A stretch of DNA of 64,000 nucleotides. It comes from Sporichthya brevicatena (GTDB lineage Bacteria; Actinomycetota; Actinomycetes; Sporichthyales; Sporichthyaceae). The DNA lies in NCBI RefSeq assembly GCF_039525035.1, contig NZ_BAAAHE010000014.1, forward strand, positions 71,810 to 135,809, in the 5' to 3' direction. The position numbers were made by a program, and so were the translations under genes. Within the stretch, counting starts at the first letter, position 1. Each line of letters opens with the position of its first letter. Shown in pieces: positions 1-64,000 of the stretch. The notes under the pieces are model-generated. The model worked only from the letters and a program-made list of their open reading frames with translations. It was not told the DNA's origin and made no database searches.

Positions 1-43
1 GGGCGGGGGCGGGGGCGGGGGCGGGGGCGGGGCGGGGGCGGGG
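1..43. repeat. G-rich hexamer tract at the window edge
   Basis: The first 43 bases are almost pure repeats of GGGGGC, with one shorter unit. It lies just past the stop codon of the minus-strand gene that follows and is cut by the window edge, so its full length is unknown. The G runs could form quadruplex structures or act as a spacer after the gene. No function can be assigned. Confidence 0.6.
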
Positions 44-49
44 ATGCAG

Positions 50-1015
50 CTACATCAGGACGTCGGTGAGGCGGCCGTTGTAGGTCTCCATCAGGGCCTC
101 GGTGTGGACGGGGCGGCGGGTCTCGCCCTCGCGGACGACCCAGCCCTGGATTCGGCGGTGGCCCTCGGGGAGGTCGGCGCGGATCGGGTCGCGGTAGCCC
201 TTCGGGTGGGCGGTCCAGATCCAGGTCTCGCCGCCGCCGGAGTACCGGACCTCGACGGGGTAGTCGCCGGAGATCCGCACGGCGACGTCGAGATCCCGCA
301 GCACGAGAGACTCGCCGTCGGTCCGGTGGATTAGGAGGATGTCGAAGCCCTCGGTGCCCCAGACCAGGTGGCCGGCGTGGACGGTGCCGTCGTCGAACTC
401 GGTGGCGAAGGCGACCCACGCGGCCTGCAGGTCGGTGATGTACGCGCTGCGGATGAAGTCCTGGTCCGCCGGCATGTGCATCGAGTCGTGGTAGAACAAC
501 CCCCGCACCGGCTGGCCCTTGATGGTCCCGCTGCCACGGAACAGGCGCGAGGTGTAGACGAGCGGCTCGTTCGCGTCGGGCATGTAGAACTGGATCGCGG
601 GGCCGACGAGTTCGCCGTGCACGTCGAGGAATCCCGGTTCGGTCCAGCGGAACTCCGGCCCGTTGGTCGCGAGGACCGGAGAGCCGTCGGCGCGCCAGGT
701 GCCGGTCCAGCCGTCGCGCTTCTCGGTCACGACCGGACCGACGTCGCACGCCTCGCCCTCCGGCGCCCACACGAAGTCCACCGCGTCGCGCGCCTCCGAC
801 AGGTGCATCCGCCGGCTGACGGTCTCGTACGAGCCGCGGATCGGCCACCAGTACGTGCCGTCCTCGGCGCGCAGCGTCCCGTAGGCGTAGGCCATGTTCA
901 TCGGCAGGCCGAGGATCGACCCCCACTGGCTGTGGCCGTCGGGGGAGACCATCCCGCCGACGGGCTGGAAGCCGAAACGGCCGCTCGGACGGACGGGGTG
1001 GTTCTGCCGGCCCAT
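50..1015 (-). CDS. Conserved protein of unknown function, paralogue 1 of 3
   Basis: I do not recognise a characterised family for this 321-residue soluble protein. It is one of three distant paralogues in the window (the others start at 5285 and 57815). All share a central 'xG-x-I/V-x-G-x-V-x-G' strand followed by an F/H-D patch (about 163-178) and a (F/Y)DDGT motif followed by G and a hydrophobic strand (residues 207-220 here). Many Trp, Tyr and Gly in alternating strands suggest a beta-rich, lipocalin-like fold, which is inference only. No signal peptide or membrane segment is seen. The ATG at 1015 is preceded by GGAGGC, a good ribosome site. It diverges from a TetR gene across a palindromic operator, so it is probably that regulator's target. 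The paralogues sit beside P450/DapB-like and phosphatase genes, which suggests a catabolic or ligand-binding role. Confidence 0.8.
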   Translation of the reverse strand: MGRQNHPVRPSGRFGFQPVGGMVSPDGHSQWGSILGLPMNMAYAYGTLRAEDGTYWWPIRGSYETVSRRMHLSEARDAVDFVWAPEGEACDVGPVVTEKRDGWTGTWRADGSPVLATNGPEFRWTEPGFLDVHGELVGPAIQFYMPDANEPLVYTSRLFRGSGTIKGQPVRGLFYHDSMHMPADQDFIRSAYITDLQAAWVAFATEFDDGTVHAGHLVWGTEGFDILLIHRTDGESLVLRDLDVAVRISGDYPVEVRYSGGGETWIWTAHPKGYRDPIRADLPEGHRRIQGWVVREGETRRPVHTEALMETYNGRLTDVLM

Positions 1016-1032
1016 GAAGAACGCCTCCGGGA

Positions 1033-1045
1033 TGACGGATCGTCA
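1033..1045. promoter_or_regulatory. TGACGGATCGTCA palindrome, left copy
   Basis: TGACG and CGTCA are inverted arms around a 3-base centre. The identical 13-mer recurs at 1694-1706, so the two copies bracket the tetR gene exactly. A related form with GAC in the centre occurs inside genes at 20084 and 63400, which are probably chance. It may be a regulator half-operator; this is inference. Confidence 0.35.
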
Positions 1046-1051
1046 GGTCAA

Positions 1052-1073
1052 TAATATACCTTCGGGTATATTA
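1052..1073. promoter_or_regulatory. Palindromic operator between divergent genes
   Basis: A perfect 9-base inverted repeat (TAATATACC / GGTATATTA) is separated by TTCG. It is strikingly AT-rich for this genome and lies between the divergently transcribed unknown gene (start 1015) and the TetR gene (start 1106). Its size and placement fit a TetR-family operator controlling both promoters. Confidence 0.65.
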
Positions 1074-1105
1074 GGGAGTGGTTTCGGCGACGGCAAGGGG
1101 TCCAC

Positions 1106-1696
1106 ATGGCGAGAGCGGGGCGCCCCGCGGCGGACGCGCCGTCCGCGCGGGACGAGATCCTGCGGGTGGCGCGGCGCCATTTCGCCGAGTTCGGCTATGC
1201 GGCAACCAACGTCGGCGACGTCGTTGCTGCGGCCGGGGTCACCAAACCCGCGCTGTACCACCACTTCGGCAACAAGGCCGGTCTCTACGGAGCCGCGGTG
1301 ACGGCGGCGATCGACGAGATCGTGACCGAGCTCGAACGACGCGTGATGCCTGAGCCCGCGGTGCTCGACCGCTTCGAGGCGACCATCGACGTCGGTATCG
1401 AGTTCATGCGCGTCGACCCCTCGCTGGCCCGCCTCGTCAGCGGTCTGGACGACGAGCTCGCGCATCACCCCGAGCTCGCGGACCTGGTCGAGCAGGCCAC
1501 CCGGATCCCGGCCCTGTTTGCCGCGATGTGCGACTCCGACGACGACCTCGCGGCCCCGCGGGCCGACGTCGCGCTGATGTTCCAGGCGATCGTGTACGGC
1601 CAGATGCGCATGAGTGCACGCATCGACGCCGACCGCTACGAACAGGCCGCGAATGCGCTGCGCCTGCTCGTCCGCGGCGAACTGCGACGGACCTGA
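1106..1696 (+). CDS. TetR/AcrR family transcriptional regulator
   Basis: This is a 196-residue protein with a classic TetR N-terminal helix-turn-helix. Residues about 17-62 carry the 'ILRVARRHFAEFGYAATNV' first helix and the 'AGVTKPALYHHFGNK' recognition helix. The C-terminal ligand-binding half is unassigned, as is normal for the family. It starts with ATG 33 bases downstream of a perfect palindrome (1052-1073), the likely auto-regulatory operator, and diverges from the unknown gene at 50-1015. The stop codon lies inside a second copy of the TGACGGATCGTCA palindrome. Repression of the divergent gene, relieved by a catabolic ligand, is the simplest model. Confidence 0.9.
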   Translation: MARAGRPAADAPSARDEILRVARRHFAEFGYAATNVGDVVAAAGVTKPALYHHFGNKAGLYGAAVTAAIDEIVTELERRVMPEPAVLDRFEATIDVGIEFMRVDPSLARLVSGLDDELAHHPELADLVEQATRIPALFAAMCDSDDDLAAPRADVALMFQAIVYGQMRMSARIDADRYEQAANALRLLVRGELRRT

Positions 1697-1706
1697 CGGA
1701 TCGTCA
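1694..1706. promoter_or_regulatory. TGACGGATCGTCA palindrome, right copy
   Basis: Identical to the 13-mer at 1033-1045 and overlapping the stop codon of the TetR gene. It lies in the 14-base gap between convergent genes, so it is not obviously a promoter element here; it could also be a remnant of a short duplication. Confidence 0.3.
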
Positions 1707-1710
1707 GAGG

Positions 1711-2559
1711 TCAGGGGCGCGGGCTCGCCTTCACGTACGCGCCGGCGTCGACGGGGAGCTGGACGCCGGTGATCCAGCGGGCCTGCTCGGAGAGCAGGAA
1801 CAGGACGGCGTCGCTGATGTCGTTGGGTTCGACCCACGGGGTCGGCATCGCGTTCAGGGCCGGGAAGGCGACGCGGGCGTCGTCGGCGGTGGGGTTCTCC
1901 AGGTCCGGCCGGAACGCGCGGTACATCGGCGGGCTCTGCAGCATCGGGGTGTCGGTGTTCGTCGGGTGCACCGCGTTGACGCGGATGCTCTTCGGCGCGA
2001 GCACCTTCGCCAGGTCGTGGACGTAGCTCGCGATCGTCACCTTCGACCAGCTGTAGCCGAGCCCGCCGCCGGCGTTGCGCGACGTCCCGCCGGAGATCAG
2101 GCCGGCCAGCGACCCGGTGCACACGATCGCGCTGCCCGGCCTCAGGTGGGGGATCGCGGCGCCGACGGTGTTGAGCACCCCGCCGAGGTTCGTGTCGACG
2201 ACGTCGACGAACGCCTGCGGGTCCTCGTTGCCGAGCGGACAGATCCCGGCCTGGGCGACGACGTGCGTGAGGCCGCCGAGGTCGGCGACGCCCTGCGCGA
2301 CGACGTCCCGCACGGCGTTCCGGTCACGGGCGTCCGCCTGGACCAACACTGCACGCCGGTCGTGGGACTCGATGAGCTTGCGGGTCTCCTCGAGGTCGTC
2401 GAGTGTCGCCAGCGGGTACTCGTTGGTCGCGATGTCGGAGCAGATGTCGAACCCGATGATGTCCGCGCCCTCGGCGGCGAGCCGGACGGCGTGGCTGCGG
2501 CCCTGCCCCCGCGCGACGCCGGAAATCAGGACCACGGTTCCCGCGAAGCGATTCGTCAT
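1711..2559 (-). CDS. Mycofactocin-coupled type SDR oxidoreductase
   Basis: A 282-residue short-chain dehydrogenase. The Rossmann glycine motif is GVARGQG (14-20), the catalytic triad is Ser150, Tyr169 and Lys173 (YSWSK), and the cofactor loop NLGG is near 124. The segment between strand 2 and 3 (about 38-78), with 'Y-P-L-A-T-L-D-D-L-E-E-T', is the insertion typical of SDRs that hold a non-exchangeable NAD and pass electrons to mycofactocin. That assignment is from family knowledge; the mycofactocin genes are not in this window. It would oxidise an alcohol to a ketone or aldehyde. Its ATG lies 6 bases after a TACAGT -10 box, so the mRNA should be leaderless. The promoter carries the motif shared with at least six other sites in the window. 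Confidence 0.85.
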   Translation of the reverse strand: MTNRFAGTVVLISGVARGQGRSHAVRLAAEGADIIGFDICSDIATNEYPLATLDDLEETRKLIESHDRRAVLVQADARDRNAVRDVVAQGVADLGGLTHVVAQAGICPLGNEDPQAFVDVVDTNLGGVLNTVGAAIPHLRPGSAIVCTGSLAGLISGGTSRNAGGGLGYSWSKVTIASYVHDLAKVLAPKSIRVNAVHPTNTDTPMLQSPPMYRAFRPDLENPTADDARVAFPALNAMPTPWVEPNDISDAVLFLLSEQARWITGVQLPVDAGAYVKASPRP

Positions 2560-2565
2560 GGCAGA

Positions 2566-2583
2566 ACTGTAGATGATTTGCGC
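2566..2583 (-). promoter_or_regulatory. Leaderless promoter with shared 18-base motif
   Basis: On the plus strand this reads ACTGTAGATGATTTGCGC, an exact 18-base match to 4137-4154. On the minus strand it ends in TACAGT, a -10 box whose last base is 6 bases before the SDR ATG at 2559. Overlap of a conserved motif with the -10 box suggests repressor control. Confidence 0.55.
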
Positions 2584-2598
2584 TTCTGTCGACCAGCG

Positions 2599-4095
2599 CT
2601 ACCGCGGCCGACAGGTCAGTCTCAGCCCGTCGGGTGCTCCGAACGGGCCGCCGTTGCGGGCCTCCATGACGAACCAGCAGCCGGAGTCCGGCGTTTTCTC
2701 ACCCGCCGTCAGATTGATGGCGGGCACGAGTCCACCGAGGGTCTCCTTCTTGATCCCGTCCGCGGCCTGAAGCAGGGCGGCCGAGGTGACGGTCGGCGAG
2801 ACCTTGGCGACCTCGTCGAGGAACCGCTCGAAGAGCACCCCGGACGTCCAGCCCAGCGGCACCGCCGGCCCGGGTGCGCGCAGCCCGCCGTAACGCTCGA
2901 ACGAGGTCAGGTAGCGCTGAAAGGCGGCGTTCTGGGCGTCCTTGCCGGTCAGGCAGCAGAACGGCATCGTCGGCATCTGCAGCCGGATGTTGCCGAGCCC
3001 GGGCTTGGTCGCGGTGTCGGCGTACACGCTCGCGTACAGCTGCACCCAGACCGGGTTGAACCCCTGCCGGGCGCAGGATTGGCCCATCCGCTGCAGACCG
3101 GACGGGTCGACGATCGCCGACACCACGGTCACGCCGGCGGCCTTCATCGCGGTGCACTCGCTCGTGAAGTCGAGTTGGGTCAGGCTGAACTGCTTGGCGT
3201 AGGCGAGGTCGAGGCCGTTCCGCCTCGCGAAGCCGTCGTCGACCATCCAGCGGCGGCCGTTGGCGCAGGCGGAGGCCTCCTGGCAGTACAGGAACGCGAA
3301 CTTCTTGTTCGCCGTCCCCGCCTTGGCCGCCTCCTGCGCGATGGCCCAGACGCTGGTCTCCGGCGCCGCGCACTGGTTGAAGAACACCGGGGAGGAGTTG
3401 TAGACGTACGTCCCGCAGTCGCCGCCGATCGACGGCACGCGCTTGCTCTCCAGGTACGAGCGATAGCCGGCGGCGGTCAGTGTCGCCATCCCGCCGACCA
3501 GGGCGACGGCGCCGTCGTTCTCGACGCACGCGCGGACGTGCGAGAGCGCCACGTTGGGGTCCGAGTTCGAGTCCCGGACGATCAGCCGGATGCGGTGACC
3601 GTGCACCCCGCCGCGGCTGTTCACGTCACCCACCCAGGCCTGCAGGCCGTTCACGCCCTGCGCGATCGCCGCACCCGCCGGGCCGCCCATCTCGGAGACC
3701 GAGCAGATGGTGATCGGCTGGTTGTCGGTCTTCGGTGCCGCCGGCGCCGTCCGGTCCGCCGCGGTCCTCGCCCCGCCGGTGCCGGGTGTCGGAGTCGGCG
3801 CCGCGCCCCCGACCGTGCCGCCGGCCGGGGCCGCCGAACTCGTGGGGGCGGCGACAGCCGGATCGACGGCCGCGGCGGCCCCGGACGCGGGGACGGGCGC
3901 CCCGACGACGTCCGCCGGTTCCGCCGCCGGCGCGTCCGGGGCGACGACGGACGCGGTGCCGGGGTTGAGGGCGATCAGTTCGTCCTGGGACAGCCGGGAG
4001 CCGCACCCGGTGAGCAGCGCCAGTGCCAGCACCACCGGGAGACCGGGGTGCCGCCGCACCCCGAACGAAGAACGGAAACGGGCTCCATGTCCCAC
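2599..4095 (-). CDS. Liv-type ABC transporter solute-binding lipoprotein (orphan)
   Basis: A 498-residue type I periplasmic binding protein (Peripla_BP_6, branched-chain amino acid/amide type). The GTG start at 4095 gives a short basic N-terminus, a hydrophobic stretch and the lipobox LLTGC with Cys31 as the lipidated residue. An Ala/Pro/Gly/Thr-rich linker (to about residue 120) precedes the binding domain, which opens with 'TICSVSEMGGPAGAA'. It is closely related to the lipoproteins at 31449 and 47237, including the 'SRL..DE' segment just after the lipid Cys. Unlike those, it has no permease or ATPase beside it, so it may feed one of the two importers further along. A GTG at 4059 is an alternative start. 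The gene diverges from the 4178 operon across the shared promoter motif. Confidence 0.88.
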   Translation of the reverse strand: MGHGARFRSSFGVRRHPGLPVVLALALLTGCGSRLSQDELIALNPGTASVVAPDAPAAEPADVVGAPVPASGAAAAVDPAVAAPTSSAAPAGGTVGGAAPTPTPGTGGARTAADRTAPAAPKTDNQPITICSVSEMGGPAGAAIAQGVNGLQAWVGDVNSRGGVHGHRIRLIVRDSNSDPNVALSHVRACVENDGAVALVGGMATLTAAGYRSYLESKRVPSIGGDCGTYVYNSSPVFFNQCAAPETSVWAIAQEAAKAGTANKKFAFLYCQEASACANGRRWMVDDGFARRNGLDLAYAKQFSLTQLDFTSECTAMKAAGVTVVSAIVDPSGLQRMGQSCARQGFNPVWVQLYASVYADTATKPGLGNIRLQMPTMPFCCLTGKDAQNAAFQRYLTSFERYGGLRAPGPAVPLGWTSGVLFERFLDEVAKVSPTVTSAALLQAADGIKKETLGGLVPAINLTAGEKTPDSGCWFVMEARNGGPFGAPDGLRLTCRPR

Positions 4096-4136
4096 CGTGC
4101 GACCGTAGCGCCGCGCGGACCCCGAACGGAAGAGAA

Positions 4137-4170
4137 ACTGTAGATGATTTGCGCTCTTCTGGGTTACGGT
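4137..4170 (+). promoter_or_regulatory. Divergent promoter with shared motif
   Basis: Bases 4137-4154 repeat the 18-mer ACTGTAGATGATTTGCGC found at 2566. On the plus strand a TACGGT -10 box (4165-4170) ends 7 bases before the ATG at 4178, so that operon should be leaderless. On the minus strand TACAGT (4137-4142) can serve the lipoprotein gene that starts at 4095. Confidence 0.55.
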
Positions 4171-4177
4171 ACGCGGC

Positions 4178-5284
4178 ATGGGTACGCATCGGGTCGCGGT
4201 GTGGGGCACCGGCGACGTGGGGCACTTCGTCCTGCGGGGCGTCCTGCAACGCCCCGACCTCGACCTCGTCGGCCTGCGGGTCTGGAACCCGGAGAAGGCC
4301 GGCCGCGACGCCGGCGACTTCCTCGGCTGGGACGTGACCGGCGTGGCCGCGACCACCTCGACCGCGGAGATCCTCGCCGCGCGCCCGGACGTGCTGATCC
4401 ACTGCGGACCGTCGCGCAACGTCGAGGGACTGCCGGAGTTCCTCGCCGCCGGCGTCAACGTCGTCACCCTCGGCTCTGCGCGCCTCGCACATCCGGCGTC
4501 AGCTCCGGCCGAGCTGCGCGACCCGCTCGCCGCCGCCTGCGCCGCCGGCGGATCGACGCTGTTCTACGGCGGCATCGACCCCGGCTTCGCGGCGCACACG
4601 TTGCCGGTCACACTCTCGGCGATCTGCGAGCGGATCGACTTGCTGACCTCCTACGAGGTCCGCGACTACGACCCGCTGCCGCTGCATCAGCTCGACTACT
4701 TCAACTTCGGTCGCGAGACCACCGACGGCGCGCGCTTCTTCACCCCCGGCGGCATCCGCGGGACGTGGGAGTCGCCGCTGCGGCTGATCGCCGAAGCACT
4801 CGGTCAGGAGCTCGACGACATCGTCGAGTTCCACGAGACCGCGCCGGCGCCGGAGGACTTCGAGGTCCCGGCGATGCCGATCCCGAAGGGCTCGATCGCC
4901 GCGGTGCGCTTCGGTCTGCGCGGAATCATCGACGGCGTCGAGCGGATCCGCATCGAGCACGTGAACCGGCTGCGGCGCGACCTGGCGCCGGAGTGGATGG
5001 TGCGGCAGGGCTACGGCGTCCACGTCGAGGGGTCGCCGCGCTACCACCTGCACCTCGACCTCGAAGACCCCGACGGCGTCCAGCCCCGCCCCGCGCTGTG
5101 GGGGACGGCGATGTACATGGTCAACGCCGTGCCCGCGGTCGTCGCCGCGGCGCCCGGCCTCGTCACCGTCCTCGATCTTCCGATCATCCGCGGCGCCACC
5201 GTCGGTGGCGAGCACCGCCCGGCCGCCTGGGGCCTGAGTGAACGCATCCGCCGCGGCGAGACCCGAACGACTGGAGCGCACTGA
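4178..5284 (+). CDS. DapB-like NAD(P)-dependent dehydrogenase
   Basis: A 368-residue protein with an N-terminal dihydrodipicolinate-reductase-type Rossmann domain. The glycine motif is WGTGDVG (9-15), followed by a 'GLRVWNPEKAGRDAG' strand-loop. The C-terminal half is the longer catalytic/dimer domain of the NAD(P)H-dependent amine-dehydrogenase-like branch (as in 2,4-diaminopentanoate dehydrogenase), not true lysine-pathway DapB, which is about 250 residues. The substrate is unknown. It is the first gene of an operon in which the next start codon follows its stop directly; the operon continues with a P450, an SDR and others. The promoter is leaderless with the shared motif. Confidence 0.75.
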   Translation: MGTHRVAVWGTGDVGHFVLRGVLQRPDLDLVGLRVWNPEKAGRDAGDFLGWDVTGVAATTSTAEILAARPDVLIHCGPSRNVEGLPEFLAAGVNVVTLGSARLAHPASAPAELRDPLAAACAAGGSTLFYGGIDPGFAAHTLPVTLSAICERIDLLTSYEVRDYDPLPLHQLDYFNFGRETTDGARFFTPGGIRGTWESPLRLIAEALGQELDDIVEFHETAPAPEDFEVPAMPIPKGSIAAVRFGLRGIIDGVERIRIEHVNRLRRDLAPEWMVRQGYGVHVEGSPRYHLHLDLEDPDGVQPRPALWGTAMYMVNAVPAVVAAAPGLVTVLDLPIIRGATVGGEHRPAAWGLSERIRRGETRTTGAH

Positions 5285-6265
5285 ATGGTCACCCTGGTTC
5301 CGCAGCGTCGCGGCGACTTCAACCACCAGACGGTGGTGTCCGCGATCGAGGTCAACTTCCGCGAGATGCTCCCGACGTGGACGTACGGACCGCTGATCCA
5401 GGACGGCCTGTACCTGTACGGCTCGTTCCGCACCGCCGAGGGCAAGCTGCACACGCTGCTGCGCAAGGTCGCGAGCGAACTGTCCTACGGACTCGTGCTC
5501 AACGTCAGTGACGGGACGGCGCTGCAGACGTCCCCGCGACAGCCCGACGCCTTCCGCGGCGGGTCGGTGCGCTTCAGTGCGGACGACGACCACTTCCGGA
5601 TGCACGTGGGCATGGCTCGCTCGCCGGGGGAGCCGTTCCTGCTCGAGGTGACGAAGGATCGGGCGCAGTACAAGGTGGTGTGGGACGAGGGTGACATCCT
5701 CCACCTGGAAGGCTTCATCGTCGGCAACGCCGGGGTCCAGATGTACGACCCGATGCGCGACGGCGGGAACCTCTACTGCTCGTACATGATCCGCGCGAGC
5801 GGGCACATCCTCGGCGAGGCCGTCGAGGGTTTCTTCGGCTTCGACCAGCAGCACCTGCGGCCGGGCACGATCTGGCGCACCGCGCCGTACTTCAACGAGC
5901 TCGAGATCGCCTGGCACACGATGACGACCGAGTACGACGACGGCACCATCGAGGTCGGCCAGATCTGTCACGGCGGCAAGGACTGGGGCTTCGCCGTGAT
6001 GCTCAATCAGGACGGGCCGTTCAAGCTCACCACCGACGTCACGTCGAAGATCACCTTCGGCGACGACGAGTTCCCGCGGAAGGTCGAGTACTTGATCGAC
6101 GGTGAGGAGTGGGACTGGGTTGCCTCACCCGACGGCACCATGCCGTACTACGCGAAGGACCCGACGTACCGGCCGTGCGACGGCACGACCACCCGCAAGG
6201 GCGAGACGCGCAAGGTCGTCTGTGCGGCGGGCTTCCTCGACGCCTTCAACGACGGGCGTTCCTAG
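5285..6265 (+). CDS. Conserved protein of unknown function, paralogue 2 of 3
   Basis: A 326-residue protein related to the products at 50-1015 and 57815-58810. The shared features are the 'SGHILGEAVEGFFGFDQQH' segment (172-190) and the YDDGT motif (217-221). It has no signal peptide, membrane helix or recognised catalytic motif. Its ATG abuts the stop of the DapB-like gene and the P450 follows with no gap, so it is co-translated with them. Being embedded between two oxidoreductases suggests it binds or modifies the same substrate, but that is inference. Confidence 0.8.
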   Translation: MVTLVPQRRGDFNHQTVVSAIEVNFREMLPTWTYGPLIQDGLYLYGSFRTAEGKLHTLLRKVASELSYGLVLNVSDGTALQTSPRQPDAFRGGSVRFSADDDHFRMHVGMARSPGEPFLLEVTKDRAQYKVVWDEGDILHLEGFIVGNAGVQMYDPMRDGGNLYCSYMIRASGHILGEAVEGFFGFDQQHLRPGTIWRTAPYFNELEIAWHTMTTEYDDGTIEVGQICHGGKDWGFAVMLNQDGPFKLTTDVTSKITFGDDEFPRKVEYLIDGEEWDWVASPDGTMPYYAKDPTYRPCDGTTTRKGETRKVVCAAGFLDAFNDGRS

Positions 6266-7552
6266 ATGACCGACCTGCGCACCTGGATCCGTGAGGCGGA
6301 CGACCGCGCGTACAGCGAGCACCTCGCGAAGGCGGAGGAGGCCTCGCCGCGGGCGCAGGTGGCCGAGTTCCACCGGCCGATCGCCGAGGCCCGCGCGCGC
6401 TGCCCGGTCCAGCCGCACAGCCAGTCGACGCTCGTCGGCTTCGAGGACTACCGCAAAGCGATGTCGGTCTTCTCCGAGCGTCCGGTGTTCGCGCTGATCG
6501 GCCACGGCGAGACCAAGCGCGGTTTCATGGACACCGAGGTGTTCTCGTCCTCGATCCACAACGAGACCATCGCGCAGGTGTGGGGCGAGACGTTGCTCGG
6601 CATGGACGGCGAGCAGCACCGCAAGTACCGCAACACCATCGCGTCCGCCTTTCGCAAGTCGGTGCTCGACCGGTGGGAGCGCGACGCGGTCGTCCCGATC
6701 GTCGAGGGGCTCATCGACCGGTTCGCCGGGCGCGGCCGCGCCGACCTGATCGGTGAGTTCACGCTGCTGTTTCCGGTCTACGTCGTCGCGGAGATGCTCG
6801 GCCTGCCGCGCGCGGACGTCCCGAAGTTCACGTCGTGGGCGGCGGACACGATCACGATCTTCTTCGACCCGCGGACGGCGCTGGCTGCCTCCGCCGCGCT
6901 GCAGACCTACCTCGACGCCGCGATCTCCGAGCGCCGCGCGGCCCCGGGCGACGACCTGATCAGTCTGCTGATCGAGGCCGAGATCGAGGGCCAGCGCCTG
7001 ACCAATCAGGAGATCGTCAACTTCTGCCGGATCCTGCTGCCGGCCGGAGCCGAGACCACGGCGCGATCGACCGGCAGCCTGCTGCTCGGCCTGCTCTCAC
7101 ACCCCGAGCAGTTGGAGATGGTCCGCGCCGACGTCGCGGCCGGGTCGACGGAGGTCGCCGAGCGCGCGATCGAGGAGGCGCTGCGGTGGGAGCCGCCGCT
7201 GACGTCGGTCAACCGGATCACGACGCAGGAGACCGAGGTCGCAGGGGTGCCGATCCCCGCGGGTGCGATCGTCGAGTGCAACATGAGCGGCGCGAACCGG
7301 GATCCCGCGGTCTGGCCCGACCCCGACCGCTTCGACATCACGCGCCCGTCCGCGCAGCACCTGGCGTTCGCCGCCGGCCCGCACCACTGCCTCGGCGTGC
7401 ACCTGGCCCGCGCCGAGTCGCGCGTCGCGCTGACGACGCTGCTGCGCCGCCTGCCGGGACTGCGGCTCGACCCCGACGTCCCGCGGCCCGAGGCGCTCGG
7501 CCTCGGCTTCCGCTCGCCGCGCACGCTGCCGGTGATCTTCGAGGCGTCATGA
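6266..7552 (+). CDS. Cytochrome P450
   Basis: A 428-residue bacterial class I P450. The oxygen-activating I-helix motif AGAETT is at 260-265, the ExxR pair at Glu304/Arg307, and the haem loop FAAGPHHCLG has the ligand Cys375. It is soluble with no membrane anchor and would need a ferredoxin and reductase, none of which is adjacent (the FprA-like gene at 13777 is shortened). It probably hydroxylates the substrate of this operon. The stop overlaps the start of the following SDR (ATGA), which implies translational coupling. Confidence 0.93.
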   Translation: MTDLRTWIREADDRAYSEHLAKAEEASPRAQVAEFHRPIAEARARCPVQPHSQSTLVGFEDYRKAMSVFSERPVFALIGHGETKRGFMDTEVFSSSIHNETIAQVWGETLLGMDGEQHRKYRNTIASAFRKSVLDRWERDAVVPIVEGLIDRFAGRGRADLIGEFTLLFPVYVVAEMLGLPRADVPKFTSWAADTITIFFDPRTALAASAALQTYLDAAISERRAAPGDDLISLLIEAEIEGQRLTNQEIVNFCRILLPAGAETTARSTGSLLLGLLSHPEQLEMVRADVAAGSTEVAERAIEEALRWEPPLTSVNRITTQETEVAGVPIPAGAIVECNMSGANRDPAVWPDPDRFDITRPSAQHLAFAAGPHHCLGVHLARAESRVALTTLLRRLPGLRLDPDVPRPEALGLGFRSPRTLPVIFEAS

Positions 7553-8433
7553 GCGGCCTGCCGGTGCCCCCGCCGCTGGGGACCGCGATGCTCCCGGCGG
7601 GGACGTTCGCCGGGCAGGTCGTCGCCGTCACCGGGGGCGGCACCGGGCTGGGCAAGGCGATCGCGGTCGAGTTCGCGCGGCTCGGCGCCGCGGTCGCGGT
7701 GCTCTCCCGCAAGCCCGAGCACCACGCGAAGGGCGTCGCGGCGATCGAGGTGGTCGGGGCCAAGGCGGGCGCGTTCGCCGTCGACGTTCGCGACCCCGAG
7801 GCGATCGCCGTCGCGTTCGACGAGGTCGAGGCCGCGCTCGGACCCGTCGACGTGCTGGTGAACAACGCGGCCGGGAACTTCCCGCAGCCGGCGGAGGACA
7901 TCAGCCCGCGCGGCTGGCGGGCCGTCACCGACATCGTGCTCGACGGGACGTTCTTCGCCAGCACGGAGTTCGCGCGTCGTGCGCGCGCCGGCGGCCGGCC
8001 CGGTGCGGTGTTGAACATCGCCGCCACCTACGCCTGGACCGGCGGTCCCGGCACCGCGCACTCGGCGGCGGCCAAGGCGGGCGTCGTGAATCTGACGCAG
8101 TCTCTGGCGGTCGAGTGGGCGCCGGACGGGATCCGCGTCAACGGCCTCGCGCCGGGCCTGTTCCCGCACGAGGACGTCCCGCCGCAGATGCGGGCGGACA
8201 CCCCGGAGGGCCTGGCCTCGCTCGCGCGCACCGTGCCTGCGGGACGGGTCGGCTCGCCGCACGAACTCGGCTGGGCGGCGACGTTTCTCTGCTCGCCGTA
8301 CGCGGCGTACCTGACGGGCCACACGCTCGTGCTCGACGGCGGCAACTGGTTGCGCCGCGGCCTGCGCATGCCCGACTTCCTCCCGGTGCGGGAGCAGTTC
8401 CCGCCGCCGCCCGACGCGAAGGACCGCTCGTGA
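7549..8433 (+). CDS. SDR, 2,4-dienoyl-CoA reductase-like
   Basis: A 294-residue short-chain dehydrogenase with TGGGTGLG (about 28-35) and the NNAAGNF motif. The usual YxxxK is replaced by 'HSAAAK', a pattern found in the 2,4-dienoyl-CoA reductase branch of the SDR family. That branch reduces dienoyl-CoA esters with NADPH, so a role in unsaturated acyl-CoA processing is plausible; another enoyl or keto substrate cannot be excluded. The start overlaps the P450 stop, and the next gene starts at GTG overlapping this stop. Confidence 0.82.
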   Translation: MSGLPVPPPLGTAMLPAGTFAGQVVAVTGGGTGLGKAIAVEFARLGAAVAVLSRKPEHHAKGVAAIEVVGAKAGAFAVDVRDPEAIAVAFDEVEAALGPVDVLVNNAAGNFPQPAEDISPRGWRAVTDIVLDGTFFASTEFARRARAGGRPGAVLNIAATYAWTGGPGTAHSAAAKAGVVNLTQSLAVEWAPDGIRVNGLAPGLFPHEDVPPQMRADTPEGLASLARTVPAGRVGSPHELGWAATFLCSPYAAYLTGHTLVLDGGNWLRRGLRMPDFLPVREQFPPPPDAKDRS

Positions 8434-9587
8434 GCGAACGTCCGCCCCTGCCCGGCACGCCCCCGCAGCGGCTCTACCACGGTCGGCCGATCGAGCCCTA
8501 CCGGCTCGGCGTGATCGTCGACCTGCCCGAGCACCCGGGTCTGTCCGACGCGTTCCCGGACATGGCCCAGTTCGCCCTCGACGAGGCGCACGCGCGCGGC
8601 ATCGTCGAACGACCGGTCGAGCTCGTCGTGCGCGAGGTGTACGGCCAGCCGTGGACGAATTCCCACGCCCTGCGCCGCGTCTACCGCGAGCTCGCCGAGC
8701 AGGACGTCCTCGGCGTCATCGGCCCGTTCACGACCGACAACTCGCTCTCGGTCCTCGACCTCACCGAGGAACTGCGGCTGCCGACGATCTCGATCTGCGG
8801 GACGCTGCACTGGCGCGGGCCGTTCGCGTTCGCGGTCGCCAACGGCGGCCTGGCCGACGAGCCGTACGTGATGGCGCCGTGGCTCGCGCAGCACGGCCAC
8901 CGCCGCGTCGCGGTCCTGCGCGAGCGGACGCAGATCGGCGAGGAGTACGCCGAGCACTTCCGCCGCGCGATCGCGCAGTACGGCATCGCCGTCGTCGCCG
9001 AGCCGCCGGTGTACCCGTCGATCCACGTCGAGGAACTGGCGACGGTGCTGGAGGAGTGCCGCGCCGCCGACCCCGACGCGCTCGTGTACCTCGGCCTCGG
9101 CGGCGTCAACCAGACCGTCCGCCCGGCGCTGGAGAAGATCGGCTGGGACCCGCCGCGGATCCAGACCACCGCGTACGTGTCCGCCGGGTACAGCGAGGAG
9201 CGGGCCCGGCGCATCGAGGGCTGGGTCGGCGTCGATCAGTACTCCGAGGACAACACCGTCTACGCCGCGGTGCTCGACCGGTTCGAGGCGCGGTACGGCT
9301 ACCGGCCGGCGAACAGCGGCGGCACGTGCGGCTACGACATCGGGCACTGCTTCGCCGTCGGTCTCGGCCGGATGCGGACCGCGAGTCCGTGGGGCCTGCG
9401 CGACGGTCTCGAGACGATCCGTCGCCTGCCGGCGTGCACCGGTGGCCCGGGGACGTCGATCACCTTCGGGCCCGAGGACCACCGCGGGCTCAAGGGTCCC
9501 GATTTCCTGATCCTCCGTCGGTCCGTTGACGGACGCAGCGTTCTGGAGGGCACGGCGCCGGTCTCGGGGTGGGACCAGCCGTCATGA
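8430..9587 (+). CDS. Periplasmic-binding-protein-fold protein without signal peptide
   Basis: A 385-residue protein of the type I solute-binding fold. The sequence 'YRLGVIVDLPEHPG' opens the first strand, 'GVIGPFTTDNSLSV' follows near 90-105, and a second domain contains 'WVGVDQYSEDNTVY'. It resembles branched-chain amino acid/amide-type binding proteins, yet the N-terminus is hydrophilic with no signal sequence or lipobox. The upstream frame offers no leader because the start (GTG) overlaps the stop of the SDR. It may therefore work in the cytoplasm as a sensor or ligand carrier, which is inference. A start-site error cannot supply a leader since the frame upstream lies inside the SDR gene. 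Confidence 0.75.
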   Translation: MSERPPLPGTPPQRLYHGRPIEPYRLGVIVDLPEHPGLSDAFPDMAQFALDEAHARGIVERPVELVVREVYGQPWTNSHALRRVYRELAEQDVLGVIGPFTTDNSLSVLDLTEELRLPTISICGTLHWRGPFAFAVANGGLADEPYVMAPWLAQHGHRRVAVLRERTQIGEEYAEHFRRAIAQYGIAVVAEPPVYPSIHVEELATVLEECRAADPDALVYLGLGGVNQTVRPALEKIGWDPPRIQTTAYVSAGYSEERARRIEGWVGVDQYSEDNTVYAAVLDRFEARYGYRPANSGGTCGYDIGHCFAVGLGRMRTASPWGLRDGLETIRRLPACTGGPGTSITFGPEDHRGLKGPDFLILRRSVDGRSVLEGTAPVSGWDQPS

Positions 9588-10984
9588 GGGTCCTCGTCAC
9601 CGGGGCGAGCGGCGCGTTCGGAGCGCCGCTGTGCGAGGCGCTGGTCGCCGGGGGAGTCGAGGTGCTCGGCATGGCTCGGCGCCGGCCGGCCGACTTCCCG
9701 GCGGGCGCCGAGTTCGTCACCGGCGACATCCAGGACGCGGACGCCGTCGACGCCGCGGTGGCCAAGGTCGACCGGGTCGTGCACCTCGCCTGGTTCATGG
9801 GCGTGGCCAAGGACCGGGAAGCGGCGGAGCGCATCAACCTCGGCGGCACCCGCAACGTCATCGCGGCGGCGCGACGGCACGGGACCGAGAAGCTGATCTT
9901 CTCCTCGTCGGTCACCGCCTACGGCGTGACGCCGGGTCACGGGCCGTACCGCGAGGACGACGAACGCCGGCCGGACCCGGAACTGCAGTACGCCCACCAC
10001 AAGATGGTCGTCGAGGACGAGCTGCTCGCCAGTGGCGTCCCGTTGGCGATGGTCCGGCCGAACATCGTGATCGGCCGCAGCGTGTCCTCGATGTCGGTCG
10101 CGGTCCTCGCGACGCCTGTGCTCGTCGGCGTCCGCGGCGAGGAGAACCCGTTCCAGTTCGTCCACCAGGACGACGTGATGCGCTTCCTCTACGCGGTGAC
10201 GACGGGGGAGCGCACCGGTCTGGTCAACCTCGCCGACTCCGGGACCGTGAGCCTCGAGCGCGTCGGCGAGATCCTCGGGCGGCGCGTGGTGCGGTTCCCC
10301 GCCGGGATGCTCGGCCGCAGCATGGACGTGATGTTCCGGCTCGGGCTCAGCGACGTCGACAGCGTCGCGCTCGACATGCTTCAGGAGTTCCCGGTCGCCG
10401 ACACCACCGCGCTGCGCGAGCAGTGGGGGTTCCGGACGACCTGGTCGATGGAGGACGCGCTGCGCGACACCCGGCGGGCGATCGCGGGCGTCAACGTCCT
10501 CGGGACGAGGTCGGTCCGGCGCCGTGACGCCCCGGTGCTGCCGCCGGTGGGTGGCGCGCCGGGCTCCGCGGCGAACCTCGCGCCGGCGGTGGTCCGGACG
10601 GTCTCCGACGTCCTGCCGCCCTCGCCGTTCCGCGACGACCTGCTCGCCCGCGGGGGCGGGGGTTGGGCGCAGCGGCGGAGTCATGACCGGCGACTCGTCG
10701 CGGTGTGGGCGCAGCGCGAGGCCGCGTTGCTGCTCGGGCCGCGGCCGGGGACCGACGACCCGCAGGTCGCGGTGGGCCGGGTGCACCAGCTCGGGGACCT
10801 GCTCGTCGACCTCGTCGCGCTGGCGACCGACGAACCCGCGGCGCTGCCGCAGCTCCGCGCGGTGGCCGAGGCTTTGGAGCGCGCGGTACCGGCGCTCGCG
10901 GGTGCGGTGGACCGCGAGCCGTGGACGGCCTCGCTGGGGGAGCTCGTCGCCGCGGTGCGGACGGGTCCGACGGCGTGGCAGTGA
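9584..10984 (+). CDS. NAD-dependent epimerase/dehydratase with unusual C-terminal extension
   Basis: A 466-residue extended-SDR protein. The Rossmann motif VTGASGAFG lies near the N-terminus, 'HLAWFMG' and the S-S-VTAYG strand follow, and the active-site pair corresponds to the 'YAHHK' segment (Tyr-x3-Lys). Residues up to about 300 match the N-terminal domains of the two large fusion proteins at 24111 and 53663. The remaining ~160 residues are Ala/Arg-rich and helical and do not contain the PEP-mobile domain of those proteins, so this may be a shortened relative. It overlaps the binding-protein-like gene upstream and the acyl-CoA dehydrogenase downstream. Confidence 0.8.
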   Translation: MRVLVTGASGAFGAPLCEALVAGGVEVLGMARRRPADFPAGAEFVTGDIQDADAVDAAVAKVDRVVHLAWFMGVAKDREAAERINLGGTRNVIAAARRHGTEKLIFSSSVTAYGVTPGHGPYREDDERRPDPELQYAHHKMVVEDELLASGVPLAMVRPNIVIGRSVSSMSVAVLATPVLVGVRGEENPFQFVHQDDVMRFLYAVTTGERTGLVNLADSGTVSLERVGEILGRRVVRFPAGMLGRSMDVMFRLGLSDVDSVALDMLQEFPVADTTALREQWGFRTTWSMEDALRDTRRAIAGVNVLGTRSVRRRDAPVLPPVGGAPGSAANLAPAVVRTVSDVLPPSPFRDDLLARGGGGWAQRRSHDRRLVAVWAQREAALLLGPRPGTDDPQVAVGRVHQLGDLLVDLVALATDEPAALPQLRAVAEALERAVPALAGAVDREPWTASLGELVAAVRTGPTAWQ

Positions 10985-12066
10985 GCGGTACCGCCGCCGT
11001 CGCGGACTTCGCCGCGCTGGTGGCGCAGGAACTCCCCGCGCACCGGCGCGAACATCCGGCCGACGACTGGGCCTCGCGGGTCGCCTGGCAGCGGCGGCTG
11101 CACGCCCACGGCTGGGCGGCGCCGGGGTGGCCGGTCGAGCACGGGGGTCGCGGTCTCGGGGCGGCGGAACGGGTCGCGGTCGAGGCAGTCCTCGCGCGGG
11201 CGGGGGCGCCGATGGTCGCGGGCGTGCTGGGCATCAACAACGTCGCGCCGGCGCTGATGGCGTTCGGGACGCCGGAACAGGTCGCGCACCTGCCCGCGAT
11301 CCTCGACGCGACCGAGATCTGGTGCCAGGGCTTCAGCGAGCCGGAGGCGGGGAGCGACCTCGCCTCGCTGCGCACGCGTGCCCGCCGCGACGGCGACGAG
11401 TACGTGATCGACGGTCAGAAAGTGTGGACCTCGCAGGGCGTCGAGGCGACGCACTGCCAGCTGCTGGTCCGCACCGACCCGGACGCCCCGGCGCACAAGG
11501 GGATCTCGGCGCTGCTGGTGCCGATGGACGCCCGGGGCGTCACGGCTCGTCCGCTGCGGCAGGCCAACGGCGCGACCGAGTTCGCGGAGGTGTTCTTCGA
11601 CGGCGTCCGCGTCCCGGCGTCGGCGCTGCTCGGCGCCGAGAACGACGGGTGGCGCGTCACGATGACGACGCTCGCCCACGAACGCTCGGGCCAGGTCGCA
11701 CTCGCCCAGGCCGTCGAGGCGGACCTGCGCCGCGCGCTGGCCGCACTGGGCCGCCCGCTCGACGCGATCGAGCGCGACCTCGTCGGCCGCCGCCTCGCCG
11801 AGGCCCGCGTCGCCGGGCTGATGGGGGAGCGGGCCCTGCTCGCCGAGCAGCCCGGTCCCGCCCAGTCGGTCGTGAAGCTGGCGTGGAGCGTCGCCCGGCA
11901 GCGGATGACCGAGACCGTCCAGGACCTCTCCGGCCCCGACGGTCTGCTCGCGAACCCCGCCTCGGGGGAGTACCTCTACGGCCGCGCCGCCACCATCGCC
12001 GCCGGGACCACCGAGATCGTCAGGGACCTCCTCGCCGACCGCGTCCTCGGCCTCCCCCGCCGCTGA
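10981..12066 (+). CDS. Acyl-CoA dehydrogenase (FadE-like)
   Basis: A 361-residue FAD enzyme. The substrate/FAD loop is 'WCQGFSEPEAGSDLASL' and the candidate catalytic Glu is in 'TLAHERSG', the position used by FadE proteins that pair as alpha-beta heteromers. The C-terminal 'TIAAGTTEIVRDLLADRVLG' is typical of the family. It would introduce the alpha-beta double bond of an acyl-CoA. The GTG start at 10981 overlaps the epimerase stop. It is the last gene of the operon starting at 4178 and is followed by a strong palindrome. Confidence 0.9.
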   Translation: MSGTAAVADFAALVAQELPAHRREHPADDWASRVAWQRRLHAHGWAAPGWPVEHGGRGLGAAERVAVEAVLARAGAPMVAGVLGINNVAPALMAFGTPEQVAHLPAILDATEIWCQGFSEPEAGSDLASLRTRARRDGDEYVIDGQKVWTSQGVEATHCQLLVRTDPDAPAHKGISALLVPMDARGVTARPLRQANGATEFAEVFFDGVRVPASALLGAENDGWRVTMTTLAHERSGQVALAQAVEADLRRALAALGRPLDAIERDLVGRRLAEARVAGLMGERALLAEQPGPAQSVVKLAWSVARQRMTETVQDLSGPDGLLANPASGEYLYGRAATIAAGTTEIVRDLLADRVLGLPRR

Positions 12067-12115
12067 GGTCCCCCCGTTGAGGGCCCCTCGGTTTCGCCGT
12101 CCCGCCGCCGCTGTC

Positions 12116-12165
12116 AAGAAAGGGTGACACCCCTTACTGCGCAGTAAGGGGTGTCACCCTTTCTT
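12116..12165. terminator. Perfect 50-base palindrome, family A copy 1
   Basis: Two 25-base arms are fully complementary with no loop. The sequence starts at AAGAAAGGGTGACACC and ends with TTTCTT plus a short T run, like a bidirectional terminator. It separates the convergent acyl-CoA dehydrogenase and aldehyde dehydrogenase genes. A copy with one mismatch, including the flanking CTGTCAA, occurs at 40151-40200. Confidence 0.8.
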
Positions 12166-12188
12166 TTCCACAGGCCGCCGTCGAACGA

Positions 12189-12230
12189 GGGGTGTCACCC
12201 CTTAGTGCATTGACTAAGGGGTGCCACCCC
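12189..12230. terminator. Intergenic palindrome, family A variant
   Basis: Arms of 18 bases around a 6-base loop have a single mismatch. They carry the same GGGGTGTCACCCC core as the palindrome 24 bases to its left. Two stacked elements therefore lie between the convergent genes. Terminator function for the minus-strand aldehyde dehydrogenase is likely. Confidence 0.7.
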
Positions 12231-12250
12231 TTGCTGAGCGCGTGGGGGAG

Positions 12251-13735
12251 TCAGCCGGCGTGCCACTGGACGGTCTTGAGCTCGGTGAACTCGTCGAGGG
12301 CGCCTTCGCCGAGCTCGCGGCCGAGGCCGCTGCGGCGCCAGCCGCCGAAGGGGGCCCAGGGGCTCATGCCGCCGGTCCCGCCGTTGATGGAGACGTTGCC
12401 GGTGCGGAGGCGGCAGGCGAGGTCGTACGCGCGGGCGGGGTCGCCGAAGACCGCGCCGGACAGGCCGTACTTCGAGTCGTTCGCGATGGCGACGGCCTCG
12501 TCGTCGGTGTCGAACGGGATCGCGACCAGCACCGGGCCGAAGATCTCGTCCTGGGCGACGGGGCTGGAGTTGTCGAGCCCGGTGACGAGCGTCGGGCGGT
12601 AGTAGAAGCCGCGGTCGAGGCCCTCCGGACGGGTGCCGCCGGCGACGACCTCACCACCGCCGGAGCGGGCGAGCTCGACGTAGGACTCGACCCGCGCGCG
12701 CTGCGACTCGCGGATCAGCGGGCCCATCACGGTCGACGGGTCGCGGGGGTCGCCGACCGTCACCTTGTCGAGCCCGCCGGCGAGCATGCCGACGTACTCG
12801 TCGAAACGGCTGCGGTGGACGAGGTGACGGGTCCACAGTGCGCAGCCCTGGCCGGAGAACGTCGCGGCCTGCGCGACGCCGCCGGCGACGGCCTGCGCGA
12901 GGTCGGCCTCCGGCAGCACGATCATCGCGGACTTGCCACCGAGCTCGAGGAGCACGCGCTTCATCGTCGGCGCGGCCTGGACGAGGATCTGCTCGCCGAC
13001 GGCGTCGGAACCCGTGAACGTGACGGCGTCGACGCGGGGGTCGGTCGTCAGCTGCTGCGCGACCTCCAGCCCGCCGGTGACGACGTTCAGCACGCCCGGC
13101 GGGAGCTCGGCCTCCTCGGCGGCCTTCGCGATGAGCAACGCCTCCAGCGGCGTGTAGGGCGACGGCTTGAGCACCAGCGTGCAGCCCGCGGCCAGCGCCG
13201 GCGCCAGCTTCATGACGTTGAGGAAGAACGGCGCGTTGAACGGCGTGATCGCCGAGACGACACCGATCGGCTCGCGTCGCAGGACGCCCGACCCGAGGAC
13301 GCGGCCGTGCCGGCCGGTGATGGTCGTCGCCGGCAGCGGGGTCTCCGGCCGCCAGCCGTGCAGGTGCTCGACGAACCACTCGAGGTGGCGCAGGGGAGTG
13401 TCCACCTGTGCGCGCCGCGCGGTCATGGCTGAGGTGCCGACCTCGTCGATGACGACGTCGGCGATCGCGTCGGCCCAGTCGGTGAAGACGCCGAGCAGAC
13501 GCTCCAGCGCCGCGCCTCGCTGACGGGGCGTCAGCTGCGGCCACGGGCCGGTGTCGAAGGCGCGGCGGGCGGCGGCGAGGGCGAGGTCGGTCTCGGCCGT
13601 CCCGCCGACCGGCGCCGTCGCGATCGCGGCCTCCGTCGCGGGGTTCAGCACCGGTTCGCTGTTCGCGGTGGGCACCCAGCGTCCGTCGACGTACAGGCCG
13701 TCGAAAACGCGCAGGTCCGGGGCCGCAGCCGCCAT
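12251..13735 (-). CDS. NAD(P)-dependent aldehyde dehydrogenase
   Basis: A 494-residue member of the ALDH superfamily. The active-site Glu264 is in ELGGK and the nucleophile Cys298 is in FSGQGC. The NAD-binding 'TFTGSDAVG' turn lies near 239-247 and 'PFNAPFFLN' in the N-terminal half. It would oxidise an aldehyde to the acid, for instance after alcohol oxidation by one of the SDRs. The ATG at 13735 follows a strong GAGGAGG site and is preferred to an in-frame start nine codons upstream. Its promoter region shares the divergent AATCATTTACACT motif with the FprA-like gene. Confidence 0.93.
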   Translation of the reverse strand: MAAAAPDLRVFDGLYVDGRWVPTANSEPVLNPATEAAIATAPVGGTAETDLALAAARRAFDTGPWPQLTPRQRGAALERLLGVFTDWADAIADVVIDEVGTSAMTARRAQVDTPLRHLEWFVEHLHGWRPETPLPATTITGRHGRVLGSGVLRREPIGVVSAITPFNAPFFLNVMKLAPALAAGCTLVLKPSPYTPLEALLIAKAAEEAELPPGVLNVVTGGLEVAQQLTTDPRVDAVTFTGSDAVGEQILVQAAPTMKRVLLELGGKSAMIVLPEADLAQAVAGGVAQAATFSGQGCALWTRHLVHRSRFDEYVGMLAGGLDKVTVGDPRDPSTVMGPLIRESQRARVESYVELARSGGGEVVAGGTRPEGLDRGFYYRPTLVTGLDNSSPVAQDEIFGPVLVAIPFDTDDEAVAIANDSKYGLSGAVFGDPARAYDLACRLRTGNVSINGGTGGMSPWAPFGGWRRSGLGRELGEGALDEFTELKTVQWHAG

Positions 13736-13756
13736 CGGTCCTCCTCGAAGTCCGCT

Positions 13757-13769
13757 AATCATTTACACT
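13757..13769 (+). promoter_or_regulatory. Leaderless promoter, shared motif
   Basis: AATCATTTACACT, identical over 13 bases to 14725-14737. Its TACACT -10 box ends 7 bases before the GTG at 13777. The same DNA lies upstream of the divergent aldehyde dehydrogenase. Confidence 0.55.
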
Positions 13770-13776
13770 CTAACCC

Positions 13777-14703
13777 GTGCCGGCATCCGCGGAACGTCTC
13801 GTCGCGGTGGTCGGTGCGGGCCCCGCGGGGCTGGCCGTCGTCGAGGCCCTGCTGGCCCGGTCGACCTCCTCGCTCGCCGTCGCATGGCTCGAGCGCTCGC
13901 CCCGTCCGGACGCGATGCTCCGCCACGGCCCGGCTCCCGGGCCCGCGGTGCTCCGCGGCGTCGCGCACCGGCTCGCCGCCGTCCTCGCCGACCCGCGGGT
14001 GCGCTTCCGCGGAAACGTCTCGGTCGGAACCGATCTCTCCTGGAACGAGTTGTGTGACCGCTGCACCGCGGTCGTCGCCGCCACCGGCGCCCCGGCCGAC
14101 CGGCCGCTGGCGATCCCCGGCGCGGACGCGGTCGGCGTCGGGACGCTCACCTATCTGCGCGCTGCCCGCGCGGGGAGCGCGGACACGTACACGCCGGCGA
14201 TCGATCCCGTCGTCGACACCGCCGTGGCCCTCGAACCCACCGCGGCCGACGTGTCGGACCTGCTCGCCGAGGTTCCGCGGGTCGAGCTGCTCGCCGGCGT
14301 CGAGCTCGTCGGCATCGTCGGGCGCAACCGGGCCCGCGCGGTGCGCGTCGCCGAGCGCGGCCCCGACGGCCGCCTGCACATCCGCGACCAGCGCGCACAA
14401 CTGGTCCTGCGTCCCCATGACCCCGGGGCCGGCGACGCCCTGCCCGCCGACGTCCTGCGCGCGGGTTGGGCGGGTCGCGACCCGGTCGCCGGCGGGTCGC
14501 ACCGCGAGGACGCCGCGGCCGTCGCCGACGCCGTCCTCGGCGCCGACCCCGTCCCGGCCGCCGGACTCCCGGACCTGGGCACCGGCCTCGGGTCCTGGGA
14601 CCCGATCGCCGAGGTAAAGACGCTGCTCGCCCGGTTCGCGGGGGAGGGGACGCGGCCGCTGGCCGACTACGACGCCCTGCTCGCGGACGCCGACGACGAC
14701 TGA
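13777..14703 (+). CDS. FprA/adrenodoxin-reductase-like flavoprotein, shortened
   Basis: A 308-residue protein that aligns by eye with ferredoxin-NADP reductases of the FprA type. It has the FAD motif VVGAGPAGLAVVE, 'AVVAATGAPADRPLAIPG', and a C-terminal 'AGWAGRDPVAG' where FprA has GWIKRGP-GVIGT. FprA proteins are about 450 residues, with an NADP-binding subdomain carrying GNGNVALD in the middle. Here that region is short and reads 'IDPVVDTAVALEPTAADVSDL', with no glycine motif. It may therefore have lost NADPH binding, use another donor, or be a decaying gene; the reading frame is intact. It is flanked by leaderless promoters of the same motif class. Confidence 0.65.
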   Translation: MPASAERLVAVVGAGPAGLAVVEALLARSTSSLAVAWLERSPRPDAMLRHGPAPGPAVLRGVAHRLAAVLADPRVRFRGNVSVGTDLSWNELCDRCTAVVAATGAPADRPLAIPGADAVGVGTLTYLRAARAGSADTYTPAIDPVVDTAVALEPTAADVSDLLAEVPRVELLAGVELVGIVGRNRARAVRVAERGPDGRLHIRDQRAQLVLRPHDPGAGDALPADVLRAGWAGRDPVAGGSHREDAAAVADAVLGADPVPAAGLPDLGTGLGSWDPIAEVKTLLARFAGEGTRPLADYDALLADADDD

Positions 14704-14724
14704 GGGCCCTGCACAAACTGCGTG

Positions 14725-14737
14725 AATCATTTACACT
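14725..14737 (+). promoter_or_regulatory. Leaderless promoter, shared motif
   Basis: AATCATTTACACT with the TACACT -10 box ending 7 bases before the amidohydrolase ATG at 14745. The 13-mer matches the one at 13757 exactly. Confidence 0.6.
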
Positions 14738-14744
14738 GTTGTCC

Positions 14745-15929
14745 ATGCCGCTGCAGGACTGGATGAAGCTCGTGTCGGTCGACGACCACGCGATCGAGAC
14801 CGCCGACGTCTGGACCTCGCGGGTCCCGGCGAAGTACGGCGACGCGATCCCGCACGTCGAGGAGGTCGAGGTCGACGCGGCCCGGCTGCAGCTCGGCGCC
14901 ACGGCGCACGGCCGGGTGCAGACGTGGGTGTACGCCGGCAAGCAGTACCCGCAGATCGGCCTCAACGCCGTCGCCGGCAAGGATCCGCGCACGTGGGACG
15001 TCGAGCCCGCCCGCTACGACGACATGCGCCCCGGCTGCTACGACCCGGTCGCCCGGCTCGCGGACATGGACGCCGACGGCGTCTGGGCCCAGCTCTGCTT
15101 CCCGAGCTTCGCGCGCTTCGCCGGCACCCGTTTCCTCGAGGGGAACGACCGCGACCTCGCGCTCGACTGCATCCGCGCCTGGAACGACTGGATGCTCCAG
15201 GAGTGGTGCGGCGCGGCGCCGGACCGCTACGTGCCGGTCTGCGTCCTGCCGCTGTGGGACGTGCAGGCCTGCGTGACCGAACTCCGCCGTGCGATCGAGC
15301 TCGGCGCGCGCTGCATCTCGTTCCCGGAGAACTGCTCGCCGCTCGGCCTCCCGTCGTTCCACACCGACCACTGGGACCCGCTGTTCGCCCTCGCCCAGGA
15401 GGCCGGGACGCCGCTGATGATGCACTTCGGCACCTCGGGCCGGACGCCGTTCGTCAGCCCGGACGCACCCACGCCCGTGACGATCGCTCAGATGGGCCTG
15501 AACAGCATGTCGGCGATGGCGGATCTCCTGCTGTCGCGAACGTTCCACCAGTTCCCCTCGCTCAAGGTCGCCTTCGCCGAGGGCGGCACGGGCTGGATCC
15601 CGTACATGCTCGAGCGCATCGACCAGGTCTGGGAGCGGCACCGCTGGTACTCCGGCGTCGACGTGGAGACGCGTCCCTCGACGCTGTTCGCCCGCAACGT
15701 CTGGGGCTGCTTCATCTCCGACCAGGCGGGCATCGACTTCCGCCACCGCATCGGCGTCGACCGCATCACCTACGAGAGCGACTACCCGCACTCGGACAGC
15801 CTGTGGCCGCACTCGCGCAAGCACCTGGCCGAGGCGCTGATCGACGTCCCCGACGACGAGGCGCACCGCATCGTCGAGCTCAACGCCTGCGAGCTCCTCG
15901 GCTGGCGGCCCTGGGCCGAGTCGGCATGA
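14745..15929 (+). CDS. Amidohydrolase-2 family metal-dependent hydrolase, copy 1
   Basis: A 394-residue TIM-barrel amidohydrolase, the family of aminocarboxymuconate decarboxylase and ring-cleavage hydrolases. The N-terminal 'VSVDDHAIETADVW' is the divergent form of the first metal motif, 'LMMHFGTSG' supplies a mid-barrel His, and 'ESDYPHSDSLWP' holds the terminal Asp. It is closely similar to the protein at 16705 over the whole length. These relatives are often found in actinobacterial catabolic clusters with unknown substrates; hydrolysis or decarboxylation of a carboxylic acid is inferred. The start ATG is fixed by the leaderless promoter and by alignment with the second copy. Confidence 0.88.
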   Translation: MPLQDWMKLVSVDDHAIETADVWTSRVPAKYGDAIPHVEEVEVDAARLQLGATAHGRVQTWVYAGKQYPQIGLNAVAGKDPRTWDVEPARYDDMRPGCYDPVARLADMDADGVWAQLCFPSFARFAGTRFLEGNDRDLALDCIRAWNDWMLQEWCGAAPDRYVPVCVLPLWDVQACVTELRRAIELGARCISFPENCSPLGLPSFHTDHWDPLFALAQEAGTPLMMHFGTSGRTPFVSPDAPTPVTIAQMGLNSMSAMADLLLSRTFHQFPSLKVAFAEGGTGWIPYMLERIDQVWERHRWYSGVDVETRPSTLFARNVWGCFISDQAGIDFRHRIGVDRITYESDYPHSDSLWPHSRKHLAEALIDVPDDEAHRIVELNACELLGWRPWAESA

Positions 15930-16555
15930 CCCCGTCGGCGCCGGTCGCGCTGATGTGCGACTACGCCGGTGTCCTGACGACGTCGATGTATGGCGCCGCC
16001 CAGCAGGTCTGCGCCGAGCTCGGCGTCGACTACCCGCACTTCCGGGCGGCGCTGCGCGCGCTGCGCGACGTCGACGACCCGGTCGAACGGATCGAGCGCG
16101 GCGAACTCGTCCGCGAGGAGTTCCTGAAGCACTTCCACGTCCAGCTGACCGCGGCGCTCGGCGGTGTCGACGGTGAGCGCTTCCTCGACCGGATGGGCGA
16201 GCTGATCCAGCCCGAGCCGCGCATGAACGCGGCCGTCGCGCAGCTCCGCGCCGCGGGGGTTCCCGTCGCGCTGGTCAGCAACAGCTGGGGCAACGAGTAC
16301 CCGCCCGAGGTGCTCGCCCGCTTCGACGTCGTGGTCGTCTCCGGCGAGGTCGGGATGCGCAAGCCCGACCCGGAGATCTTCGAGCTCGCCGCCAAGCAGC
16401 TCGGCGTCGAGCCCGCGCAGTGCGTCTTCGTCGACGACTTCGAGGTGAACACCGCCGGCGCCGCGGCGCTCGGGATCCGCACGATCCTCCACGAGGACGT
16501 GGATGCGACGCTCCGTCAGCTCTCCGCCTGGTTCGGCGTCCCGCTCGACGTCTGA
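15926..16555 (+). CDS. HAD-superfamily hydrolase
   Basis: A 209-residue HAD-IA-like protein. Motif I is 'MCDYAGVLTT' with nucleophile Asp12, motif II is 'ALVSNSWG', motif III is the Lys of 'RKPDPEIFE', and motif IV is 'CVFVDDFEVN'. The usual second Asp of motif I (DxD) is Ala here, as in the DYxGVLT branch of actinobacterial HAD proteins, so phosphatase activity should not be assumed. It overlaps the amidohydrolase stop by ATGA and is followed by a palindrome. Confidence 0.85.
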   Translation: MTPSAPVALMCDYAGVLTTSMYGAAQQVCAELGVDYPHFRAALRALRDVDDPVERIERGELVREEFLKHFHVQLTAALGGVDGERFLDRMGELIQPEPRMNAAVAQLRAAGVPVALVSNSWGNEYPPEVLARFDVVVVSGEVGMRKPDPEIFELAAKQLGVEPAQCVFVDDFEVNTAGAAALGIRTILHEDVDATLRQLSAWFGVPLDV

Positions 16556-16574
16556 CGCCCCACCCGTCCCCGTA

Positions 16575-16614
16575 GGGGTGACACCCTTTCTGGCGCCAGA
16601 AAGGGTGTCACCCC
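16575..16614. terminator. Perfect 40-base palindrome, family A copy 3
   Basis: Arms of 20 bases with no loop start with GGGGTGACACCC and meet at TGGC/GCCA. It lies 20 bases after the HAD gene stop and upstream of the second amidohydrolase promoter. It probably ends transcription of the first unit so that the second copy uses its own promoter. Its outer part matches the element at 37439-37478. Confidence 0.75.
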
Positions 16615-16637
16615 CACTGGGTGGATGAGGCGAAAGA

Positions 16638-16669
16638 CCGTAGATGATTTGCGGTGTTCGCGGTACGGT
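16638..16669 (+). promoter_or_regulatory. Promoter with shared GTAGATGATTTGCG motif
   Basis: CCGTAGATGATTTGCGG begins at 16638, followed by a TACGGT -10 box at 16664-16669. This is the same arrangement as at 4137-4170. Here the start codon is 35 bases further on with a GAGGAG ribosome site, so this mRNA has a leader. Confidence 0.55.
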
Positions 16670-16704
16670 GGGACGGCCGAAACGGCTCAGTGAGGAGCGG
16701 TCGC

Positions 16705-17880
16705 ATGCCGCTGCAGGATCACATGAAGCTGGTCTCCGTCGACGACCACGCGATCGAGACCGCGGATGTCTGGACCTCCCGCGTCCCCGCGAAGTACGGG
16801 GACGCGATCCCGCACGTGGAGGAGGTGGAGGTCGACACCGTCCGGCTGCAGCTGAACGCCACGGCGCACGGCCGGGTGCAGACCTGGGTCTACGCCGGGA
16901 AGACCTACCCCTCGATCGGGCTGAACGCGGTGGCGGGCAAGGATCCGCGGACGTGGGACGTCGAGCCCGCCCGGTTCGACGACATGCGCCCCGGCTGCTA
17001 CGACCCGACCGCGCGGCTCGCGGACATGGACGCCGACGGGGTGTGGGCCCAGCTGTGCTTCCCGAGCTTCCCGCGGTTCGCCGGCACCCGTTTCCTCGAG
17101 GGTGACGACCGCGACCTCGCGCTCGACTGCATCCGCGCCTGGAACGACTGGATGCTCCAGGAGTGGTGCGGCGCAGCGCCCGACCGGTACGTCCCCGTCT
17201 GTGTACTGCCGCTGTGGGATCTCGACGCGTGCGTGACCGAACTGCTGCGCGCGATCGACCTCGGCGCACGCTGCATCTCGTTCCCGGAGAACTGCTCGCC
17301 GCTCGGGCTGCCGTCGTTCCACACCGACCACTGGGACCCGGTCTTCGCCCGCGCGGAGGAGGCCGGGATGCCGCTGATGATGCACTTCGGCACCTCGCAG
17401 CGGACGCCCTACGTCAGCCCTGACGCCCCGTCACCGGTCGTCGTGTCGCAGATGGGCCTGAACAGCATGTCGGCGACGGCGGACCTGCTCCTGTCCCCGA
17501 CGTTCCACAAGTTCCCCCGGCTCAAGGTCGCCCTCGCGGAGGGCGGGACGGGGTGGATCCCGTACATGCTGGAGCGCATCGACCAGGTGTGGGAGCGACA
17601 CCGCTGGTACTCCGGCGTCGACGTGGAGACGCGTCCCTCGACGCTGTTCGCCCGGAACATGTGGGGCTGCTTCATCACCGACCAGGCCGGTATCGACCTG
17701 CGCCACCGCATCGGCGTCGACCGTCTGCTCTACGAGAGCGACTACCCGCACTCGGACAGCCTGTGGCCGCACTCGCGCAAGCACCTGGCCGAGGCGCTGA
17801 TCGACGTCCCCGACGACGAGGCCCACCGGATCGTCGAGCTCAACGCCTGCGAGCTGCTCGGCTGGCGGCCCTGGGCGTAG
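16705..17880 (+). CDS. Amidohydrolase-2 family metal-dependent hydrolase, copy 2
   Basis: A 391-residue close paralogue of the protein at 14745, with the same metal-ligand motifs and near-identical sequence (for example the start MPLQD-MKLVSVDDHAIET). Bases 17731-17822 are identical to 15771-15862 although the rest has drifted, which suggests local gene conversion or strong constraint. The ATG at 16705 follows GAGGAGCGG and aligns with the first copy's start; a longer frame back to 16654 is not supported. The two copies may act on related substrates or form a heteromer. Confidence 0.88.
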   Translation: MPLQDHMKLVSVDDHAIETADVWTSRVPAKYGDAIPHVEEVEVDTVRLQLNATAHGRVQTWVYAGKTYPSIGLNAVAGKDPRTWDVEPARFDDMRPGCYDPTARLADMDADGVWAQLCFPSFPRFAGTRFLEGDDRDLALDCIRAWNDWMLQEWCGAAPDRYVPVCVLPLWDLDACVTELLRAIDLGARCISFPENCSPLGLPSFHTDHWDPVFARAEEAGMPLMMHFGTSQRTPYVSPDAPSPVVVSQMGLNSMSATADLLLSPTFHKFPRLKVALAEGGTGWIPYMLERIDQVWERHRWYSGVDVETRPSTLFARNMWGCFITDQAGIDLRHRIGVDRLLYESDYPHSDSLWPHSRKHLAEALIDVPDDEAHRIVELNACELLGWRPWA

Positions 17881-17884
17881 CGCC

Positions 17885-18634
17885 TCAGGGCTGGACCGCG
17901 GGCGGCATCCGGAGCTGGACCGGGGGAGCGGGATTCGCGCGGCGCGCGGCGTCGAGGCGGGCCAGCAGCGGGATCATCACGCCGAGGTCGACGACGAGCA
18001 TCAGCAGGCCGGCGAGGCGCTGGTCGGCGACGACGGAGAGCCCGCCGAACCCGTCCGTGCCGCCGTGCATGGGGTCCGTGGTGAGCAGCAGCGCGAGGCC
18101 GAGCAGCGCGTTCGCCTGGCCGGCGAGGACGAGCGCGATCTGCCGCGCGGCCGGCGGGGCGACGCGGTGCCCGGTCCCGAGGACGCACCGCCAGAACACG
18201 TAGCCGGTCACGAGGACACTGATCGCGCGCACGATCTCCCCGGTCGCCTCCTCGACCGCGCCGTGCACGTCGGGCAGGTGCCAGAGCCACATGACCGTGG
18301 GGGCGGCGACGGCAGCCGCGAACAGCTGCCGCCGGGCGCCGGGGCGCGGCTGGGGGTCGCTCGCCGGCAGCAGCAATGCGAGCACCAACGGCACCAGGAC
18401 CCCGAGCGCGACAAGTTGCGTCATCAGCACGAGGTGCGAACCGGACCCGCCGTGCTGATGACCCGTTCCCGGAGCGGTGAGACCCCGCGCGATCGCCCAG
18501 GCCGTCCCGAGCTCCACGACGGCGACGCCGAGCAGCAGGCCGAGACTCGGCCCGCGCGACCGCGCGCCGTCGCCCAGCCCGAGCGCCCGCCGCAGCCGGG
18601 CGATCATCATCGCTACGAGCAGGCAGCAGGCCAT
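17885..18634 (-). CDS. CtaG-like integral membrane protein (cytochrome oxidase assembly type)
   Basis: A 249-residue protein with about six hydrophobic helices. The 'MWLWHLPDVHGAVEEATGEI' segment, a later 'ADQRLAGLLMLVVDLGVM' helix and a His-rich loop ('GHQHGGSGSH') are features of the caa3-type CtaG family, which helps insert copper into cytochrome oxidase. The annotation is from these motifs. A role with the neighbours is unclear. Its ATG overlaps the stop of the SDR upstream (ATGA). An alternative start lies nine codons in, at the 'MMIARLRR' methionines. Confidence 0.7.
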   Translation of the reverse strand: MACCLLVAMMIARLRRALGLGDGARSRGPSLGLLLGVAVVELGTAWAIARGLTAPGTGHQHGGSGSHLVLMTQLVALGVLVPLVLALLLPASDPQPRPGARRQLFAAAVAAPTVMWLWHLPDVHGAVEEATGEIVRAISVLVTGYVFWRCVLGTGHRVAPPAARQIALVLAGQANALLGLALLLTTDPMHGGTDGFGGLSVVADQRLAGLLMLVVDLGVMIPLLARLDAARRANPAPPVQLRMPPAVQP

Positions 18635-19401
18635 CAGTCCACGAGGTCGGCGAGTCGGGTGTTCTGGACCTTGCGCATGATGGCCGGACTGATCCGCTCG
18701 GCGATCGCGCCGCCCTTCGCGACGGCGCCGGGGACGATCATCAGCTTCTTGTGCGCGAGGCCCTTCTCGATCGCGGCGACGATCTTCTCCGGCGTCGTGG
18801 CCATCGAGCGCTTGCGCTTCCTGGGGTCGGCGAAGAAGTCATTCGCCATCGGCGTCGCGACCGCGGCGGGGCAGACGATGCCGATCGTCACGCCCTCGTT
18901 GCCGTGCTCGTGGTGCAGGCTGACGAGGTAGTTGATGACGGCGGCTTTCGTCGCGCCGTAGGCGGCCATCTTCTTCGGCGGGACGAGGCCGGTCGCGGAG
19001 GCGAGGATGGCGAACTCTCCCCGGCCGCGCGCGAGCATCAGGGGGAACACGGTGTCGACGAGGTTCACGACGCCGAAGAAGTTCACCCGCACCATGAGTT
19101 CGACGTCGGCCTGGGAGACCTCGAGCGTGGGACCGACGCGCGCGATGCCGGCGCTGCCGAGGACGTGCTCGATCGGCCCGACCGCCTCGATCTGACGCAC
19201 CGTCTCGGCGAGGGCCGCGCGGTCGCCGACATCGGTGTTGTACGGCATCACGGCGTGGCCGAACTCCTCGACGACCGCGTCGAGGTTCTGCTTGGCGACG
19301 TCGAGCACCGCGACCCGGTACCCGCGCTGGACGAGCCGGCGCGTGGCCGCGAGGCCGATCCCGCTGGCGCCGCCCGTCACAAGAGCGATCGGCTGAGCCA
19401 T
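18634..19401 (-). CDS. Short-chain dehydrogenase/reductase
   Basis: A 255-residue classical SDR with TGGASGIG near 9-16, 'GSAGIARVG', 'ILASATG' and the catalytic 'YGATKAA' (Tyr-x3-Lys). The substrate is unknown; it probably interconverts an alcohol and a ketone. The ATG at 19401 follows GGAGGT and is chosen over an in-frame start 12 codons upstream. The upstream DNA carries a palindrome nearly identical to the operator of the TetR gene at 37496, so that regulator may control this gene from 18 kb away. It is co-transcribed with the CtaG-like gene. Confidence 0.88.
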   Translation of the reverse strand: MAQPIALVTGGASGIGLAATRRLVQRGYRVAVLDVAKQNLDAVVEEFGHAVMPYNTDVGDRAALAETVRQIEAVGPIEHVLGSAGIARVGPTLEVSQADVELMVRVNFFGVVNLVDTVFPLMLARGRGEFAILASATGLVPPKKMAAYGATKAAVINYLVSLHHEHGNEGVTIGIVCPAAVATPMANDFFADPRKRKRSMATTPEKIVAAIEKGLAHKKLMIVPGAVAKGGAIAERISPAIMRKVQNTRLADLVD

Positions 19402-19412
19402 CTGACCTCCAT

Positions 19413-19432
19413 CTGGTACCGGCCGGTTCCAG
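19413..19432. promoter_or_regulatory. TetR-type operator, copy 2
   Basis: CTGGTACCGGCCGGTTCCAG is an 8-base inverted repeat with one mismatch around GGCC. It matches the perfect palindrome CTGGTACC-GCAC-GGTACCAG at 38148-38167 in both arms. It lies 11 bases upstream of the SDR start codon, overlapping the expected core promoter. Confidence 0.65.
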
Positions 19433-19459
19433 ATCAATCGTAGGCGCTGCGGGGGTGTT

Positions 19460-20437
19460 TCACCAGGCCCGAGCGGCGGGTCCGTCGAGCACGGCGGCGC
19501 GCACGTCCGCGGCGTCGCCCAACAGGGCTCGCAGCCCGTGGGCCCGCCGCAGGCGCAGGTGGGCGTCGACCTCCCAGGTGAAGCCCATCCCGCCGTGGTT
19601 CTGGATGTCGTCGCGGGCGTTCGTCACCGCCGCGTCGCTCGCGACCAGCAGCGCGCTCGCGGCGAGCTGCGGCTCGCGCGCCAGGGCCGCGAGCAGTGTC
19701 AGTTGGGTGGCGGCGTCGGCGCGGGTGGCCATGTCGGCGCAGCGTTGCTGGACCATCTGGAACGACCCGATCGGGCGGCCGAACTGCTCGCGGACCGCGG
19801 TGTGGGCGACGCTGGCCGCCACCGAGCCCTGGGCGAGACCGGCGAGGTGGGCGGCGACGAGGACGGTCGCGAGCGTCCAGGCCTCCGGGCCCTCGGCGTA
19901 CCGGGCCGCGGTGTCGACGACGACCCGGGCCGGGCGGGCGCCGGGGTCCATCGAGTCCGGCGTCGGCTCGACCGTCACCGCCGTCTCGACGAACGCCGCT
20001 CCGGTGGGGGAGAGGGCGAGCCAGGCGGCGGCGTCCTCGCGGTCGTCGGTGCGGAAGGTCCCGGTGACGCGGGGCCCGACCTCTGACGGACCGTCAGCAA
20101 TCAGGACGCCGACCGGCCGGCCGCCGATCAGCTCGGGGGACGGGAACAGGGTCGCGGCGACCGTGGTCCCGAGGTAGGGCCCCGCGGTCAGGGTGCGGCC
20201 GAGCTCGCGGTGGAGAAGGGCGAGCTCTCCGGCGCCGAGACCGAGGCCGCCCGCGTCCTCGGGAAGGGCGAGGCCGAACCACCCCTGGTCAGCGGCCTTC
20301 TCCCACACCCCGGCGTCGCGGACTGGGCCGTCCCCCCGGGACCGCAGGGCCGCGGCGCCCGCCGCCGGGTCGAGCAGGTCGACGGCGGCGTCGACGATCG
20401 CGCGCTGCACGTCGTCGGGGACGAGGTCGAGAGGCAT
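19460..20437 (-). CDS. Acyl-CoA dehydrogenase, beta-type (FadE-like)
   Basis: A 325-residue protein, shorter than the usual ~380. It has the FAD-contact segment 'REQFGRPIGSFQMVQ' and the C-terminal 'NHGGMGFTWEVDAHLRLRR', but lacks the 'FER' Glu of its upstream neighbour. Such pairs resemble the alpha2-beta2 FadE enzymes known from mycobacterial sterol side-chain degradation, where one subunit supplies the catalytic base. It begins 5 bases after the stop of the gene at 20442, which supports a heteromer. A GTG 11 codons upstream is an alternative start. Confidence 0.87.
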   Translation of the reverse strand: MPLDLVPDDVQRAIVDAAVDLLDPAAGAAALRSRGDGPVRDAGVWEKAADQGWFGLALPEDAGGLGLGAGELALLHRELGRTLTAGPYLGTTVAATLFPSPELIGGRPVGVLIADGPSEVGPRVTGTFRTDDREDAAAWLALSPTGAAFVETAVTVEPTPDSMDPGARPARVVVDTAARYAEGPEAWTLATVLVAAHLAGLAQGSVAASVAHTAVREQFGRPIGSFQMVQQRCADMATRADAATQLTLLAALAREPQLAASALLVASDAAVTNARDDIQNHGGMGFTWEVDAHLRLRRAHGLRALLGDAADVRAAVLDGPAARAW

Positions 20438-20441
20438 CGGC

Positions 20442-21605
20442 TCACCGCCCCCGGGGCAGGCCGAGGACACGCTCGGCCACGATGCCGCGCTGGACGTCCT
20501 TGGTGCCGGCCGCGATCGTCGTCGCGAACAGGTAGAGGTAGTCGTGGACCCAGGGGCTGCCCTCGGCCAGGCCCTCGAGCCCGCGCAGGTCGACGGCGAG
20601 CGCCGCGACGCGCTGCTGCAGCTGCGAGAACAGCAGGCGGACCATCGACGCCTCCGGTCCGGGCAGCGAGCTACGGGCGTTGCGGCTGATGACGGCGAGC
20701 GTCATCGCGAGCACCGCGTGGGCCTCGGCGCGGGCAGTGGCGAGGCGTTCGGCGAGACCGGAGTCCTCGATCAGTGCGCGGCCGGTGCGGTCGGTCCGGG
20801 TCCGCGCCAGGTCGACGAGTTCGTCCACCCGGGCGACCAGTTCCACCTGCTCGGGCAGGAAGCCCGTGCCGCGTTCGAAGGAGAGCGTCGACATCGCGAC
20901 GCGCCACCCGTCGTCGACGGCACCGACGACGTTGGTCAGCGGGATGCGGACGTCGTCGTAGAAGACCTCGCAGAAGTCGTCGTGCCCGGTGATCGTGCGG
21001 ATCGGGCGGACCTCGATGCCCGGGGTGTCCATCGGGCACACGACCCAGGTGATCCCGTCCTGGCGGCGTGCGCCGGTGGACGTGCGCACCAGCAGTTCCT
21101 GCTGCTGGGCGTGGTGGGCGTAGGACGTCCAGATCTTCTGGCCGTTGACGACGAGGTGGTCGCCGTCGATCACCGCGCGCGTCGAGAGGCCGGCGAGGTC
21201 GCTGCCCGCGCCGGGCTCGCTGAAGCCCTGGCACCAGATCTCCTCGCCGGAGAGGATCCTCGGCAGGTGACGTCGCTTCAGTTCCTCGTCGGCGCAGGCG
21301 ATCAGCGTCGGGCCGGCGTGCGCGTTGCCGACGAAGCAGACACCGGTCTCGGTCGGCGCCCCCGCGCGGGCGTACTCGGAGTACCAGATCACCTGCTGCA
21401 CGAGCGAGAGCCCTCGGCCGCCGTACTCGGCCGGCCAGGAGATGCCGGCCCACCCCGCGTCGAACTGCCGGCGCTGCCAGGCGACGTCGAACTCGACCAT
21501 CGCCGGACCGGCCGGTGGGCGGCGCTCGCGGGGCGCGTTCTCGGCGAGCCAGGTCGCGACCTCGTCGCGGAAGGCGCGCTCGGAGGCGTTGAGGGTGAGA
21601 TCCAC
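20442..21605 (-). CDS. Acyl-CoA dehydrogenase, alpha-type (FadE-like)
   Basis: A 387-residue FAD enzyme with 'WCQGFSEPGAGSDLAGL', 'GQKIWTSYAHHAQ' and the probable catalytic Glu in 'TLSFERGTG'. The C-terminus 'TIAAGTKDVQRGIVAERVLGLPRGR' is typical. It likely pairs with the beta-type protein encoded directly downstream. It starts with GTG and diverges from a third acyl-CoA dehydrogenase (21686) across a region holding the shared ACTGTGAAGATGATTTT motif, so both directions may be co-regulated. Confidence 0.92.
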   Translation of the reverse strand: MDLTLNASERAFRDEVATWLAENAPRERRPPAGPAMVEFDVAWQRRQFDAGWAGISWPAEYGGRGLSLVQQVIWYSEYARAGAPTETGVCFVGNAHAGPTLIACADEELKRRHLPRILSGEEIWCQGFSEPGAGSDLAGLSTRAVIDGDHLVVNGQKIWTSYAHHAQQQELLVRTSTGARRQDGITWVVCPMDTPGIEVRPIRTITGHDDFCEVFYDDVRIPLTNVVGAVDDGWRVAMSTLSFERGTGFLPEQVELVARVDELVDLARTRTDRTGRALIEDSGLAERLATARAEAHAVLAMTLAVISRNARSSLPGPEASMVRLLFSQLQQRVAALAVDLRGLEGLAEGSPWVHDYLYLFATTIAAGTKDVQRGIVAERVLGLPRGR

Positions 21606-21645
21606 GGCGCTCCGGTCGGGGTGCGGCGGCGGCGGAGGACCGCCA

Positions 21646-21679
21646 ACTGTGAAGATGATTTTATCTGTTCGGGTACCCT
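21646..21679 (+). promoter_or_regulatory. Divergent promoter with shared motif
   Basis: ACTGTGAAGATGATTTT at 21646 is the shared motif with a two-base expansion. TACCCT (21674-21679) is a -10 box ending 6 bases before the ATG at 21686, so the plus-strand gene is leaderless. Confidence 0.5.
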
Positions 21680-21685
21680 AGCGCC

Positions 21686-22846
21686 ATGGTTGACCTGGCG
21701 GGGCGAGACGACGCGGAGGCGGAGACCGAGCTGCGCGCGCGCCTGCGCGACCTGGTGGCCTCGCACCTGCCGCCCCGGCCGAAGGACAAGGCCGAGCGGC
21801 TCGCGTGGGCCCGGCGCTTCCAGGCGTCGCTGTACGACGCGGGGCTCGCCGCCCCGTCGTGGCCGGTCGAGGCGGGCGGCATGGGCCTGACCGTCCGGAT
21901 GCAGCTCGTCCACCACGACGAGCTCGCGAAGGCGGGCGCGCCGTCGCACCCGGCGCCGATCGGCTTCATCGTCGGGCCGACACTCGTCGCGGTCGGGACC
22001 GAGGCCCAGCGCGAACGCTTCCTCCGTCCGCTGCTGCGCGCGGAAGAGCTGTGGTGCCAGGGCTTCAGCGAACCGGGCGCGGGCAGCGACCTCACCGCGC
22101 TCACGACCAAGGCCGTCCGCGACGGCGACGACTACGTCCTCACCGGGCAGAAGGTCTGGACGACCGGCGCCCAGCAGGCCGACTGGATGTTCGCGCTCGT
22201 GCGCACCGGCCCGGCCGGCCCGAACGGGGCGGGCATCACGTATCTCCTGCTGCCGATGGACTCGCCGGGCCTTGAGGTCAGAGCGCTGCGTGACATCACC
22301 GGGACCGCGCACTTCGCCGAGGTGTTCTTCGACGAGGTCCGCGTCCCGGTCGCCAACCGCGTCGGCGCCGAGGGGGAGGGGTGGCAGGTCGCGCGCACCA
22401 GCCTCGGCTTCGAGCGCTCGACCGCCTTCGCCGCGGGGGAGATGAAGAGCCGCGCGCTGCTCGAGCGGATCGTCGGCGTCGCCGCCCGGACCGGTGCGCT
22501 CACCGACCCGCTGATCCGGCAGGAGATCGCCCGCGCCGAGGCCGACGTCCGCATTTCCGGTCAGCACAACGCCCGCGCCCTCGCCGACGCCCTCGCCGGC
22601 CGCGCCCCGGGCCCGCTCTCGAGCCTGAACCGGCTCGGCCGCGCCGAGTCCGAGCAGCGCCTGCACGAACTCGCGCTGCGGATCCTCGGCCCCGACGCCC
22701 TCCTCGGCTCCGGCCCCGACGCCCCCGACCGCGGCGCCTGGGCCTACGGCTACCTGATGACCCGGGCCTCCACCATCGGCGCCGGCACCTCCCAGATCCA
22801 GCGCAACACCCTCGCCGAGAAGGTCCTCGGCCTCCCCCGCGACTGA
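21686..22846 (+). CDS. Acyl-CoA dehydrogenase, alpha-type (FadE-like)
   Basis: A 386-residue FAD enzyme with 'WCQGFSEPGAGSDLTAL', 'GQKVWTTGAQQADWMF', the candidate base Glu in 'LGFERSTAF', and C-terminal 'TIGAGTSQIQRNTLAEKVLG'. It is related to, but distinct from, the protein at 20442. It may partner the beta-type protein at 22981, which lies convergent to it across a palindrome. It introduces a double bond in an acyl-CoA of unknown structure. Confidence 0.92.
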   Translation: MVDLAGRDDAEAETELRARLRDLVASHLPPRPKDKAERLAWARRFQASLYDAGLAAPSWPVEAGGMGLTVRMQLVHHDELAKAGAPSHPAPIGFIVGPTLVAVGTEAQRERFLRPLLRAEELWCQGFSEPGAGSDLTALTTKAVRDGDDYVLTGQKVWTTGAQQADWMFALVRTGPAGPNGAGITYLLLPMDSPGLEVRALRDITGTAHFAEVFFDEVRVPVANRVGAEGEGWQVARTSLGFERSTAFAAGEMKSRALLERIVGVAARTGALTDPLIRQEIARAEADVRISGQHNARALADALAGRAPGPLSSLNRLGRAESEQRLHELALRILGPDALLGSGPDAPDRGAWAYGYLMTRASTIGAGTSQIQRNTLAEKVLGLPRD

Positions 22847-22870
22847 CCTCACCGCCGCCCGCCTCCCCAC

Positions 22871-22950
22871 TGCGGGATGACGTCCCGTAGGGGTGGGGTG
22901 TCAGCCCCTGCATGGGCTGACAGGGGCACTCTGCGGGACGTCATCCCGCA
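22871..22950. repeat. Nested intergenic palindrome, family B copy 1
   Basis: The outer arms (22871-22887 and 22934-22950) are 17-base perfect inverted repeats containing GGGATGACGTCCC. Inside them TGTCAGCCC and GGGCTGACA (22899-22922) form a second hairpin. The element fills the gap between two convergent acyl-CoA dehydrogenase genes and can serve as a bidirectional terminator. The same design recurs at 60341, and a tandem variant at 59509. Confidence 0.75.
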
Positions 22951-22980
22951 GAACAGGGGCGACGAGGCAGGGGCGAGGGG

Positions 22981-24111
22981 TCAGGAAGCGGCGGCGGCGA
23001 CCTGGCGCTCGAGGACGGAGACGGCGCGTTCGCGCCAGTAGGACGGGGAGCCGAAGAGGACCTCGTCGGCCTTGGCACGGCGGAGGTAGAGGTGGCAGAC
23101 GTGCTCCCAGGTGAAGCCGATGCCGCCGTGGACCTGGAGGCAGTCCTGGGCGACGGTGACGGCGGCGTCGGCGCAGTGGCCGGCGGTGGTGGCACAGACG
23201 AGCTCGGCCTCGTCGTCGGTCGGGTCGGCACCGCGGCCGTCGTCGAGGATCCCGGTGGCGCTCCACAGCAGGCTGCGTGAGCCCTCGACGGCGAGGAGCA
23301 TGTCCGCGCACAGGTGCTTGATCGCCTGGAACGACCCGATCGGCTTGCCGAACTGGACGCGGACCTTCGCGTACTCGACGGCGAGATCGAGGCACGCCTG
23401 CGCGAGGCCGACCTGCTCAGCGGCGAGGAGGACGGCCGCCGTCCGCGACCAGGTCAGCAGCGCCTCGGCGGCGGGGACGCCCTCGAGCAGCAGGGTCGCG
23501 GGCGCGGAGGACAGGGTCACCGTCCCGACCGGACGCAGCAGGTCGAGGCCGCCGTGGACCTCGACGGTGGCGACGCCGGGCTCCACCACGAACAGCCCGG
23601 GCCCGTCGGGGGTCGTCGCGCTGACGACCAGCCGCGCGCCCACCGGGTCGGTCACGTAGCACTTGACGCCGGTGAGCTCCCACCCGTCGCCGGCCGGGAC
23701 CGCGCTCGTCCCGGGGGCTGCGAGCCAGCCCGCGGAGCCCTCCGCGAGCGCGACCGTCACGACCGATCCCGCGGCCGCGTCGGCGAGCAGCGCCGGCACC
23801 GACGGGGCACCGGTGGCCGCGAGCAACGAGACCGCGACACCCACCGACAGCAACGGCGACGGCGCGAGGGCGACGCCGCACTCCTCGAGCGCGGCGGCGA
23901 GGTCACCGGGCGATCCACCCTGACCGCCGAGTTCCTCGCCGACGTGCAGCGTCGGCAGCCCGACCTTCACCAACGCGGACCACAACGCCTCGGACGGGCC
24001 GGCGTCCAGCGCCGCCCGCACCTGCTCGGGGCTCGCGTGGTCGGCCAGCACGTCGCGCACGGCCTCGCGCAGCGCGGTGCGGTCCTCGTTCTCGCCCTCC
24101 ACAGCGGGCAT
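22981..24111 (-). CDS. Acyl-CoA dehydrogenase, beta-type (FadE-like)
   Basis: A 376-residue protein with 'VRVQFGKPIGSFQAIKH' and 'VHGGIGFTWEHVCHLYLRR', typical of the FadE subunit that binds FAD but lacks the 'FER' Glu. The N-terminal domain has 'LPTLHVGEELGGQGG'. It is the last gene of the minus-strand Liv-type importer operon and its ATG overlaps the stop of the epimerase fusion (ATGA). Its placement links import to acyl-CoA dehydrogenation. The alpha partner may be the convergent gene at 21686. Confidence 0.9.
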   Translation of the reverse strand: MPAVEGENEDRTALREAVRDVLADHASPEQVRAALDAGPSEALWSALVKVGLPTLHVGEELGGQGGSPGDLAAALEECGVALAPSPLLSVGVAVSLLAATGAPSVPALLADAAAGSVVTVALAEGSAGWLAAPGTSAVPAGDGWELTGVKCYVTDPVGARLVVSATTPDGPGLFVVEPGVATVEVHGGLDLLRPVGTVTLSSAPATLLLEGVPAAEALLTWSRTAAVLLAAEQVGLAQACLDLAVEYAKVRVQFGKPIGSFQAIKHLCADMLLAVEGSRSLLWSATGILDDGRGADPTDDEAELVCATTAGHCADAAVTVAQDCLQVHGGIGFTWEHVCHLYLRRAKADEVLFGSPSYWRERAVSVLERQVAAAAS

Positions 24112-26753
24112 CAGTTCTCCTCGTCGGGTCGGGCGCCGATCTCAAGTGCGTCGCTCAGCACGGTAACCCGGCCGGTGCTGCCGTCCACCTCGACGGTCTG
24201 GCCGGTCCGCAGCCGTCGGCTCGCGGCCGGCACCGAGACGACGCAGGGAATCCCGCACTCCCGCGCGACGACCGCCGCGTGCGACATCTGCCCACCGGTG
24301 TCGGTGATGACGGCGGCCGCGAGACCGAAGTACGGCGTCCACCCCGCGTCGGTGTACGCCGCGACGAGGATCTCGTCGGGCTCCAGATCCTCGAGGGCGT
24401 CGGCGTCGAGCACCCGGACCGTCCCGCGCACGACCCCGGGGGAGACGCCGATCCCGGTCGCCGCGTTGCCGGCGTGCAGGGACTCGTCGGCGGCCTCCGG
24501 CTTCCACGTCCTCGAGAAGAACGTCGGGACGCGGATGCTCTTCAGCCGCTCGCGCTCGGCCCGCCGTCGCGCAACCACCGTGCGCGCGTCCGCCGGCGGG
24601 GCGAGCAACTGATCCAGCGTCAGGTAGAACGCGTCGTCGGGACGGTCGAGGACGCCGGAGGTCATCAGCCGCCGGCCCCGTTCCAACGCCGCGAGCCGGT
24701 AGCCGTGGGTGCCCCGGACCCAGGCGTCACGTCCGAGCTCGCGGTAGTGCTGCAGCCGGTGGCACCAGGCGGCGAGCGGCCGCAGGTGAGCCGGGACCGC
24801 GGGCGGCGGCGTCAGGGCGCGGGGTGGGTGCTGCGCCAGCTTCGCGATCACCTCCAGGAACCGGTGCGGGGCGACGGCGAAGACCTCACTCGCGAGCTCC
24901 AGCTCCCGCGGGCCCCGGTGCCCGTGCTCGGCCAGCGCGGCGCGGACCCGGTCGGCGAACGCCGGGTGCGTCCGGGCCAGCACGGCCGGGGCGGCCGGGC
25001 CGTCGGACAGCGCGGCGGTCGCGGCCGCGGCGAGAGCGCCGTCGGCGCGGACCTCGTCGGCGAGCCGGCCCGCGGCCCGGAGCGCCGCGGCGCTCGCGAG
25101 ATCGGTGTCGTCCGCCCGTCCGGTGATGAGCACGCCCAGGCCGCGCTGCTCGAGCGCACTGGCGACCGCCGCCACGAACGCGGCCGCGTTCGAGGACACC
25201 GTTGACGCGTCGATCGTGACGTCGTGCAGCAGCCCGAGCCGGGCGATCAGCTGCTCGTCGGTCAGTTCGCGCAGCGCGCCGGCGTCGAGCACCACGCCGC
25301 GCACCTCGCGGTCCACACGCTCCGACTCGCGCCGCACCGCGGTGATCGCGCGCACCGCCGCAGCGCCGATGCGTACCTTGTCCCGCACCGTCAGGGTGAA
25401 GTGGGGGGCGGTGACCTTGTGGTCGCCGAACAGCGACTCCCAGCCGGCGTCCTCGCTCGCGCCGGGCATCGCGTTGGACAGCGCCACGATCACCGACATG
25501 TTCGCGAACACGCCGTGGCCGAAGGACGCGGTCGAGCGGTCCGCGACCAGTTCGGCGATCTCGGAGGGCAGCTTGACCAGGTCGCCCATCACGGCACCCG
25601 CGGTGCGCATGCAGTTCAGGGAGAGCTCGAGCGCCAGGGGCGTCATCGGCCCCGGCATCGCCTCGGACGTGTTCGCCGAGGAGTAGTCCGGCAGCGCCGG
25701 GTCGACGAGGGAGTCGAACTCGCCGTTGAGCCCGTCGGGCCCGGCCGGGCGCATGACGTCGGTCGCCGGCGCCGGCGGCCGGACGTGACCGCGGTAGCCG
25801 AAGGGGGAGCGGGCGGGCAGCGCCCGGCCGAGCAGGTGCGTCCGCCCGGCCGCCGCCCGCGCGAAGTCCTCGACGCACTCGCGTGAGGTCCACCCGCACC
25901 GGAAGCCCAGTTCCTCCAGCCGCGCGGTGTCGACGATCGGGAACCACAGCAGGCCGCGGAAGCTGCCCGGGTCGAGCTCGCCGACCCCGGCGTGCCACAG
26001 GCCGGCGACCAGCTTCTCCAGCGACGAACGCGAGAGCTCGACGTACCGGCGGCCGAGGATCGACGCGATCTCACGCATCGTCAGGGTGTCGGGGGCGGCG
26101 AGGTTCACCGGCCCCGCCCAGCGCTCGCCGACCGCCTGGGCGAAGAACCGCCCGACGTCCTCGGGGTGCACGAACTGCATCGTGTTCGTGTAACCCTTCA
26201 CGCCCGGCAGCACCGGCGTCGCGAAGTTGGTCGCGATGATGTTGTCCGCCTGACGCCCGATCACGGTGCCGGCCCGCACCATCAGCGCGTCCAGTCCGGC
26301 GTCGACGATCATCCGCTCGGCGTCGACCTTGTGGAGCGAGTACGGGCTCTCCGGGTCCGGCCGCTGCGGCGAGGTCTCGCTCAGCCGCGCCGGGTTGTCC
26401 GGGTGGCACCCGTAGGACATGACGCTGGAGGCGAACACCAGTCGCTTGACGCCGTGCGCGTTCATGGCGTCGACGACGTTGCGCGTCCCGCCGAGGTCGA
26501 TGCTGCGGGTGATCGAGACGTCCTTGTTCGGCACGAGGTTCCACGCGAGGTGGACGACCGCGTCCATGCCCTCGACGGCGCGCCGGACCCCGTCGGCGTC
26601 GCGGATGTCCGCGGCGCGGTAGTCGGCCATGCCCGCCGGAAGCCGCTCGGGCCGCGACCGCGACAGACCGACGACCTCGTGTCCGTGCAGCGCGAGGCGC
26701 CGGACGACGTCCCGGCCGAACACCCCGGACGCCCCGGTGACGAGGACCCTCAC
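24111..26753 (-). CDS. Epimerase fused to PEP-synthase/RPH-like C-terminal half
   Basis: An 880-residue two-part protein. Residues 1 to about 300 are an extended SDR of the epimerase/dehydratase type (VTGASGVFG, 'HLAWNLVPN', the 'YSLHK' Tyr-x3-Lys). The rest resembles PEP-utilising phosphotransferases such as rifampin phosphotransferase without their ATP-grasp domain: 'ANTSEAMPGPMTPLALEL', 'GHRGPRELELAS', and a C-terminal swivelling domain 'TDTGGQMSHAAVVARE' with His825 at the phosphorylated-His position. The reaction is unknown; the epimerase appears to replace the ATP-binding domain. A homologue is at 53663. GTG at 26753 overlaps the LivF stop (GTGA). Confidence 0.82.
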   Translation of the reverse strand: MRVLVTGASGVFGRDVVRRLALHGHEVVGLSRSRPERLPAGMADYRAADIRDADGVRRAVEGMDAVVHLAWNLVPNKDVSITRSIDLGGTRNVVDAMNAHGVKRLVFASSVMSYGCHPDNPARLSETSPQRPDPESPYSLHKVDAERMIVDAGLDALMVRAGTVIGRQADNIIATNFATPVLPGVKGYTNTMQFVHPEDVGRFFAQAVGERWAGPVNLAAPDTLTMREIASILGRRYVELSRSSLEKLVAGLWHAGVGELDPGSFRGLLWFPIVDTARLEELGFRCGWTSRECVEDFARAAAGRTHLLGRALPARSPFGYRGHVRPPAPATDVMRPAGPDGLNGEFDSLVDPALPDYSSANTSEAMPGPMTPLALELSLNCMRTAGAVMGDLVKLPSEIAELVADRSTASFGHGVFANMSVIVALSNAMPGASEDAGWESLFGDHKVTAPHFTLTVRDKVRIGAAAVRAITAVRRESERVDREVRGVVLDAGALRELTDEQLIARLGLLHDVTIDASTVSSNAAAFVAAVASALEQRGLGVLITGRADDTDLASAAALRAAGRLADEVRADGALAAAATAALSDGPAAPAVLARTHPAFADRVRAALAEHGHRGPRELELASEVFAVAPHRFLEVIAKLAQHPPRALTPPPAVPAHLRPLAAWCHRLQHYRELGRDAWVRGTHGYRLAALERGRRLMTSGVLDRPDDAFYLTLDQLLAPPADARTVVARRRAERERLKSIRVPTFFSRTWKPEAADESLHAGNAATGIGVSPGVVRGTVRVLDADALEDLEPDEILVAAYTDAGWTPYFGLAAAVITDTGGQMSHAAVVARECGIPCVVSVPAASRRLRTGQTVEVDGSTGRVTVLSDALEIGARPDEEN

Positions 26754-27442
26754 GCACCCACCCCCATGTACTCGGCGAAGATCGCCGAGCTGTCCAGTTC
26801 GCCGGGCTCGCCGCGGAAGGCGACGCGCCCGTGGTTCAGCAGGAAGACGTAGTCCGCGATCTCCAGTGCCCGCGTCACGTACTGCTCGACGAGCAGCAGC
26901 GCGACGCCCTCGGAGGCGAGCCGGCGCAGGAACTCGAAGATCTCGTCGACGACCTTGGGCGCGAGCCCCATCGACACCTCGTCGAGCAGGACGTAGGCGG
27001 GGGACGACACGTAGGACTTCGCGAGCGCGAGCATCTGCTGCTCCCCGCCGCTCATCGTCCCGGCGAGCTGGGAAAGCCGCTGCCCGAGCCGTGGGAACGC
27101 GGCGGTCGCCTTCTCGATCGCGTCGCCGACGTTCCTGCCCCGCGCCTGGACCAGCAGGTTCTCCCGCACCGTCAGCGACGGGAACACCCCGCGCCCCTCG
27201 GGGACATGACAGATCCCGGCCCGCGAGACCGCGTCGGCGCCGCGGGGGAACGGCCGCCCGTCGACGGTGATGCGCCCACCGCTCGGCCGCAGCAGCCCGC
27301 TCGCCACGCGCAACGTCGTGGTCTTCCCGGCCCCGTTCGGCCCGAGCAGCGCGACGACGCTGCCGCGCGGCACCCACAGCGACAGGTCGCGCAGCACGGT
27401 GACGCCGCCGTACCCGGCGCGGACGTCGGTCAGCTCGAGCAC
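26750..27442 (-). CDS. Liv-type ABC transporter ATPase (LivF class)
   Basis: A 230-residue ABC ATPase with Walker A GPNGAGKTT, signature 'MSGGEQQMLALAKSY' and Walker B 'YVLLDEVSMGLAP', the form seen in LivF. It supplies energy to the branched-chain amino acid/amide-type importer encoded upstream. No LivG partner is present in this operon, unlike the plus-strand set at 45710-47240. The GTG at 27442 is one base past the permease stop. Confidence 0.93.
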   Translation of the reverse strand: MLELTDVRAGYGGVTVLRDLSLWVPRGSVVALLGPNGAGKTTTLRVASGLLRPSGGRITVDGRPFPRGADAVSRAGICHVPEGRGVFPSLTVRENLLVQARGRNVGDAIEKATAAFPRLGQRLSQLAGTMSGGEQQMLALAKSYVSSPAYVLLDEVSMGLAPKVVDEIFEFLRRLASEGVALLLVEQYVTRALEIADYVFLLNHGRVAFRGEPGELDSSAIFAEYMGVGA

Positions 27443-27443
27443 G

Positions 27444-29339
27444 TCATACCTCCCGGCCCGCAGCGACGGCCACGCGGGCCCGCACCGGCCCGCCCTTGGC
27501 CCGGAGCTCCTCACGGGTGCTCGCGAGTGCCCCGCCGGCGACGCGGCCGGTCGGACGCCCCGTCAGAAGAACGGCCGCGATCGCGGCGAGCCCGAAGCCG
27601 GGGAGGAACAGCTCGGTGACGTCGGGGTCGCTGATGTAGCCGTACGGCAGCGTGAGCAGCGCCGCGGCGATGATCGGCGCGGTCACCGCCCCGCGCCCGC
27701 TGATCGCGAGCACGGAGAGCCAGAGCAGCGAGGTGATCGGGAAGAACGCCTGGCTGGACGTCGACAACCCCTGCGCGCCGAGCAGCGCGCCGGCGATCGC
27801 GGCCATCCACGCGGAGATGCAGAACACCAGCACCTTGGTGACGTTGACGCTCGTCCCGGCCGTCGCCAGCGCCAGCGGGCTGTCCGCCATCGCCTGCAGC
27901 AGGCGGCCGAGTCGCCCGGCGTTGATCGCCGCGACCAGCGCGAGCGCGACCACCGCCGCCACCAGCAGGACGTAGTAGAAGGAGCGGTCGGAGGTGAATC
28001 CGCTGGGCCGCGCCACGGGCTGGTTGTTCAGCGCCCCGAACATGAAGTCGGTCGTGAAGAGCAGCTGCTGGATCAGTACGCCGAAGCCCAGCGTCGCCAG
28101 CGCCAGGTAGATGCCGGTGAGCCGGATCGCAGGCAGCGCCACCAGCGCGCCGGCCGGGACCGCGACGATCCCGACCCCGAGCAGCGCGAGCAGCCACGGC
28201 ACCCCGGCGTCCTGGAGGTGGTGGAAGGTCGTGCCGCCGAGTGCCGCGAATGCCGCGTGGCACAGCGAGATCTGACCCGACGTCCGCACCAGGAGGTTGA
28301 GCGAGGCGAACAGGACGACGAACGCGGCGCCGGTCGCGTAGAGCGGCAGTCGCGCACCGACGAGGTCGGGGACGAGCACCGCGCCGACGAGGGCGAGCAC
28401 CAGCAGCGGCGCCTTCGCGGGGCGGGGGACGATCTGCAGGGGCGGCGCGAGGCGGCGGTCGGCGCCGGCGGCCCCGAGCCGCGACGACTTCACCGTCACG
28501 AGCACGACCACCAGGACGAGGAACGGGACCGCGGTCGGCAGGCCGGACAGCGACTGGTACTGCGCGACCTCCTTGCCGACCAGGGCCTGCGCGACGCCGA
28601 TCCCGAGGCCACCGACCAGCGTGAGGGGGAGACTGCGGAACAGCCCGACGGCCGCGGCGCCGAACGCCTGCAGCACGAGCAGGGAGAGGAACAGCGCGTC
28701 GAGCCCGGAGGTCGGCGCGATGAGGATGCCCGACAGCGCGGCGAACACCGACCCCGTCACCCACGCGGTCCGGCGCACGCGGGAGGTGCTGGTGCCGGCG
28801 AGCGCGAGCAGGGCCGGGTTGTCGACGACCGCGCGCATCTGCGTGCCGAGGGCGGAGAACCGGAAGAACACCACCAGCGCGCCGACCGCGCCGAGCGCGA
28901 TGAGGAACGTCGCGAGCTGGTCGTAGCCGACGACGATGCCGGCGAGCGGGAACCCGTCGGTCGGCAGGAAGCCGGGGAACACGAGCGGGGTCGCGCCGTA
29001 GTGCGCGATCAACAGCCCGACGATGCCGATCTGCAGCCCGATCACCGCCACGACCTTGTACGCGACGGTCGTCTCGGCCAGCCGGCGCGCGAGCAGTTCG
29101 AGCAGCAGGCCGAACAGCGGCGCCACCACCCCGAGCACGAGCAACAGCGACAGCCACGCGGGCAGCCCCTGCTTCGCGCGGAACTCGTAGTAGGCGTACG
29201 CGCCGAGTGCGCCCGTCGACCCGTGGGCGAGGTTGAAGACCCCGCTGGTGACGTAGGTGAGCGTCAGGCCGGTCGCGGTCAGCGCGTAGATCGCGCCCGC
29301 CGCGAGCCCGACGACGAGGACGGCGAGATAGGCGTCCAT
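27444..29339 (-). CDS. Fused LivH-LivM type ABC permease
   Basis: A 631-residue membrane protein in which two permeases are joined. The first half carries the LivH signature 'YVTSGVFNLAHGSTGALGAY', and the second half (from about 320) the LivM signature 'VRTSGQISLCHAAFAALGG'. Each half has multiple hydrophobic helices. It forms the membrane channel with the LivF-class ATPase and the lipoprotein at 31449. The ATG at 29339 overlaps the stop of the small upstream protein. Its homologue at 43749 is fused in the same order. Confidence 0.93.
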   Translation of the reverse strand: MDAYLAVLVVGLAAGAIYALTATGLTLTYVTSGVFNLAHGSTGALGAYAYYEFRAKQGLPAWLSLLLVLGVVAPLFGLLLELLARRLAETTVAYKVVAVIGLQIGIVGLLIAHYGATPLVFPGFLPTDGFPLAGIVVGYDQLATFLIALGAVGALVVFFRFSALGTQMRAVVDNPALLALAGTSTSRVRRTAWVTGSVFAALSGILIAPTSGLDALFLSLLVLQAFGAAAVGLFRSLPLTLVGGLGIGVAQALVGKEVAQYQSLSGLPTAVPFLVLVVVLVTVKSSRLGAAGADRRLAPPLQIVPRPAKAPLLVLALVGAVLVPDLVGARLPLYATGAAFVVLFASLNLLVRTSGQISLCHAAFAALGGTTFHHLQDAGVPWLLALLGVGIVAVPAGALVALPAIRLTGIYLALATLGFGVLIQQLLFTTDFMFGALNNQPVARPSGFTSDRSFYYVLLVAAVVALALVAAINAGRLGRLLQAMADSPLALATAGTSVNVTKVLVFCISAWMAAIAGALLGAQGLSTSSQAFFPITSLLWLSVLAISGRGAVTAPIIAAALLTLPYGYISDPDVTELFLPGFGLAAIAAVLLTGRPTGRVAGGALASTREELRAKGGPVRARVAVAAGREV

Positions 29340-29779
29340 CAGCCGCAGATCCCGCACGTCGGCGCCCCGGCCGGGGCGGGGGACGTCGGCTTCCCGGAGA
29401 CCAGCGGGCACTCCGGTCGATGGGCCCGGGTCATGCCGGCCGCGACGACGAGACCGTCGCCGGCGGGTGTGGACGGGGCGTCAGAACGTAGCCACGGGCG
29501 CGATCCCAGCGCCGCCAGCTGTGCCGACCGCCGCTCGGCGACCCGCCGCCGCGCGCGGGCCAGGGTGCGTCCCGCGAGGACCCAGTAGACGAGGACCGCC
29601 GCCGTGCCGAGGTTCAGCCACGGCAGCTGGTCGCTCGGGTCGCCCTCGCCGGCGGCCTGCCACCAGCACACGACGAGCAGCACGATCGCGACCAGCCCGA
29701 AGCCCCCGACCCACCGCGTCTCGCGGGGGAGCCAGGGCACGGCGGGGGCCGCGGCAGGGGAGGTCACGGGGGCCGCCAC
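29339..29779 (-). CDS. Two-helix protein with HRPEC...CGxC tail
   Basis: A 146-residue protein of unknown function. Two hydrophobic helices (about 24-42 and 55-72) are followed by a basic stretch and a C-terminal patch with His120, Cys124, Cys142 and Cys145 (HRPEC-x17-CGIC), which could bind a metal. The protein at 43321 has the same layout and motif, and both sit between the SADLRDEW protein and the fused permease. The tail is probably cytoplasmic given the basic linker. An importer accessory or assembly role is inferred. Confidence 0.8.
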   Translation of the reverse strand: MAAPVTSPAAAPAVPWLPRETRWVGGFGLVAIVLLVVCWWQAAGEGDPSDQLPWLNLGTAAVLVYWVLAGRTLARARRRVAERRSAQLAALGSRPWLRSDAPSTPAGDGLVVAAGMTRAHRPECPLVSGKPTSPAPAGAPTCGICG

Positions 29780-29782
29780 GGC

Positions 29783-30148
29783 TCAGGCGTGCTCGCGCGC
29801 CGGGGCCGGGATGTCGTGGGAGTTCCGGTCCGCCGGCGCCGCGGTCGTGGGCAGGGACCCGGGAGCCAGCTTCCGGAGGATCTCGTTCTGCTCGAGGACG
29901 GCGGCCTCGACGGCGTCCATCTTCCGCCACTCGTCGCGGAGGTCGGCCGAGACCCACAACGTGGTCGCGGTTGCGAGGGCGAAGACGCCACCGAGCCCGC
30001 AGGAGATCAGGTAGGGGATCTGGCCCGCGACGATGCCCTGGTCGCTGACGCCGAACCACCCGACGACGAGCAGGACCACACCGACCACCGCGGCCAGGAC
30101 GGCGGCCGCGCGGTCGGGCTGGGATCGGACGAACGTCACCGGGTCCAC
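29783..30148 (-). CDS. Two-helix protein with SADLRDEW motif
   Basis: A 121-residue protein with two membrane helices (about 14-32 and 45-66) followed by SADLRDEW at 67-74 and a charged, possibly coiled-coil tail. The homologue at 42977 has SADLRDEW at the same position and the same start, which is why GTG 30148 is chosen over GTG 30139. The gene overlaps the stop of the secreted-protein gene upstream by 13 bases and precedes the HRPEC protein. The function is unknown; conservation beside both importers suggests a membrane adaptor. Confidence 0.78.
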   Translation of the reverse strand: MDPVTFVRSQPDRAAAVLAAVVGVVLLVVGWFGVSDQGIVAGQIPYLISCGLGGVFALATATTLWVSADLRDEWRKMDAVEAAVLEQNEILRKLAPGSLPTTAAPADRNSHDIPAPAREHA

Positions 30149-31461
30149 GGGACGACCTTTCGCAACGGGGCGGCCAGACCGCTCGTGGCGAGCAACGCCA
30201 GCCCGGCCAGGGCGAGGACGGCGTAGAACGACAGGATCGACCCGGAGGAGAACCACCCGGTGCGGATCACCTGCGTCGCCGGCGAGGTGAGGTTGACGGT
30301 GGGCGCGGTGCCGGGCAGGACGCCGGTGCTCGGCACCAGCCCGGGCGCGCCCGCCGCGTCGACGCCGGGCACGGGGGCCGCGAGCGCGGCGCCCGGTGTC
30401 CCGGTCGCGTCGACCGGGGACGTCGCCGGGCCGGCGGCGGTGTCGAAGCTCTGCGCGTCCGCGCTGGCGGTGACCTGTCCGAAGACCCAGCGGGTGATGA
30501 TCGGCAGCCCGCTCTGCGGGTCCTGCTGGGTCATCGTGATCTGGAGCCCGGCCGAGGTGATGCTCGTCCTCGTCCGCGTCTCGGTGATCCAGGTCAGCTC
30601 GATGCCCGCGTTCTTCAGGATCGAGTTGATGGCGCTGACGTCCACCGGGGTGCTGTTCGCGGGGCTGGTGAAGCCTTTCGGCCCGAAGCTGACCGGCGTC
30701 CCCGCGACCGAGATGGTCCCGATGCCGAAGGTGCTGTTCGGGTTGAACGTCCCGCTCGCGTTCACCGTCGCGGCCGCGGTCGCGGTCAGCCCGGAGAGCT
30801 GCAGCAGCCCGCCGGCGATGTTGATGCCGGTCGCCTCCGACGTCCCGACCGCCGAGGTCAGGCCGTCGGCAGCCTGCTCGGCGCGGGCGATCGCAGCGAC
30901 GTGAGCCACCGTCAGCCCGACCCCGCCCTGAACGCTGGAGCTGCCCGAGGCGGCCTTGGCCTCCGCGCTGCTCGGGCCGCAGGCCGAGGTCATCGTGTAG
31001 GGGAGCGAGCCGGGCAGGCCGGCGCCCTCGGTGTCGGGCACCTTCGTGGTGCGGTGGTCGTCCGTGCACCGGGTGTTGGCGACCATCGGGTAACCGGGCA
31101 CCGCGAACGGCAGCGGGTAGCCCTGGTCGGCGGCGAGACCGCCGATCAGCCCGGGTGCCGCAGCAGCCAGGCTCCCCGGGTACGGGTAGCTGGCGAACGC
31201 CTGCTGTTCCACGGACGACGATGAGGCCTGCGCCATCGGCGCGGTCACGTCGATCGGACTCCGCTCGACCGGGAACGCCTCGGACGAGATCGTGAACCGG
31301 AGGCCGTGGGCCGCGGCGCTCGCCTGGTAGCTCCCGGCGGCGGTCGCGCTGCCGGTCGTCGTCGCGAGGGTCCCGGCCGCGGCGGTCGCGAGCAGGACGA
31401 GCGCGAGCGCGGCACGCACCGCGCGTCGCCTCCCGGTCCGGGGGTCCGTCACTTCCGGCAT
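30136..31461 (-). CDS. Secreted, C-terminally membrane-anchored protein
   Basis: A 441-residue protein with a basic N-terminus and signal peptide (about 13-40, cleavage near ATAAG), a ~300-residue extracytoplasmic Ser/Thr/Ala/Gly-rich domain, a Pro/Gly/Ala linker, then one C-terminal helix and a short basic tail. No LPxTG is present. It matches the protein at 41745 in layout and in the segment 'VAGTPVSFGPKGF...NSTPVDVSAI', and both belong to Liv-type importer operons. No known domain is recognised. It could present substrate to the lipoprotein across the actinobacterial envelope. The ATG overlaps the lipoprotein stop by 13 bases. Confidence 0.8.
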   Translation of the reverse strand: MPEVTDPRTGRRRAVRAALALVLLATAAAGTLATTTGSATAAGSYQASAAAHGLRFTISSEAFPVERSPIDVTAPMAQASSSSVEQQAFASYPYPGSLAAAAPGLIGGLAADQGYPLPFAVPGYPMVANTRCTDDHRTTKVPDTEGAGLPGSLPYTMTSACGPSSAEAKAASGSSSVQGGVGLTVAHVAAIARAEQAADGLTSAVGTSEATGINIAGGLLQLSGLTATAAATVNASGTFNPNSTFGIGTISVAGTPVSFGPKGFTSPANSTPVDVSAINSILKNAGIELTWITETRTRTSITSAGLQITMTQQDPQSGLPIITRWVFGQVTASADAQSFDTAAGPATSPVDATGTPGAALAAPVPGVDAAGAPGLVPSTGVLPGTAPTVNLTSPATQVIRTGWFSSGSILSFYAVLALAGLALLATSGLAAPLRKVVPWTR

Positions 31462-32954
31462 GACATCGTCAATCCGTACGGGGTGGTGAAGGCGCCACCG
31501 TTTCTCGCCTCCATCACGGACCAACACTTCGTGTCCGGTGTCTTCTGGCCGGGCGTCAGCGTGATCGGGGCGACCATGCCGCCGAGCGTCTCCTTCTTCA
31601 GCCCACCGGCGGCCTTGAGCAGGGCCGCCGACGAGACGGTCGGGGTCGTCTCGGCAACGCCGAGAACGAAGCGCTCGAACAACAGGCCGGCGGTGAAGCC
31701 GATGATGGCCGCCGGCCCGGGCTCCTTGCCGCCGCCGTAGCGCTGAAAGCTGGTCAGGTAACGCTGAAAGGTCTCGTTCTCGGCGTCGGCGCCGGTGACG
31801 CAGCAGAAGGGAACGACCGGCAGGGCCAACCGGATGTTCGCGAGTCCGGCCTTGGTGGGGGTGTCCGGGTACACGCTCGCGTACGACAGGACGTAGATCG
31901 GGTTGAAGCCCTGTCGGGAGCAGGACTGCCCCATGCGCTGGAGCGCGGACGGGTCGGCCACGATCGTCACGGCCGTGACTCCCGCCGACTTCATCGCGGA
32001 GCACTCGCTCGTGAAGTCGAGCTGGGTGAGGCTGAACTGCTTGCTGTAGGCGAGCTCCAGCCCGTTCTGAGCGACGAACTTCTCGTCGATCATGAATCGC
32101 TTGCCCTCGGCGCAGGTCTGCGCCTCCTGGCAGTAGAGGAAGCCGAACTTCTTGTTCTGCGCGCCGGACCGTGCGGCCTCGGCCGCCAGCGACCAGTAGT
32201 TGGTCGCGACCGCCGGGCACTGGTTGAACATCACCGGCGAGTCGTTCCAGGCGCTGGAGCCGCAGTCACCGCCGATGGCGGGAACACCCTTGCTCTGCAG
32301 GTAACCCATCATGCCGCGGCTGGTGAACGGCGCCATCGAGCCGACGATCGCGACCGCACCTTCGTTCTCCACACACGCCCGCGCGTGCGACAGGGCCACG
32401 TTGGGGTCCGACCCCGAGTCCTTCACCACGAGGCGGATCTGATGCCCCGCCACGCCGCCGCGGGAGTTCACGTCACCGACCCAGGCCTGCATACCGTTGA
32501 CGCCCTGGGCCAGCGCGGCACCGGCCGGACCACCCATCTCCGAGATCGAGCAGATGGTGAGCGGCTTGTTGTCCGTCTTCAGCGCGGCGGTCGCGGGGCG
32601 GCTGCTCTTCCCGCCGCCCGAGGTGCTCGCCCCCGGGGCCGTCGTCGCGGTCGTCGTCCCGGGCTTGGCGGCCGTGCCGCCGGCGACCGGGGTCGCGACG
32701 GGCTGGGCGCCCGGGGCCGCGGCGTTCGGGTCGGGCGCCGGCGCGCCGGGGTCGGCCTGGACGGCGCCGGGGACGTCGGCGGCCGTGCCGGCCGGGTCGG
32801 CGCCCGGGACCGTCGTGACCGCCCCGCCGTTCATCGCGACGAGCTCGTCCTGCGTCAGGCGCGTCCCGCACCCGGCCAGCAGCGCCAGTGCCAGCACCGA
32901 CGCCAGCGCCGGCGCGAGCGCGGCGGGGAAGGCGCGGAATCGGGGGCCGGACAT
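31449..32954 (-). CDS. Liv-type ABC transporter solute-binding lipoprotein
   Basis: A 501-residue type I binding protein. The signal ends in lipobox LLAGC with Cys29, then 'GTRLTQDELVAMN' and a long Ala/Pro/Thr linker lead to the ligand domain beginning 'LTICSISEMGGPAGAA'. It is the first gene of the minus-strand importer operon. It is very similar to the orphan at 2599 and more distantly to the protein at 47237. Paired Cys in 'LYCQEAQTCAEG' may form a disulfide. Its promoter faces that of the enoyl-CoA hydratase gene over the shared motif. Confidence 0.93.
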   Translation of the reverse strand: MSGPRFRAFPAALAPALASVLALALLAGCGTRLTQDELVAMNGGAVTTVPGADPAGTAADVPGAVQADPGAPAPDPNAAAPGAQPVATPVAGGTAAKPGTTTATTAPGASTSGGGKSSRPATAALKTDNKPLTICSISEMGGPAGAALAQGVNGMQAWVGDVNSRGGVAGHQIRLVVKDSGSDPNVALSHARACVENEGAVAIVGSMAPFTSRGMMGYLQSKGVPAIGGDCGSSAWNDSPVMFNQCPAVATNYWSLAAEAARSGAQNKKFGFLYCQEAQTCAEGKRFMIDEKFVAQNGLELAYSKQFSLTQLDFTSECSAMKSAGVTAVTIVADPSALQRMGQSCSRQGFNPIYVLSYASVYPDTPTKAGLANIRLALPVVPFCCVTGADAENETFQRYLTSFQRYGGGKEPGPAAIIGFTAGLLFERFVLGVAETTPTVSSAALLKAAGGLKKETLGGMVAPITLTPGQKTPDTKCWSVMEARNGGAFTTPYGLTMSCRK

Positions 32955-33032
32955 GCATCTCCCGGGCGTGCGGAAACGGTGCGTCTGCTCAGCAGGACGA
33001 TACGTGCTGCAGGTCACTTCGGGAAGAAAAGA

Positions 33033-33052
33033 GTGAAGATAATTTGTAGAGT
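33033..33052 (+). promoter_or_regulatory. Divergent promoter with shared motif
   Basis: GTGAAGATAATTTGTAGAGT contains the shared motif and a TAGAGT -10 box (33047-33052) ending 7 bases before the ATG at 33060, so the enoyl-CoA hydratase mRNA is leaderless. The importer operon starts on the other side at 32954. Confidence 0.5.
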
Positions 33053-33059
33053 TGTCGCC

Positions 33060-33827
33060 ATGACGGACGAGACGGCACCGGTTCGGGTGCAGGTCGCCGC
33101 CGGTGTGGCGACGCTGTCGCTGAACCGGCCGCACCGGCACAACGCGATCGACGACGCGCTCCACGAACAGCTCGTCGAGGCCTGGGACGCGGCGCTGGCC
33201 GACCCGGACGTCCGCGTGATCCTGCTCCGCGGCGAAGGGCGCTCGTTCTGCTCCGGCCGGGACACCGCGCAGCTGGGCGAACGGCCGGCGGGGGAGAGCG
33301 ACCTCGCCTTCATCCGGCGGCACCAGGAGTTCCGCGAGCGGCAGTTGAGTTCGCCGAAGCCGGTCGTCGCAGCGCTGCGCGGCGCGACCTTCGGCGGGGG
33401 CCTGGAGATGGCGCTCGCCGCCGACTTGCGGGTCGCGGCCACCGACGTCCAGCTCGCCTTCCCGGAGATCCGGTTCGGCCTGATGGTCGACACCGGAGGG
33501 ACGCCGCTGACGACGATGCTCGCCGGCCCCTCGCGCGCGAAGTGGATGCTGATGACCGGCCGCGCGGTCGGCGCCGAGCAGGCGCTTGCGTGGGGACTGG
33601 TCGACGAGGTCGTCGAGCCCGAGCGGCTCGACGAGGTCGCGGCGACGCTGGCGGCCGAGCTCGCCGACAAGCCGGCCGACGCCCTCGCGCTGATCAAGAG
33701 CACCGTCGACGGCATCTGGGACGGGGCCGTGCGCGCCGCGATGCGCGCCGAGCTCGCCGGGCAGGTCGCGCTGTTCGCGGGGGAGGACTACCGCGCCCGC
33801 AAACAGGCCCGCCTATCGTCGCCCTGA
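33060..33827 (+). CDS. Enoyl-CoA hydratase/isomerase family protein
   Basis: A 255-residue crotonase-fold enzyme. The CoA-binding 'FCSGRDTAQLG' and the oxyanion-hole 'ALRGATFGGGLEMALAADLR' are both clear. One of the usual catalytic Glu positions falls in 'FPEIRFGLMVDTGG', where Asp is present nearby, so hydratase versus isomerase cannot be decided. It acts on an acyl-CoA in beta-oxidation. The start is fixed by the leaderless promoter. It is followed by the thiolase, SDR and ligase genes. Confidence 0.88.
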   Translation: MTDETAPVRVQVAAGVATLSLNRPHRHNAIDDALHEQLVEAWDAALADPDVRVILLRGEGRSFCSGRDTAQLGERPAGESDLAFIRRHQEFRERQLSSPKPVVAALRGATFGGGLEMALAADLRVAATDVQLAFPEIRFGLMVDTGGTPLTTMLAGPSRAKWMLMTGRAVGAEQALAWGLVDEVVEPERLDEVAATLAAELADKPADALALIKSTVDGIWDGAVRAAMRAELAGQVALFAGEDYRARKQARLSSP

Positions 33828-33892
33828 CGTGAGCTAAAATCGATACAGGATTTTGTGCTCACCCCTTCTTCCCCTGAGCAGTGAGGATTCCC

Positions 33893-35041
33893 ATGGTTGA
33901 CGCAGTCATCGTCGAGGCCGTCCGCACCCCGGTCGGCAAGCGGAACGGAGGCCTCGCCGGCGTCCACCCCGTCGACCTCTCGGCGCTCGTGCTGAACGAG
34001 CTGGTCCGCCGCACCGGCGTCGACCCGGCCCTGGTCGAGGACGTCATCTGGGGCGTCGTCGGTCAGTTCGGCGAGCAGACCTACGACACCGCGCGCATGG
34101 CGGTCCTGGCGGCGGGCTGGCCGGAGGACGTCACCGGCGTCACCGTCGACCGCCAGTGCGGCTCCTCGCAGCAGGCGATCCACTTCGCCGCGCAGGCCGT
34201 GATGTCGGGCGCGGCCGACGTCATCGTCGCCGGCGGCGTCGAGTCGATGACGCGCGTGCCGATGGGCGCGACGATCTCGGCCGAGTCGAACCCCTACACC
34301 GCCAAGGGCTGGATGGACCGTTACGGCGAGCTCCCGAACCAGGGCATCGGTGCCGAGATGATCGCCGAGCGCTGGGGTCTGTCGCGCACTCAGCTCGACG
34401 AGTTCAGCCTCCGCAGCCACGAGCGCGCCGCGGCCGCCCAGGATCGCGGGGCCTTCGAGGCCGAGATCGTCGCGGTGCCGACGGACGAGGGCGACTTCAG
34501 TGTCGACCAGGGCATCCGCCGCGGCGGGACGGTCGAGAAGCTTGCGGGCCTGCAGCCGGCCTTCAAGCCGGACGGCGTCATCCACGCCGGCAACTCCTCG
34601 CAGATCTCCGACGGCGCTGCCGCCCTGCTGGTGATGAGCAGCGAGAAGGCGAAGGCGCTCGGTCTGACGCCGATCGCGCGGTACCACACCGGCGTGCTCG
34701 CGGGCGCCGACCCGATGATCATGCTGACCGCCCCGATCCCCGCGACGGAGAAGGCGCTCAAGCGCAGCGGGCTGTCGATCGGCGACATCGGCGCGTACGA
34801 GGTGAACGAGGCGTTCGCCCCGGTCCCGATGGCGTGGGCCAAGGACCTCGGCGCCGACGACGAGCGCCTGAACCCGAACGGCGGCGCGATCGCGATCGGT
34901 CACCCGCTCGGTGGCTCCGGCGCCCGCATCGCCACCACGCTGCTGCACCACATGCGCCGCGAGGGCATCCGCTACGGCCTCCAGACCATGTGCGAGGGCG
35001 GCGGCCAGGCCAACGCGACCATCTTCGAGCTGCTGGGCTGA
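33893..35041 (+). CDS. Acetyl-CoA acetyltransferase (thiolase)
   Basis: A 382-residue thiolase with nucleophile Cys89 in 'VDRQCGSSQQAIHFAAQ', 'NGGAIAIGHPLGGSGARI' carrying the catalytic His, and the final 'CEGGGQANATIFE' with the second catalytic Cys. It would cleave a 3-ketoacyl-CoA to acetyl-CoA in the last step of beta-oxidation. The ATG at 33893 follows GTGAGGA; a start four codons upstream is possible. The upstream gap holds AAAATCGATACAGG, a weaker relative of the shared promoter motif. Confidence 0.94.
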   Translation: MVDAVIVEAVRTPVGKRNGGLAGVHPVDLSALVLNELVRRTGVDPALVEDVIWGVVGQFGEQTYDTARMAVLAAGWPEDVTGVTVDRQCGSSQQAIHFAAQAVMSGAADVIVAGGVESMTRVPMGATISAESNPYTAKGWMDRYGELPNQGIGAEMIAERWGLSRTQLDEFSLRSHERAAAAQDRGAFEAEIVAVPTDEGDFSVDQGIRRGGTVEKLAGLQPAFKPDGVIHAGNSSQISDGAAALLVMSSEKAKALGLTPIARYHTGVLAGADPMIMLTAPIPATEKALKRSGLSIGDIGAYEVNEAFAPVPMAWAKDLGADDERLNPNGGAIAIGHPLGGSGARIATTLLHHMRREGIRYGLQTMCEGGGQANATIFELLG

Positions 35042-35081
35042 TTGCCCGTCAGGATCCATCGACAGCAAGGAGTTCCCCAAG

Positions 35082-35852
35082 GTGGAGATCTCGGGCAAGT
35101 CCGCTCTCGTGACCGGCGGCGCCGGTGGCCTCGGTGAGGCCACGGTCCGCCGGTTGGTGGCCGAGGGCGCCAAGGTCGTCATCGCCGACCTCGCCGACGA
35201 CAAGGGCGCCAAGCTGGCGGCCGACCTCGGCGGCGCGGCGGTGTACGTCCGCACGGACGTCACCGACGAGGCGTCGGTCAACGCGGCCCTCGACGCGGCG
35301 GCCGAGCTCGGTGAGCTCCGCGTCGCGGTGAACAGCCACGGTGGGCCGGTCGCGGGGATGCGCGTGCTGAACCGCGACGGCTCGCCGATGCCGCAGGAGC
35401 TGTTCGACCGGACGGTGTCGCTGTACCTGTCCGGGACCTTCCAGGTGCTCCGGCTCGCGGCGGCCCGGATGGCGGCGCTCGAGCCGCTGGAGTCCGGCGT
35501 CCGCGGGCTGGTCGTCAACACCGCGAGCATCGCGGCGTTCGAGGGCCAGGTCGGGCAGAGCGACTACAGCGCGGCGAAGGCCGGCGTCCACGGGCTCACG
35601 CTCGTCGCGGCGCGCGACCTCTCCGCCGTCGGGATCCGCGTCGTCACCATCGCGCCCGGGACGTTCTTCACCCCTGCGTTCAAGATGGAGCAGGACCAGG
35701 CCGAGGAGCTCTGGGGCAGGACCGTTCCGTTCCCGAAGCGGATGGGCCGTGCGGCCGAGTACGCCGACCTCGTCGCGTTCCTCGCCCGCAACGACTACGT
35801 CAACGGCGAGACGATCCGCATCGACGGGGCGCAGCGCTTCGGTCTGAAGTAA
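35082..35852 (+). CDS. SDR, 3-hydroxyacyl-CoA dehydrogenase type
   Basis: A 256-residue SDR with TGGAGGLG near 11-18, 'NSHGGPVAGMRV', 'VNTASIAAFEGQVGQSDYSAAKAG' giving Ser, Tyr and Lys of the active site, and the 'IAPGTFFTP' loop. The 'FEGQ-GQ-YSA-K' pattern resembles type II 3-hydroxyacyl-CoA dehydrogenase (HSD10-like), which fits its place directly after a thiolase. The GTG start at 35082 follows AAGGAG at the right distance. Confidence 0.87.
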   Translation: MEISGKSALVTGGAGGLGEATVRRLVAEGAKVVIADLADDKGAKLAADLGGAAVYVRTDVTDEASVNAALDAAAELGELRVAVNSHGGPVAGMRVLNRDGSPMPQELFDRTVSLYLSGTFQVLRLAAARMAALEPLESGVRGLVVNTASIAAFEGQVGQSDYSAAKAGVHGLTLVAARDLSAVGIRVVTIAPGTFFTPAFKMEQDQAEELWGRTVPFPKRMGRAAEYADLVAFLARNDYVNGETIRIDGAQRFGLK

Positions 35853-35864
35853 CGCACCCTCACC

Positions 35865-37424
35865 GTGCACCCGGGGACCTTCGCGGCATCACGGCCGGAC
35901 CACCCGGCCGTGGTGCTGCACCCGGCCGGGCTCGTGCAGACCTACGCCGAGCTCGACGCCGCCGCGAACCGGTTCGCCCGTGCGCTGCGGCGGCTCGGGC
36001 TGCAGCCGGGGGACCGGATCGCGATCCTGCTGCCGAACTGCCTGCGCTACCTCGAAATCGCGTGGGCGGCCCAGCGCAGCGGGCTGTACTACGTCCCGGT
36101 CAACCACCACCTGAAGGCGGCGGAGACCGAGTACATCGTCCGCGACTGCGGGGCCCGCGTCCTCGTCGCCCACGCCGACCTCCTCCCCGCCTGCACTGCA
36201 GATGACATCTCTTGTGCAGATGACATCTCTTGTGCAGTCGAGTTCCTGGTCGTCGTCGACGGGGAGCCGCCGGCCGGGGGGCTGAGTAACGCGGCGCTGA
36301 GTTACGAGGCGCTCTGCGCGGCCGAGTCGCCGACGCTGCCGGACGACGCGGCCGAGGGTGTCTGGATGTTCTACTCGTCCGGCACCACCGGTCGGCCGAA
36401 GGGGATCGTGCCCGACGCCGTCGGCGACCCGCTCGGGACGCTGAAGCCCTTCGACCACATCGTCCGCCACCACTTCGGGTACGACGAGAACCTGCGCTAC
36501 CTCGTCCCCGCGCCGCTGTACCACGCGGCTCCGCTGGGGTGGTCGATCGCGGCGCACCGCGTGGGCGGCACCGTCGTCGTCCTCGAGCGCTTCGACGCGG
36601 AGGAGTGTCTCGCCGCGATCGAGCGGTACCGGATCACCCACGCGCAGTTCGTCCCGACGCACTTCGTGCGGATGCTGAAGCTGCCGCCCGAGGTCCGGGC
36701 GCGCTACGACCTGTCCAGCCTGCGGGTCGTCATCCACGCCGCCGCGCCGTGCCCGGTCGACGTCAAGGAGGCGATGATCGACTGGCTCGGCCCCATCGTG
36801 ACCGAGTTCTACTCCGGCAGCGAGGGCGTCGGTTTCTGCATGATCTCCAGCGAGGAGTGGCTGGCCCACCGCGGCTCGGTCGGCCGCCCGGCGCTCGGCG
36901 TCCCGCACATCCTCGACGACGACGGCAACGAGCTGACGACTGGTCAGATCGGCCAGATCTGGTTCGACACCCCGAACACCTTCGACTACCACAACGACCC
37001 CGACCGGACCGCGCAGTCGTGGAACGACCGCGGCTGGGCAACCTTCGGTGACCTGGGGTACCTCGACGCCGAGGGCTACCTCTACCTCGCCGACCGCCGC
37101 GCGGACCTGGTCATCAGCGGGGGCGTGAACATCTACCCGCGCGAGGCCGAGGACGTGCTGGTCCTCCACCCCGGCGTCGCCGACGTCGCCTGCGTCGGCG
37201 TCCCCGACCCGGAGCTGGGCCAGGTCCTGGCCGCGGCCGTCCAGCCGGCCGCCGGAGCCGACGCCGCGGCGCTCCCGGCTGAGCTCGACGCGTTCGTACG
37301 CGACCGCCTCTCGACGTTCAAGTGCCCGCGGCGCTACGTCGTCGTCGACGAGGTTCCCCGCCTCCCCACGGGCAAGCTCCTCCGCCGCGACCTCCTCGCC
37401 CGCCTCTCTCCCCTCGACAACTGA
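35865..37424 (+). CDS. AMP-forming acyl-CoA ligase
   Basis: A 519-residue adenylate-forming enzyme with the P-loop 'YSSGTTGRPKGI', 'EFYSGSEGVGF', 'GDLGYLDAEGYLYLADRRADLVISGGVNIYP' and the C-terminal Lys in 'LPTGKLLRRDL'. It activates a carboxylic acid to its CoA ester and probably feeds the beta-oxidation genes upstream. A tandem 18-base duplication lies near residues 112-123 (ADDISC twice) and looks inserted, but the frame is kept. GTG 35865 is 12 bases after the SDR stop. Confidence 0.92.
   Translation: MHPGTFAASRPDHPAVVLHPAGLVQTYAELDAAANRFARALRRLGLQPGDRIAILLPNCLRYLEIAWAAQRSGLYYVPVNHHLKAAETEYIVRDCGARVLVAHADLLPACTADDISCADDISCAVEFLVVVDGEPPAGGLSNAALSYEALCAAESPTLPDDAAEGVWMFYSSGTTGRPKGIVPDAVGDPLGTLKPFDHIVRHHFGYDENLRYLVPAPLYHAAPLGWSIAAHRVGGTVVVLERFDAEECLAAIERYRITHAQFVPTHFVRMLKLPPEVRARYDLSSLRVVIHAAAPCPVDVKEAMIDWLGPIVTEFYSGSEGVGFCMISSEEWLAHRGSVGRPALGVPHILDDDGNELTTGQIGQIWFDTPNTFDYHNDPDRTAQSWNDRGWATFGDLGYLDAEGYLYLADRRADLVISGGVNIYPREAEDVLVLHPGVADVACVGVPDPELGQVLAAAVQPAAGADAAALPAELDAFVRDRLSTFKCPRRYVVVDEVPRLPTGKLLRRDLLARLSPLDN
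36197..36237 (+). repeat. In-frame tandem 18-base duplication
   Basis: TGCAGATGACATCTCTTG is present twice (36197-36214, 36215-36232) followed by a five-base partial copy, inside the acyl-CoA ligase gene. It has much lower GC content than its surroundings. Each unit contains AGATGACATCT, itself a palindrome. Confidence 0.85.
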
Positions 37425-37438
37425 CGCCCCCGCCAGAA

Positions 37439-37478
37439 GGGGTGACACCCTTTTCGGCGCCAGAAAGGGTGTCACCCC
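37439..37478. terminator. Intergenic palindrome, family A copy 4
   Basis: Arms of 15 bases (GGGGTGACACCCTTT and its complement) enclose a 10-base centre with GGCGCC. It lies between the convergent ligase and TetR genes. It differs from the element at 16575 mainly by two changes that break pairing near the centre. It is probably a bidirectional terminator. Confidence 0.7.
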
Positions 37479-37495
37479 CACTGGTGATCGTGGGG

Positions 37496-38110
37496 TCAGT
37501 GGGAGGCGACGGCGATCGCGGCGAGGCAGAGCCGGACGGAGGTCTCGACGACCTCGTCCCGGGAGAGGTCGGCGGGGTCGCCGCGGAGCCAGTGGGTCAG
37601 AGCCTCGGTCACGCCGCTGACGAGGGCGTAGAGCGCGAACCGGGTCGACGGGACCGCGGGATCGAGGTCGGCGACGGCACCGAACAGGCCGGTGAACCGG
37701 TCGAACGCGGCGGTCCGCAGTTCCAGCAGGGCGGGCTCGGACTCGGCCTCGGCGTACAGGCGGGCCATGCCCGGCTCGGCCTCGAGGGTCGCGAGCAGGG
37801 AGCGGACCGCGTGGCGCAGGCGCTCGGAGACCTCGGTGGGGACGTCGACGATCTCACTGGTGGTCCGGGCGTAGAAGTCGTCGAAGAACGAGGTCAGCAG
37901 GTCGACGAGGAGGGCGTCGCGGGTCGCCCAGCTCTCGTAGAAGTAGCGCTTGTTCAGGCCGGCCGCGGCGCAGACCGAGTTGACGGTCGCCGCGGTCGTG
38001 CCGCCGGTCGCGATCAGGCCGAGGGCGGCCTCGCGCAACGCGGTCCGGCGCGCGGCCTGACGCTCGCCGGCTCCGAGGCCGCCGTAGGTCTTCTCGGGCG
38101 ACGTGGTCAT
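37496..38110 (-). CDS. TetR family transcriptional regulator
   Basis: A 204-residue regulator. The N-terminal HTH (about 22-65) has 'ALREAALGLIATGGTTAATVNSVCAAAGLNKRYFYESWATRDALL'; the FYESW variant of the usual YYHF is found in one TetR subgroup. It diverges from the linalool-dehydratase-like gene over a perfect operator (38148-38167), and a near-copy of that operator precedes the SDR at 18634-19401. A two-locus regulon is therefore predicted. The ligand is unknown, possibly a terpenoid. Confidence 0.9.
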   Translation of the reverse strand: MTTSPEKTYGGLGAGERQAARRTALREAALGLIATGGTTAATVNSVCAAAGLNKRYFYESWATRDALLVDLLTSFFDDFYARTTSEIVDVPTEVSERLRHAVRSLLATLEAEPGMARLYAEAESEPALLELRTAAFDRFTGLFGAVADLDPAVPSTRFALYALVSGVTEALTHWLRGDPADLSRDEVVETSVRLCLAAIAVASH

Positions 38111-38147
38111 GGCGAAAGGTTGACATCCCCGGCGACGACGGAAGATT

Positions 38148-38167
38148 CTGGTACCGCACGGTACCAG
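38148..38167. promoter_or_regulatory. TetR-type operator, copy 1
   Basis: CTGGTACC-GCAC-GGTACCAG is a perfect 8-base inverted repeat with a 4-base centre, midway between the TetR gene start (38110) and the divergent GTG at 38201. The near-identical site at 19413-19432 supports sequence-specific binding by the same regulator. Confidence 0.7.
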
Positions 38168-38200
38168 TTAGTGCCCGCTCGCCCGAGAGGAACCGGTGGC

Positions 38201-40117
38201 GTGACGACCCTGGCCCACCCGAACGCCGAAGCAGACCTCCTGATCAGTCCGCGGACCGGGGGAGGCCCGGTCGGGAGGGCGCGACGCCGGCGCAGCGTCG
38301 CCGTCTGGGTCGTGCTCTGCGTCCTCGGCGCCCTGCCGAGCCTGCTCGACGCGGGCGCCGGCTGGCAGGCCGCCGGGCTCGGCATGTTCTTCCCCGGAGC
38401 GGGCTTCCTCGCGGCCGAGGGTTGGATGGTCGCCCTCGTCCTGCCGTGTCTGCTCCTGATGGGCATCGCGTGGGTGGCGTGGTTCGGCTCGGGCATGGTC
38501 GTCGCGCCGGTGATCGTCTGGCTCGGCTCCGCCGCGGCCGCGGGTGCGCTCGTCGGGGACACGACCGACGCGGGACTGCCGATCGTCGCCGCCGTCACCG
38601 TCGCGGGGCTGCTCGGCGGGGTGGTCGCCTCCCGGGCCCAGCAACGCAAGGCCGTCGCCCGGCGGGAGGCGCGCAACACCGTCCTGCCTGCGCAGCTCGA
38701 CGAGGTGAACGCGATCCGCGCGCGGGCGATCGCCGCGCCCAAGGCGCCGGAAATGAGCGCCGAGCAGCTCAAGGGCATCCGGTATGCCATCAGGCTCGCG
38801 ATGCAGCCGAAAGAGGACTGGACCGGCTTCAACCGCGTCGACCAGTTCCAGACCTCGGCCCTTCGCTACCAGATCAACCAGCTCGGCTGGTTGCTCGCGC
38901 TTGCGCAGAGCCGTTACGCCCCGAGTCACCACGGCGAGCTGAGTGAGAGTCAGATCCGGCTGGTCGAGCGGTACCTGCAGAAGGAGGTCTGCAGCTACTG
39001 GCGATACGAGCGGGCCTGGGGCCACCTGCGGCTGGACGCCGACCCGATCGTCCGCGACAACATCATGCTCACCGGGTACATCGGCCTGAACCTGGCGCTC
39101 TACGAGGGCAACACCGGCGACTTCCGCTGGGACGCCCCGGACGCCCTGCCCTTCGCCGTCGGCAAGCGCCGCATCTACCCGCACAGCTCGCTGGACGTCC
39201 GCGACTCGCTGCTGGAGAACTACGGCCGGCACACCGACGACTACTGCCTGTTCCCGTGCGAGCCGAACTGGATCTACCCGGCCTGCAACTTCCGCGGCGC
39301 CGTGACCCTCGCCGGCTACGACCGCGCCCGCGGCACCGACCACTGGTCGCAGTTGCGCGACGCCTTCCGCGCCAAGCTCGAGGCGGAGTTCATGCGCCCC
39401 GACGGGACCTGCATCTCGCTGCGCTCCGAGCACACGGGCTTCGCCGTCCCGTTCCCGATGCCGGACTCCGTGCTGGCGAAGGAGCTCAACGCCGTCCTGC
39501 CCGAGCTGGCCCACCGCTACTGGGCACTGGTGCGCCACGAGCTCCTGCCGGTGATCGACGGCGAGCGCCGGATCATCCTCGACAAGGCCAACGTCGACTT
39601 CGGCAACTACACCCTCTCCGACGCCTTCGCGCTCGCCTGCTACCACGGATCCGCGCGCGAGATGGGGGACTACGAGGTCGCCGACCTCGCGATGGCCCGC
39701 CTGCTCGACGTGCTGGAGTGGGACGAGACCGAGACCTACTTCCCGGGCCGCTCGACGCTGGTGAACGCCACGATCGCGACCGACCGGCTGCTCGAGGTCG
39801 ACGCCTGGCGGACGGCGATCACCGTCCCGACCGACCCGAAGATCCTGTCCGGGCCGATCCTCGGTCGCGCCGGCTTCCCGGAGGTCCTCGTCGCCGCGGC
39901 CCGCTCCGACGGCGCCGCGCTCGACCTCGTCCTCTCCGCCCGGACGCCGGGGGAGTACGAGTTGCACTTCGAGCGCCTCCGCCCGACCGCGCGCTACCGC
40001 TTGACCAGCGGAACTGCCGGCACCGGCGTCGAGGTCACCGCCGACGCCGCCGGCACCGCCCGCGCGACCGCCGCCCTCGACATCCGCACCGAGCTCCGCC
40101 TGACCCCGGCCCCGTAG
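38201..40117 (+). CDS. Membrane-anchored linalool dehydratase/isomerase-like protein
   Basis: A 638-residue protein. Four or so hydrophobic helices occupy about 28-150, followed by a ~400-residue soluble, alpha-helical domain with 'RYERAWGHL', 'RDNIMLTGYIGL', 'LFPCEPNWIYPACNFRGA' and 'GNYTLSDAFALACYHG'. The Cys pair in the CEPNW/CNF segment and the overall order resemble linalool dehydratase/isomerase, which interconverts myrcene, linalool and geraniol. This is by recall of motifs, not by alignment. C-terminal beta-rich residues follow. The GTG at 38201 follows AGAGGA. It is controlled by the divergent TetR gene and followed by a palindromic terminator. Confidence 0.6.
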   Translation: MTTLAHPNAEADLLISPRTGGGPVGRARRRRSVAVWVVLCVLGALPSLLDAGAGWQAAGLGMFFPGAGFLAAEGWMVALVLPCLLLMGIAWVAWFGSGMVVAPVIVWLGSAAAAGALVGDTTDAGLPIVAAVTVAGLLGGVVASRAQQRKAVARREARNTVLPAQLDEVNAIRARAIAAPKAPEMSAEQLKGIRYAIRLAMQPKEDWTGFNRVDQFQTSALRYQINQLGWLLALAQSRYAPSHHGELSESQIRLVERYLQKEVCSYWRYERAWGHLRLDADPIVRDNIMLTGYIGLNLALYEGNTGDFRWDAPDALPFAVGKRRIYPHSSLDVRDSLLENYGRHTDDYCLFPCEPNWIYPACNFRGAVTLAGYDRARGTDHWSQLRDAFRAKLEAEFMRPDGTCISLRSEHTGFAVPFPMPDSVLAKELNAVLPELAHRYWALVRHELLPVIDGERRIILDKANVDFGNYTLSDAFALACYHGSAREMGDYEVADLAMARLLDVLEWDETETYFPGRSTLVNATIATDRLLEVDAWRTAITVPTDPKILSGPILGRAGFPEVLVAAARSDGAALDLVLSARTPGEYELHFERLRPTARYRLTSGTAGTGVEVTADAAGTARATAALDIRTELRLTPAP

Positions 40118-40150
40118 GTCCGCGACCGACCTCGCGGCCGCTTCCCTGTC

Positions 40151-40200
40151 AAAAAAGGGTGACACCCCTTACTGCGCAGTAAGGGGTGTCACCCTTTCTT
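40151..40200. terminator. 50-base palindrome, family A copy 2
   Basis: The sequence is that of 12116-12165 with a single change (A for G at the third base), including the flanking CTGTCAA. It separates the convergent linalool-dehydratase-like and P450 genes. Two such copies 28 kb apart suggest a mobile or templated element rather than a chance terminator. Confidence 0.8.
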
Positions 40201-40233
40201 GACGACGGGGCGGCGCCGGCGCGAACCAGGGGC

Positions 40234-41532
40234 TCAGGCGCGGTCGAAGAGGAGGTCGAGGCGGGAGACCCCGCGGAGGATGTAGCTCGGGATCCGCTCG
40301 GGGGTCCGGCCGTCGGGGTCGAGGCGGAGGTTCTTGGTCCGGGTCAGGAGGGCCTCGAGGGCGATCCGGCTCTCGGCCTTGGACAGGTTGCTGCCGAGGC
40401 AGAAGTGGGGACCCTGACCGAAGGCAAGGTGGGCGCCCTCGCCGCTCCGGTCGAATTTGATCGTCTCGGGGTCGGCGTACTGCTCCGGGTCCCGGTTGCC
40501 CGAGCTGTAGCAGAGCAGCAGGTGCGCGCCGGCCGGGACGGCGACCCCGCCGATCTCCGTGTCGACGAGCGCGGTCCGGTACAGCCCGGTGATCGGGGAC
40601 TCCACGCGGAGCGACTCCTCGATCAGCTTCGGCAGCAGGGACAGGTCCGCCTGCACCTGGGCCATCAGGTGCGGCTGCTCGAGCAGCAGCATCACGGTGG
40701 CCGTGATGTGGGTCGTCGTCGTCTCGTTGCCCGCGATGAGGAACTGGGTGAGCATCGTCAGCAGTTCGTCCTGGCTGAGCGAGTCGCCGTCGACGCGGGC
40801 GTGGACGAGGTCGCTGATCAGGTCGTCCTGCGGGTGGGCGCGGCGGTCGGCGATCGTCGCGGTGAAGAACTCGGCGAACTCGGCGCCGCTCTCCACCATG
40901 CGTCGGATCTGATCGCGCGTCATGTTGTCGTTGCCGATCGTCGCGGCGAGCGCGTCCGACCAGCGCTTGAACGTCGGCAGGTCGTGGTTCGAGACGCCGA
41001 GCGCGCCGGCGATCACGGTGATCGGCAGCGGGACGGCCAGGTCGGCGACGAGATCCATGCTGCCTTTGTCGAGCACGTCGTCGAGGAGGCTGTCGCAGAT
41101 CGCCTGGACGGTGTCCTCGATCTGCCGCACGCGACTGGGGCTGAACGCCTTGTTGACGATCTTGCGCTGCGCGGTGTGTCGCGGCGGGTCGCAGCGGAAC
41201 AGCACCGGCTCCCGGTCGCGGAACGCCGCGGCCTCGACGGCCGCCTTGAGGTCGGCGGACTCCTCGGTCAGCTCCTTCAGCACCGCGTGACGCCGGTGGC
41301 TGTGCGGACCGGTGGCGGAGCGGGAGGAGAAGACCTGCGGATTGCGGGCCACTGCGCAGATGTCCTCGTACCGCGTGACCAGCCAGACGCCGGCGCTCTC
41401 CACGTAGTGGACCGGTGACTTCTCGCGCAGACGGCCGAACATCGGGAACGGGTCCGCGATGACGTCCGTGTCGGCGAGGAGAAACCGCTCAGCCGCGGAC
41501 TCGAAGTCGTGGTCTGAGGGCTTTTCAGACAT
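40234..41532 (-). CDS. Cytochrome P450
   Basis: A 432-residue soluble P450 with the I-helix 'IAGNETTTTH', the ExxR 'EESLRVE' and the haem loop 'FGQGPHFCLGSNLSKAE' with ligand Cys378. It is not closely related to the P450 at 6266. It may hydroxylate a substrate processed by the linalool-dehydratase-like neighbour; that link is positional only. It diverges from the second importer cluster. No ferredoxin gene is adjacent. Confidence 0.93.
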   Translation of the reverse strand: MSEKPSDHDFESAAERFLLADTDVIADPFPMFGRLREKSPVHYVESAGVWLVTRYEDICAVARNPQVFSSRSATGPHSHRRHAVLKELTEESADLKAAVEAAAFRDREPVLFRCDPPRHTAQRKIVNKAFSPSRVRQIEDTVQAICDSLLDDVLDKGSMDLVADLAVPLPITVIAGALGVSNHDLPTFKRWSDALAATIGNDNMTRDQIRRMVESGAEFAEFFTATIADRRAHPQDDLISDLVHARVDGDSLSQDELLTMLTQFLIAGNETTTTHITATVMLLLEQPHLMAQVQADLSLLPKLIEESLRVESPITGLYRTALVDTEIGGVAVPAGAHLLLCYSSGNRDPEQYADPETIKFDRSGEGAHLAFGQGPHFCLGSNLSKAESRIALEALLTRTKNLRLDPDGRTPERIPSYILRGVSRLDLLFDRA

Positions 41533-41744
41533 GCCCCGAAGGGTGACGGCTAACTAGACCGGTTGTCAAGAAAGACGCGGGATTCCCCCAGCAACACCGC
41601 ACAGTTACTTGTCACGACACCGAGTTATTGGGTCTTGTCGAGGTCCACGCACGGGGGTATCGTCCCGTCAACGGTGAATCTGGTCACCATCTCCAGTAAG
41701 TAGCCGAACTGCCCCCATGACCCCTCTCCCGATGCGGAGTCGCG

Positions 41745-42980
41745 GTGAGACTGCGGATTCTCGGCCTGATGGCCGTGCCCGTCCTGATCGGTGCAGCGCC
41801 CTTTCTCGGCGCCACCGACGCGCGTGCGGCGCTGAGCTTCACGGCCACGGCGTCGGCCGACGTCGTGCACCTGACCTACGTCGTCAAGGACGCCCCGGTG
41901 TCCGAGACGATCTTCGCCGGCGGCAGCCCGAGCGCCAGTGCGGTGCTCGACGCGTTGGGCAACAGCACCGCGATCGCCGCGGCGAGCAACCCCGGCGACC
42001 AGCTGACGTCCCTGCCGAACACGGCGCGCGGTCTCTACCCGCAGCTCGCGGCGCTGCCGGACTGGCCGTACTTCGCGGTCTCCCGCTCACCCTCGACGCC
42101 GGTGGCGACCCAGGAAGTCGGGCCGTACCTGCTCAAGGCCGAGAGCGAGCCCGACCGCAGCGTCGCCACCGCCGGCGGGGACACCGTGCACGAGTCCGGT
42201 GTCGTGATCGGCCGGGCGACCTCGCTCGCCGAGACCAGCACCGACGGCAACAAGGTCACCTCCCGCGCGACGACGCTCGCCACGGGCATCTCCGTCGCGG
42301 CGATCGAGATCGGCGCCGTGAAGTCGGTGGCGTCGATGACCTCGGACGGCAAGGAGCCGACGCAGGCCTCGGACCTGCTCGTCACCGGCGTCTCGGTCGC
42401 GGGCGTCCCGCTGGCCTTCGGCCCCGAGGGCTTCATGCTCCCGGGCCAGAACACCCCGCTGCCGGACAGCAGCCCGATCCTCAAGCCGCTGGCGGAACAG
42501 GGGATCAAGGTCCGCTACCTGGAGCCGATCACCACGAAGGACTCGGTCCTGACGGCGGGTATCGAGATCAGCTCGCTCTGGAACCCACCGGACGGCTCGC
42601 CCTTCGGCACCGTGACGCAGAGCCTGACGCTGGGGCGCAGCTACGTCTCGCTCAACGCGACCGGTTCGGGCGGCGACGCCTTCAGTCCGGCCGCCCCGGC
42701 GACCGACGCCGGCGTCGACAGTGCCGCCACCCCGGACCTGGGCGCCCTGCCCACGACCGACGGCGCCGCCGTCCCCGGCGCGCTGCCGGGTGAGCTGCCC
42801 GGCTCGACCCCGACCGGTGCCGTCCCCGGCAACACCGTCCCGACCGTTCAGGTCGCCCCGGCCGGGCTGACGCAGCCCGACGGGTTCGACCTCAACCTGT
42901 TCCCGCCCTTCGTCGTGGCCGCGCTCGGCGTGCTGCTGCTGGGCCAGCTGCTCCGCTACCGAGGAGTCCGACAGTCGTGA
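41745..42980 (+). CDS. Secreted, C-terminally membrane-anchored protein, importer 2
   Basis: A 411-residue homologue of the protein at 30136. It has a signal peptide (about 1-28, ending 'DARAA'), an extracytoplasmic domain, a Pro/Gly/Thr linker (about 310-375) and one C-terminal helix with a basic tail 'RYRGVRQS'. The segment 'VAGVPLAFGPEGF...NTPLPDSSPI' matches its partner. No known domain is seen. It is the first gene of the plus-strand importer operon. The GTG at 41745 gives the best signal peptide. The next ATG overlaps its stop. Confidence 0.8.
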   Translation: MRLRILGLMAVPVLIGAAPFLGATDARAALSFTATASADVVHLTYVVKDAPVSETIFAGGSPSASAVLDALGNSTAIAAASNPGDQLTSLPNTARGLYPQLAALPDWPYFAVSRSPSTPVATQEVGPYLLKAESEPDRSVATAGGDTVHESGVVIGRATSLAETSTDGNKVTSRATTLATGISVAAIEIGAVKSVASMTSDGKEPTQASDLLVTGVSVAGVPLAFGPEGFMLPGQNTPLPDSSPILKPLAEQGIKVRYLEPITTKDSVLTAGIEISSLWNPPDGSPFGTVTQSLTLGRSYVSLNATGSGGDAFSPAAPATDAGVDSAATPDLGALPTTDGAAVPGALPGELPGSTPTGAVPGNTVPTVQVAPAGLTQPDGFDLNLFPPFVVAALGVLLLGQLLRYRGVRQS

Positions 42981-43324
42981 AACCGTTCGACGCGATCCGC
43001 GCCCACTGGGACCGGGCCCTGGCGCTGGGGTTGACGGTCGTCGGCCTCCTGATGCTGGTGGTCGGGTACTTCCGCATCAGTGACACCCCGTACCCCGCCG
43101 AGCAGCTCCCGCTGCTCATGTCGGCGGGGGTGGGGTCGCTGTTCCTGCTCGGGATCGGCGCCACGCTCTGGCTCTCGGCCGACCTGCGCGACGAGTGGCA
43201 CAAGCTCGACGAGCTCACCGGGACCGAGCCCGTCGCCGCCGCCGAAGCGCGCGGGACCGATGCCGCGGCCCAGACCCGGGCGGACGACCGCTCCCACGAC
43301 GGAGCCCGGGCCACCGCACGATGA
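42977..43324 (+). CDS. Two-helix protein with SADLRDEW motif, importer 2
   Basis: A 115-residue protein with two membrane helices (about 14-32 and 46-66) then SADLRDEW at 67-74 and a charged tail. It is the counterpart of the protein at 29783, aligned from the first residue. Overlaps of four bases with both neighbours suggest coupled translation in fixed ratio. No function is known. Confidence 0.8.
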   Translation: MKPFDAIRAHWDRALALGLTVVGLLMLVVGYFRISDTPYPAEQLPLLMSAGVGSLFLLGIGATLWLSADLRDEWHKLDELTGTEPVAAAEARGTDAAAQTRADDRSHDGARATAR

Positions 43325-43752
43325 GTGGAGCACGGGCGATCGACGCCCGGCCGTGGACCGCCGGCGCCCTGCGCCTGACCGTGGCCGCGAACGCCGTGGC
43401 GGCGGTCCTGCTGGTCGTCGCCTGGTACGGCGTCGCCGGTGAGGCGCGGCTGGCGGACGCCACGCCGTGGGCCAATCTCTCCGCGATCGGGCTGGTGCTC
43501 GCCGCGTTCGGGAACGCGCGGCTGATCCTCGTGGCCCGCTCGCGCATCGGTGCGCGCCAGGCCGCGCTGCGCCGGTCCAGGACCGCGGCCCGCCGTCCGG
43601 TCGACGTGGACGACGCACGCCGCGTCGTCGTGCCCGGTGGCCGGCTGTACCACCGGCCCGAGTGCCGTCTCGTGGTGGGCAAGCCCGCCGAACCGCTGGC
43701 GCCGCGCAGCAGCGCGGAGGCCCTGGAGCCCTGCGGGTGGTGTCGTCCGTGA
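43321..43752 (+). CDS. Two-helix protein with HRPEC...CGxC tail, importer 2
   Basis: A 143-residue protein with helices near 15-40 and 52-72, a basic linker and a C-terminal His111, Cys115, Cys138, Cys141 set (HRPEC-x22-CGWC). This matches the layout of the protein at 29339. The four residues could bind zinc or an iron-sulfur centre. ATG overlaps the previous stop and the permease GTG overlaps its own stop. Confidence 0.8.
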   Translation: MSGARAIDARPWTAGALRLTVAANAVAAVLLVVAWYGVAGEARLADATPWANLSAIGLVLAAFGNARLILVARSRIGARQAALRRSRTAARRPVDVDDARRVVVPGGRLYHRPECRLVVGKPAEPLAPRSSAEALEPCGWCRP

Positions 43753-45713
43753 ACGAATGGACCCCCTTCATCGTCTCCGGGCTCGTCGCGGGTTCGCTGC
43801 TCGGTCTCGCCGCCGTCGGCCTCGTCCTCTCCTTCCGCACCAGCGGCCTGTTCAACTTCGCGCACGGCGCCGTCGCGGCCGCCGCGGCCTACGTCTTCTA
43901 CGAACTGACGGAGGTTCGGGGCATGCCCTGGCCGCCGGCGGCGCTGGTCGTCCTCGGCGTCTTCGCCCCGGTCATGGGTCTGCTGCTCGAGCGCATGGCC
44001 GCCGGCCTGCAGGGTGTGCGGGCGGTCTACCGGATCGTCGCCACCGTCGGCCTCCTGCTCGTCGTGCAGGGCCTCGCCGCCGTGCACTACGGGCCGTCGA
44101 CGATTCCGCTCGAGCCGTTCCTGCCCCAGGGCACGGTCGACATCGGCGGCACCTTCGTCTCCTACGAGCAGATGATCGGCGCGGGCATCGCGCTGGTCGG
44201 CGTCCTCGCGTTGCTCGCGCTGTTCCGCTGGACCAAGACCGGTCTGCGGATGCGCGCGGTCGTCGACAACCCGCAGCTGCTCTCCTACGAGGGCGACAAC
44301 CCGACGGCGGTCCGCCGCGGCGCGTGGATCATCAGTGCGGTCTTCGCGAGCGTGACGGGTCTGCTGCTCGCCCCGAGCCTCGGTCTCGACACCGTGGTGC
44401 TCGCGCTGCTCGTCGTGCAGGCGTTCGGCGCCGCGGCCGTCGGCCGGTTCGGTTCGATCGGCCTCACCTTCGCCGGTGGCATCGTGATCGGTGTCGGCAG
44501 CGCGTGCAGCGGCAAGGTCATCGGTGACCAGCTCCCGAACTCGGTGTTCTGGGCGAGCATCCCCGACGTCGCACCGTTCATCGTCCTGTTCGTCCTGCTG
44601 ATCGTGACGCCGGCGCGCAAGTTCTTCGACGTCCCGAGCAGCAACCGGACCGCCAGCGGCCGCGCGGTCACCCCGCGGGTGCACTGGGAGGCCGTCGCCG
44701 CGCTCGGGGTGTTCGCGCTCCTCGTGCCGACCTTCGTCGACACCTCGCTCCCGGTCTGGACCACGGCGGTCACGCTGGTCCTGGTCTTCCTCGGCCTCGG
44801 CCTGATGGTGTGGACGTCGGGTCAGATCTCCCTCGCGCACGCCGCGTTCGCGGCGATCGGCGCGGCGGCGATGAGCCACTTCCTCGGCAACGGACTGCCG
44901 TGGGGGATCGCGCTGCTGCTCGCCGGGCTGGTCGCGGTGCCGGTCGCGACCGCGGTCGCGCTCCCGACGCTCCGGCTCTCGGGCCTCTACCTCGCGCTGG
45001 CGACGTTCACCTTCGCGGTGCTCCTGCAGCAGCTCGTGTACCCGACCGAGGCGATGTTCGGTGGCGGTGTCCGCGCGGTCTCGCGCCCCGACATCTCGTT
45101 GTTCGGTCTCGACCTCACCACGGACAAGGGCTACTACTACCTGTGCGTCGCGGTCGCGGCGGCCGCGGCCGGTCTCGTGTTCGGCATCCAGCGCGCCCGC
45201 CTCGGCCGGCTCCTGCAGGCCAACGCCGAGTCGCCCGACGCGGTCGCGGCCAACGGCGGTGACAGCACGACGATCCGCACGGCCGTCTTCTGCGTCGCCG
45301 GCTTCCTCGGCGCGCTCGGCGGTGCGCTCGCCTCGGGCGTCACGCTGCAGGCCTCCAGCCGCGGTTACGGCTACACCGTCGGCCTGACCTGGGTCGCGGT
45401 CCTCGCGCTGTTCGGCTCGCGGGCCACGGTGCTCCGCGCGTCCGCGGCGGCGTTCTCCCTCGCGGTCATGCCGACGCTGATCGAGATGGACCCGGGCTGG
45501 TACACCGCGATCTTCGGCGCCGCGGCCATCACCGCCAGCCTCGTGGCGGACCGTCAGTTCGACCTCACCCGGGGTTGGGGTCCGGGCCGCGTGCCCTCGC
45601 GCCTGCGCCATCCCGGCTACTTGCCGTCGCGGCCGGTGCGGGCCGCACGACCGCCCCGGCCGGCCGCCCCGGACGACGACCGCCGGCCCGTGGGAGCAGG
45701 GGTGCGCTCATGA
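43749..45713 (+). CDS. Fused LivH-LivM type ABC permease, importer 2
   Basis: A 654-residue fused permease. The LivH half has 'FRTSGLFNFAHGAVAAAAAYVF' and the LivM half 'VWTSGQISLAHAAFAAIGAA'. Some 15 hydrophobic helices are visible. The C-terminal ~45 residues are an Arg/Pro-rich cytoplasmic tail absent from the protein at 27444. GTG start overlaps the upstream stop, and LivG overlaps the end. Confidence 0.93.
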   Translation: MNEWTPFIVSGLVAGSLLGLAAVGLVLSFRTSGLFNFAHGAVAAAAAYVFYELTEVRGMPWPPAALVVLGVFAPVMGLLLERMAAGLQGVRAVYRIVATVGLLLVVQGLAAVHYGPSTIPLEPFLPQGTVDIGGTFVSYEQMIGAGIALVGVLALLALFRWTKTGLRMRAVVDNPQLLSYEGDNPTAVRRGAWIISAVFASVTGLLLAPSLGLDTVVLALLVVQAFGAAAVGRFGSIGLTFAGGIVIGVGSACSGKVIGDQLPNSVFWASIPDVAPFIVLFVLLIVTPARKFFDVPSSNRTASGRAVTPRVHWEAVAALGVFALLVPTFVDTSLPVWTTAVTLVLVFLGLGLMVWTSGQISLAHAAFAAIGAAAMSHFLGNGLPWGIALLLAGLVAVPVATAVALPTLRLSGLYLALATFTFAVLLQQLVYPTEAMFGGGVRAVSRPDISLFGLDLTTDKGYYYLCVAVAAAAAGLVFGIQRARLGRLLQANAESPDAVAANGGDSTTIRTAVFCVAGFLGALGGALASGVTLQASSRGYGYTVGLTWVAVLALFGSRATVLRASAAAFSLAVMPTLIEMDPGWYTAIFGAAAITASLVADRQFDLTRGWGPGRVPSRLRHPGYLPSRPVRAARPPRPAAPDDDRRPVGAGVRS

Positions 45714-46525
45714 CCACGCCCAACGCTGAACCGATGTTGCACCGTCCCGACGAGCGGGTGCTCGTGACCCGTGGCCTCACCGTCCAGTTCGGCGGCACGC
45801 GCGCGGTGTCCGAGTTCGACCTCGAGGTGCGACGCGGCGAGATCGTCGGTCTGATCGGGCCGAACGGCGCCGGCAAGACGACGACGCTGAACGCGTGCGC
45901 CGGCACCGTCCGGCCGGCGGCCGGCACCGTCGAGCTGCTCGGCTCGGACGTGTCCGACTGGACGCCGGCGCGGCGCGCCCGGGCCGGCCTCGGCCGGACC
46001 TTCCAGCGGTTCGCGCTCTGTGACTCGCTCTCGGTCGCGCAGAACGTCGGCCTCGCCACCGAGGCCCGTGACTCCGGCGGCCGCCCCTGGCGCTGCTTCC
46101 TCGCCCCGCGCGGTTCGCGGGCGGAGCAGCAGGCGCGGGTGACCGAGGCCCTGGAGACCTGCGGCATCGCGGACCTCGCCGGCCGCCGGGTCGGCTCGCT
46201 GTCCACCGGTCAGCGCCGGCTGGTGGAGCTCGCCCGCGCGGCGTGCGGCCGCTCCTCGGTGCTGCTGCTCGACGAGCCGTCCTCCGGTCTGGACCCGAGC
46301 GAGACCGAGACGTTCGCGAGCATCGTGCGCAGCATCGTCGACACGACCGGGGCCTCGGTGCTGGTCGTCGAGCACGACATGACGCTGGTCCGCGAGATCT
46401 GCGCCTACCTCTACGTCCTGGACTTCGGCGTCCACCTCTGCGACGGCCCGACCGAGGCCGTCCTGCGGGACGACCGGGTGCGCCAGGCCTACCTCGGCAC
46501 CGTCGAGGAGCCCGCCCATGCTTGA
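45710..46525 (+). CDS. Liv-type ABC transporter ATPase (LivG class)
   Basis: A 271-residue ABC ATPase with Walker A GPNGAGKTT, a modified signature 'SLSTGQRRLVELARAA' and Walker B 'VLLLDEPSSGLDPSE'. The LivG-like insertion before the signature includes a basic 'WRCFLAPRGSRAEQQ'. It works with LivF (46518) to drive the fused permease. The minus-strand importer has no equivalent gene. Confidence 0.93.
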   Translation: MTTPNAEPMLHRPDERVLVTRGLTVQFGGTRAVSEFDLEVRRGEIVGLIGPNGAGKTTTLNACAGTVRPAAGTVELLGSDVSDWTPARRARAGLGRTFQRFALCDSLSVAQNVGLATEARDSGGRPWRCFLAPRGSRAEQQARVTEALETCGIADLAGRRVGSLSTGQRRLVELARAACGRSSVLLLDEPSSGLDPSETETFASIVRSIVDTTGASVLVVEHDMTLVREICAYLYVLDFGVHLCDGPTEAVLRDDRVRQAYLGTVEEPAHA

Positions 46526-47240
46526 GCTGCGACGCATCAGCGCCGGATACACCGGCGCCGCGGTGCTGCACGACGTCGACCTGATCGTCCCGGCGGGCAG
46601 CACCGTCGCCCTGCTCGGCCCGAACGGCGCCGGCAAGACGACGCTGCTCCGCGTGGCCGGCGGCACCCTGCGCCCGATGCGGGGCCAAATCCTCGTCGAC
46701 GGTTCGGACGTGACAGGCCGTCAGCCGCACGACCTCGTCCGGTACGGGGTCTGCACGGTCCCCGAGGGCCGCGCCGTGTTCCCCAACCTCTCCGTCCGCG
46801 AGAACCTCACGCTGTTCGCGGACGGCCACAGTTCCGCCCTCGACCTCGCGGTCGAGGCGTTCCCGACGCTCGGCCGGCGCATGAACCAGCGCGCGGGATC
46901 GATGAGCGGTGGTGAGCAGCAGATGGTTGCGCTCGCCCGGGCGTACCTGCAGAACCCCCGGCTCGTCCTGCTCGACGAGGTCTCGATGGGCCTCGCACCG
47001 GTCGTCGTCGACGAGGTCTTCGAGTTCCTCGCGACCGTCCGGGAACGGGGTGCGTCGCTGCTGCTCGTCGAGCAGTACGTCGGCAAGGCACTCGCCCTCG
47101 CCGACTACGTCGTCCTGCTCGCCCGCGGGCGCGTCCAGTTCGTGGGCGAACCGCAGGAGTTGGACGAGGAAAAGATCTTCTCCTCCTACGCGGGCCTCGA
47201 GTCCGCCGGAGCGTCGTCAGCCCAAGGAGTACCGCGATGA
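46518..47240 (+). CDS. Liv-type ABC transporter ATPase (LivF class)
   Basis: A 240-residue ABC ATPase with GPNGAGKTT, 'MSGGEQQMVALARAY' and 'LVLLDEVSMGLAPVVVDEVFEFL', closely related to the LivF at 26750. It overlaps LivG by 8 bases and the lipoprotein gene by 4 bases, so the whole importer is translationally coupled. Confidence 0.94.
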   Translation: MLELRRISAGYTGAAVLHDVDLIVPAGSTVALLGPNGAGKTTLLRVAGGTLRPMRGQILVDGSDVTGRQPHDLVRYGVCTVPEGRAVFPNLSVRENLTLFADGHSSALDLAVEAFPTLGRRMNQRAGSMSGGEQQMVALARAYLQNPRLVLLDEVSMGLAPVVVDEVFEFLATVRERGASLLLVEQYVGKALALADYVVLLARGRVQFVGEPQELDEEKIFSSYAGLESAGASSAQGVPR

Positions 47241-48733
47241 AACGCCGGACCTTCCGGACCACCGCGATCGTGTGCAGCCTCGTCGTCCTCAGTGGCTGCG
47301 CGAGCCGGCTCGACCGTGCCGAGATCGTGGCCGCCCAGACCGGCGGCGCCCCGGCCGCCGCCGGCGCCGGGGCCCAGGCGGGCGTCGATCCGTCGACCAT
47401 CGGGGGAGTCGCCCCCGGCACCGACACCGGGACCGGCGCGGTGGCGCCCGGGGTCGACCCGGGCACCGCCCCCGGATCCGTGACCGAGCCCGGCTCGACC
47501 GGGACCGCCCCCGGCACCGGGGCCGCGGGTCCCGCCACGACCACGGGTGGGACCACCACGACCGACTCGACGGGCTCGAAGGGCAACACCGGGACCACCG
47601 GCGCGACCGGCAGCACGGCGAAGGCGAACAACCTGCCGATCACCGTCGGCTTCGTCGGCTCGATCACCGGCCTGTACGGGACCTCGTTCCGGCCCGCGCT
47701 GAACGCCATCCAGGCGAACATCACCGACCTGAACGCCAAGGGCGGCGTCAACGGCCACCCGATCAAGCTGATCGTCGCCGACGACGCGGGCGACCCGTCG
47801 ACCTACGTGGCCCAGCTGCGGCGCATGGTCGAGAGCGACAAGGTCCTCGCGTTCGTGGGCAACACGCACGCCGCGTCGCTCTCGCAGGCCGCGATCGACT
47901 ACGTCGAGTCCAAGCAGATCCCGATCCTCGACGGCGACGACTCGAACCTGCTCGCCCCGACCAGCCACATGATCTTCGGCTTCGGCGCCGCCGGTCTCGG
48001 CCTGAACGGCACCGAGTTCGCGGCCGCGCGGGACCTCGTCGGCAAGGGCAAGAAGGCCGGCTTCATCTCCTGCCAGGAGGTGCAGCAGTGCGCGGACTAC
48101 GCGCAGGGCTTCGCGGAGTACGCGAAGAAGGCCGGGTTCACCCCGGTGTTCGCCGGCCGCGCGTCGCTGACCGCCCCGGACTTCACCGCGAACTGCCTCC
48201 AGGCGCGTAACGCCCAGGCCGAGATCCTGTTCCTCCGGATCGACATCAACTCGGTCAAGCGCATCGCCCGGGACTGCTCGCGCCAGGGCTACAAGCCGGT
48301 CTACGTGACGGCGCCGGTCCTCACCGACCCGAGCTACCCGTCGAACCCGGCGTTCGACAAGATCATCACCCCGAGCCAGCAGTTCCCGTTCATCAACGAC
48401 AAGCTGCCGGAGGAGAAGCGGTTCCGCTCGGTCCTGTCCCGCGTGATCTCGGTCGACCAGATCTTCGCGTCGCACGCCCAGGGCTGGAACGTGGCGAACA
48501 TCTTCGCCGAGGCGGTCAAGCGCGGCATCGCGCCGGACGCGACCCCGTCGACGGAGCTGATCCTCAAGGGGCTGTGGAGCTTCAAGAACGTGACGCTCGG
48601 CGGCACCAGCCAGCCCCTGACCTACGTCAAGGGTCAGCCCCCGGCGCACCTGAAGAACGTCTGCGCCTTCCCGATGCAGATCCAGAACGGAAAGTGGACC
48701 GCGCCGTTCGGCAACAAGCCCAGCTGCCTGTAG
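47237..48733 (+). CDS. Liv-type ABC transporter solute-binding lipoprotein, importer 2
   Basis: A 498-residue type I binding protein with lipobox VLSGC (Cys at about 22), 'ASRLDRAEIVAAQ' directly after it, a long Gly/Thr/Pro linker (to about 130) and a ligand domain opening 'ITVGFVGSITGLYG'. It is more distant from the lipoproteins at 2599 and 31449 than they are from each other, so this importer may take a different ligand. The Cys pair in 'ISCQEVQQCADY' is shared. It closes the importer operon; GGAGAGGA then precedes the MDR reductase. Confidence 0.93.
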   Translation: MKRRTFRTTAIVCSLVVLSGCASRLDRAEIVAAQTGGAPAAAGAGAQAGVDPSTIGGVAPGTDTGTGAVAPGVDPGTAPGSVTEPGSTGTAPGTGAAGPATTTGGTTTTDSTGSKGNTGTTGATGSTAKANNLPITVGFVGSITGLYGTSFRPALNAIQANITDLNAKGGVNGHPIKLIVADDAGDPSTYVAQLRRMVESDKVLAFVGNTHAASLSQAAIDYVESKQIPILDGDDSNLLAPTSHMIFGFGAAGLGLNGTEFAAARDLVGKGKKAGFISCQEVQQCADYAQGFAEYAKKAGFTPVFAGRASLTAPDFTANCLQARNAQAEILFLRIDINSVKRIARDCSRQGYKPVYVTAPVLTDPSYPSNPAFDKIITPSQQFPFINDKLPEEKRFRSVLSRVISVDQIFASHAQGWNVANIFAEAVKRGIAPDATPSTELILKGLWSFKNVTLGGTSQPLTYVKGQPPAHLKNVCAFPMQIQNGKWTAPFGNKPSCL

Positions 48734-48757
48734 CTCCCGCCCGGAGAGGACACCCGC

Positions 48758-49774
48758 GTGACCCTGAAGAACACGGCCTGGTACCTGCGTTCCCGGCCGA
48801 CCGGTGAAGTCGACGCCAGCCACTTCGACGTCCGCACGGAGGAGGTGCCTGATCCGGGTCCTGGCCAGGTCCTGGTCCGGAACATCTACCTGATGATCCC
48901 GGCCTCGATGCGGATCTGGATGAACGAGCGGGACACCTACCTCCCGGCCGTCCCGCTCGGCACCGTGATGCGCGGGATCACCACGAGCATCGTGGAGAAG
49001 TCGAACGACGAGCGGCTGCCGGTCGGCACGTACGTCAACGGCATGTGCGGCTGGCAGGAGTACGCGGTGGCGGCCGTCGAGGAGCTGATGCCCCTGACGC
49101 ACAAGCACCCCGACATCCCGCTGTCGAACTACCGGCACGTCCTGGACTTCCAGGGCCTGACCGCCTACTGCGGCCTGACCGACGTCGGCAAGCCGCAGGC
49201 GGGGGAGACCCTCGTCGTCACCGCCGCGGCCGGCAGCGTCGGCTCGCTGGTCTGCCAGATCGGCAAGAAGCTCGGCCTGCGCGTCATCGGCATCGCCGGC
49301 GGCCCGGAGAAGTGCCAGTGGCTGCGCGACGTGTGCAAGGTCGACGGCGCGATCGACTACAAGTCCGACGATGTCGGCGCGAAGCTCGACGAGCTGTGCC
49401 CGAACGGGATCGACATCGTCTTCGAGAACGTCGGCGGTCCGGTCCTGGACCTCATGCTCGACCGCATCAACCTGCGGGCGCGCATCGTCCTGTGCGGCTT
49501 CGTCTCGACCTACTTCGGCGGTGAGCAGACCGCCGGCCGCGGGCTGATGAACCTGGTCAACCAGCGCGGCACGATGCAGGGCTTCATCGTCCTGGACTAC
49601 CTCCCGCACTACGCCGAGGTCATGGGGATCCTGACGCCCTGGGTGCTGGACGGCAGCCTCGTCCACCCCGAGGAGATCCTCGACGGCCTCGAGAACGCAC
49701 CGGTGGCGATGAACCGGCTGTCCCGGGGCGAGAACCACGGCATGCAACTCATCCGCATCTCACCGGAAGCCTGA
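48758..49774 (+). CDS. NADP-dependent MDR oxidoreductase (alkenal/one reductase type)
   Basis: A 338-residue zinc-independent medium-chain reductase. The NADP motif is 'VVTAAAGSVGSLVCQIGKKLG', and the cofactor-specificity segment 'GIAGGPEKCQWL' with Lys follows, as in leukotriene-B4 dehydrogenase/curcumin-reductase relatives. Catalytic zinc Cys ligands are absent. It probably reduces the C=C bond of an alpha,beta-unsaturated ketone or aldehyde. GTG start with GGAGAGGA in the gap after the lipoprotein gene, so it is likely part of the same transcript. Confidence 0.88.
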   Translation: MTLKNTAWYLRSRPTGEVDASHFDVRTEEVPDPGPGQVLVRNIYLMIPASMRIWMNERDTYLPAVPLGTVMRGITTSIVEKSNDERLPVGTYVNGMCGWQEYAVAAVEELMPLTHKHPDIPLSNYRHVLDFQGLTAYCGLTDVGKPQAGETLVVTAAAGSVGSLVCQIGKKLGLRVIGIAGGPEKCQWLRDVCKVDGAIDYKSDDVGAKLDELCPNGIDIVFENVGGPVLDLMLDRINLRARIVLCGFVSTYFGGEQTAGRGLMNLVNQRGTMQGFIVLDYLPHYAEVMGILTPWVLDGSLVHPEEILDGLENAPVAMNRLSRGENHGMQLIRISPEA

Positions 49775-49780
49775 CACCAC

Positions 49781-50236
49781 ATGGGAACCGCCGACCCCGC
49801 CCACACCCAGATCGTCGAGGACTGGTACCGCGCGCTGCAGACCCTGGACCTGGAAGGGTTCCTGAAGCTGCACGCGTCCGACTGCATGTACAACATCAGC
49901 GGCCACAGCCCGATCTCCGGTCGTTGCGACTTCCAGCAACTGCAGGAGGAGGTTCTCCCGCAGGTCTTCGGCCGGCTCGACCTCAACCAGTTCCGCTTCA
50001 CGAACTGGAAGATCATGTGCCAGGACGACCAGCGCGTCGTCGGGATCATGGACGCCGACGGTCCCGGCACCAACGGCGAGCGCTACGACCAGCGCTACGT
50101 GCACATCTTCGAGGTCCGCGACGGTCTGATCCGTCAGGTGTGGGAGTTCTTCGACACCAAGCTCGCCGAGCAGGTCCTCTTCTACGACCCGGAGAACAGC
50201 CCGACCAACGGCCGCCTGGCCCCGTTCGAGTACTGA
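49781..50236 (+). CDS. SnoaL/NTF2-like protein
   Basis: A 151-residue small alpha+beta barrel protein, 'IVEDWYRALQTLDLEGFLKLHASDCMYNISGHSPISGR' being the typical opening and 'RYVHIFEVRDGLIRQVWEFFDT' the closing sheet. Members include isomerases, hydratases and cyclases for polyketides and steroids, as well as non-enzymatic pockets. No fixed catalytic pair can be assigned. It sits 6 bases after the MDR reductase. Confidence 0.82.
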   Translation: MGTADPAHTQIVEDWYRALQTLDLEGFLKLHASDCMYNISGHSPISGRCDFQQLQEEVLPQVFGRLDLNQFRFTNWKIMCQDDQRVVGIMDADGPGTNGERYDQRYVHIFEVRDGLIRQVWEFFDTKLAEQVLFYDPENSPTNGRLAPFEY

Positions 50237-50248
50237 GGAGATCCGGAC

Positions 50249-50815
50249 ATGTCGCGCATCCCCCTGGCCACGACCGACCAGATGCCCCCCGAGATCGCCG
50301 GACTCGTGGCGGCCGTCGAGGAGCAGACCGGTGACTCGACGGCGCTGCGTGCGCTCGCGCACCGGCCCGACATCCTCGGTCCGTTCGCGCAGTTCTACTG
50401 GAACCTGCAGACGACCGGTCAGCTCGACCGCAAGCTGATCGAGCTGTTCCGGCTCTCGATCGCGCAGATCAACCAGTGCCGCAACTGCCTGGCCGGCCGC
50501 TACCAGGACTCGATCGACGAGGGTCTGACCGAGGAGCTGGTCGCTGCCCTCCCGGACGCCGAGAACTCGCCGCTGTTCACCGAGCGGGAGAAGGCCGCGA
50601 TCTCCTACGCGCAGAAGATGGCGACCGACCACTACTCGGTCGGGGACGCCGACTTCGCCCGCCTCTACGAGCACTTCAGCGTCGAGGAGGTCGTCGAGCT
50701 CTGCGTCGACGTCGCCCAGTTCATCGGGGTGGGCCGCATGTTCGCGGTCATCGACGCCATGAACGTCGCGTGCGAGATCCCGGGGGCGCAGAAGGTCGCC
50801 GCCGCCACGAGCTGA
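50249..50815 (+). CDS. AhpD/carboxymuconolactone decarboxylase-like protein
   Basis: A 188-residue alpha-helical protein with the CxxC motif 'INQCRNCLAGRYQDSI' (about 75-90) typical of the AhpD branch, where the Cys pair handles peroxide or disulfide chemistry. True carboxymuconolactone decarboxylase activity is not implied. The C-terminal 'ELCVDVAQFIGVGRMFAV' helix is well conserved in the family. It lies between the SnoaL-like and molybdopterin genes; its stop overlaps the next start. Confidence 0.87.
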   Translation: MSRIPLATTDQMPPEIAGLVAAVEEQTGDSTALRALAHRPDILGPFAQFYWNLQTTGQLDRKLIELFRLSIAQINQCRNCLAGRYQDSIDEGLTEELVAALPDAENSPLFTEREKAAISYAQKMATDHYSVGDADFARLYEHFSVEEVVELCVDVAQFIGVGRMFAVIDAMNVACEIPGAQKVAAATS

Positions 50816-53007
50816 TGGCGGGCCTCCGGACGGTGCACTCGACGGTCTGCCAGGTCTGCCACAACTGCTGCCCGATCGAGGTGGCGGTCGAGGCCGGACG
50901 GGCCGTCGAGATCACCGGGAACAAGAACAACCGTCACTACGCCGGCTTCAGCTGCGGCAAGGGGCGCCGTCAGCTGGCCTACCACTACTCGCCGGACCGC
51001 CTCCTGCACTCGCAGAAGCGGTTGCCGAGCGGGGAGTTCGTGCCGATCTCCTCGGCCCAGGTCATGGACGAGATCGCGGAGCGTCTGCAGGGCCTCCTCG
51101 CCGAGCACGGCCCGCGGGCCGTGGCGCTGTACTTCGGCACCCAGGCGTTCCAGACCGCCGGCTCGTCGATGCCGGTCATCAAGGGGTTCCTGAACGCCAT
51201 CGGCACCCCGATGGTGTTCGACTCGGTGACCATCGACCAGCCCGGGAAGATGGTCGCCCGCGCGCTGCACGGGAGCTGGCTCGCGCCGGCCCACACGGCG
51301 GACGAGGCCGAGGTCCTGCTGCTGTTCGGGGCCAACCCGCTGGTCAGCATGCTCGGGCTGCCCTCGGGCAACCCGGGCACCTGGCTGAACCGGCGGCTGG
51401 AGGAGGGCGCGCGCCTGATCGTCGTCGACCCGCGCCGGACCGAGACCGCCCGGCGGGCCGAGCTGTTCCTGCAGGTCCGGCCCGGCCACGACGTCGCGAT
51501 CCTCGCCGCGATGCTGCGGGTCATCCTCGCCGAGGATCTGGGGGACCGTCAGTTCATGGCGTCCTGGGTCGACGGCATCGACCGGCTGCGTTCGGCCGTC
51601 GCGCCGTTCACGCCCGAGGCGGTCGCCCGGAACGCGGGCATCGACGCGGACGACCTCGTCCGCGCCGCGCGGATGTACGGCAGCGCCCGCTCCGGATTCG
51701 TGGACGCCGGGACCGGGCCGAACATGGCCCAGTCGGGGTCGACGCTGGAGTACCTCATCGCGGTGTTGCGCTCGGTCTGCGGTCACGTGCGCCGCGCGGG
51801 CGAGGCGGTCCCGGACCCGCTGACGCTCTACCCGGCGCTGCCGGCGATCGCGCAGCCGATGCCGCCGGCCCCGGCCACCGGGTTCGGGGAGCAGTTGCGC
51901 GTCCGCAACCTGACCAGTTGCCCGGCCGGTCTGCCGGTCTCGGCGCTGGCCGACGAGATCCTCCTCGAAGGGGAGGGGCAGGTCCGCGCGCTGTTCAGCG
52001 TCGGTGGCAACCCCGTCGTCGCGTGGCCCGACCAGGTCCGTACGACGGCGGCGATGAAGGCGCTGGACCTGCTCGTCACGGTCGACCCGTTCCTGTCGAA
52101 CACCGCACAGTTCGCGGACTACGTCATCGCGCCGCGGATGCCGCTCGAGGTCCCGCACGTCACGCAGATCCTCGACTTCCTCCAGGTGCTCGGCATCGGC
52201 CCCGGCGCCCCGTACGCCCAGTACGGCCCGGCGGTGCTCGACGTGCCCGAGGGCAGTGACCTGCTGAGCGAGTGGGAGTTCTTCTACGGCCTCGCGCAGC
52301 GGCTGAACCTGTCGATCGAGGTCCCGCACCCGTTCGGCATGGTCGACCCGGTCGCGCTCGACATGAGCAAGCCGCCGACGGAGGAGGAGCTGCTCGACAT
52401 CGTCTGCGCCGGCTCCCGGATCCCGCTCGACACCGTCCGGCAGTACCGCGACGGGCTCGAGGGCGAGGCTGCGGCGGAGCCCCGCGTCGTCGTCGCCCCC
52501 GCCGACCCGGCGTGCACGGCGAAGCTCGACGCGGCGAACCCGGAGATGATGGCCGACCTCGAGGCGATCGCGGGTTCGCTCGGCTCCCACGGCACGAGTG
52601 ACGACTCGTTCGTCCTCGTCGGCCGCCGGGAGACGCACGCGGCGAACTCGTCCTACAACGCGAAGGCCGCGCGCGGGATCCGCCGGTACAACCCGGTGTA
52701 CCTGAACCCGGCCGACGCCGAGCGCCTCGGCGTGCGCGACGACGACCTCGTGCGGATCGCCTCCGCGCGGGCGGCGGTCGTCGCGGTCGTCAGCGTCGAC
52801 GACTCGATGCGGCCGGGGGTCGTGGCGTTGAGCCACGCGTACGGCCCGGCCGAGGCGGACGTCGACGACCCGTGGGGCGCGGGGGCCAGCACCGCCCGGC
52901 TCGCGGACGTCGAGGACGACTACGACCGCTACTCCGGCCAGCCCCGGATGAGCGGGATCCCGGTGGTCCTGTCACCCGTGCGCCAACCCGCTCCGGTCGG
53001 AGGGTGA
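50815..53007 (+). CDS. Molybdopterin-dependent oxidoreductase (bis-MGD family)
   Basis: A 730-residue DMSO-reductase-family protein. The N-terminal [4Fe-4S] ligands are Cys12, Cys15, Cys19 and Cys47 (CQVCHNCC...SCGKG). The MGD-binding segments include 'LFGANPLVSML', 'IVVDPRRTETARRAELFLQVRPG' and the C-terminal 'ETHAANSSYNAKAARG'. No Tat signal is present, so it is cytoplasmic. No electron-transfer subunit is adjacent; the nitroreductase next door is the only redox partner in sight. The substrate is unknown. ATG overlaps the AhpD-like stop. Confidence 0.9.
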   Translation: MAGLRTVHSTVCQVCHNCCPIEVAVEAGRAVEITGNKNNRHYAGFSCGKGRRQLAYHYSPDRLLHSQKRLPSGEFVPISSAQVMDEIAERLQGLLAEHGPRAVALYFGTQAFQTAGSSMPVIKGFLNAIGTPMVFDSVTIDQPGKMVARALHGSWLAPAHTADEAEVLLLFGANPLVSMLGLPSGNPGTWLNRRLEEGARLIVVDPRRTETARRAELFLQVRPGHDVAILAAMLRVILAEDLGDRQFMASWVDGIDRLRSAVAPFTPEAVARNAGIDADDLVRAARMYGSARSGFVDAGTGPNMAQSGSTLEYLIAVLRSVCGHVRRAGEAVPDPLTLYPALPAIAQPMPPAPATGFGEQLRVRNLTSCPAGLPVSALADEILLEGEGQVRALFSVGGNPVVAWPDQVRTTAAMKALDLLVTVDPFLSNTAQFADYVIAPRMPLEVPHVTQILDFLQVLGIGPGAPYAQYGPAVLDVPEGSDLLSEWEFFYGLAQRLNLSIEVPHPFGMVDPVALDMSKPPTEEELLDIVCAGSRIPLDTVRQYRDGLEGEAAAEPRVVVAPADPACTAKLDAANPEMMADLEAIAGSLGSHGTSDDSFVLVGRRETHAANSSYNAKAARGIRRYNPVYLNPADAERLGVRDDDLVRIASARAAVVAVVSVDDSMRPGVVALSHAYGPAEADVDDPWGAGASTARLADVEDDYDRYSGQPRMSGIPVVLSPVRQPAPVGG

Positions 53008-53666
53008 TGGACGTCCGCGAGGCGCTCTACACCACCCGGGCGATGCGACGGCTGGCACCGGACCCGGTGCCGGACGAGGTGCTGATGCGCATCCTCGACG
53101 CCGCGATCCGGGCACCGTCGGCCGGCAACGCGCACGCGTTCCGGTTCCTCGTCGTGCGCGACGCGGACACGAAGAAGGCGCTGCAGGTCCTCTACCGGGA
53201 GGCGCTCGACGAGCTGTACCGCACGCGTTACGCGCGGGCCGCCGACGCGGTCCGCGCGGGCACGGCGGATCCGTCGCAGCAGCGGGTGACGGCGTCGGCG
53301 AACCACCTCGCGGATTCCCTGCACACCGCGCCGGTCCTGCTGTTCGCCTACGGACTGAGCAACGGTGCGTCGTCGGTGTTCCCGGCGGTCTGGAGCGCGT
53401 GCCTGGCCGCGCGGGCCGAAGGGCTCGGCAGCACGGTCACCACGTTGCTGAAGGCGCGTCGGGCCGAGGTGGACGCTCTCCTCGGCCGGCCGCCGGACAG
53501 CGAGTACGAGATGTTCGCGATGATCCCCATCGGCCGCCCGCTGGGCCGTTGGGGCGTGGCGCAACGACGCCCGCTGCACGAGATGGTCTACACCGAACGC
53601 TGGGCCTGCCCGCCCGACTGGAACTGCGACCGGCCGCTCTGGCCGGAACCTGAAGGAGCACCATGA
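53007..53666 (+). CDS. Nitroreductase family FMN protein
   Basis: A 219-residue flavoprotein with the FMN-phosphate 'TTRAMRRLAPDPVPDEVL' start, 'RAPSAGNAHAFRFLVV' and 'EMFAMIPIGRPLGR'. Members reduce nitro groups, enones or quinones with NAD(P)H. It overlaps the molybdopterin gene and the following fusion gene, so it is in the same operon. The C-terminus 'WACPPDWNCD' adds two Cys not usual in the family. Confidence 0.9.
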   Translation: MDVREALYTTRAMRRLAPDPVPDEVLMRILDAAIRAPSAGNAHAFRFLVVRDADTKKALQVLYREALDELYRTRYARAADAVRAGTADPSQQRVTASANHLADSLHTAPVLLFAYGLSNGASSVFPAVWSACLAARAEGLGSTVTTLLKARRAEVDALLGRPPDSEYEMFAMIPIGRPLGRWGVAQRRPLHEMVYTERWACPPDWNCDRPLWPEPEGAP

Positions 53667-56344
53667 GCACGGACACCGAGTTCCGACCCCGGACCATCCT
53701 GGTCACCGGTGCGAGTGGCGTCTTCGGCCGCGAGATCACCGAACACCTGGTCCGCCGTGGGCACCGGGTGGTCGGGCTCTCCCGCCGGCCACCGGAGTCC
53801 ATCCACCCCGGCACGACCTTCATCCCCGCGGACATCCGCGACGTCGACGCCGTCACCCGCGCGATGGAGGGCTGCGACGTCGTCGCGCACTGCGCGTGGG
53901 CGATGGACGCGCACTTCGGTGACCCCGCCGAGCGCGCGATCAACATCGACGGCACGGCCAACGTGCTGACCGCGATGGAGCGGACCGGCGCGAGCCGGAT
54001 CGTGTTCGCGAGCTCGTCGACGGCGTACGGCCCCCGGCCGCACGACCGCAGCAAGCTCAAGGAGTCGGTCGCGCTCGCGCCGCACCCCGAGGCGGCGTAC
54101 GCGGTCCACAAGGCCGAGGTCGAGGCGATGCTCGCGGCGGCGCCGGTCGACGCGATCAGCATCCGCGCCGGCATCGTGCTCGGGCGCCGGATCGACAACC
54201 GCGTCCGGAATCTGATGGCGGGTCCGGCGCTCGCGGTCGTCAAGGGGCAGCCGAGCCTGTGGCAGGTCGTCCACGCCGACGACGTCGGCCGCTTCTTCAC
54301 CCTCGCCTGCGAGCGCGGCCCCGCCGGGCCGGTCAACCTCGCGAGCGAGGAGATCCTCGACGTCGAGCAGGTCGGCCGCGCGTTCGGCAAGCGCGTCGTG
54401 GCGGTGCGTCAGGACTGGTTGGAGAAGGGCATCGACACCCTGTACCGGCGCAAGCTGATGCCGGTGAACCGCGGCGACTTCGAGTTCGTGCTGTTCCAGC
54501 CGCTGCTGGACACGACGAAGCTCAAGGAGGAGTTCGGCTTCGAGTGCGCGTGGTCGGGCCCGGACACCCTCGAGGACACGCGCCTCTCGCTCACCGGTGT
54601 GATGGGCATCGGCGACAAGGCCGTCGACGTCCCGTGGCGGCGCGCGTTCCGTCCCGGCCGCGTCCCCGTCGACACCCCGGCGCTCGACGGCGTGAAGCTC
54701 GAGCTCGGTGGCAAGCCCGACCAGGTCGGCGAGTTCGACAGCCCCGTCGACCCGCGGTTCACGTGCTTCATCGCGACGAACTTCTCCGAGGCGCTGCCGG
54801 GCCCGGCGACGCCGCTGTCGCTGACCGCGGTCGCGCCGGCGTTCGCGCAGGCCGGCGTCGCGGTCGTCGACTTCCTCGGGATGACCGGCGTCGCGAAGAA
54901 CGAGGCCTACGCCCGGATGTTCTCGATCCAGGGCCACCGCGTCTACATGAACGTCGCGACCGGCGCGGCCGTCGGCGAGCTCTCGCCGGGCTGGGACGCG
55001 GACTCGTTCGCGGCGCAGTACCTCGGCCGCCACATCCAGGACCTGCCCGCGCTCGACTTCTCCGACCTGCCCATGGACAAGCCCGAGGGCATTCAGGGCC
55101 AGATCAAGGTCGCGGGCGGCATGGGTGTCCGGCTGACCGGTGTGCTCGCCGGCTACCGCCGCGACATCGACACGATGCTGGCCGAGGTGAAGCGTTTCTC
55201 CCGTCTCGTCGGTGACCCGGCCGACCGCACGGACGCGCAGCTGGAGTCGCTGTTCAGCCTCGGCTACGACCTGCAGTGCCACGGCTGGCGCCTGGCCGGC
55301 CTCGGCGCCGTCCTCGCCGGTGCGGCGACGAACACCGCGGAGCAGCTCGCGGGCTCGAAGGGCGTCGTCAGCTCCGTCGGCGAGGGCCTGACCAGCGCCG
55401 AGGGTCTGGGCGGCGTCCGTCGTCTCGCGCGCCTGGCCGCGGCCGACCCGGCGGTGCTGGAGGTGCTCACCTCCGGCGGCACCGGGCTGTACCAGCGGGT
55501 GCAGGAGGTCTCGCCGCGGTTCGCGAACGCGGTCAAGGAAGCACTGAGCAGCTTCGGGCACCGCGGCCCGGCGGAGTGCGAGCTCGCGTCCAGGGTCTTC
55601 GCCGACGACCCGGACCTGGTCCTGCGGACGGTCGGCAAGGCCGCGACCGCGCCGGAGCGCAGCAGCGGTGCCGAGCACGCCGAGCCGCTGGTCCCGCGGC
55701 GGGCGCGGCCGGCCGTCAAGCTCGCGCGCTGGGCGACCGGTGAGCGGGAGCGCGACCGCGACGCGCTGGTGCGGGTCATCCACCTGATGCGCTCGATCGC
55801 GCGGGAGCAGGGCCGCCGGCTCACCTCGGCGGGTGTGCTCAACTCCTCCGCCGACGTCTTCTACCTGACGTTCGACGAGCTGTTCGCGCCCGGCGCGGAC
55901 GCGAAGGAGACCGTCGCCCGGCGGCGCGCGGAGCGGGAGCGGCTGGCGTCGATCCGGCTGCCGATCGCGTTCGTCGCGCCGTGGGAACCGGAGCCGGCGA
56001 CGACGGCGCTCGGGGTCGGGGACCAGCTCTCCGGCGTGGCGGCCGCGCCGGGCAAGGCGCGCGGCGTCGTCCGCGTCGTCACCCCGGAGACCGCGCACCT
56101 GGTCGAGCCGGGCGAGGTGATGGTCACCGCCGTCACCGACGTCGGGTACACCCCGTTGTTCGGCCACGCCGCCGCGGTCGTCACCGACATCGGCGGGCTG
56201 CTCTCGCACGCGGCGGTGGTCGCGCGCGAGTTCGGCATCCCGGCCGTCTGCGACACCGCGACCGCGACCGCCCGTCTCGTCGACGGCATGGAGGTCGAGG
56301 TCGACGGGACCGCCGGCACCGTCACCGTGCTGGCGACACCGTGA
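53663..56344 (+). CDS. Epimerase fused to PEP-synthase/RPH-like C-terminal half, copy 2
   Basis: An 893-residue homologue of the protein at 24111. The N-terminal ~310 residues are an extended SDR (VTGASGVFG, 'AHCAWAMDAHF', 'YAVHK'). The C-terminal half has 'ATNFSEALPGPATPLSL', 'GHRGPAECELASRVF' and the swivelling domain 'TDIGGLLSHAAVVARE' with candidate phospho-His849. No ATP-grasp domain is present. It ends the operon that begins with the second importer, mirroring the place of copy 1. Function is unknown; a two-step dehydrogenase/phosphotransfer enzyme is one hypothesis. Confidence 0.83.
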   Translation: MSTDTEFRPRTILVTGASGVFGREITEHLVRRGHRVVGLSRRPPESIHPGTTFIPADIRDVDAVTRAMEGCDVVAHCAWAMDAHFGDPAERAINIDGTANVLTAMERTGASRIVFASSSTAYGPRPHDRSKLKESVALAPHPEAAYAVHKAEVEAMLAAAPVDAISIRAGIVLGRRIDNRVRNLMAGPALAVVKGQPSLWQVVHADDVGRFFTLACERGPAGPVNLASEEILDVEQVGRAFGKRVVAVRQDWLEKGIDTLYRRKLMPVNRGDFEFVLFQPLLDTTKLKEEFGFECAWSGPDTLEDTRLSLTGVMGIGDKAVDVPWRRAFRPGRVPVDTPALDGVKLELGGKPDQVGEFDSPVDPRFTCFIATNFSEALPGPATPLSLTAVAPAFAQAGVAVVDFLGMTGVAKNEAYARMFSIQGHRVYMNVATGAAVGELSPGWDADSFAAQYLGRHIQDLPALDFSDLPMDKPEGIQGQIKVAGGMGVRLTGVLAGYRRDIDTMLAEVKRFSRLVGDPADRTDAQLESLFSLGYDLQCHGWRLAGLGAVLAGAATNTAEQLAGSKGVVSSVGEGLTSAEGLGGVRRLARLAAADPAVLEVLTSGGTGLYQRVQEVSPRFANAVKEALSSFGHRGPAECELASRVFADDPDLVLRTVGKAATAPERSSGAEHAEPLVPRRARPAVKLARWATGERERDRDALVRVIHLMRSIAREQGRRLTSAGVLNSSADVFYLTFDELFAPGADAKETVARRRAERERLASIRLPIAFVAPWEPEPATTALGVGDQLSGVAAAPGKARGVVRVVTPETAHLVEPGEVMVTAVTDVGYTPLFGHAAAVVTDIGGLLSHAAVVAREFGIPAVCDTATATARLVDGMEVEVDGTAGTVTVLATP

Positions 56345-56421
56345 CCCCCGCCCGGCCCGAGGCCGTCGTCCGGCAGGATTCTCCCCAGGCGAGGTATGCG
56401 CGGGGGAGGGGAACGCTGGCG

Positions 56422-57048
56422 ATGGCCCGGTCGGGACAGCCTGCACGGCGGCCCAACCGGCGCGAGCACGTCATCCGAGCCGCGGTGACCGTGTTCGCCC
56501 GGGAGGGCTACCAGGGCACGTCGATCCAGGACGTCGCCGCCGAGGCGGACGTCGTCACGACCGCGGTCTACTACCACTTCTCCAGCAAGGACGAGCTGTA
56601 CGAGGCCGCGCTCGAGAGCGTCTTCCGGCAGCTCGACGAGGTCGTCGAGGAGGCCCGCGAACCGGAGGGCGAGCTGAGCTTCAGCCGCGTCATGGGCGCG
56701 GTGTGGGACTGGGTGGAGAACAACCCCGAGCCCGCGAAGCTGCTCTACCACCAGCTCCCGGGCGCGACGGCGAACTCGCTGCAGATCCGGCAGGAGTTCG
56801 AACGCCGCCACATCGAGCGGATGGTCGACTACCTCAAGGCCCCCTCGGCCCCGAGCAACCGGCGCGACGCCGCATTGCGGTGGACGACGTTGTCGCTGAT
56901 CATGCGCAGCGTCTTCGCCCTCGGGACCAACATGCACTCGCTGCGACTCGGCGACGGCCCGTTGGCCGGCCACTCCGAGGCCGCCCTGCGCAAGGCCTAC
57001 GAAGAGGTGTCGCTGAGCATGATGGCCGCGGCGGAGGAGCGGAGCTGA
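56422..57048 (+). CDS. TetR family transcriptional regulator
   Basis: A 208-residue regulator with an HTH in 'VIRAAVTVFAREGYQGTSIQDVAAEADVVTTAVYYHFSSKDELY' (about 18-62). The C-terminal domain 'ALRWTTLSLIMRSVFALG' is family-like. It follows the fusion gene by 77 bases with no clear palindrome in the gap, and faces another TetR gene. It may respond to the substrate of the upstream operon. Confidence 0.9.
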   Translation: MARSGQPARRPNRREHVIRAAVTVFAREGYQGTSIQDVAAEADVVTTAVYYHFSSKDELYEAALESVFRQLDEVVEEAREPEGELSFSRVMGAVWDWVENNPEPAKLLYHQLPGATANSLQIRQEFERRHIERMVDYLKAPSAPSNRRDAALRWTTLSLIMRSVFALGTNMHSLRLGDGPLAGHSEAALRKAYEEVSLSMMAAAEERS

Positions 57049-57069
57049 CGCTCCCTCTTCGAGGTCGGT

Positions 57070-57675
57070 TCACGCCGCCGGCGGGTGGATGATGCTCTCC
57101 GCGAGCGACTCGACCTCCTGGCGGAAGCGGCTCTCGGACAGACCCTTGCGGGCGCGGTCGAGGGTGAGCATCGACGCGACGGCGGCCTCGATGAGGGAGA
57201 GCAGCGCGACGGCGAGCACCGCGTACTCGGCGGGCTTGAGACTGGACCGCGCCACCTTCACGGCCTCACGGAACTGCTCGACGGCGTAGATGCGGTCGTG
57301 GCGCAGGACGCCCTCGACGGCGCTGGACAGGCCGGAGCCCGAGAGCACGTACGCGCGGGCGCCGGGGGAGGACTTCGCCCAGGTGAGGATCTCGCCGGCG
57401 ATGACGCCGACGGACTCGCCGGCCTGGACACGGCCGACCCCGGCGTCGATGGCGGCCCGGTAGGTCTTGCTGACCTCCTGGAACCCCTCGATGAGGATCG
57501 CCTCGCGCGAGGCGTAGTGGTAGTAGATCGCGGCCGGCGTCATGTCCGCGGCGGCGGCGATGTCGGCGATGGTGACCGCGTCGGCCTGGCTCTCGGCGAT
57601 GAGCTCCAGCGCCGTGCGCACGATGACGGCGCGGCGCGAGGGCCGGTGCGCCGGACGGCGGGGCGGAGTGCTCAC
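57070..57675 (-). CDS. TetR family transcriptional regulator
   Basis: A 201-residue regulator with HTH 'LIAESQADAVTIADIAAAADMTPAAIYYHYASREAIL' (about 22-60). It diverges from the unknown gene at 57815, paralogue 3, over a GAGAC-G-GTCTC palindrome. This repeats the arrangement at 50-1696, where paralogue 1 also diverges from a TetR gene. Confidence 0.9.
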   Translation of the reverse strand: MSTPPRRPAHRPSRRAVIVRTALELIAESQADAVTIADIAAAADMTPAAIYYHYASREAILIEGFQEVSKTYRAAIDAGVGRVQAGESVGVIAGEILTWAKSSPGARAYVLSGSGLSSAVEGVLRHDRIYAVEQFREAVKVARSSLKPAEYAVLAVALLSLIEAAVASMLTLDRARKGLSESRFRQEVESLAESIIHPPAA

Positions 57676-57722
57676 ACCTCATCCTCTCGCGCCCGGTGCG
57701 CGCCGCCAAGGACGTTGGTTAC

Positions 57723-57739
57723 TTGAGACGGTCTCTTGA
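57723..57739. promoter_or_regulatory. Putative TetR operator
   Basis: TTGAGACGGTCTCTTGA contains the perfect GAGAC-G-GTCTC inverted repeat (57725-57735) midway between the divergent TetR gene and paralogue 3. It differs from the other operators in the window, as expected for a different regulator. Confidence 0.5.
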
Positions 57740-57814
57740 TTGTCACCGGACCCGATGCGATGCTGGCTTGACTGGAGTCGGCATAAAGAAAGTCGGCGAC
57801 ACGGAGGAGTTGGC

Positions 57815-58810
57815 GTGAGCGAGAAGCGACAGTTGGTCGGCGACTACAACTTCCGGAACGTCGCGGGAATCTACGAGCCCGACCTGTCGGTGATTCTGCC
57901 CGACCAGCCGCTGAACGGCGCCTCGCTGCAGTCGCAGTACGTCTACGGCGGCCTGACCGGTGCGTCCGGCACGCGGTACATCGTCGAGCGCAAGTTCGTC
58001 GGCCCGATGTCCGGCGGCAACTACATCCTCGGCAACGCGAACGGCTCGATGGAGCTGCTGCCCGAGTCCGACCGCAGCGCGAAGGGCGAGCTCGTCCGCG
58101 ACTTCTCCCCGCTGCGGCGGAACTGGAAGTCGAAGGGCATGCTGCACGCGTCCAACGAGCTGCCGATCGACCTGACGATCACCGACGAGGAGCTGACGTG
58201 GAGTGAGGGTGAGGCCCTGACGCTCTCCGGGGCTCGTCCCGCCGTCGGCGTCCAGTTCTTCGCGCCGTCGCGCACCGAACCGCTCGCGTATGCCAGCCAG
58301 GCGTACTGGGTGACGGGGACGGTGCTGGGGGAGACCGTCGAGGGTCCGATCTTCTTCGACCACCTGTACTTCCAGCACGGCGCGGAGTGGAAGGAGTACC
58401 GCTGGTACATCGACCTGCAGATCTCCTGGAACGTCTTCGCGAACAAGTTCGACGACGGGACCGTCGAGTTCGGCCACATCGTCCGCGGTCGGCAGGGCTG
58501 GAGCGCGGGTGTCGTCGTCGAGGGCGACCGGGCGATGGCCGTGTGCACCGACGTGGAGGGCACCTTCACCCTCGACGACGAAGACTACGTGACCGGTGCC
58601 GTCTACGACCTCGGGCGCGCCGGGACGTGGGAGTTCTTCGGCGACCCGGCGCAGCAGATGGGCGGGTTCAACAAGGCCCGCTGGGGCGGGTACCGGGCGC
58701 AGGGTGGCCTGACGCGTCGTCAGGGCGACGACCGCACCCTGGTCAACGGCTGGACCTGGCTGGAGTGCTTCGCTGATCGCATGCGTACCGAGAACCTGCT
58801 CACCGGGTGA
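57815..58810 (+). CDS. Conserved protein of unknown function, paralogue 3 of 3
   Basis: A 331-residue relative of the products at 50 and 5285, with 'TGTVLGETVEGPIFFDHLYF' (167-186) and FDDGT (212-216) at matching positions. It is soluble with no recognised domain. The GTG at 57815 follows GGAGGA and is preferred to a start 25 codons upstream that would overlap the operator region. It is divergent to a TetR gene and overlaps the histidine phosphatase gene (GTGA). Its sequence favours the same beta-rich fold as its relatives. Confidence 0.8.
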   Translation: MSEKRQLVGDYNFRNVAGIYEPDLSVILPDQPLNGASLQSQYVYGGLTGASGTRYIVERKFVGPMSGGNYILGNANGSMELLPESDRSAKGELVRDFSPLRRNWKSKGMLHASNELPIDLTITDEELTWSEGEALTLSGARPAVGVQFFAPSRTEPLAYASQAYWVTGTVLGETVEGPIFFDHLYFQHGAEWKEYRWYIDLQISWNVFANKFDDGTVEFGHIVRGRQGWSAGVVVEGDRAMAVCTDVEGTFTLDDEDYVTGAVYDLGRAGTWEFFGDPAQQMGGFNKARWGGYRAQGGLTRRQGDDRTLVNGWTWLECFADRMRTENLLTG

Positions 58811-59502
58811 GCGCGACCCCGTTCATCAATCACCTCCCCGCCGTCCTGCGGGACGGGACCGAGGTGACGCGCATCCTCTTCGTCCGTCACGGCCAGCAGG
58901 AGCCCGCCCCGCCGGGCACGCTGCCGCAGGCGTGGATGGACAGTCCGCTCACCGAGCTCGGCCGCGCGCAGGCGCGTGCCGTCGGTGAGCACCTGACCGG
59001 CGAGCGCCTCGCGGCGGTCGCGTCGAGTGACCTGCAGCGGGCCCGGCAGACCGCCGAGGCGATCGCTGCGCACCACTCGCTGGAGGTCCAGGCGTTCCCC
59101 GGGCTGTCGGAGATCGACTGCTACTCCGGCGTCCCCGCCGACGTCTGGCCCGCCGACCACGTCGGCGCCGACGCCTGGGTCGCCGCCCACGAGACCTTCG
59201 CCCGCGAGGGTCGCTGGGAGGTCTTCGGCTGCGGGGAGTCCGGGGCTGCGTTGCGGGACCGCGCCGTCGCCGTCGTCGACTCCCTCGTCGACAAGTACCC
59301 GGGTGAGTCGATCGCCGTCGTCTGCCACGGCGGGACGATCAACGCCTACGTCTCGCACTGGCTCGGCGTCGCCGCGGACATGTTCTTCCTCCCGGCGCAC
59401 GCCTCGGTTTCCGTGGTCCTCGCCGCCCCCGACGGCCGCCGGGCGATCGAGTCCCTCAACGACCGCCACCACCTCTCCGCCGCCGACGTCCTTACGTACT
59501 GA
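58807..59502 (+). CDS. Histidine phosphatase family protein
   Basis: A 231-residue phosphoglycerate-mutase-like enzyme. The phosphohistidine motif is 'LFVRHGQQE' near 24-32, with 'SSDLQRARQTAEAI' and the second catalytic His in 'AVVCHGGTINAYV'. It removes phosphate from an unknown small molecule. The coupling with an unknown-family protein suggests a shared pathway, not shown by the sequence itself. Confidence 0.9.
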   Translation: MSATPFINHLPAVLRDGTEVTRILFVRHGQQEPAPPGTLPQAWMDSPLTELGRAQARAVGEHLTGERLAAVASSDLQRARQTAEAIAAHHSLEVQAFPGLSEIDCYSGVPADVWPADHVGADAWVAAHETFAREGRWEVFGCGESGAALRDRAVAVVDSLVDKYPGESIAVVCHGGTINAYVSHWLGVAADMFFLPAHASVSVVLAAPDGRRAIESLNDRHHLSAADVLTY

Positions 59503-59508
59503 ATCTCT

Positions 59509-59628
59509 GCGGGATGACGTCCCGGGCGGGGCCCTGTCAGCCCGCAGGAGGGCCGACACCCCACCCCCGCGGGATGACGTCCCGTAGGAGGCCCTGTCAG
59601 CCCGCAGGAGGGCCGACACCTCACCCGC
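59509..59628. repeat. Two tandem 60-base family B units
   Basis: Units at 59509-59568 and 59569-59628 differ at 6 of 60 bases. Each contains GGGATGACGTCCC and CCCTGTCAGCCCGCAGGAGGGCCGACA, which can fold into a hairpin. It follows the phosphatase gene directly. The same core is found at 22871 and 60341. The rest of the gap up to 59724 shows no recognisable feature beyond a possible promoter for the next gene. Confidence 0.8.
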
Positions 59629-59724
59629 GGGGGCCGACATGCTCTCGGACTGCAGGCGCCGGCGCCGAGCGCAGCAGCGCCTCGGGCGCCGGGGTTGTAG
59701 CGCGTCAGCGACGGCTAAGAGACG

Positions 59725-60237
59725 GTGGGGTCCGTGCGAAGCTTCGACGCGGCACCGGTAGTCCTCGGGAAGAGCTGGCGAAACGGCATCGCCCTCGGGG
59801 TCTCCATGGGCGCCGCCACGACGTACTCTGTCGGATTCGTTGTTCAGGTTTGGGAAGAGAGCCGCGTCTACGGCGGCGTCTTCATGTGCATGGCTGCGCT
59901 CTGGGTTGCGTTGGCCGTGAGCGGTTTACGTTCAGGGCGCGTCTGGGTCCAGGGCGACACGATGTACATGTCCCGCTTCCTGAGGCGTCGCCTGGCAGTT
60001 CACCGCTCGGACATCGCGGACGTGCGGATACGCCGCGCACCCTTCGGTCTTCGTCCCACGATGGGGCGCAGCGTCGAAATCGTCATGAAGGACGGCCGTA
60101 GCGTCGTCTTGAATGAATTGCAGGTCCCGGACGGGAAGAAGGCTCCCGCACCGAATGTAGAGGGACTGCGCGACAGGCTGTGCGACTGGCTAGCGACGGC
60201 TGACCAGGACGACGTCCACAGGGACAGGGCTACCTAA
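59725..60237 (+). CDS. Small membrane protein with PH-like domain
   Basis: A 170-residue protein with two hydrophobic helices (about 20-42 and 48-67) then a soluble domain 'MYMSRFLRRRLAVHRSDIADVRIRRAPFGLRP', resembling bacterial PH domains of membrane proteins. The codon use is less GC-biased than its neighbours, which could mark a recent arrival. Start uncertain: GTG 59725 or GTG 59734. It is followed immediately by a strong hairpin. Confidence 0.65.
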   Translation: MGSVRSFDAAPVVLGKSWRNGIALGVSMGAATTYSVGFVVQVWEESRVYGGVFMCMAALWVALAVSGLRSGRVWVQGDTMYMSRFLRRRLAVHRSDIADVRIRRAPFGLRPTMGRSVEIVMKDGRSVVLNELQVPDGKKAPAPNVEGLRDRLCDWLATADQDDVHRDRAT

Positions 60238-60324
60238 CCCCAGTCGGCGACAGGGTTGAAACAGGAGTGGCGTCCCCGGCGGCTCCGGACGCCTCTTGCG
60301 TTGCAACCCTGTCGCTCACTGGGG
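60238..60324 (+). terminator. Long hairpin after the PH-like gene
   Basis: Outer arms of 21 bases (60238-60258 and 60304-60324; CCCCAGT..GCGACAGGGTTG) pair with two mismatches, and inner arms GGCGTCC/GGACGCC pair at 60269-60293. It begins right after the TAA stop. Intrinsic termination is likely, though no long T run follows; a small structured RNA cannot be excluded. Confidence 0.65.
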
Positions 60325-60340
60325 CCGCAACGGCCATCCC

Positions 60341-60420
60341 CGTGGGATGACGTCCCTGGCGCGCCCCTGTCAGCCCGCAGGAGGGCTGACACCCCACTGC
60401 TGCGGGACGTCATCCCGCAG
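60341..60420. repeat. Nested intergenic palindrome, family B copy 3
   Basis: GGGATGACGTCCC (60344-60356) and GGGACGTCATCCC (60404-60416) are perfect inverted arms that enclose a CTGTCAGCCC..GGGCTGACA hairpin. It is adjacent to the end of the E1-beta gene and repeats the architecture of the 22871 copy. Confidence 0.75.
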
Positions 60421-60424
60421 AGGA

Positions 60425-61438
60425 CTACGGGCGGACGAGGGAGCGGGCGGCGGAGAGGATCCGGTCCGGGGTCGGGAAGTTGGTGAGCCCGGAGGAGAAG
60501 GGGACCGGGGTGAACCTGGCGCCGACGCGGAGGACGGGGCCGAGGAGTTCGCCGAAGAGCTGCTCGGTGATCTGGGCGGCGATCTCGGCGCCGGGGCCGA
60601 GGAACTGGGTCGCCTCGTGGACGACGATGGCGCGGCGGGTCCGGGTGACGGAGTCGAAGACCGTCTCCAGGTCGAGCGGCATCAGCGTCCGCAGGTCGAT
60701 CACCTCGGCCTCGATGCCCTCGCCGGCGAGGGTCTCGGCGGCGGCCGAGACCAGGCCGGTCGTGGGGCCGTAGGTGATCAGCGTCAGGTCGCGGCCCGGG
60801 CGCAGGACCGCGGCCTTGCCGAGCGGGACGCGGTAGTCGCCGAGGGGGACCGCGGCCTTGTTGCTGTACGCGAGGTTCAGGTGCTCGATGAACAGGCAGG
60901 GGTCGTCGTCGAAGACGCAGGAGGCGAGCAGGCCCTTGGCGTCGATCGGGTTCGACGGCATGACGACCTTGATGCCGGGCGTGTGCATGAACCACGCCTC
61001 GAGGGACTGCGAGTGCTGCGCGCCGAAGCGGCTGCCGCCGACGCTGGTGCGGACGGTGATCGGGGCCGGCGTCACGCCACCGGACATGTAGCGCAGCTTC
61101 GCCGCGTGGTTGACGATCTGGTCCATCGCGACGGTGATGAAGTCGAAGAACATGATCTCCGCGACCGGGCGGTACCCGGCCATCGACAGACCGATCGCGG
61201 TGCCGACGATCGCCTGCTCGGAGATCGGGGTCGCGCGGACGCGGTGGGTGCCGTACTTGCTCGACAGACCCTTCGTCACCTTGAAGACGCCGCCGATCGG
61301 GTCGGCGATGTCCTCGCCGAGCAGGATCACCTTGTCGTCGGCGGCCATCGCGGCGTCGAGCGCGGAGTTCATCGCGACCGCCGCGGTCATCTCCTCGGTC
61401 GCGGTCTCCGCGCCCGGGGCGGGGGGAGCGAGGGTCAT
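60425..61438 (-). CDS. 2-oxoacid dehydrogenase E1 component, beta subunit
   Basis: A 337-residue transketolase-like beta subunit. 'LGEDIADPIGGVFKVTKGL', 'PISEQAIVGTAIGLSMAGYRPVAEIMFFDF' and 'SQSLEAWFMHTPGIKVVMPSNP' are typical of pyruvate/acetoin/branched-chain E1-beta. With the alpha subunit at 61435 it decarboxylates a 2-oxoacid or acetoin using TPP. No E2 or E3 gene lies in this window. ATG overlaps the alpha subunit stop. Confidence 0.93.
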   Translation of the reverse strand: MTLAPPAPGAETATEEMTAAVAMNSALDAAMAADDKVILLGEDIADPIGGVFKVTKGLSSKYGTHRVRATPISEQAIVGTAIGLSMAGYRPVAEIMFFDFITVAMDQIVNHAAKLRYMSGGVTPAPITVRTSVGGSRFGAQHSQSLEAWFMHTPGIKVVMPSNPIDAKGLLASCVFDDDPCLFIEHLNLAYSNKAAVPLGDYRVPLGKAAVLRPGRDLTLITYGPTTGLVSAAAETLAGEGIEAEVIDLRTLMPLDLETVFDSVTRTRRAIVVHEATQFLGPGAEIAAQITEQLFGELLGPVLRVGARFTPVPFSSGLTNFPTPDRILSAARSLVRP

Positions 61439-62445
61439 CTGTCCTCCCAGGTGACGAGGTCGGTGGCGAACACGTCGGTGTAGAGCTCCTCCGGGCCGGG
61501 GAGCGGGCTCTCCTGCGCGGCGGTGAAAGCGTCGCGCACGGCCTGCTCGGTGCGCTCCTTGACGGCGCGGACGTCGTCCTCGCTCCACCCCGCGCTCTGC
61601 AGCAGCCAGGAGCGGAAGTTCGGCGCCGGGTCGCGCTGCATCGCCGCGGCGAGTTCGTCGGCGGGGACGTAGGAGAAGTCCGCGGTGCCGGTGTGCCCGG
61701 TCAGCCGGTAGGTCATCGCCTCGACGAAGACCGGGCCGTGGCCGGCGCGGATGTCCTCGACGGCGCCGCGCAGGCACTGCAGCGTCGCGAACAGGTCGAA
61801 GCCGTCGACGCGGTGGGCCGTCATGCCGTAGGCCGCGGCGCGGTTCGCGAGGTCGGTGGAGCCGGCGTACTCGGCGATCGGCGTGTGCTCGCCCCACTGG
61901 TTGTTCTGACAGAGGAACAGCACCGGCAGCTTCCACAGCGCGGCGAGGTTCATCGCCTCGTGCGCGGCGCCGATCGACGTCGCGCCGTCGCCGAAGGTCG
62001 TCACGACGACGCGGTCGGACGCGTCCAGCTGCGCACCGAGCCCGAGGCCCACCGCGATCGGCAGGCCGGAGCCGACGATGCCGGTCGTCGTCATGAAGCC
62101 GGTCGGCGTGTGGTGCAGGTGCATCGCGCCGCCCTTGCCCTTGGACACGCCGGTGGCGCGGCCGTAGAGCTCGGCCAGAATCAGCGGGAGCGGCATGCCC
62201 TTGGCGAGCGCGTCGCCGAGGTTGCGGTAGGTCGAGACGAGTTGGTCGTCCGGGCGCAGCACCTCGCCGAGCGCCGCGCACACGGCCTCCAGGCCGCGGA
62301 CGGGGTAGAACGCCGCCTGCAGCCGGCCGGCCTTCGCCTCCTCGCGGGCGGTGTCGTCCGCGAGCTGCGTGGTGAGCATCAGCTCGTAGATGCGCTCGCA
62401 CGCGGCGCGGTCGAGTTCTGCGGTGTTCGTGGCAGGGGCGGTCAT
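61435..62445 (-). CDS. 2-oxoacid dehydrogenase E1 component, alpha subunit
   Basis: A 336-residue TPP-dependent subunit. The TPP/Mg motif is 'FGDGATSIGAAHEAMNLAALWKLPVLFLCQNN' (GDG to NN), and 'GVSKGKGGAMHLH' is the phosphate-binding glycine stretch. The shorter length and this motif fit the acetoin-dehydrogenase-like class as well as pyruvate E1. It is coupled to the SDR upstream by ATGA and to E1-beta downstream. Confidence 0.93.
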   Translation of the reverse strand: MTAPATNTAELDRAACERIYELMLTTQLADDTAREEAKAGRLQAAFYPVRGLEAVCAALGEVLRPDDQLVSTYRNLGDALAKGMPLPLILAELYGRATGVSKGKGGAMHLHHTPTGFMTTTGIVGSGLPIAVGLGLGAQLDASDRVVVTTFGDGATSIGAAHEAMNLAALWKLPVLFLCQNNQWGEHTPIAEYAGSTDLANRAAAYGMTAHRVDGFDLFATLQCLRGAVEDIRAGHGPVFVEAMTYRLTGHTGTADFSYVPADELAAAMQRDPAPNFRSWLLQSAGWSEDDVRAVKERTEQAVRDAFTAAQESPLPGPEELYTDVFATDLVTWEDR

Positions 62446-63194
62446 GCGGGCAACTCCGTGACGACGACGCGGGAGGAGTCCTCGGGGTCGAGCTCGATGG
62501 ACAGGGCGACGCCGTGCGCGTTCCCGACGACGAGATCGTGGATCGGGGCGGCGACCTGTTCCGGCGTCAGCAGCGGGCCGGCGACGCGCTTGGCCAGCCA
62601 GTCGGCCACCCCGTCGCGGCCGCTGGTCTCCAACAGCGGGGTGCGGACCATGCCGGGGACGACGATGTTGACGCGCAGCCCGCTCGCGCCCGCCGCGACC
62701 GACCGCGTGAAGTGCAGCAGGCCGGCCTTGGTGAACGCGTAGGTCGGGTCCGGCGGCAGCAGGCGTACGCCCGCGGCGGAGCCGACGTTGACGACGACGC
62801 GGTCGCCGGGAAGGGGGTAGCGGGCCGCCAGCGTGGTGCTGACGAGCGCGCCGCCGCCGTTGACGGCGAGGACGCGGTGCATGCGCGTCAGGTCGCTGCC
62901 GGGCCAGGTGTCGCCGCCGGTCATGATCCCGGCCGCGTTGACGACGGCCGCCAGGTCACGCTCCGCGCTCGCGAGCATGCCGAACAGCGTCTCCAGCGAC
63001 CCGGGGTCCGAGACGTCGATCTCGACGGCCTGGTGGCCCTGGCCCGGCAGCGCGGCGGCGGCCTTCTGGGCGGCCTCACCGTCGACGTCGGCGAGCACGA
63101 CGGTCATCCCGGCGCCCGCCAGCGACTCGGCCGTCGCCCGCCCGATCCCGCTGGCGCCGCCGGTGACGACGGCAGTACGGCCGGTCACGTCCAC
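62442..63194 (-). CDS. Short-chain dehydrogenase/reductase
   Basis: A 250-residue SDR with TGGASGIG (about 11-18), 'NAAGIMTGGDTW', Ser in 'NVGSAAG' and the catalytic 'YAFTKAG'. It starts the operon with the E1 subunits, so it may make the oxoacid or diketone used by the E1 enzyme (as acetoin reductase relatives do). The substrate is inferred. The ATG at 63194 is followed 5' by an AT-rich promoter region. Confidence 0.88.
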   Translation of the reverse strand: MDVTGRTAVVTGGASGIGRATAESLAGAGMTVVLADVDGEAAQKAAAALPGQGHQAVEIDVSDPGSLETLFGMLASAERDLAAVVNAAGIMTGGDTWPGSDLTRMHRVLAVNGGGALVSTTLAARYPLPGDRVVVNVGSAAGVRLLPPDPTYAFTKAGLLHFTRSVAAGASGLRVNIVVPGMVRTPLLETSGRDGVADWLAKRVAGPLLTPEQVAAPIHDLVVGNAHGVALSIELDPEDSSRVVVTELPA

Positions 63195-63288
63195 TCGGGT
63201 GCCTCCGCTGGTGGTCGGGCGAGTCCGCTAGCTGTACACACTATCGAGTAACTACGCGTGCGGGGCAATAGTAACTTTATGCCGTGTC

Positions 63289-63318
63289 TTGTTATGGGCG
63301 GGCCTTCACGCCTACCAT
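63289..63318 (+). promoter_or_regulatory. Promoter for the Rieske oxygenase unit
   Basis: TTGTTA (63289-63294) and TACCAT (63313-63318) are separated by 18 bases. The -10 ends 8 bases before the ATG at 63327, so this message is probably leaderless. The region 63240-63300 is notably AT-rich. Confidence 0.5.
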
Positions 63319-63326
63319 CATGACCC

Positions 63327-63620
63327 ATGCGACGCCTCACGCACCCGCTCACGGGCGCCACGTACGAGTGGGCCGAGGACGGCGTCGGCCCGGTCAAGGT
63401 GACGGACCGTCAGGGCGTCGTCGGCCGGTTCGACCGCGACGGCGTCCGCGTGGCCGGGGAGCTGGTCCCGGTCGACCCCGAGATGTGCCGCTGGATCGTC
63501 AGCGGCGGCCCGGTCGCCGGCGGAGCCGCGGCCCGGAGCCGGCGCTTCGCCGCACCCGCGGCCGGGGAGTCGGCCGGGGACCCCGTGCCCCAGACCGCGT
63601 CCCACGGAGCGCAGCCGTGA
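63327..63620 (+). CDS. Small protein of unknown function upstream of a Rieske oxygenase
   Basis: A 97-residue soluble protein. 'HPLTGATYEWAEDGVGPVKVTDRQGVVGRFDRDGVRVAGEL' suggests a short beta-rich domain, then a Pro/Ala-rich tail. No family is recognised. Its stop overlaps the GTG start of the oxygenase alpha subunit (GTGA), so the two are made together and it may be an accessory or assembly partner. Confidence 0.65.
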   Translation: MRRLTHPLTGATYEWAEDGVGPVKVTDRQGVVGRFDRDGVRVAGELVPVDPEMCRWIVSGGPVAGGAAARSRRFAAPAAGESAGDPVPQTASHGAQP

Positions 63621-64000
63621 CGCTGCCGGAACAGCTGCGTCCGCCCCGGGGTCTGACCTACCAGGAGCTGCTCGACGCGGACTCCCACACCGTCCCGGAG
63701 ACCTACCGCTGGAACGTCCCCGCGGACCTCGGGCTGGCGGACATCCCCATCTCCCGCTACCTCTCGCGTGAGGCGCACGAGGCGGAGAAGGAGCGCCTCT
63801 GGTCCCGGGTCTGGCAGATCGCGTGCCGGGAGGAGCAGCTGCCTGAGGTCGGGGACACCTTCGTCTACGACATCGCGGACCGATCGTTCCTGATCGTCCG
63901 TCACGCGCCCGGTCCCGACGGGCTGCGCGCGTACCCGAACGCGTGCCTGCACCGCGGCCGGGCCCTGCGCGACGCCCCCGGTCGCGTCGCCGAACTGCAG
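63617..64000 (+). CDS. Rieske-type oxygenase alpha subunit (5' part)
   Basis: The first 128 residues of a ring-hydroxylating oxygenase, cut by the window end. 'SREAHEAEKERLWSRVWQIACREEQLPEVGDTFVYDIADRSFLIVRH' is the standard N-terminal Rieske lead-in, and 'NACLHRGRAL' contains the first Cys-x-His pair of the [2Fe-2S] site. The second pair and the mononuclear iron domain lie beyond base 64000. It likely hydroxylates an aromatic or steroid ring. Confidence 0.85.
   Translation, partial: MTLPEQLRPPRGLTYQELLDADSHTVPETYRWNVPADLGLADIPISRYLSREAHEAEKERLWSRVWQIACREEQLPEVGDTFVYDIADRSFLIVRHAPGPDGLRAYPNACLHRGRALRDAPGRVAELQ

Follow-up and report, generated by a model that had tools for sequence, protein, structure and literature searches.

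Rifampin phosphotransferase (RPH) is built from three domains, an ATP-grasp domain, a rifampin-binding domain and a swivel domain (PMC12167813). In the two-component phenolic dikinases HpeHI, CreHI and PpsAB, the acceptor and swivel domains lie on one chain and the ATP-grasp domain on another; HpeH consists of acceptor and swivel and is partnered by a second protein, HpeI, which has the ATP-grasp domain (PMC12167813). VadK (Rv1127c) of Mycobacterium tuberculosis autophosphorylates on His422 with ATP and Mg, and is reported to bind enzymes of the methylcitrate cycle (PrpC and PrpD in pull-downs) and to regulate that cycle, its main phenotype being propionate toxicity (PMC13400623). VadK and the short PpdK proteins of its type have an ATP-grasp and a swivel domain and no acceptor domain, and methylcitrate-cycle regulation is their published role. 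According to a 2012 review, the enzymes that carry out the reducing and phosphorylating steps of phosphomycoketide synthesis had yet to be found (PMC3318773).

The stretch of DNA analysed here (the window) comprises 64,000 nucleotides of a 256-kb contig of Sporichthya brevicatena, and its principal features are listed in Table 1. We conclude, with a probability of roughly 0.6, that the product of the gene designated fusion copy 2 is the half of a two-component small-molecule dikinase that handles the substrate, joined to an NAD(P)-dependent extended short-chain dehydrogenase/reductase (SDR), and that it works by the mechanism proposed below.

Table 1. Features of the window, with positions counted from its first nucleotide
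Feature	Position	Strand	Remarks
SBP3, Peripla_BP_6-like	8430..9587	+	upstream of the SDR-only gene; no signal peptide (read by eye)
SDR-only relative	9584..10984	+	466 aa; no PEP-mobile domain (Pfam); the frame scanned started at 9569, 15 bp further upstream
Fusion copy 1	24111..26753	-	880 aa; same domain order as copy 2, 39% identical
Importer 1 operon	26750..32954	-	LivF, LivH-LivM, two small membrane proteins, secreted protein, binding protein; upstream of copy 1
Cytochrome P450	40234..41532	-	divergent from importer 2 operon; adjoins the operon in G001 too
Secreted, membrane-anchored protein	41745..42980	+	first gene of importer 2 operon; family unassigned
Two small membrane proteins	42977..43752	+	115 and 143 aa; typical of Liv importer family
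Fused LivH-LivM permease, importer 2	43737..45713	+	BPD_transp_2 (Pfam)
LivG and LivF ATPases, importer 2	45734..47240	+	two ABC_tran proteins (Pfam)
Binding protein, importer 2	47237..48733	+	lipoprotein-like; Peripla_BP_6 (Pfam)
Five genes between importer 2 and fusion	48758..53666	+	MDR oxidoreductase, SnoaL-like, AhpD/CMD-like, molybdopterin oxidoreductase, nitroreductase-like
Fusion copy 2	53663..56344	+	893 aa, ATG start; extended SDR ~10-320, RPH-type acceptor ~350-790, swivel phosphohistidine ~790-890 with His849
TetR-type regulator	56485..57048	+	
AttH/CrtC-fold protein	57815..58810	+	no Pfam match; recurrent fusion neighbour
Histidine phosphatase superfamily protein	58807..59502	+	PF00300; candidate pathway phosphatase

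Pfam placed an Epimerase domain (PF01370) at residues 12-221 of copy 2 (E 2e-30) and a PEP-utilizers domain (PF00391) at residues 815-885 (E 2.9e-20). It found no match to the ATP-grasp family PF01326 in the chain, and copy 2 therefore lacks the same-chain ATP-grasp that marks an RPH. Both motifs of an extended SDR are intact, TGxxGxxG as TGASGVFG and YxxxK as Y146-K150, and the phosphohistidine motif T/SxxGGxxxH reads TDIGGLLSH849. His849 lies within the motif GGLLSHAAVVAREFGIP and is invariant across 28 aligned fusions; motifs of the acceptor domain rank among the most conserved positions of the fusion alignment. When the AlphaFold2 model of copy 2 (mean pLDDT 88, pTM 0.90) was compared with the PDB using Foldseek, the best match was Listeria RPH (E 2e-18, 590 columns), with UDP-glucose 4-epimerases ranking next. 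A search with a profile of the fusion family matched residues 513-867 of RPH (E 6e-45), the phosphohistidine motifs being aligned. By the model and these alignments, residues ~350-893 are the acceptor and swivel domains of an RPH without its ATP-grasp domain, and the SDR stands where that domain would be. With these two domains and no ATP-grasp, the fusion is an SDR joined to that half of a two-component small-molecule dikinase which HpeH represents. The preliminary description of this DNA had named the mobile domain and proposed a shared pathway step; it had missed that the whole second half is a dikinase acceptor/swivel module, which would make that step specific, namely phosphotransfer.

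Like HpeHI, CreHI and PpsAB, copy 2 combines an RPH-like acceptor with a swivel domain bearing a conserved phosphohistidine, there is no ATP-grasp domain in the chain, and a separate ATP-grasp protein is encoded in the genome. Unlike them it carries an N-terminal SDR, its candidate partner, a short PpdK, has a swivel domain of its own, and the two genes are not adjacent: no partner gene lies beside copy 2 in the window or on the contig, and the two are linked in some other genomes only. Because PpdK has its own swivel histidine and HpeI has none, the relay would not be identical in the two systems. RPH shares acceptor and swivel with the fusion, which has an SDR instead of the ATP-grasp domain. 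The fusion is thus probably a novel variant of the two-component small-molecule dikinases, with an SDR where the ATP-grasp domain was and a short PpdK as partner.

Among annotated families, NF004520/PRK05865 ('sugar epimerase family protein') gave a colinear, full-length match to copy 2 (12-890, E 8e-185) with the same order of SDR, acceptor and swivel; at 616.1 bits against a curated cut-off of 1509, copy 2 is a relative of this family and not a member by the cut-off. From the shared architecture we take the model to represent the Rv2047c family of mycobacteria, in which the SDR YxxxK is mostly lost in pks12-linked copies, whereas it is intact in copy 2.

Thirteen genes on one strand (41745-56344), with gaps of -16 to +24 bp between them, form the importer 2 unit, and copy 2 closes it as the preliminary description had claimed. 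The unit has the components of a Liv/HAAT-type ABC importer, namely two permease domains (LivH and LivM, fused), two ATPases and a Peripla_BP_6 protein. None of the five genes between importer and fusion was found in that interval in the related genome G001, and the nitroreductase alone was found there in G002. The histidine phosphatase lies 2.5 kb behind copy 2, likewise in G001 and G002, and another such phosphatase lies 69 bp from the fourth fusion copy of the contig. Closest solved folds of the AttH/CrtC-fold neighbour include kievitone hydratase. The island also contains acyl-CoA dehydrogenases, P450s, a thiolase, AMP-binding and enoyl-CoA hydratase proteins and a protein of the linalool dehydratase/isomerase family. 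Rfam and tRNA scans of the window gave no matches.

The contig carries four full fusion copies, three of them within Liv operons. Copies 1 and 2 share their domain order and His849, and copy 1 follows importer 1, overlapping its upstream LivF-like gene (26750-27442) by 4 bp; both points had been noticed earlier and hold. Two further copies lie outside the window, one (C14:55660-58317) directly behind the binding-protein gene of a third Liv operon, the other (C14:27927-30548) 6.9 kb from a fourth LivHM gene. A third pairing within the window, that of the gene at 9584 with a binding protein, had also been proposed. A Peripla_BP_6-like gene (SBP3) does stand upstream, but its start lacks a signal peptide, which sets it apart from the usual binding proteins of importers and makes a part in import unlikely, and the SDR has no second half. 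This SDR-only gene is kept in G003 (93%) and G002 (75%), and its conservation spans two genera of the family. In Nocardia harenae (L026) the order SDR, SBP3, full fusion corresponds to SDR, SBP3, SDR-only gene in the window, and a full fusion follows the equivalent Peripla_BP_6-like gene in both Nocardia harenae and Mycobacterium innocens; the SDR-only form of the window has therefore probably lost its second half.

PF01326 proteins number three in this genome: one is a single chain that resembles RPH, one is a full PPDK that includes the PEP-binding barrel, and the third is a short PpdK. None of them is on the fusion contig. The short PpdK (542 aa, on contig G000:C12) has ATP-grasp and swivel domains only; without a PEP/pyruvate domain it is unlikely to be a normal PPDK. 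Nine genomes were checked for a short PpdK-like gene, eight that carry the full fusion and one (G004) that carries a partial form, and every one of them had it (open frame of 442-587 aa). Outside the window genes were called with a simple codon-usage script, so starts can be wrong and genes can be missed. Among 109 Mycobacterium genomes, 43 had both fusion and short PpdK, two the fusion only, nine PpdK only and 55 neither (Fisher's exact 6e-19, uncorrected for kinship). Across the class, the presence of any PF01326 gene was uninformative as a marker, because 233 of 297 genomes have one.

Linkage gave a second line of evidence. PpdK, a pks12-like gene and the fusion share one locus in four mycobacteria: in G346, G327 and G355 PpdK adjoins pks12 and the fusion directly follows pks12, and in G312 PpdK lies 2.4 kb beyond the fusion. 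The two genes are also within 6-19 kb of each other in catabolic islands of G311 and G377 (two islands in the latter) and in a Gordonia locus, and in G002, a member of the window's own family, the PpdK gene stands between those of LivG and LivF. Where the fusion is missing, a free, ATP-grasp-less HpeH-like protein stands beside PpdK at six of eight PpdK-only loci (G306, G331, G356, G383, G307 and G336; overlapping to 1.8 kb apart), the exceptions without such a neighbour being G371 and G240. The PpdK of G383, skipped by the gene caller, was placed from the coordinates of the co-occurrence survey. An APH-type kinase as partner of the HpeH-like proteins was ruled out, the neighbours of ~335 aa being DUF7064/7065 proteins or a membrane protein. 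Against a partnership, two fusion-bearing genomes (G341 and G376) have no detectable short PpdK, G376 lacking it also beside its pks12 locus, and fusion and PpdK are about 0.43 Mb apart in G003. Taken as a whole, the linkage evidence is not explicable by shared ancestry alone, and the ATP-grasp partner of the fusion is likely to be a short PpdK of the Rv1127c/VadK type.

Published TnSeq data over six iron conditions give NE-ES-ES-NE-NE-GD for rv2047c, NE-ES-GD-NE-NE-ES for ppdK and NE-GD-GD-NE-NE-GD for pks12 (PMC7058343); the three profiles nearly coincide and group together. A tree of the second half gathers the pks12-linked proteins into a single group, with the SBP3-linked proteins as its neighbours. 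Copies of the window type, and those from Nocardia, Gordonia and the catabolic islands, retain the Tyr and Lys of the SDR. Of the pks12-group copies examined, L098 alone has kept the Tyr; in the others it is lost or replaced, while the acceptor and swivel motifs are fixed; N-terminal gene calls are short in some mycobacterial loci, which leaves the YxxxK region unaffected. The phosphotransferase half is hence the common denominator of the family, and the reducing step in the pks12-linked bacteria probably lies elsewhere.

We propose that the short PpdK/VadK-type protein (G000:C12) would bind ATP in its ATP-grasp domain and supply a phosphoryl group, which His849 of the fusion would carry on the swivel domain and pass to a hydroxyl group on a small substrate bound by the RPH-type acceptor domain. 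Either before or after phosphorylation, the SDR domain would convert carbonyl to hydroxyl, or the reverse, on that substrate. Since the fusion shares one operon with a Liv-type importer, the substrate in this lineage is probably imported; it would then be reduced or oxidised and phosphorylated, and so trapped or activated for catabolism by P450 and beta-oxidation-type enzymes, and the nearby histidine phosphatase could take the phosphate off. The combination of kinase, P450 and phosphatase recalls the alkylphenol pathway of Corynebacterium glutamicum (CreHI, CreJ and CreD). Our best guess for the substrate, held with low confidence and drawn from the gene neighbours alone, is a terpenoid alcohol. 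The literature searched gave no direct report of the fusion in a terpene or importer context.

In a different reading, that of the preliminary description, the step belongs specifically with uptake by Liv importers. It is favoured by the operon fusion seen for three of the genome's fusion lineages (53663, 24111 and C14:55660) and by the PpdK within a Liv operon of G002. The 53663-type coupling is kept in G001, G002 and an Actinomycetota MAG (70% identity), the 24111-type in G002 and G003, and such operon fusion, maintained in G001, G002 and G003, weighs more than proximity. All four full fusions of the contig have a LivHM gene no more than 8.1 kb away, and other PEP-mobile genes of the genome show no such closeness; the chance of it under random placement is about 3e-4 genome-wide and about 0.1 on this importer-rich contig. 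With 32 closely related LivHM genes in the genome, seven of them on the contig, proximity there is weakly informative. A LivHM match was seen in the fetched flanks, some of them short, at one of 79 loci in other genomes (that of the MAG) and at none of the remaining 78, outside the family; the importer is absent beside the G003 orthologue of C14:55660, and the mycobacterial relatives mostly stand directly behind pks12. The Liv linkage is real yet confined to this lineage; by the condition that the preliminary description had set for its own refutation, it is lineage-specific and not general. The importer looks like a lineage-specific addition, a specific tie to uptake is unlikely, and the function common to the fusions is probably phosphorylation and not import.

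Other readings concern the chemistry. The second half could work free of ATP, by moving phosphate between small molecules, by taking it from phospho-PpdK in a protein relay, or as a regulatory phosphohistidine switch for the SDR. The absence of ATP-grasp from the chain and the swivel histidine of PpdK fit this, and HpeH alone moved phosphate from 4-phosphoacetophenone to acetovanillone (PMC12167813), but the co-occurrence and linkage with an ATP-binding partner and the strong conservation of the acceptor motifs make it rather improbable. To a similar degree we doubt that PpdK/VadK acts on its own as a methylcitrate-cycle regulator whose co-occurrence with the fusion has no cause beyond the shared ancestry of slow-growing mycobacteria. 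The pull-down and flux data for VadK favour such a role, Rv2047c is not listed in its co-immunoprecipitation table (PMC13400623), and the co-occurrence statistics are uncorrected for kinship; against it stand the physical linkage in catabolic islands, in Gordonia and in pks12 clusters bearing a second PpdK type, and the HpeH-like neighbours that replace the fusion in genomes without it. The partner model does not account for the reported roles of VadK, which either count against it or point to a second role. That the SDR is a true nucleotide-sugar epimerase in a sugar-handling operon is very improbable: its fold and family matches include UDP-glucose 4-epimerases, but there are good ones to 3beta-HSD and OleD-type reductases as well, and the genes around it encode acyl-CoA dehydrogenases, P450s, a linalool dehydratase-like protein and the AttH/CrtC-fold protein.

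Going beyond the dikinase reading of copy 2, we tentatively suggest that short PpdK/VadK proteins may be shared ATP-grasp donors for many ATP-grasp-less acceptors of the Actinomycetia, that pks12, Rv2047c and PpdK might together account for the missing mycoketide kinase, and that in the window lineage this same kinase, with a live SDR, may be coupled to ABC importers as an import-and-phosphorylate unit. A testable pair is now named for the phosphorylation of phosphomycoketide, a mechanism is offered for a family annotated merely as 'sugar epimerase family protein', and a phosphate acceptor is predicted for VadK, so far assigned a regulatory role at the protein level. Testable jobs are thereby suggested for two poorly understood proteins of tuberculosis-related bacteria. 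The findings also suggest how a redox domain can take the place of an ATP-grasp domain and leave the kinase usable through a partner in trans.

We observed that in G363, a Mycobacterium with a 3.3 Mb genome, the match to short PpdK (the ATP-grasp and swivel protein proposed as partner of the SDR-acceptor-swivel fusion) contains five stop codons, and the fusion was not detected in this genome. Thus, PpdK and the fusion appear to have been lost jointly. In many mycobacteria a gene of ~201-205 aa lies next to short PpdK (L176, L178, L180, L181, L182, L183 and L187), and is Rv1126c-like judged by its size and place; it is possibly a third component.

In the split version of the fusion, an SDR protein of 617 aa adjoins an HpeH-like protein (free acceptor and swivel, no ATP-grasp domain) of 540-553 aa at both loci; behind this pair, the locus in G003, a genome of the same family, carries a luciferase-like monooxygenase.

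Coordinates of the features discussed
Feature	Location	Remarks
Liv-type importer, fused LivH-LivM	window 41745-48733 and 26750-32954	window examples
AttH/CrtC-fold proteins	window 57815-58810 and 5285-6265	more copies on the contig
Peripla_BP_6-like protein	window 8430-9587	no signal peptide
Linalool dehydratase/isomerase-family protein	window 38201-40117	PF18566
Split version of fusion	G003:C1:1712000-1731000 (L143); also G004 (L135)	

The importer type with fused LivH-LivM permease is greatly expanded in the S. brevicatena genome (32 loci). It has three accessory proteins, one secreted and anchored (~410 aa) and two small membrane proteins, none with a known Pfam family. The corresponding island of G003 encodes a second PF18566-type protein, 35% identical to that of the window, at a site where the window carries no such gene.

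AttH/CrtC-fold proteins, which have no Pfam family, occur in many copies in the island and were repeatedly found near fusions. The Peripla_BP_6-like type is kept beside fusion genes in Nocardia and Mycobacterium, and the window protein may be a cytosolic ligand sensor or scaffold.
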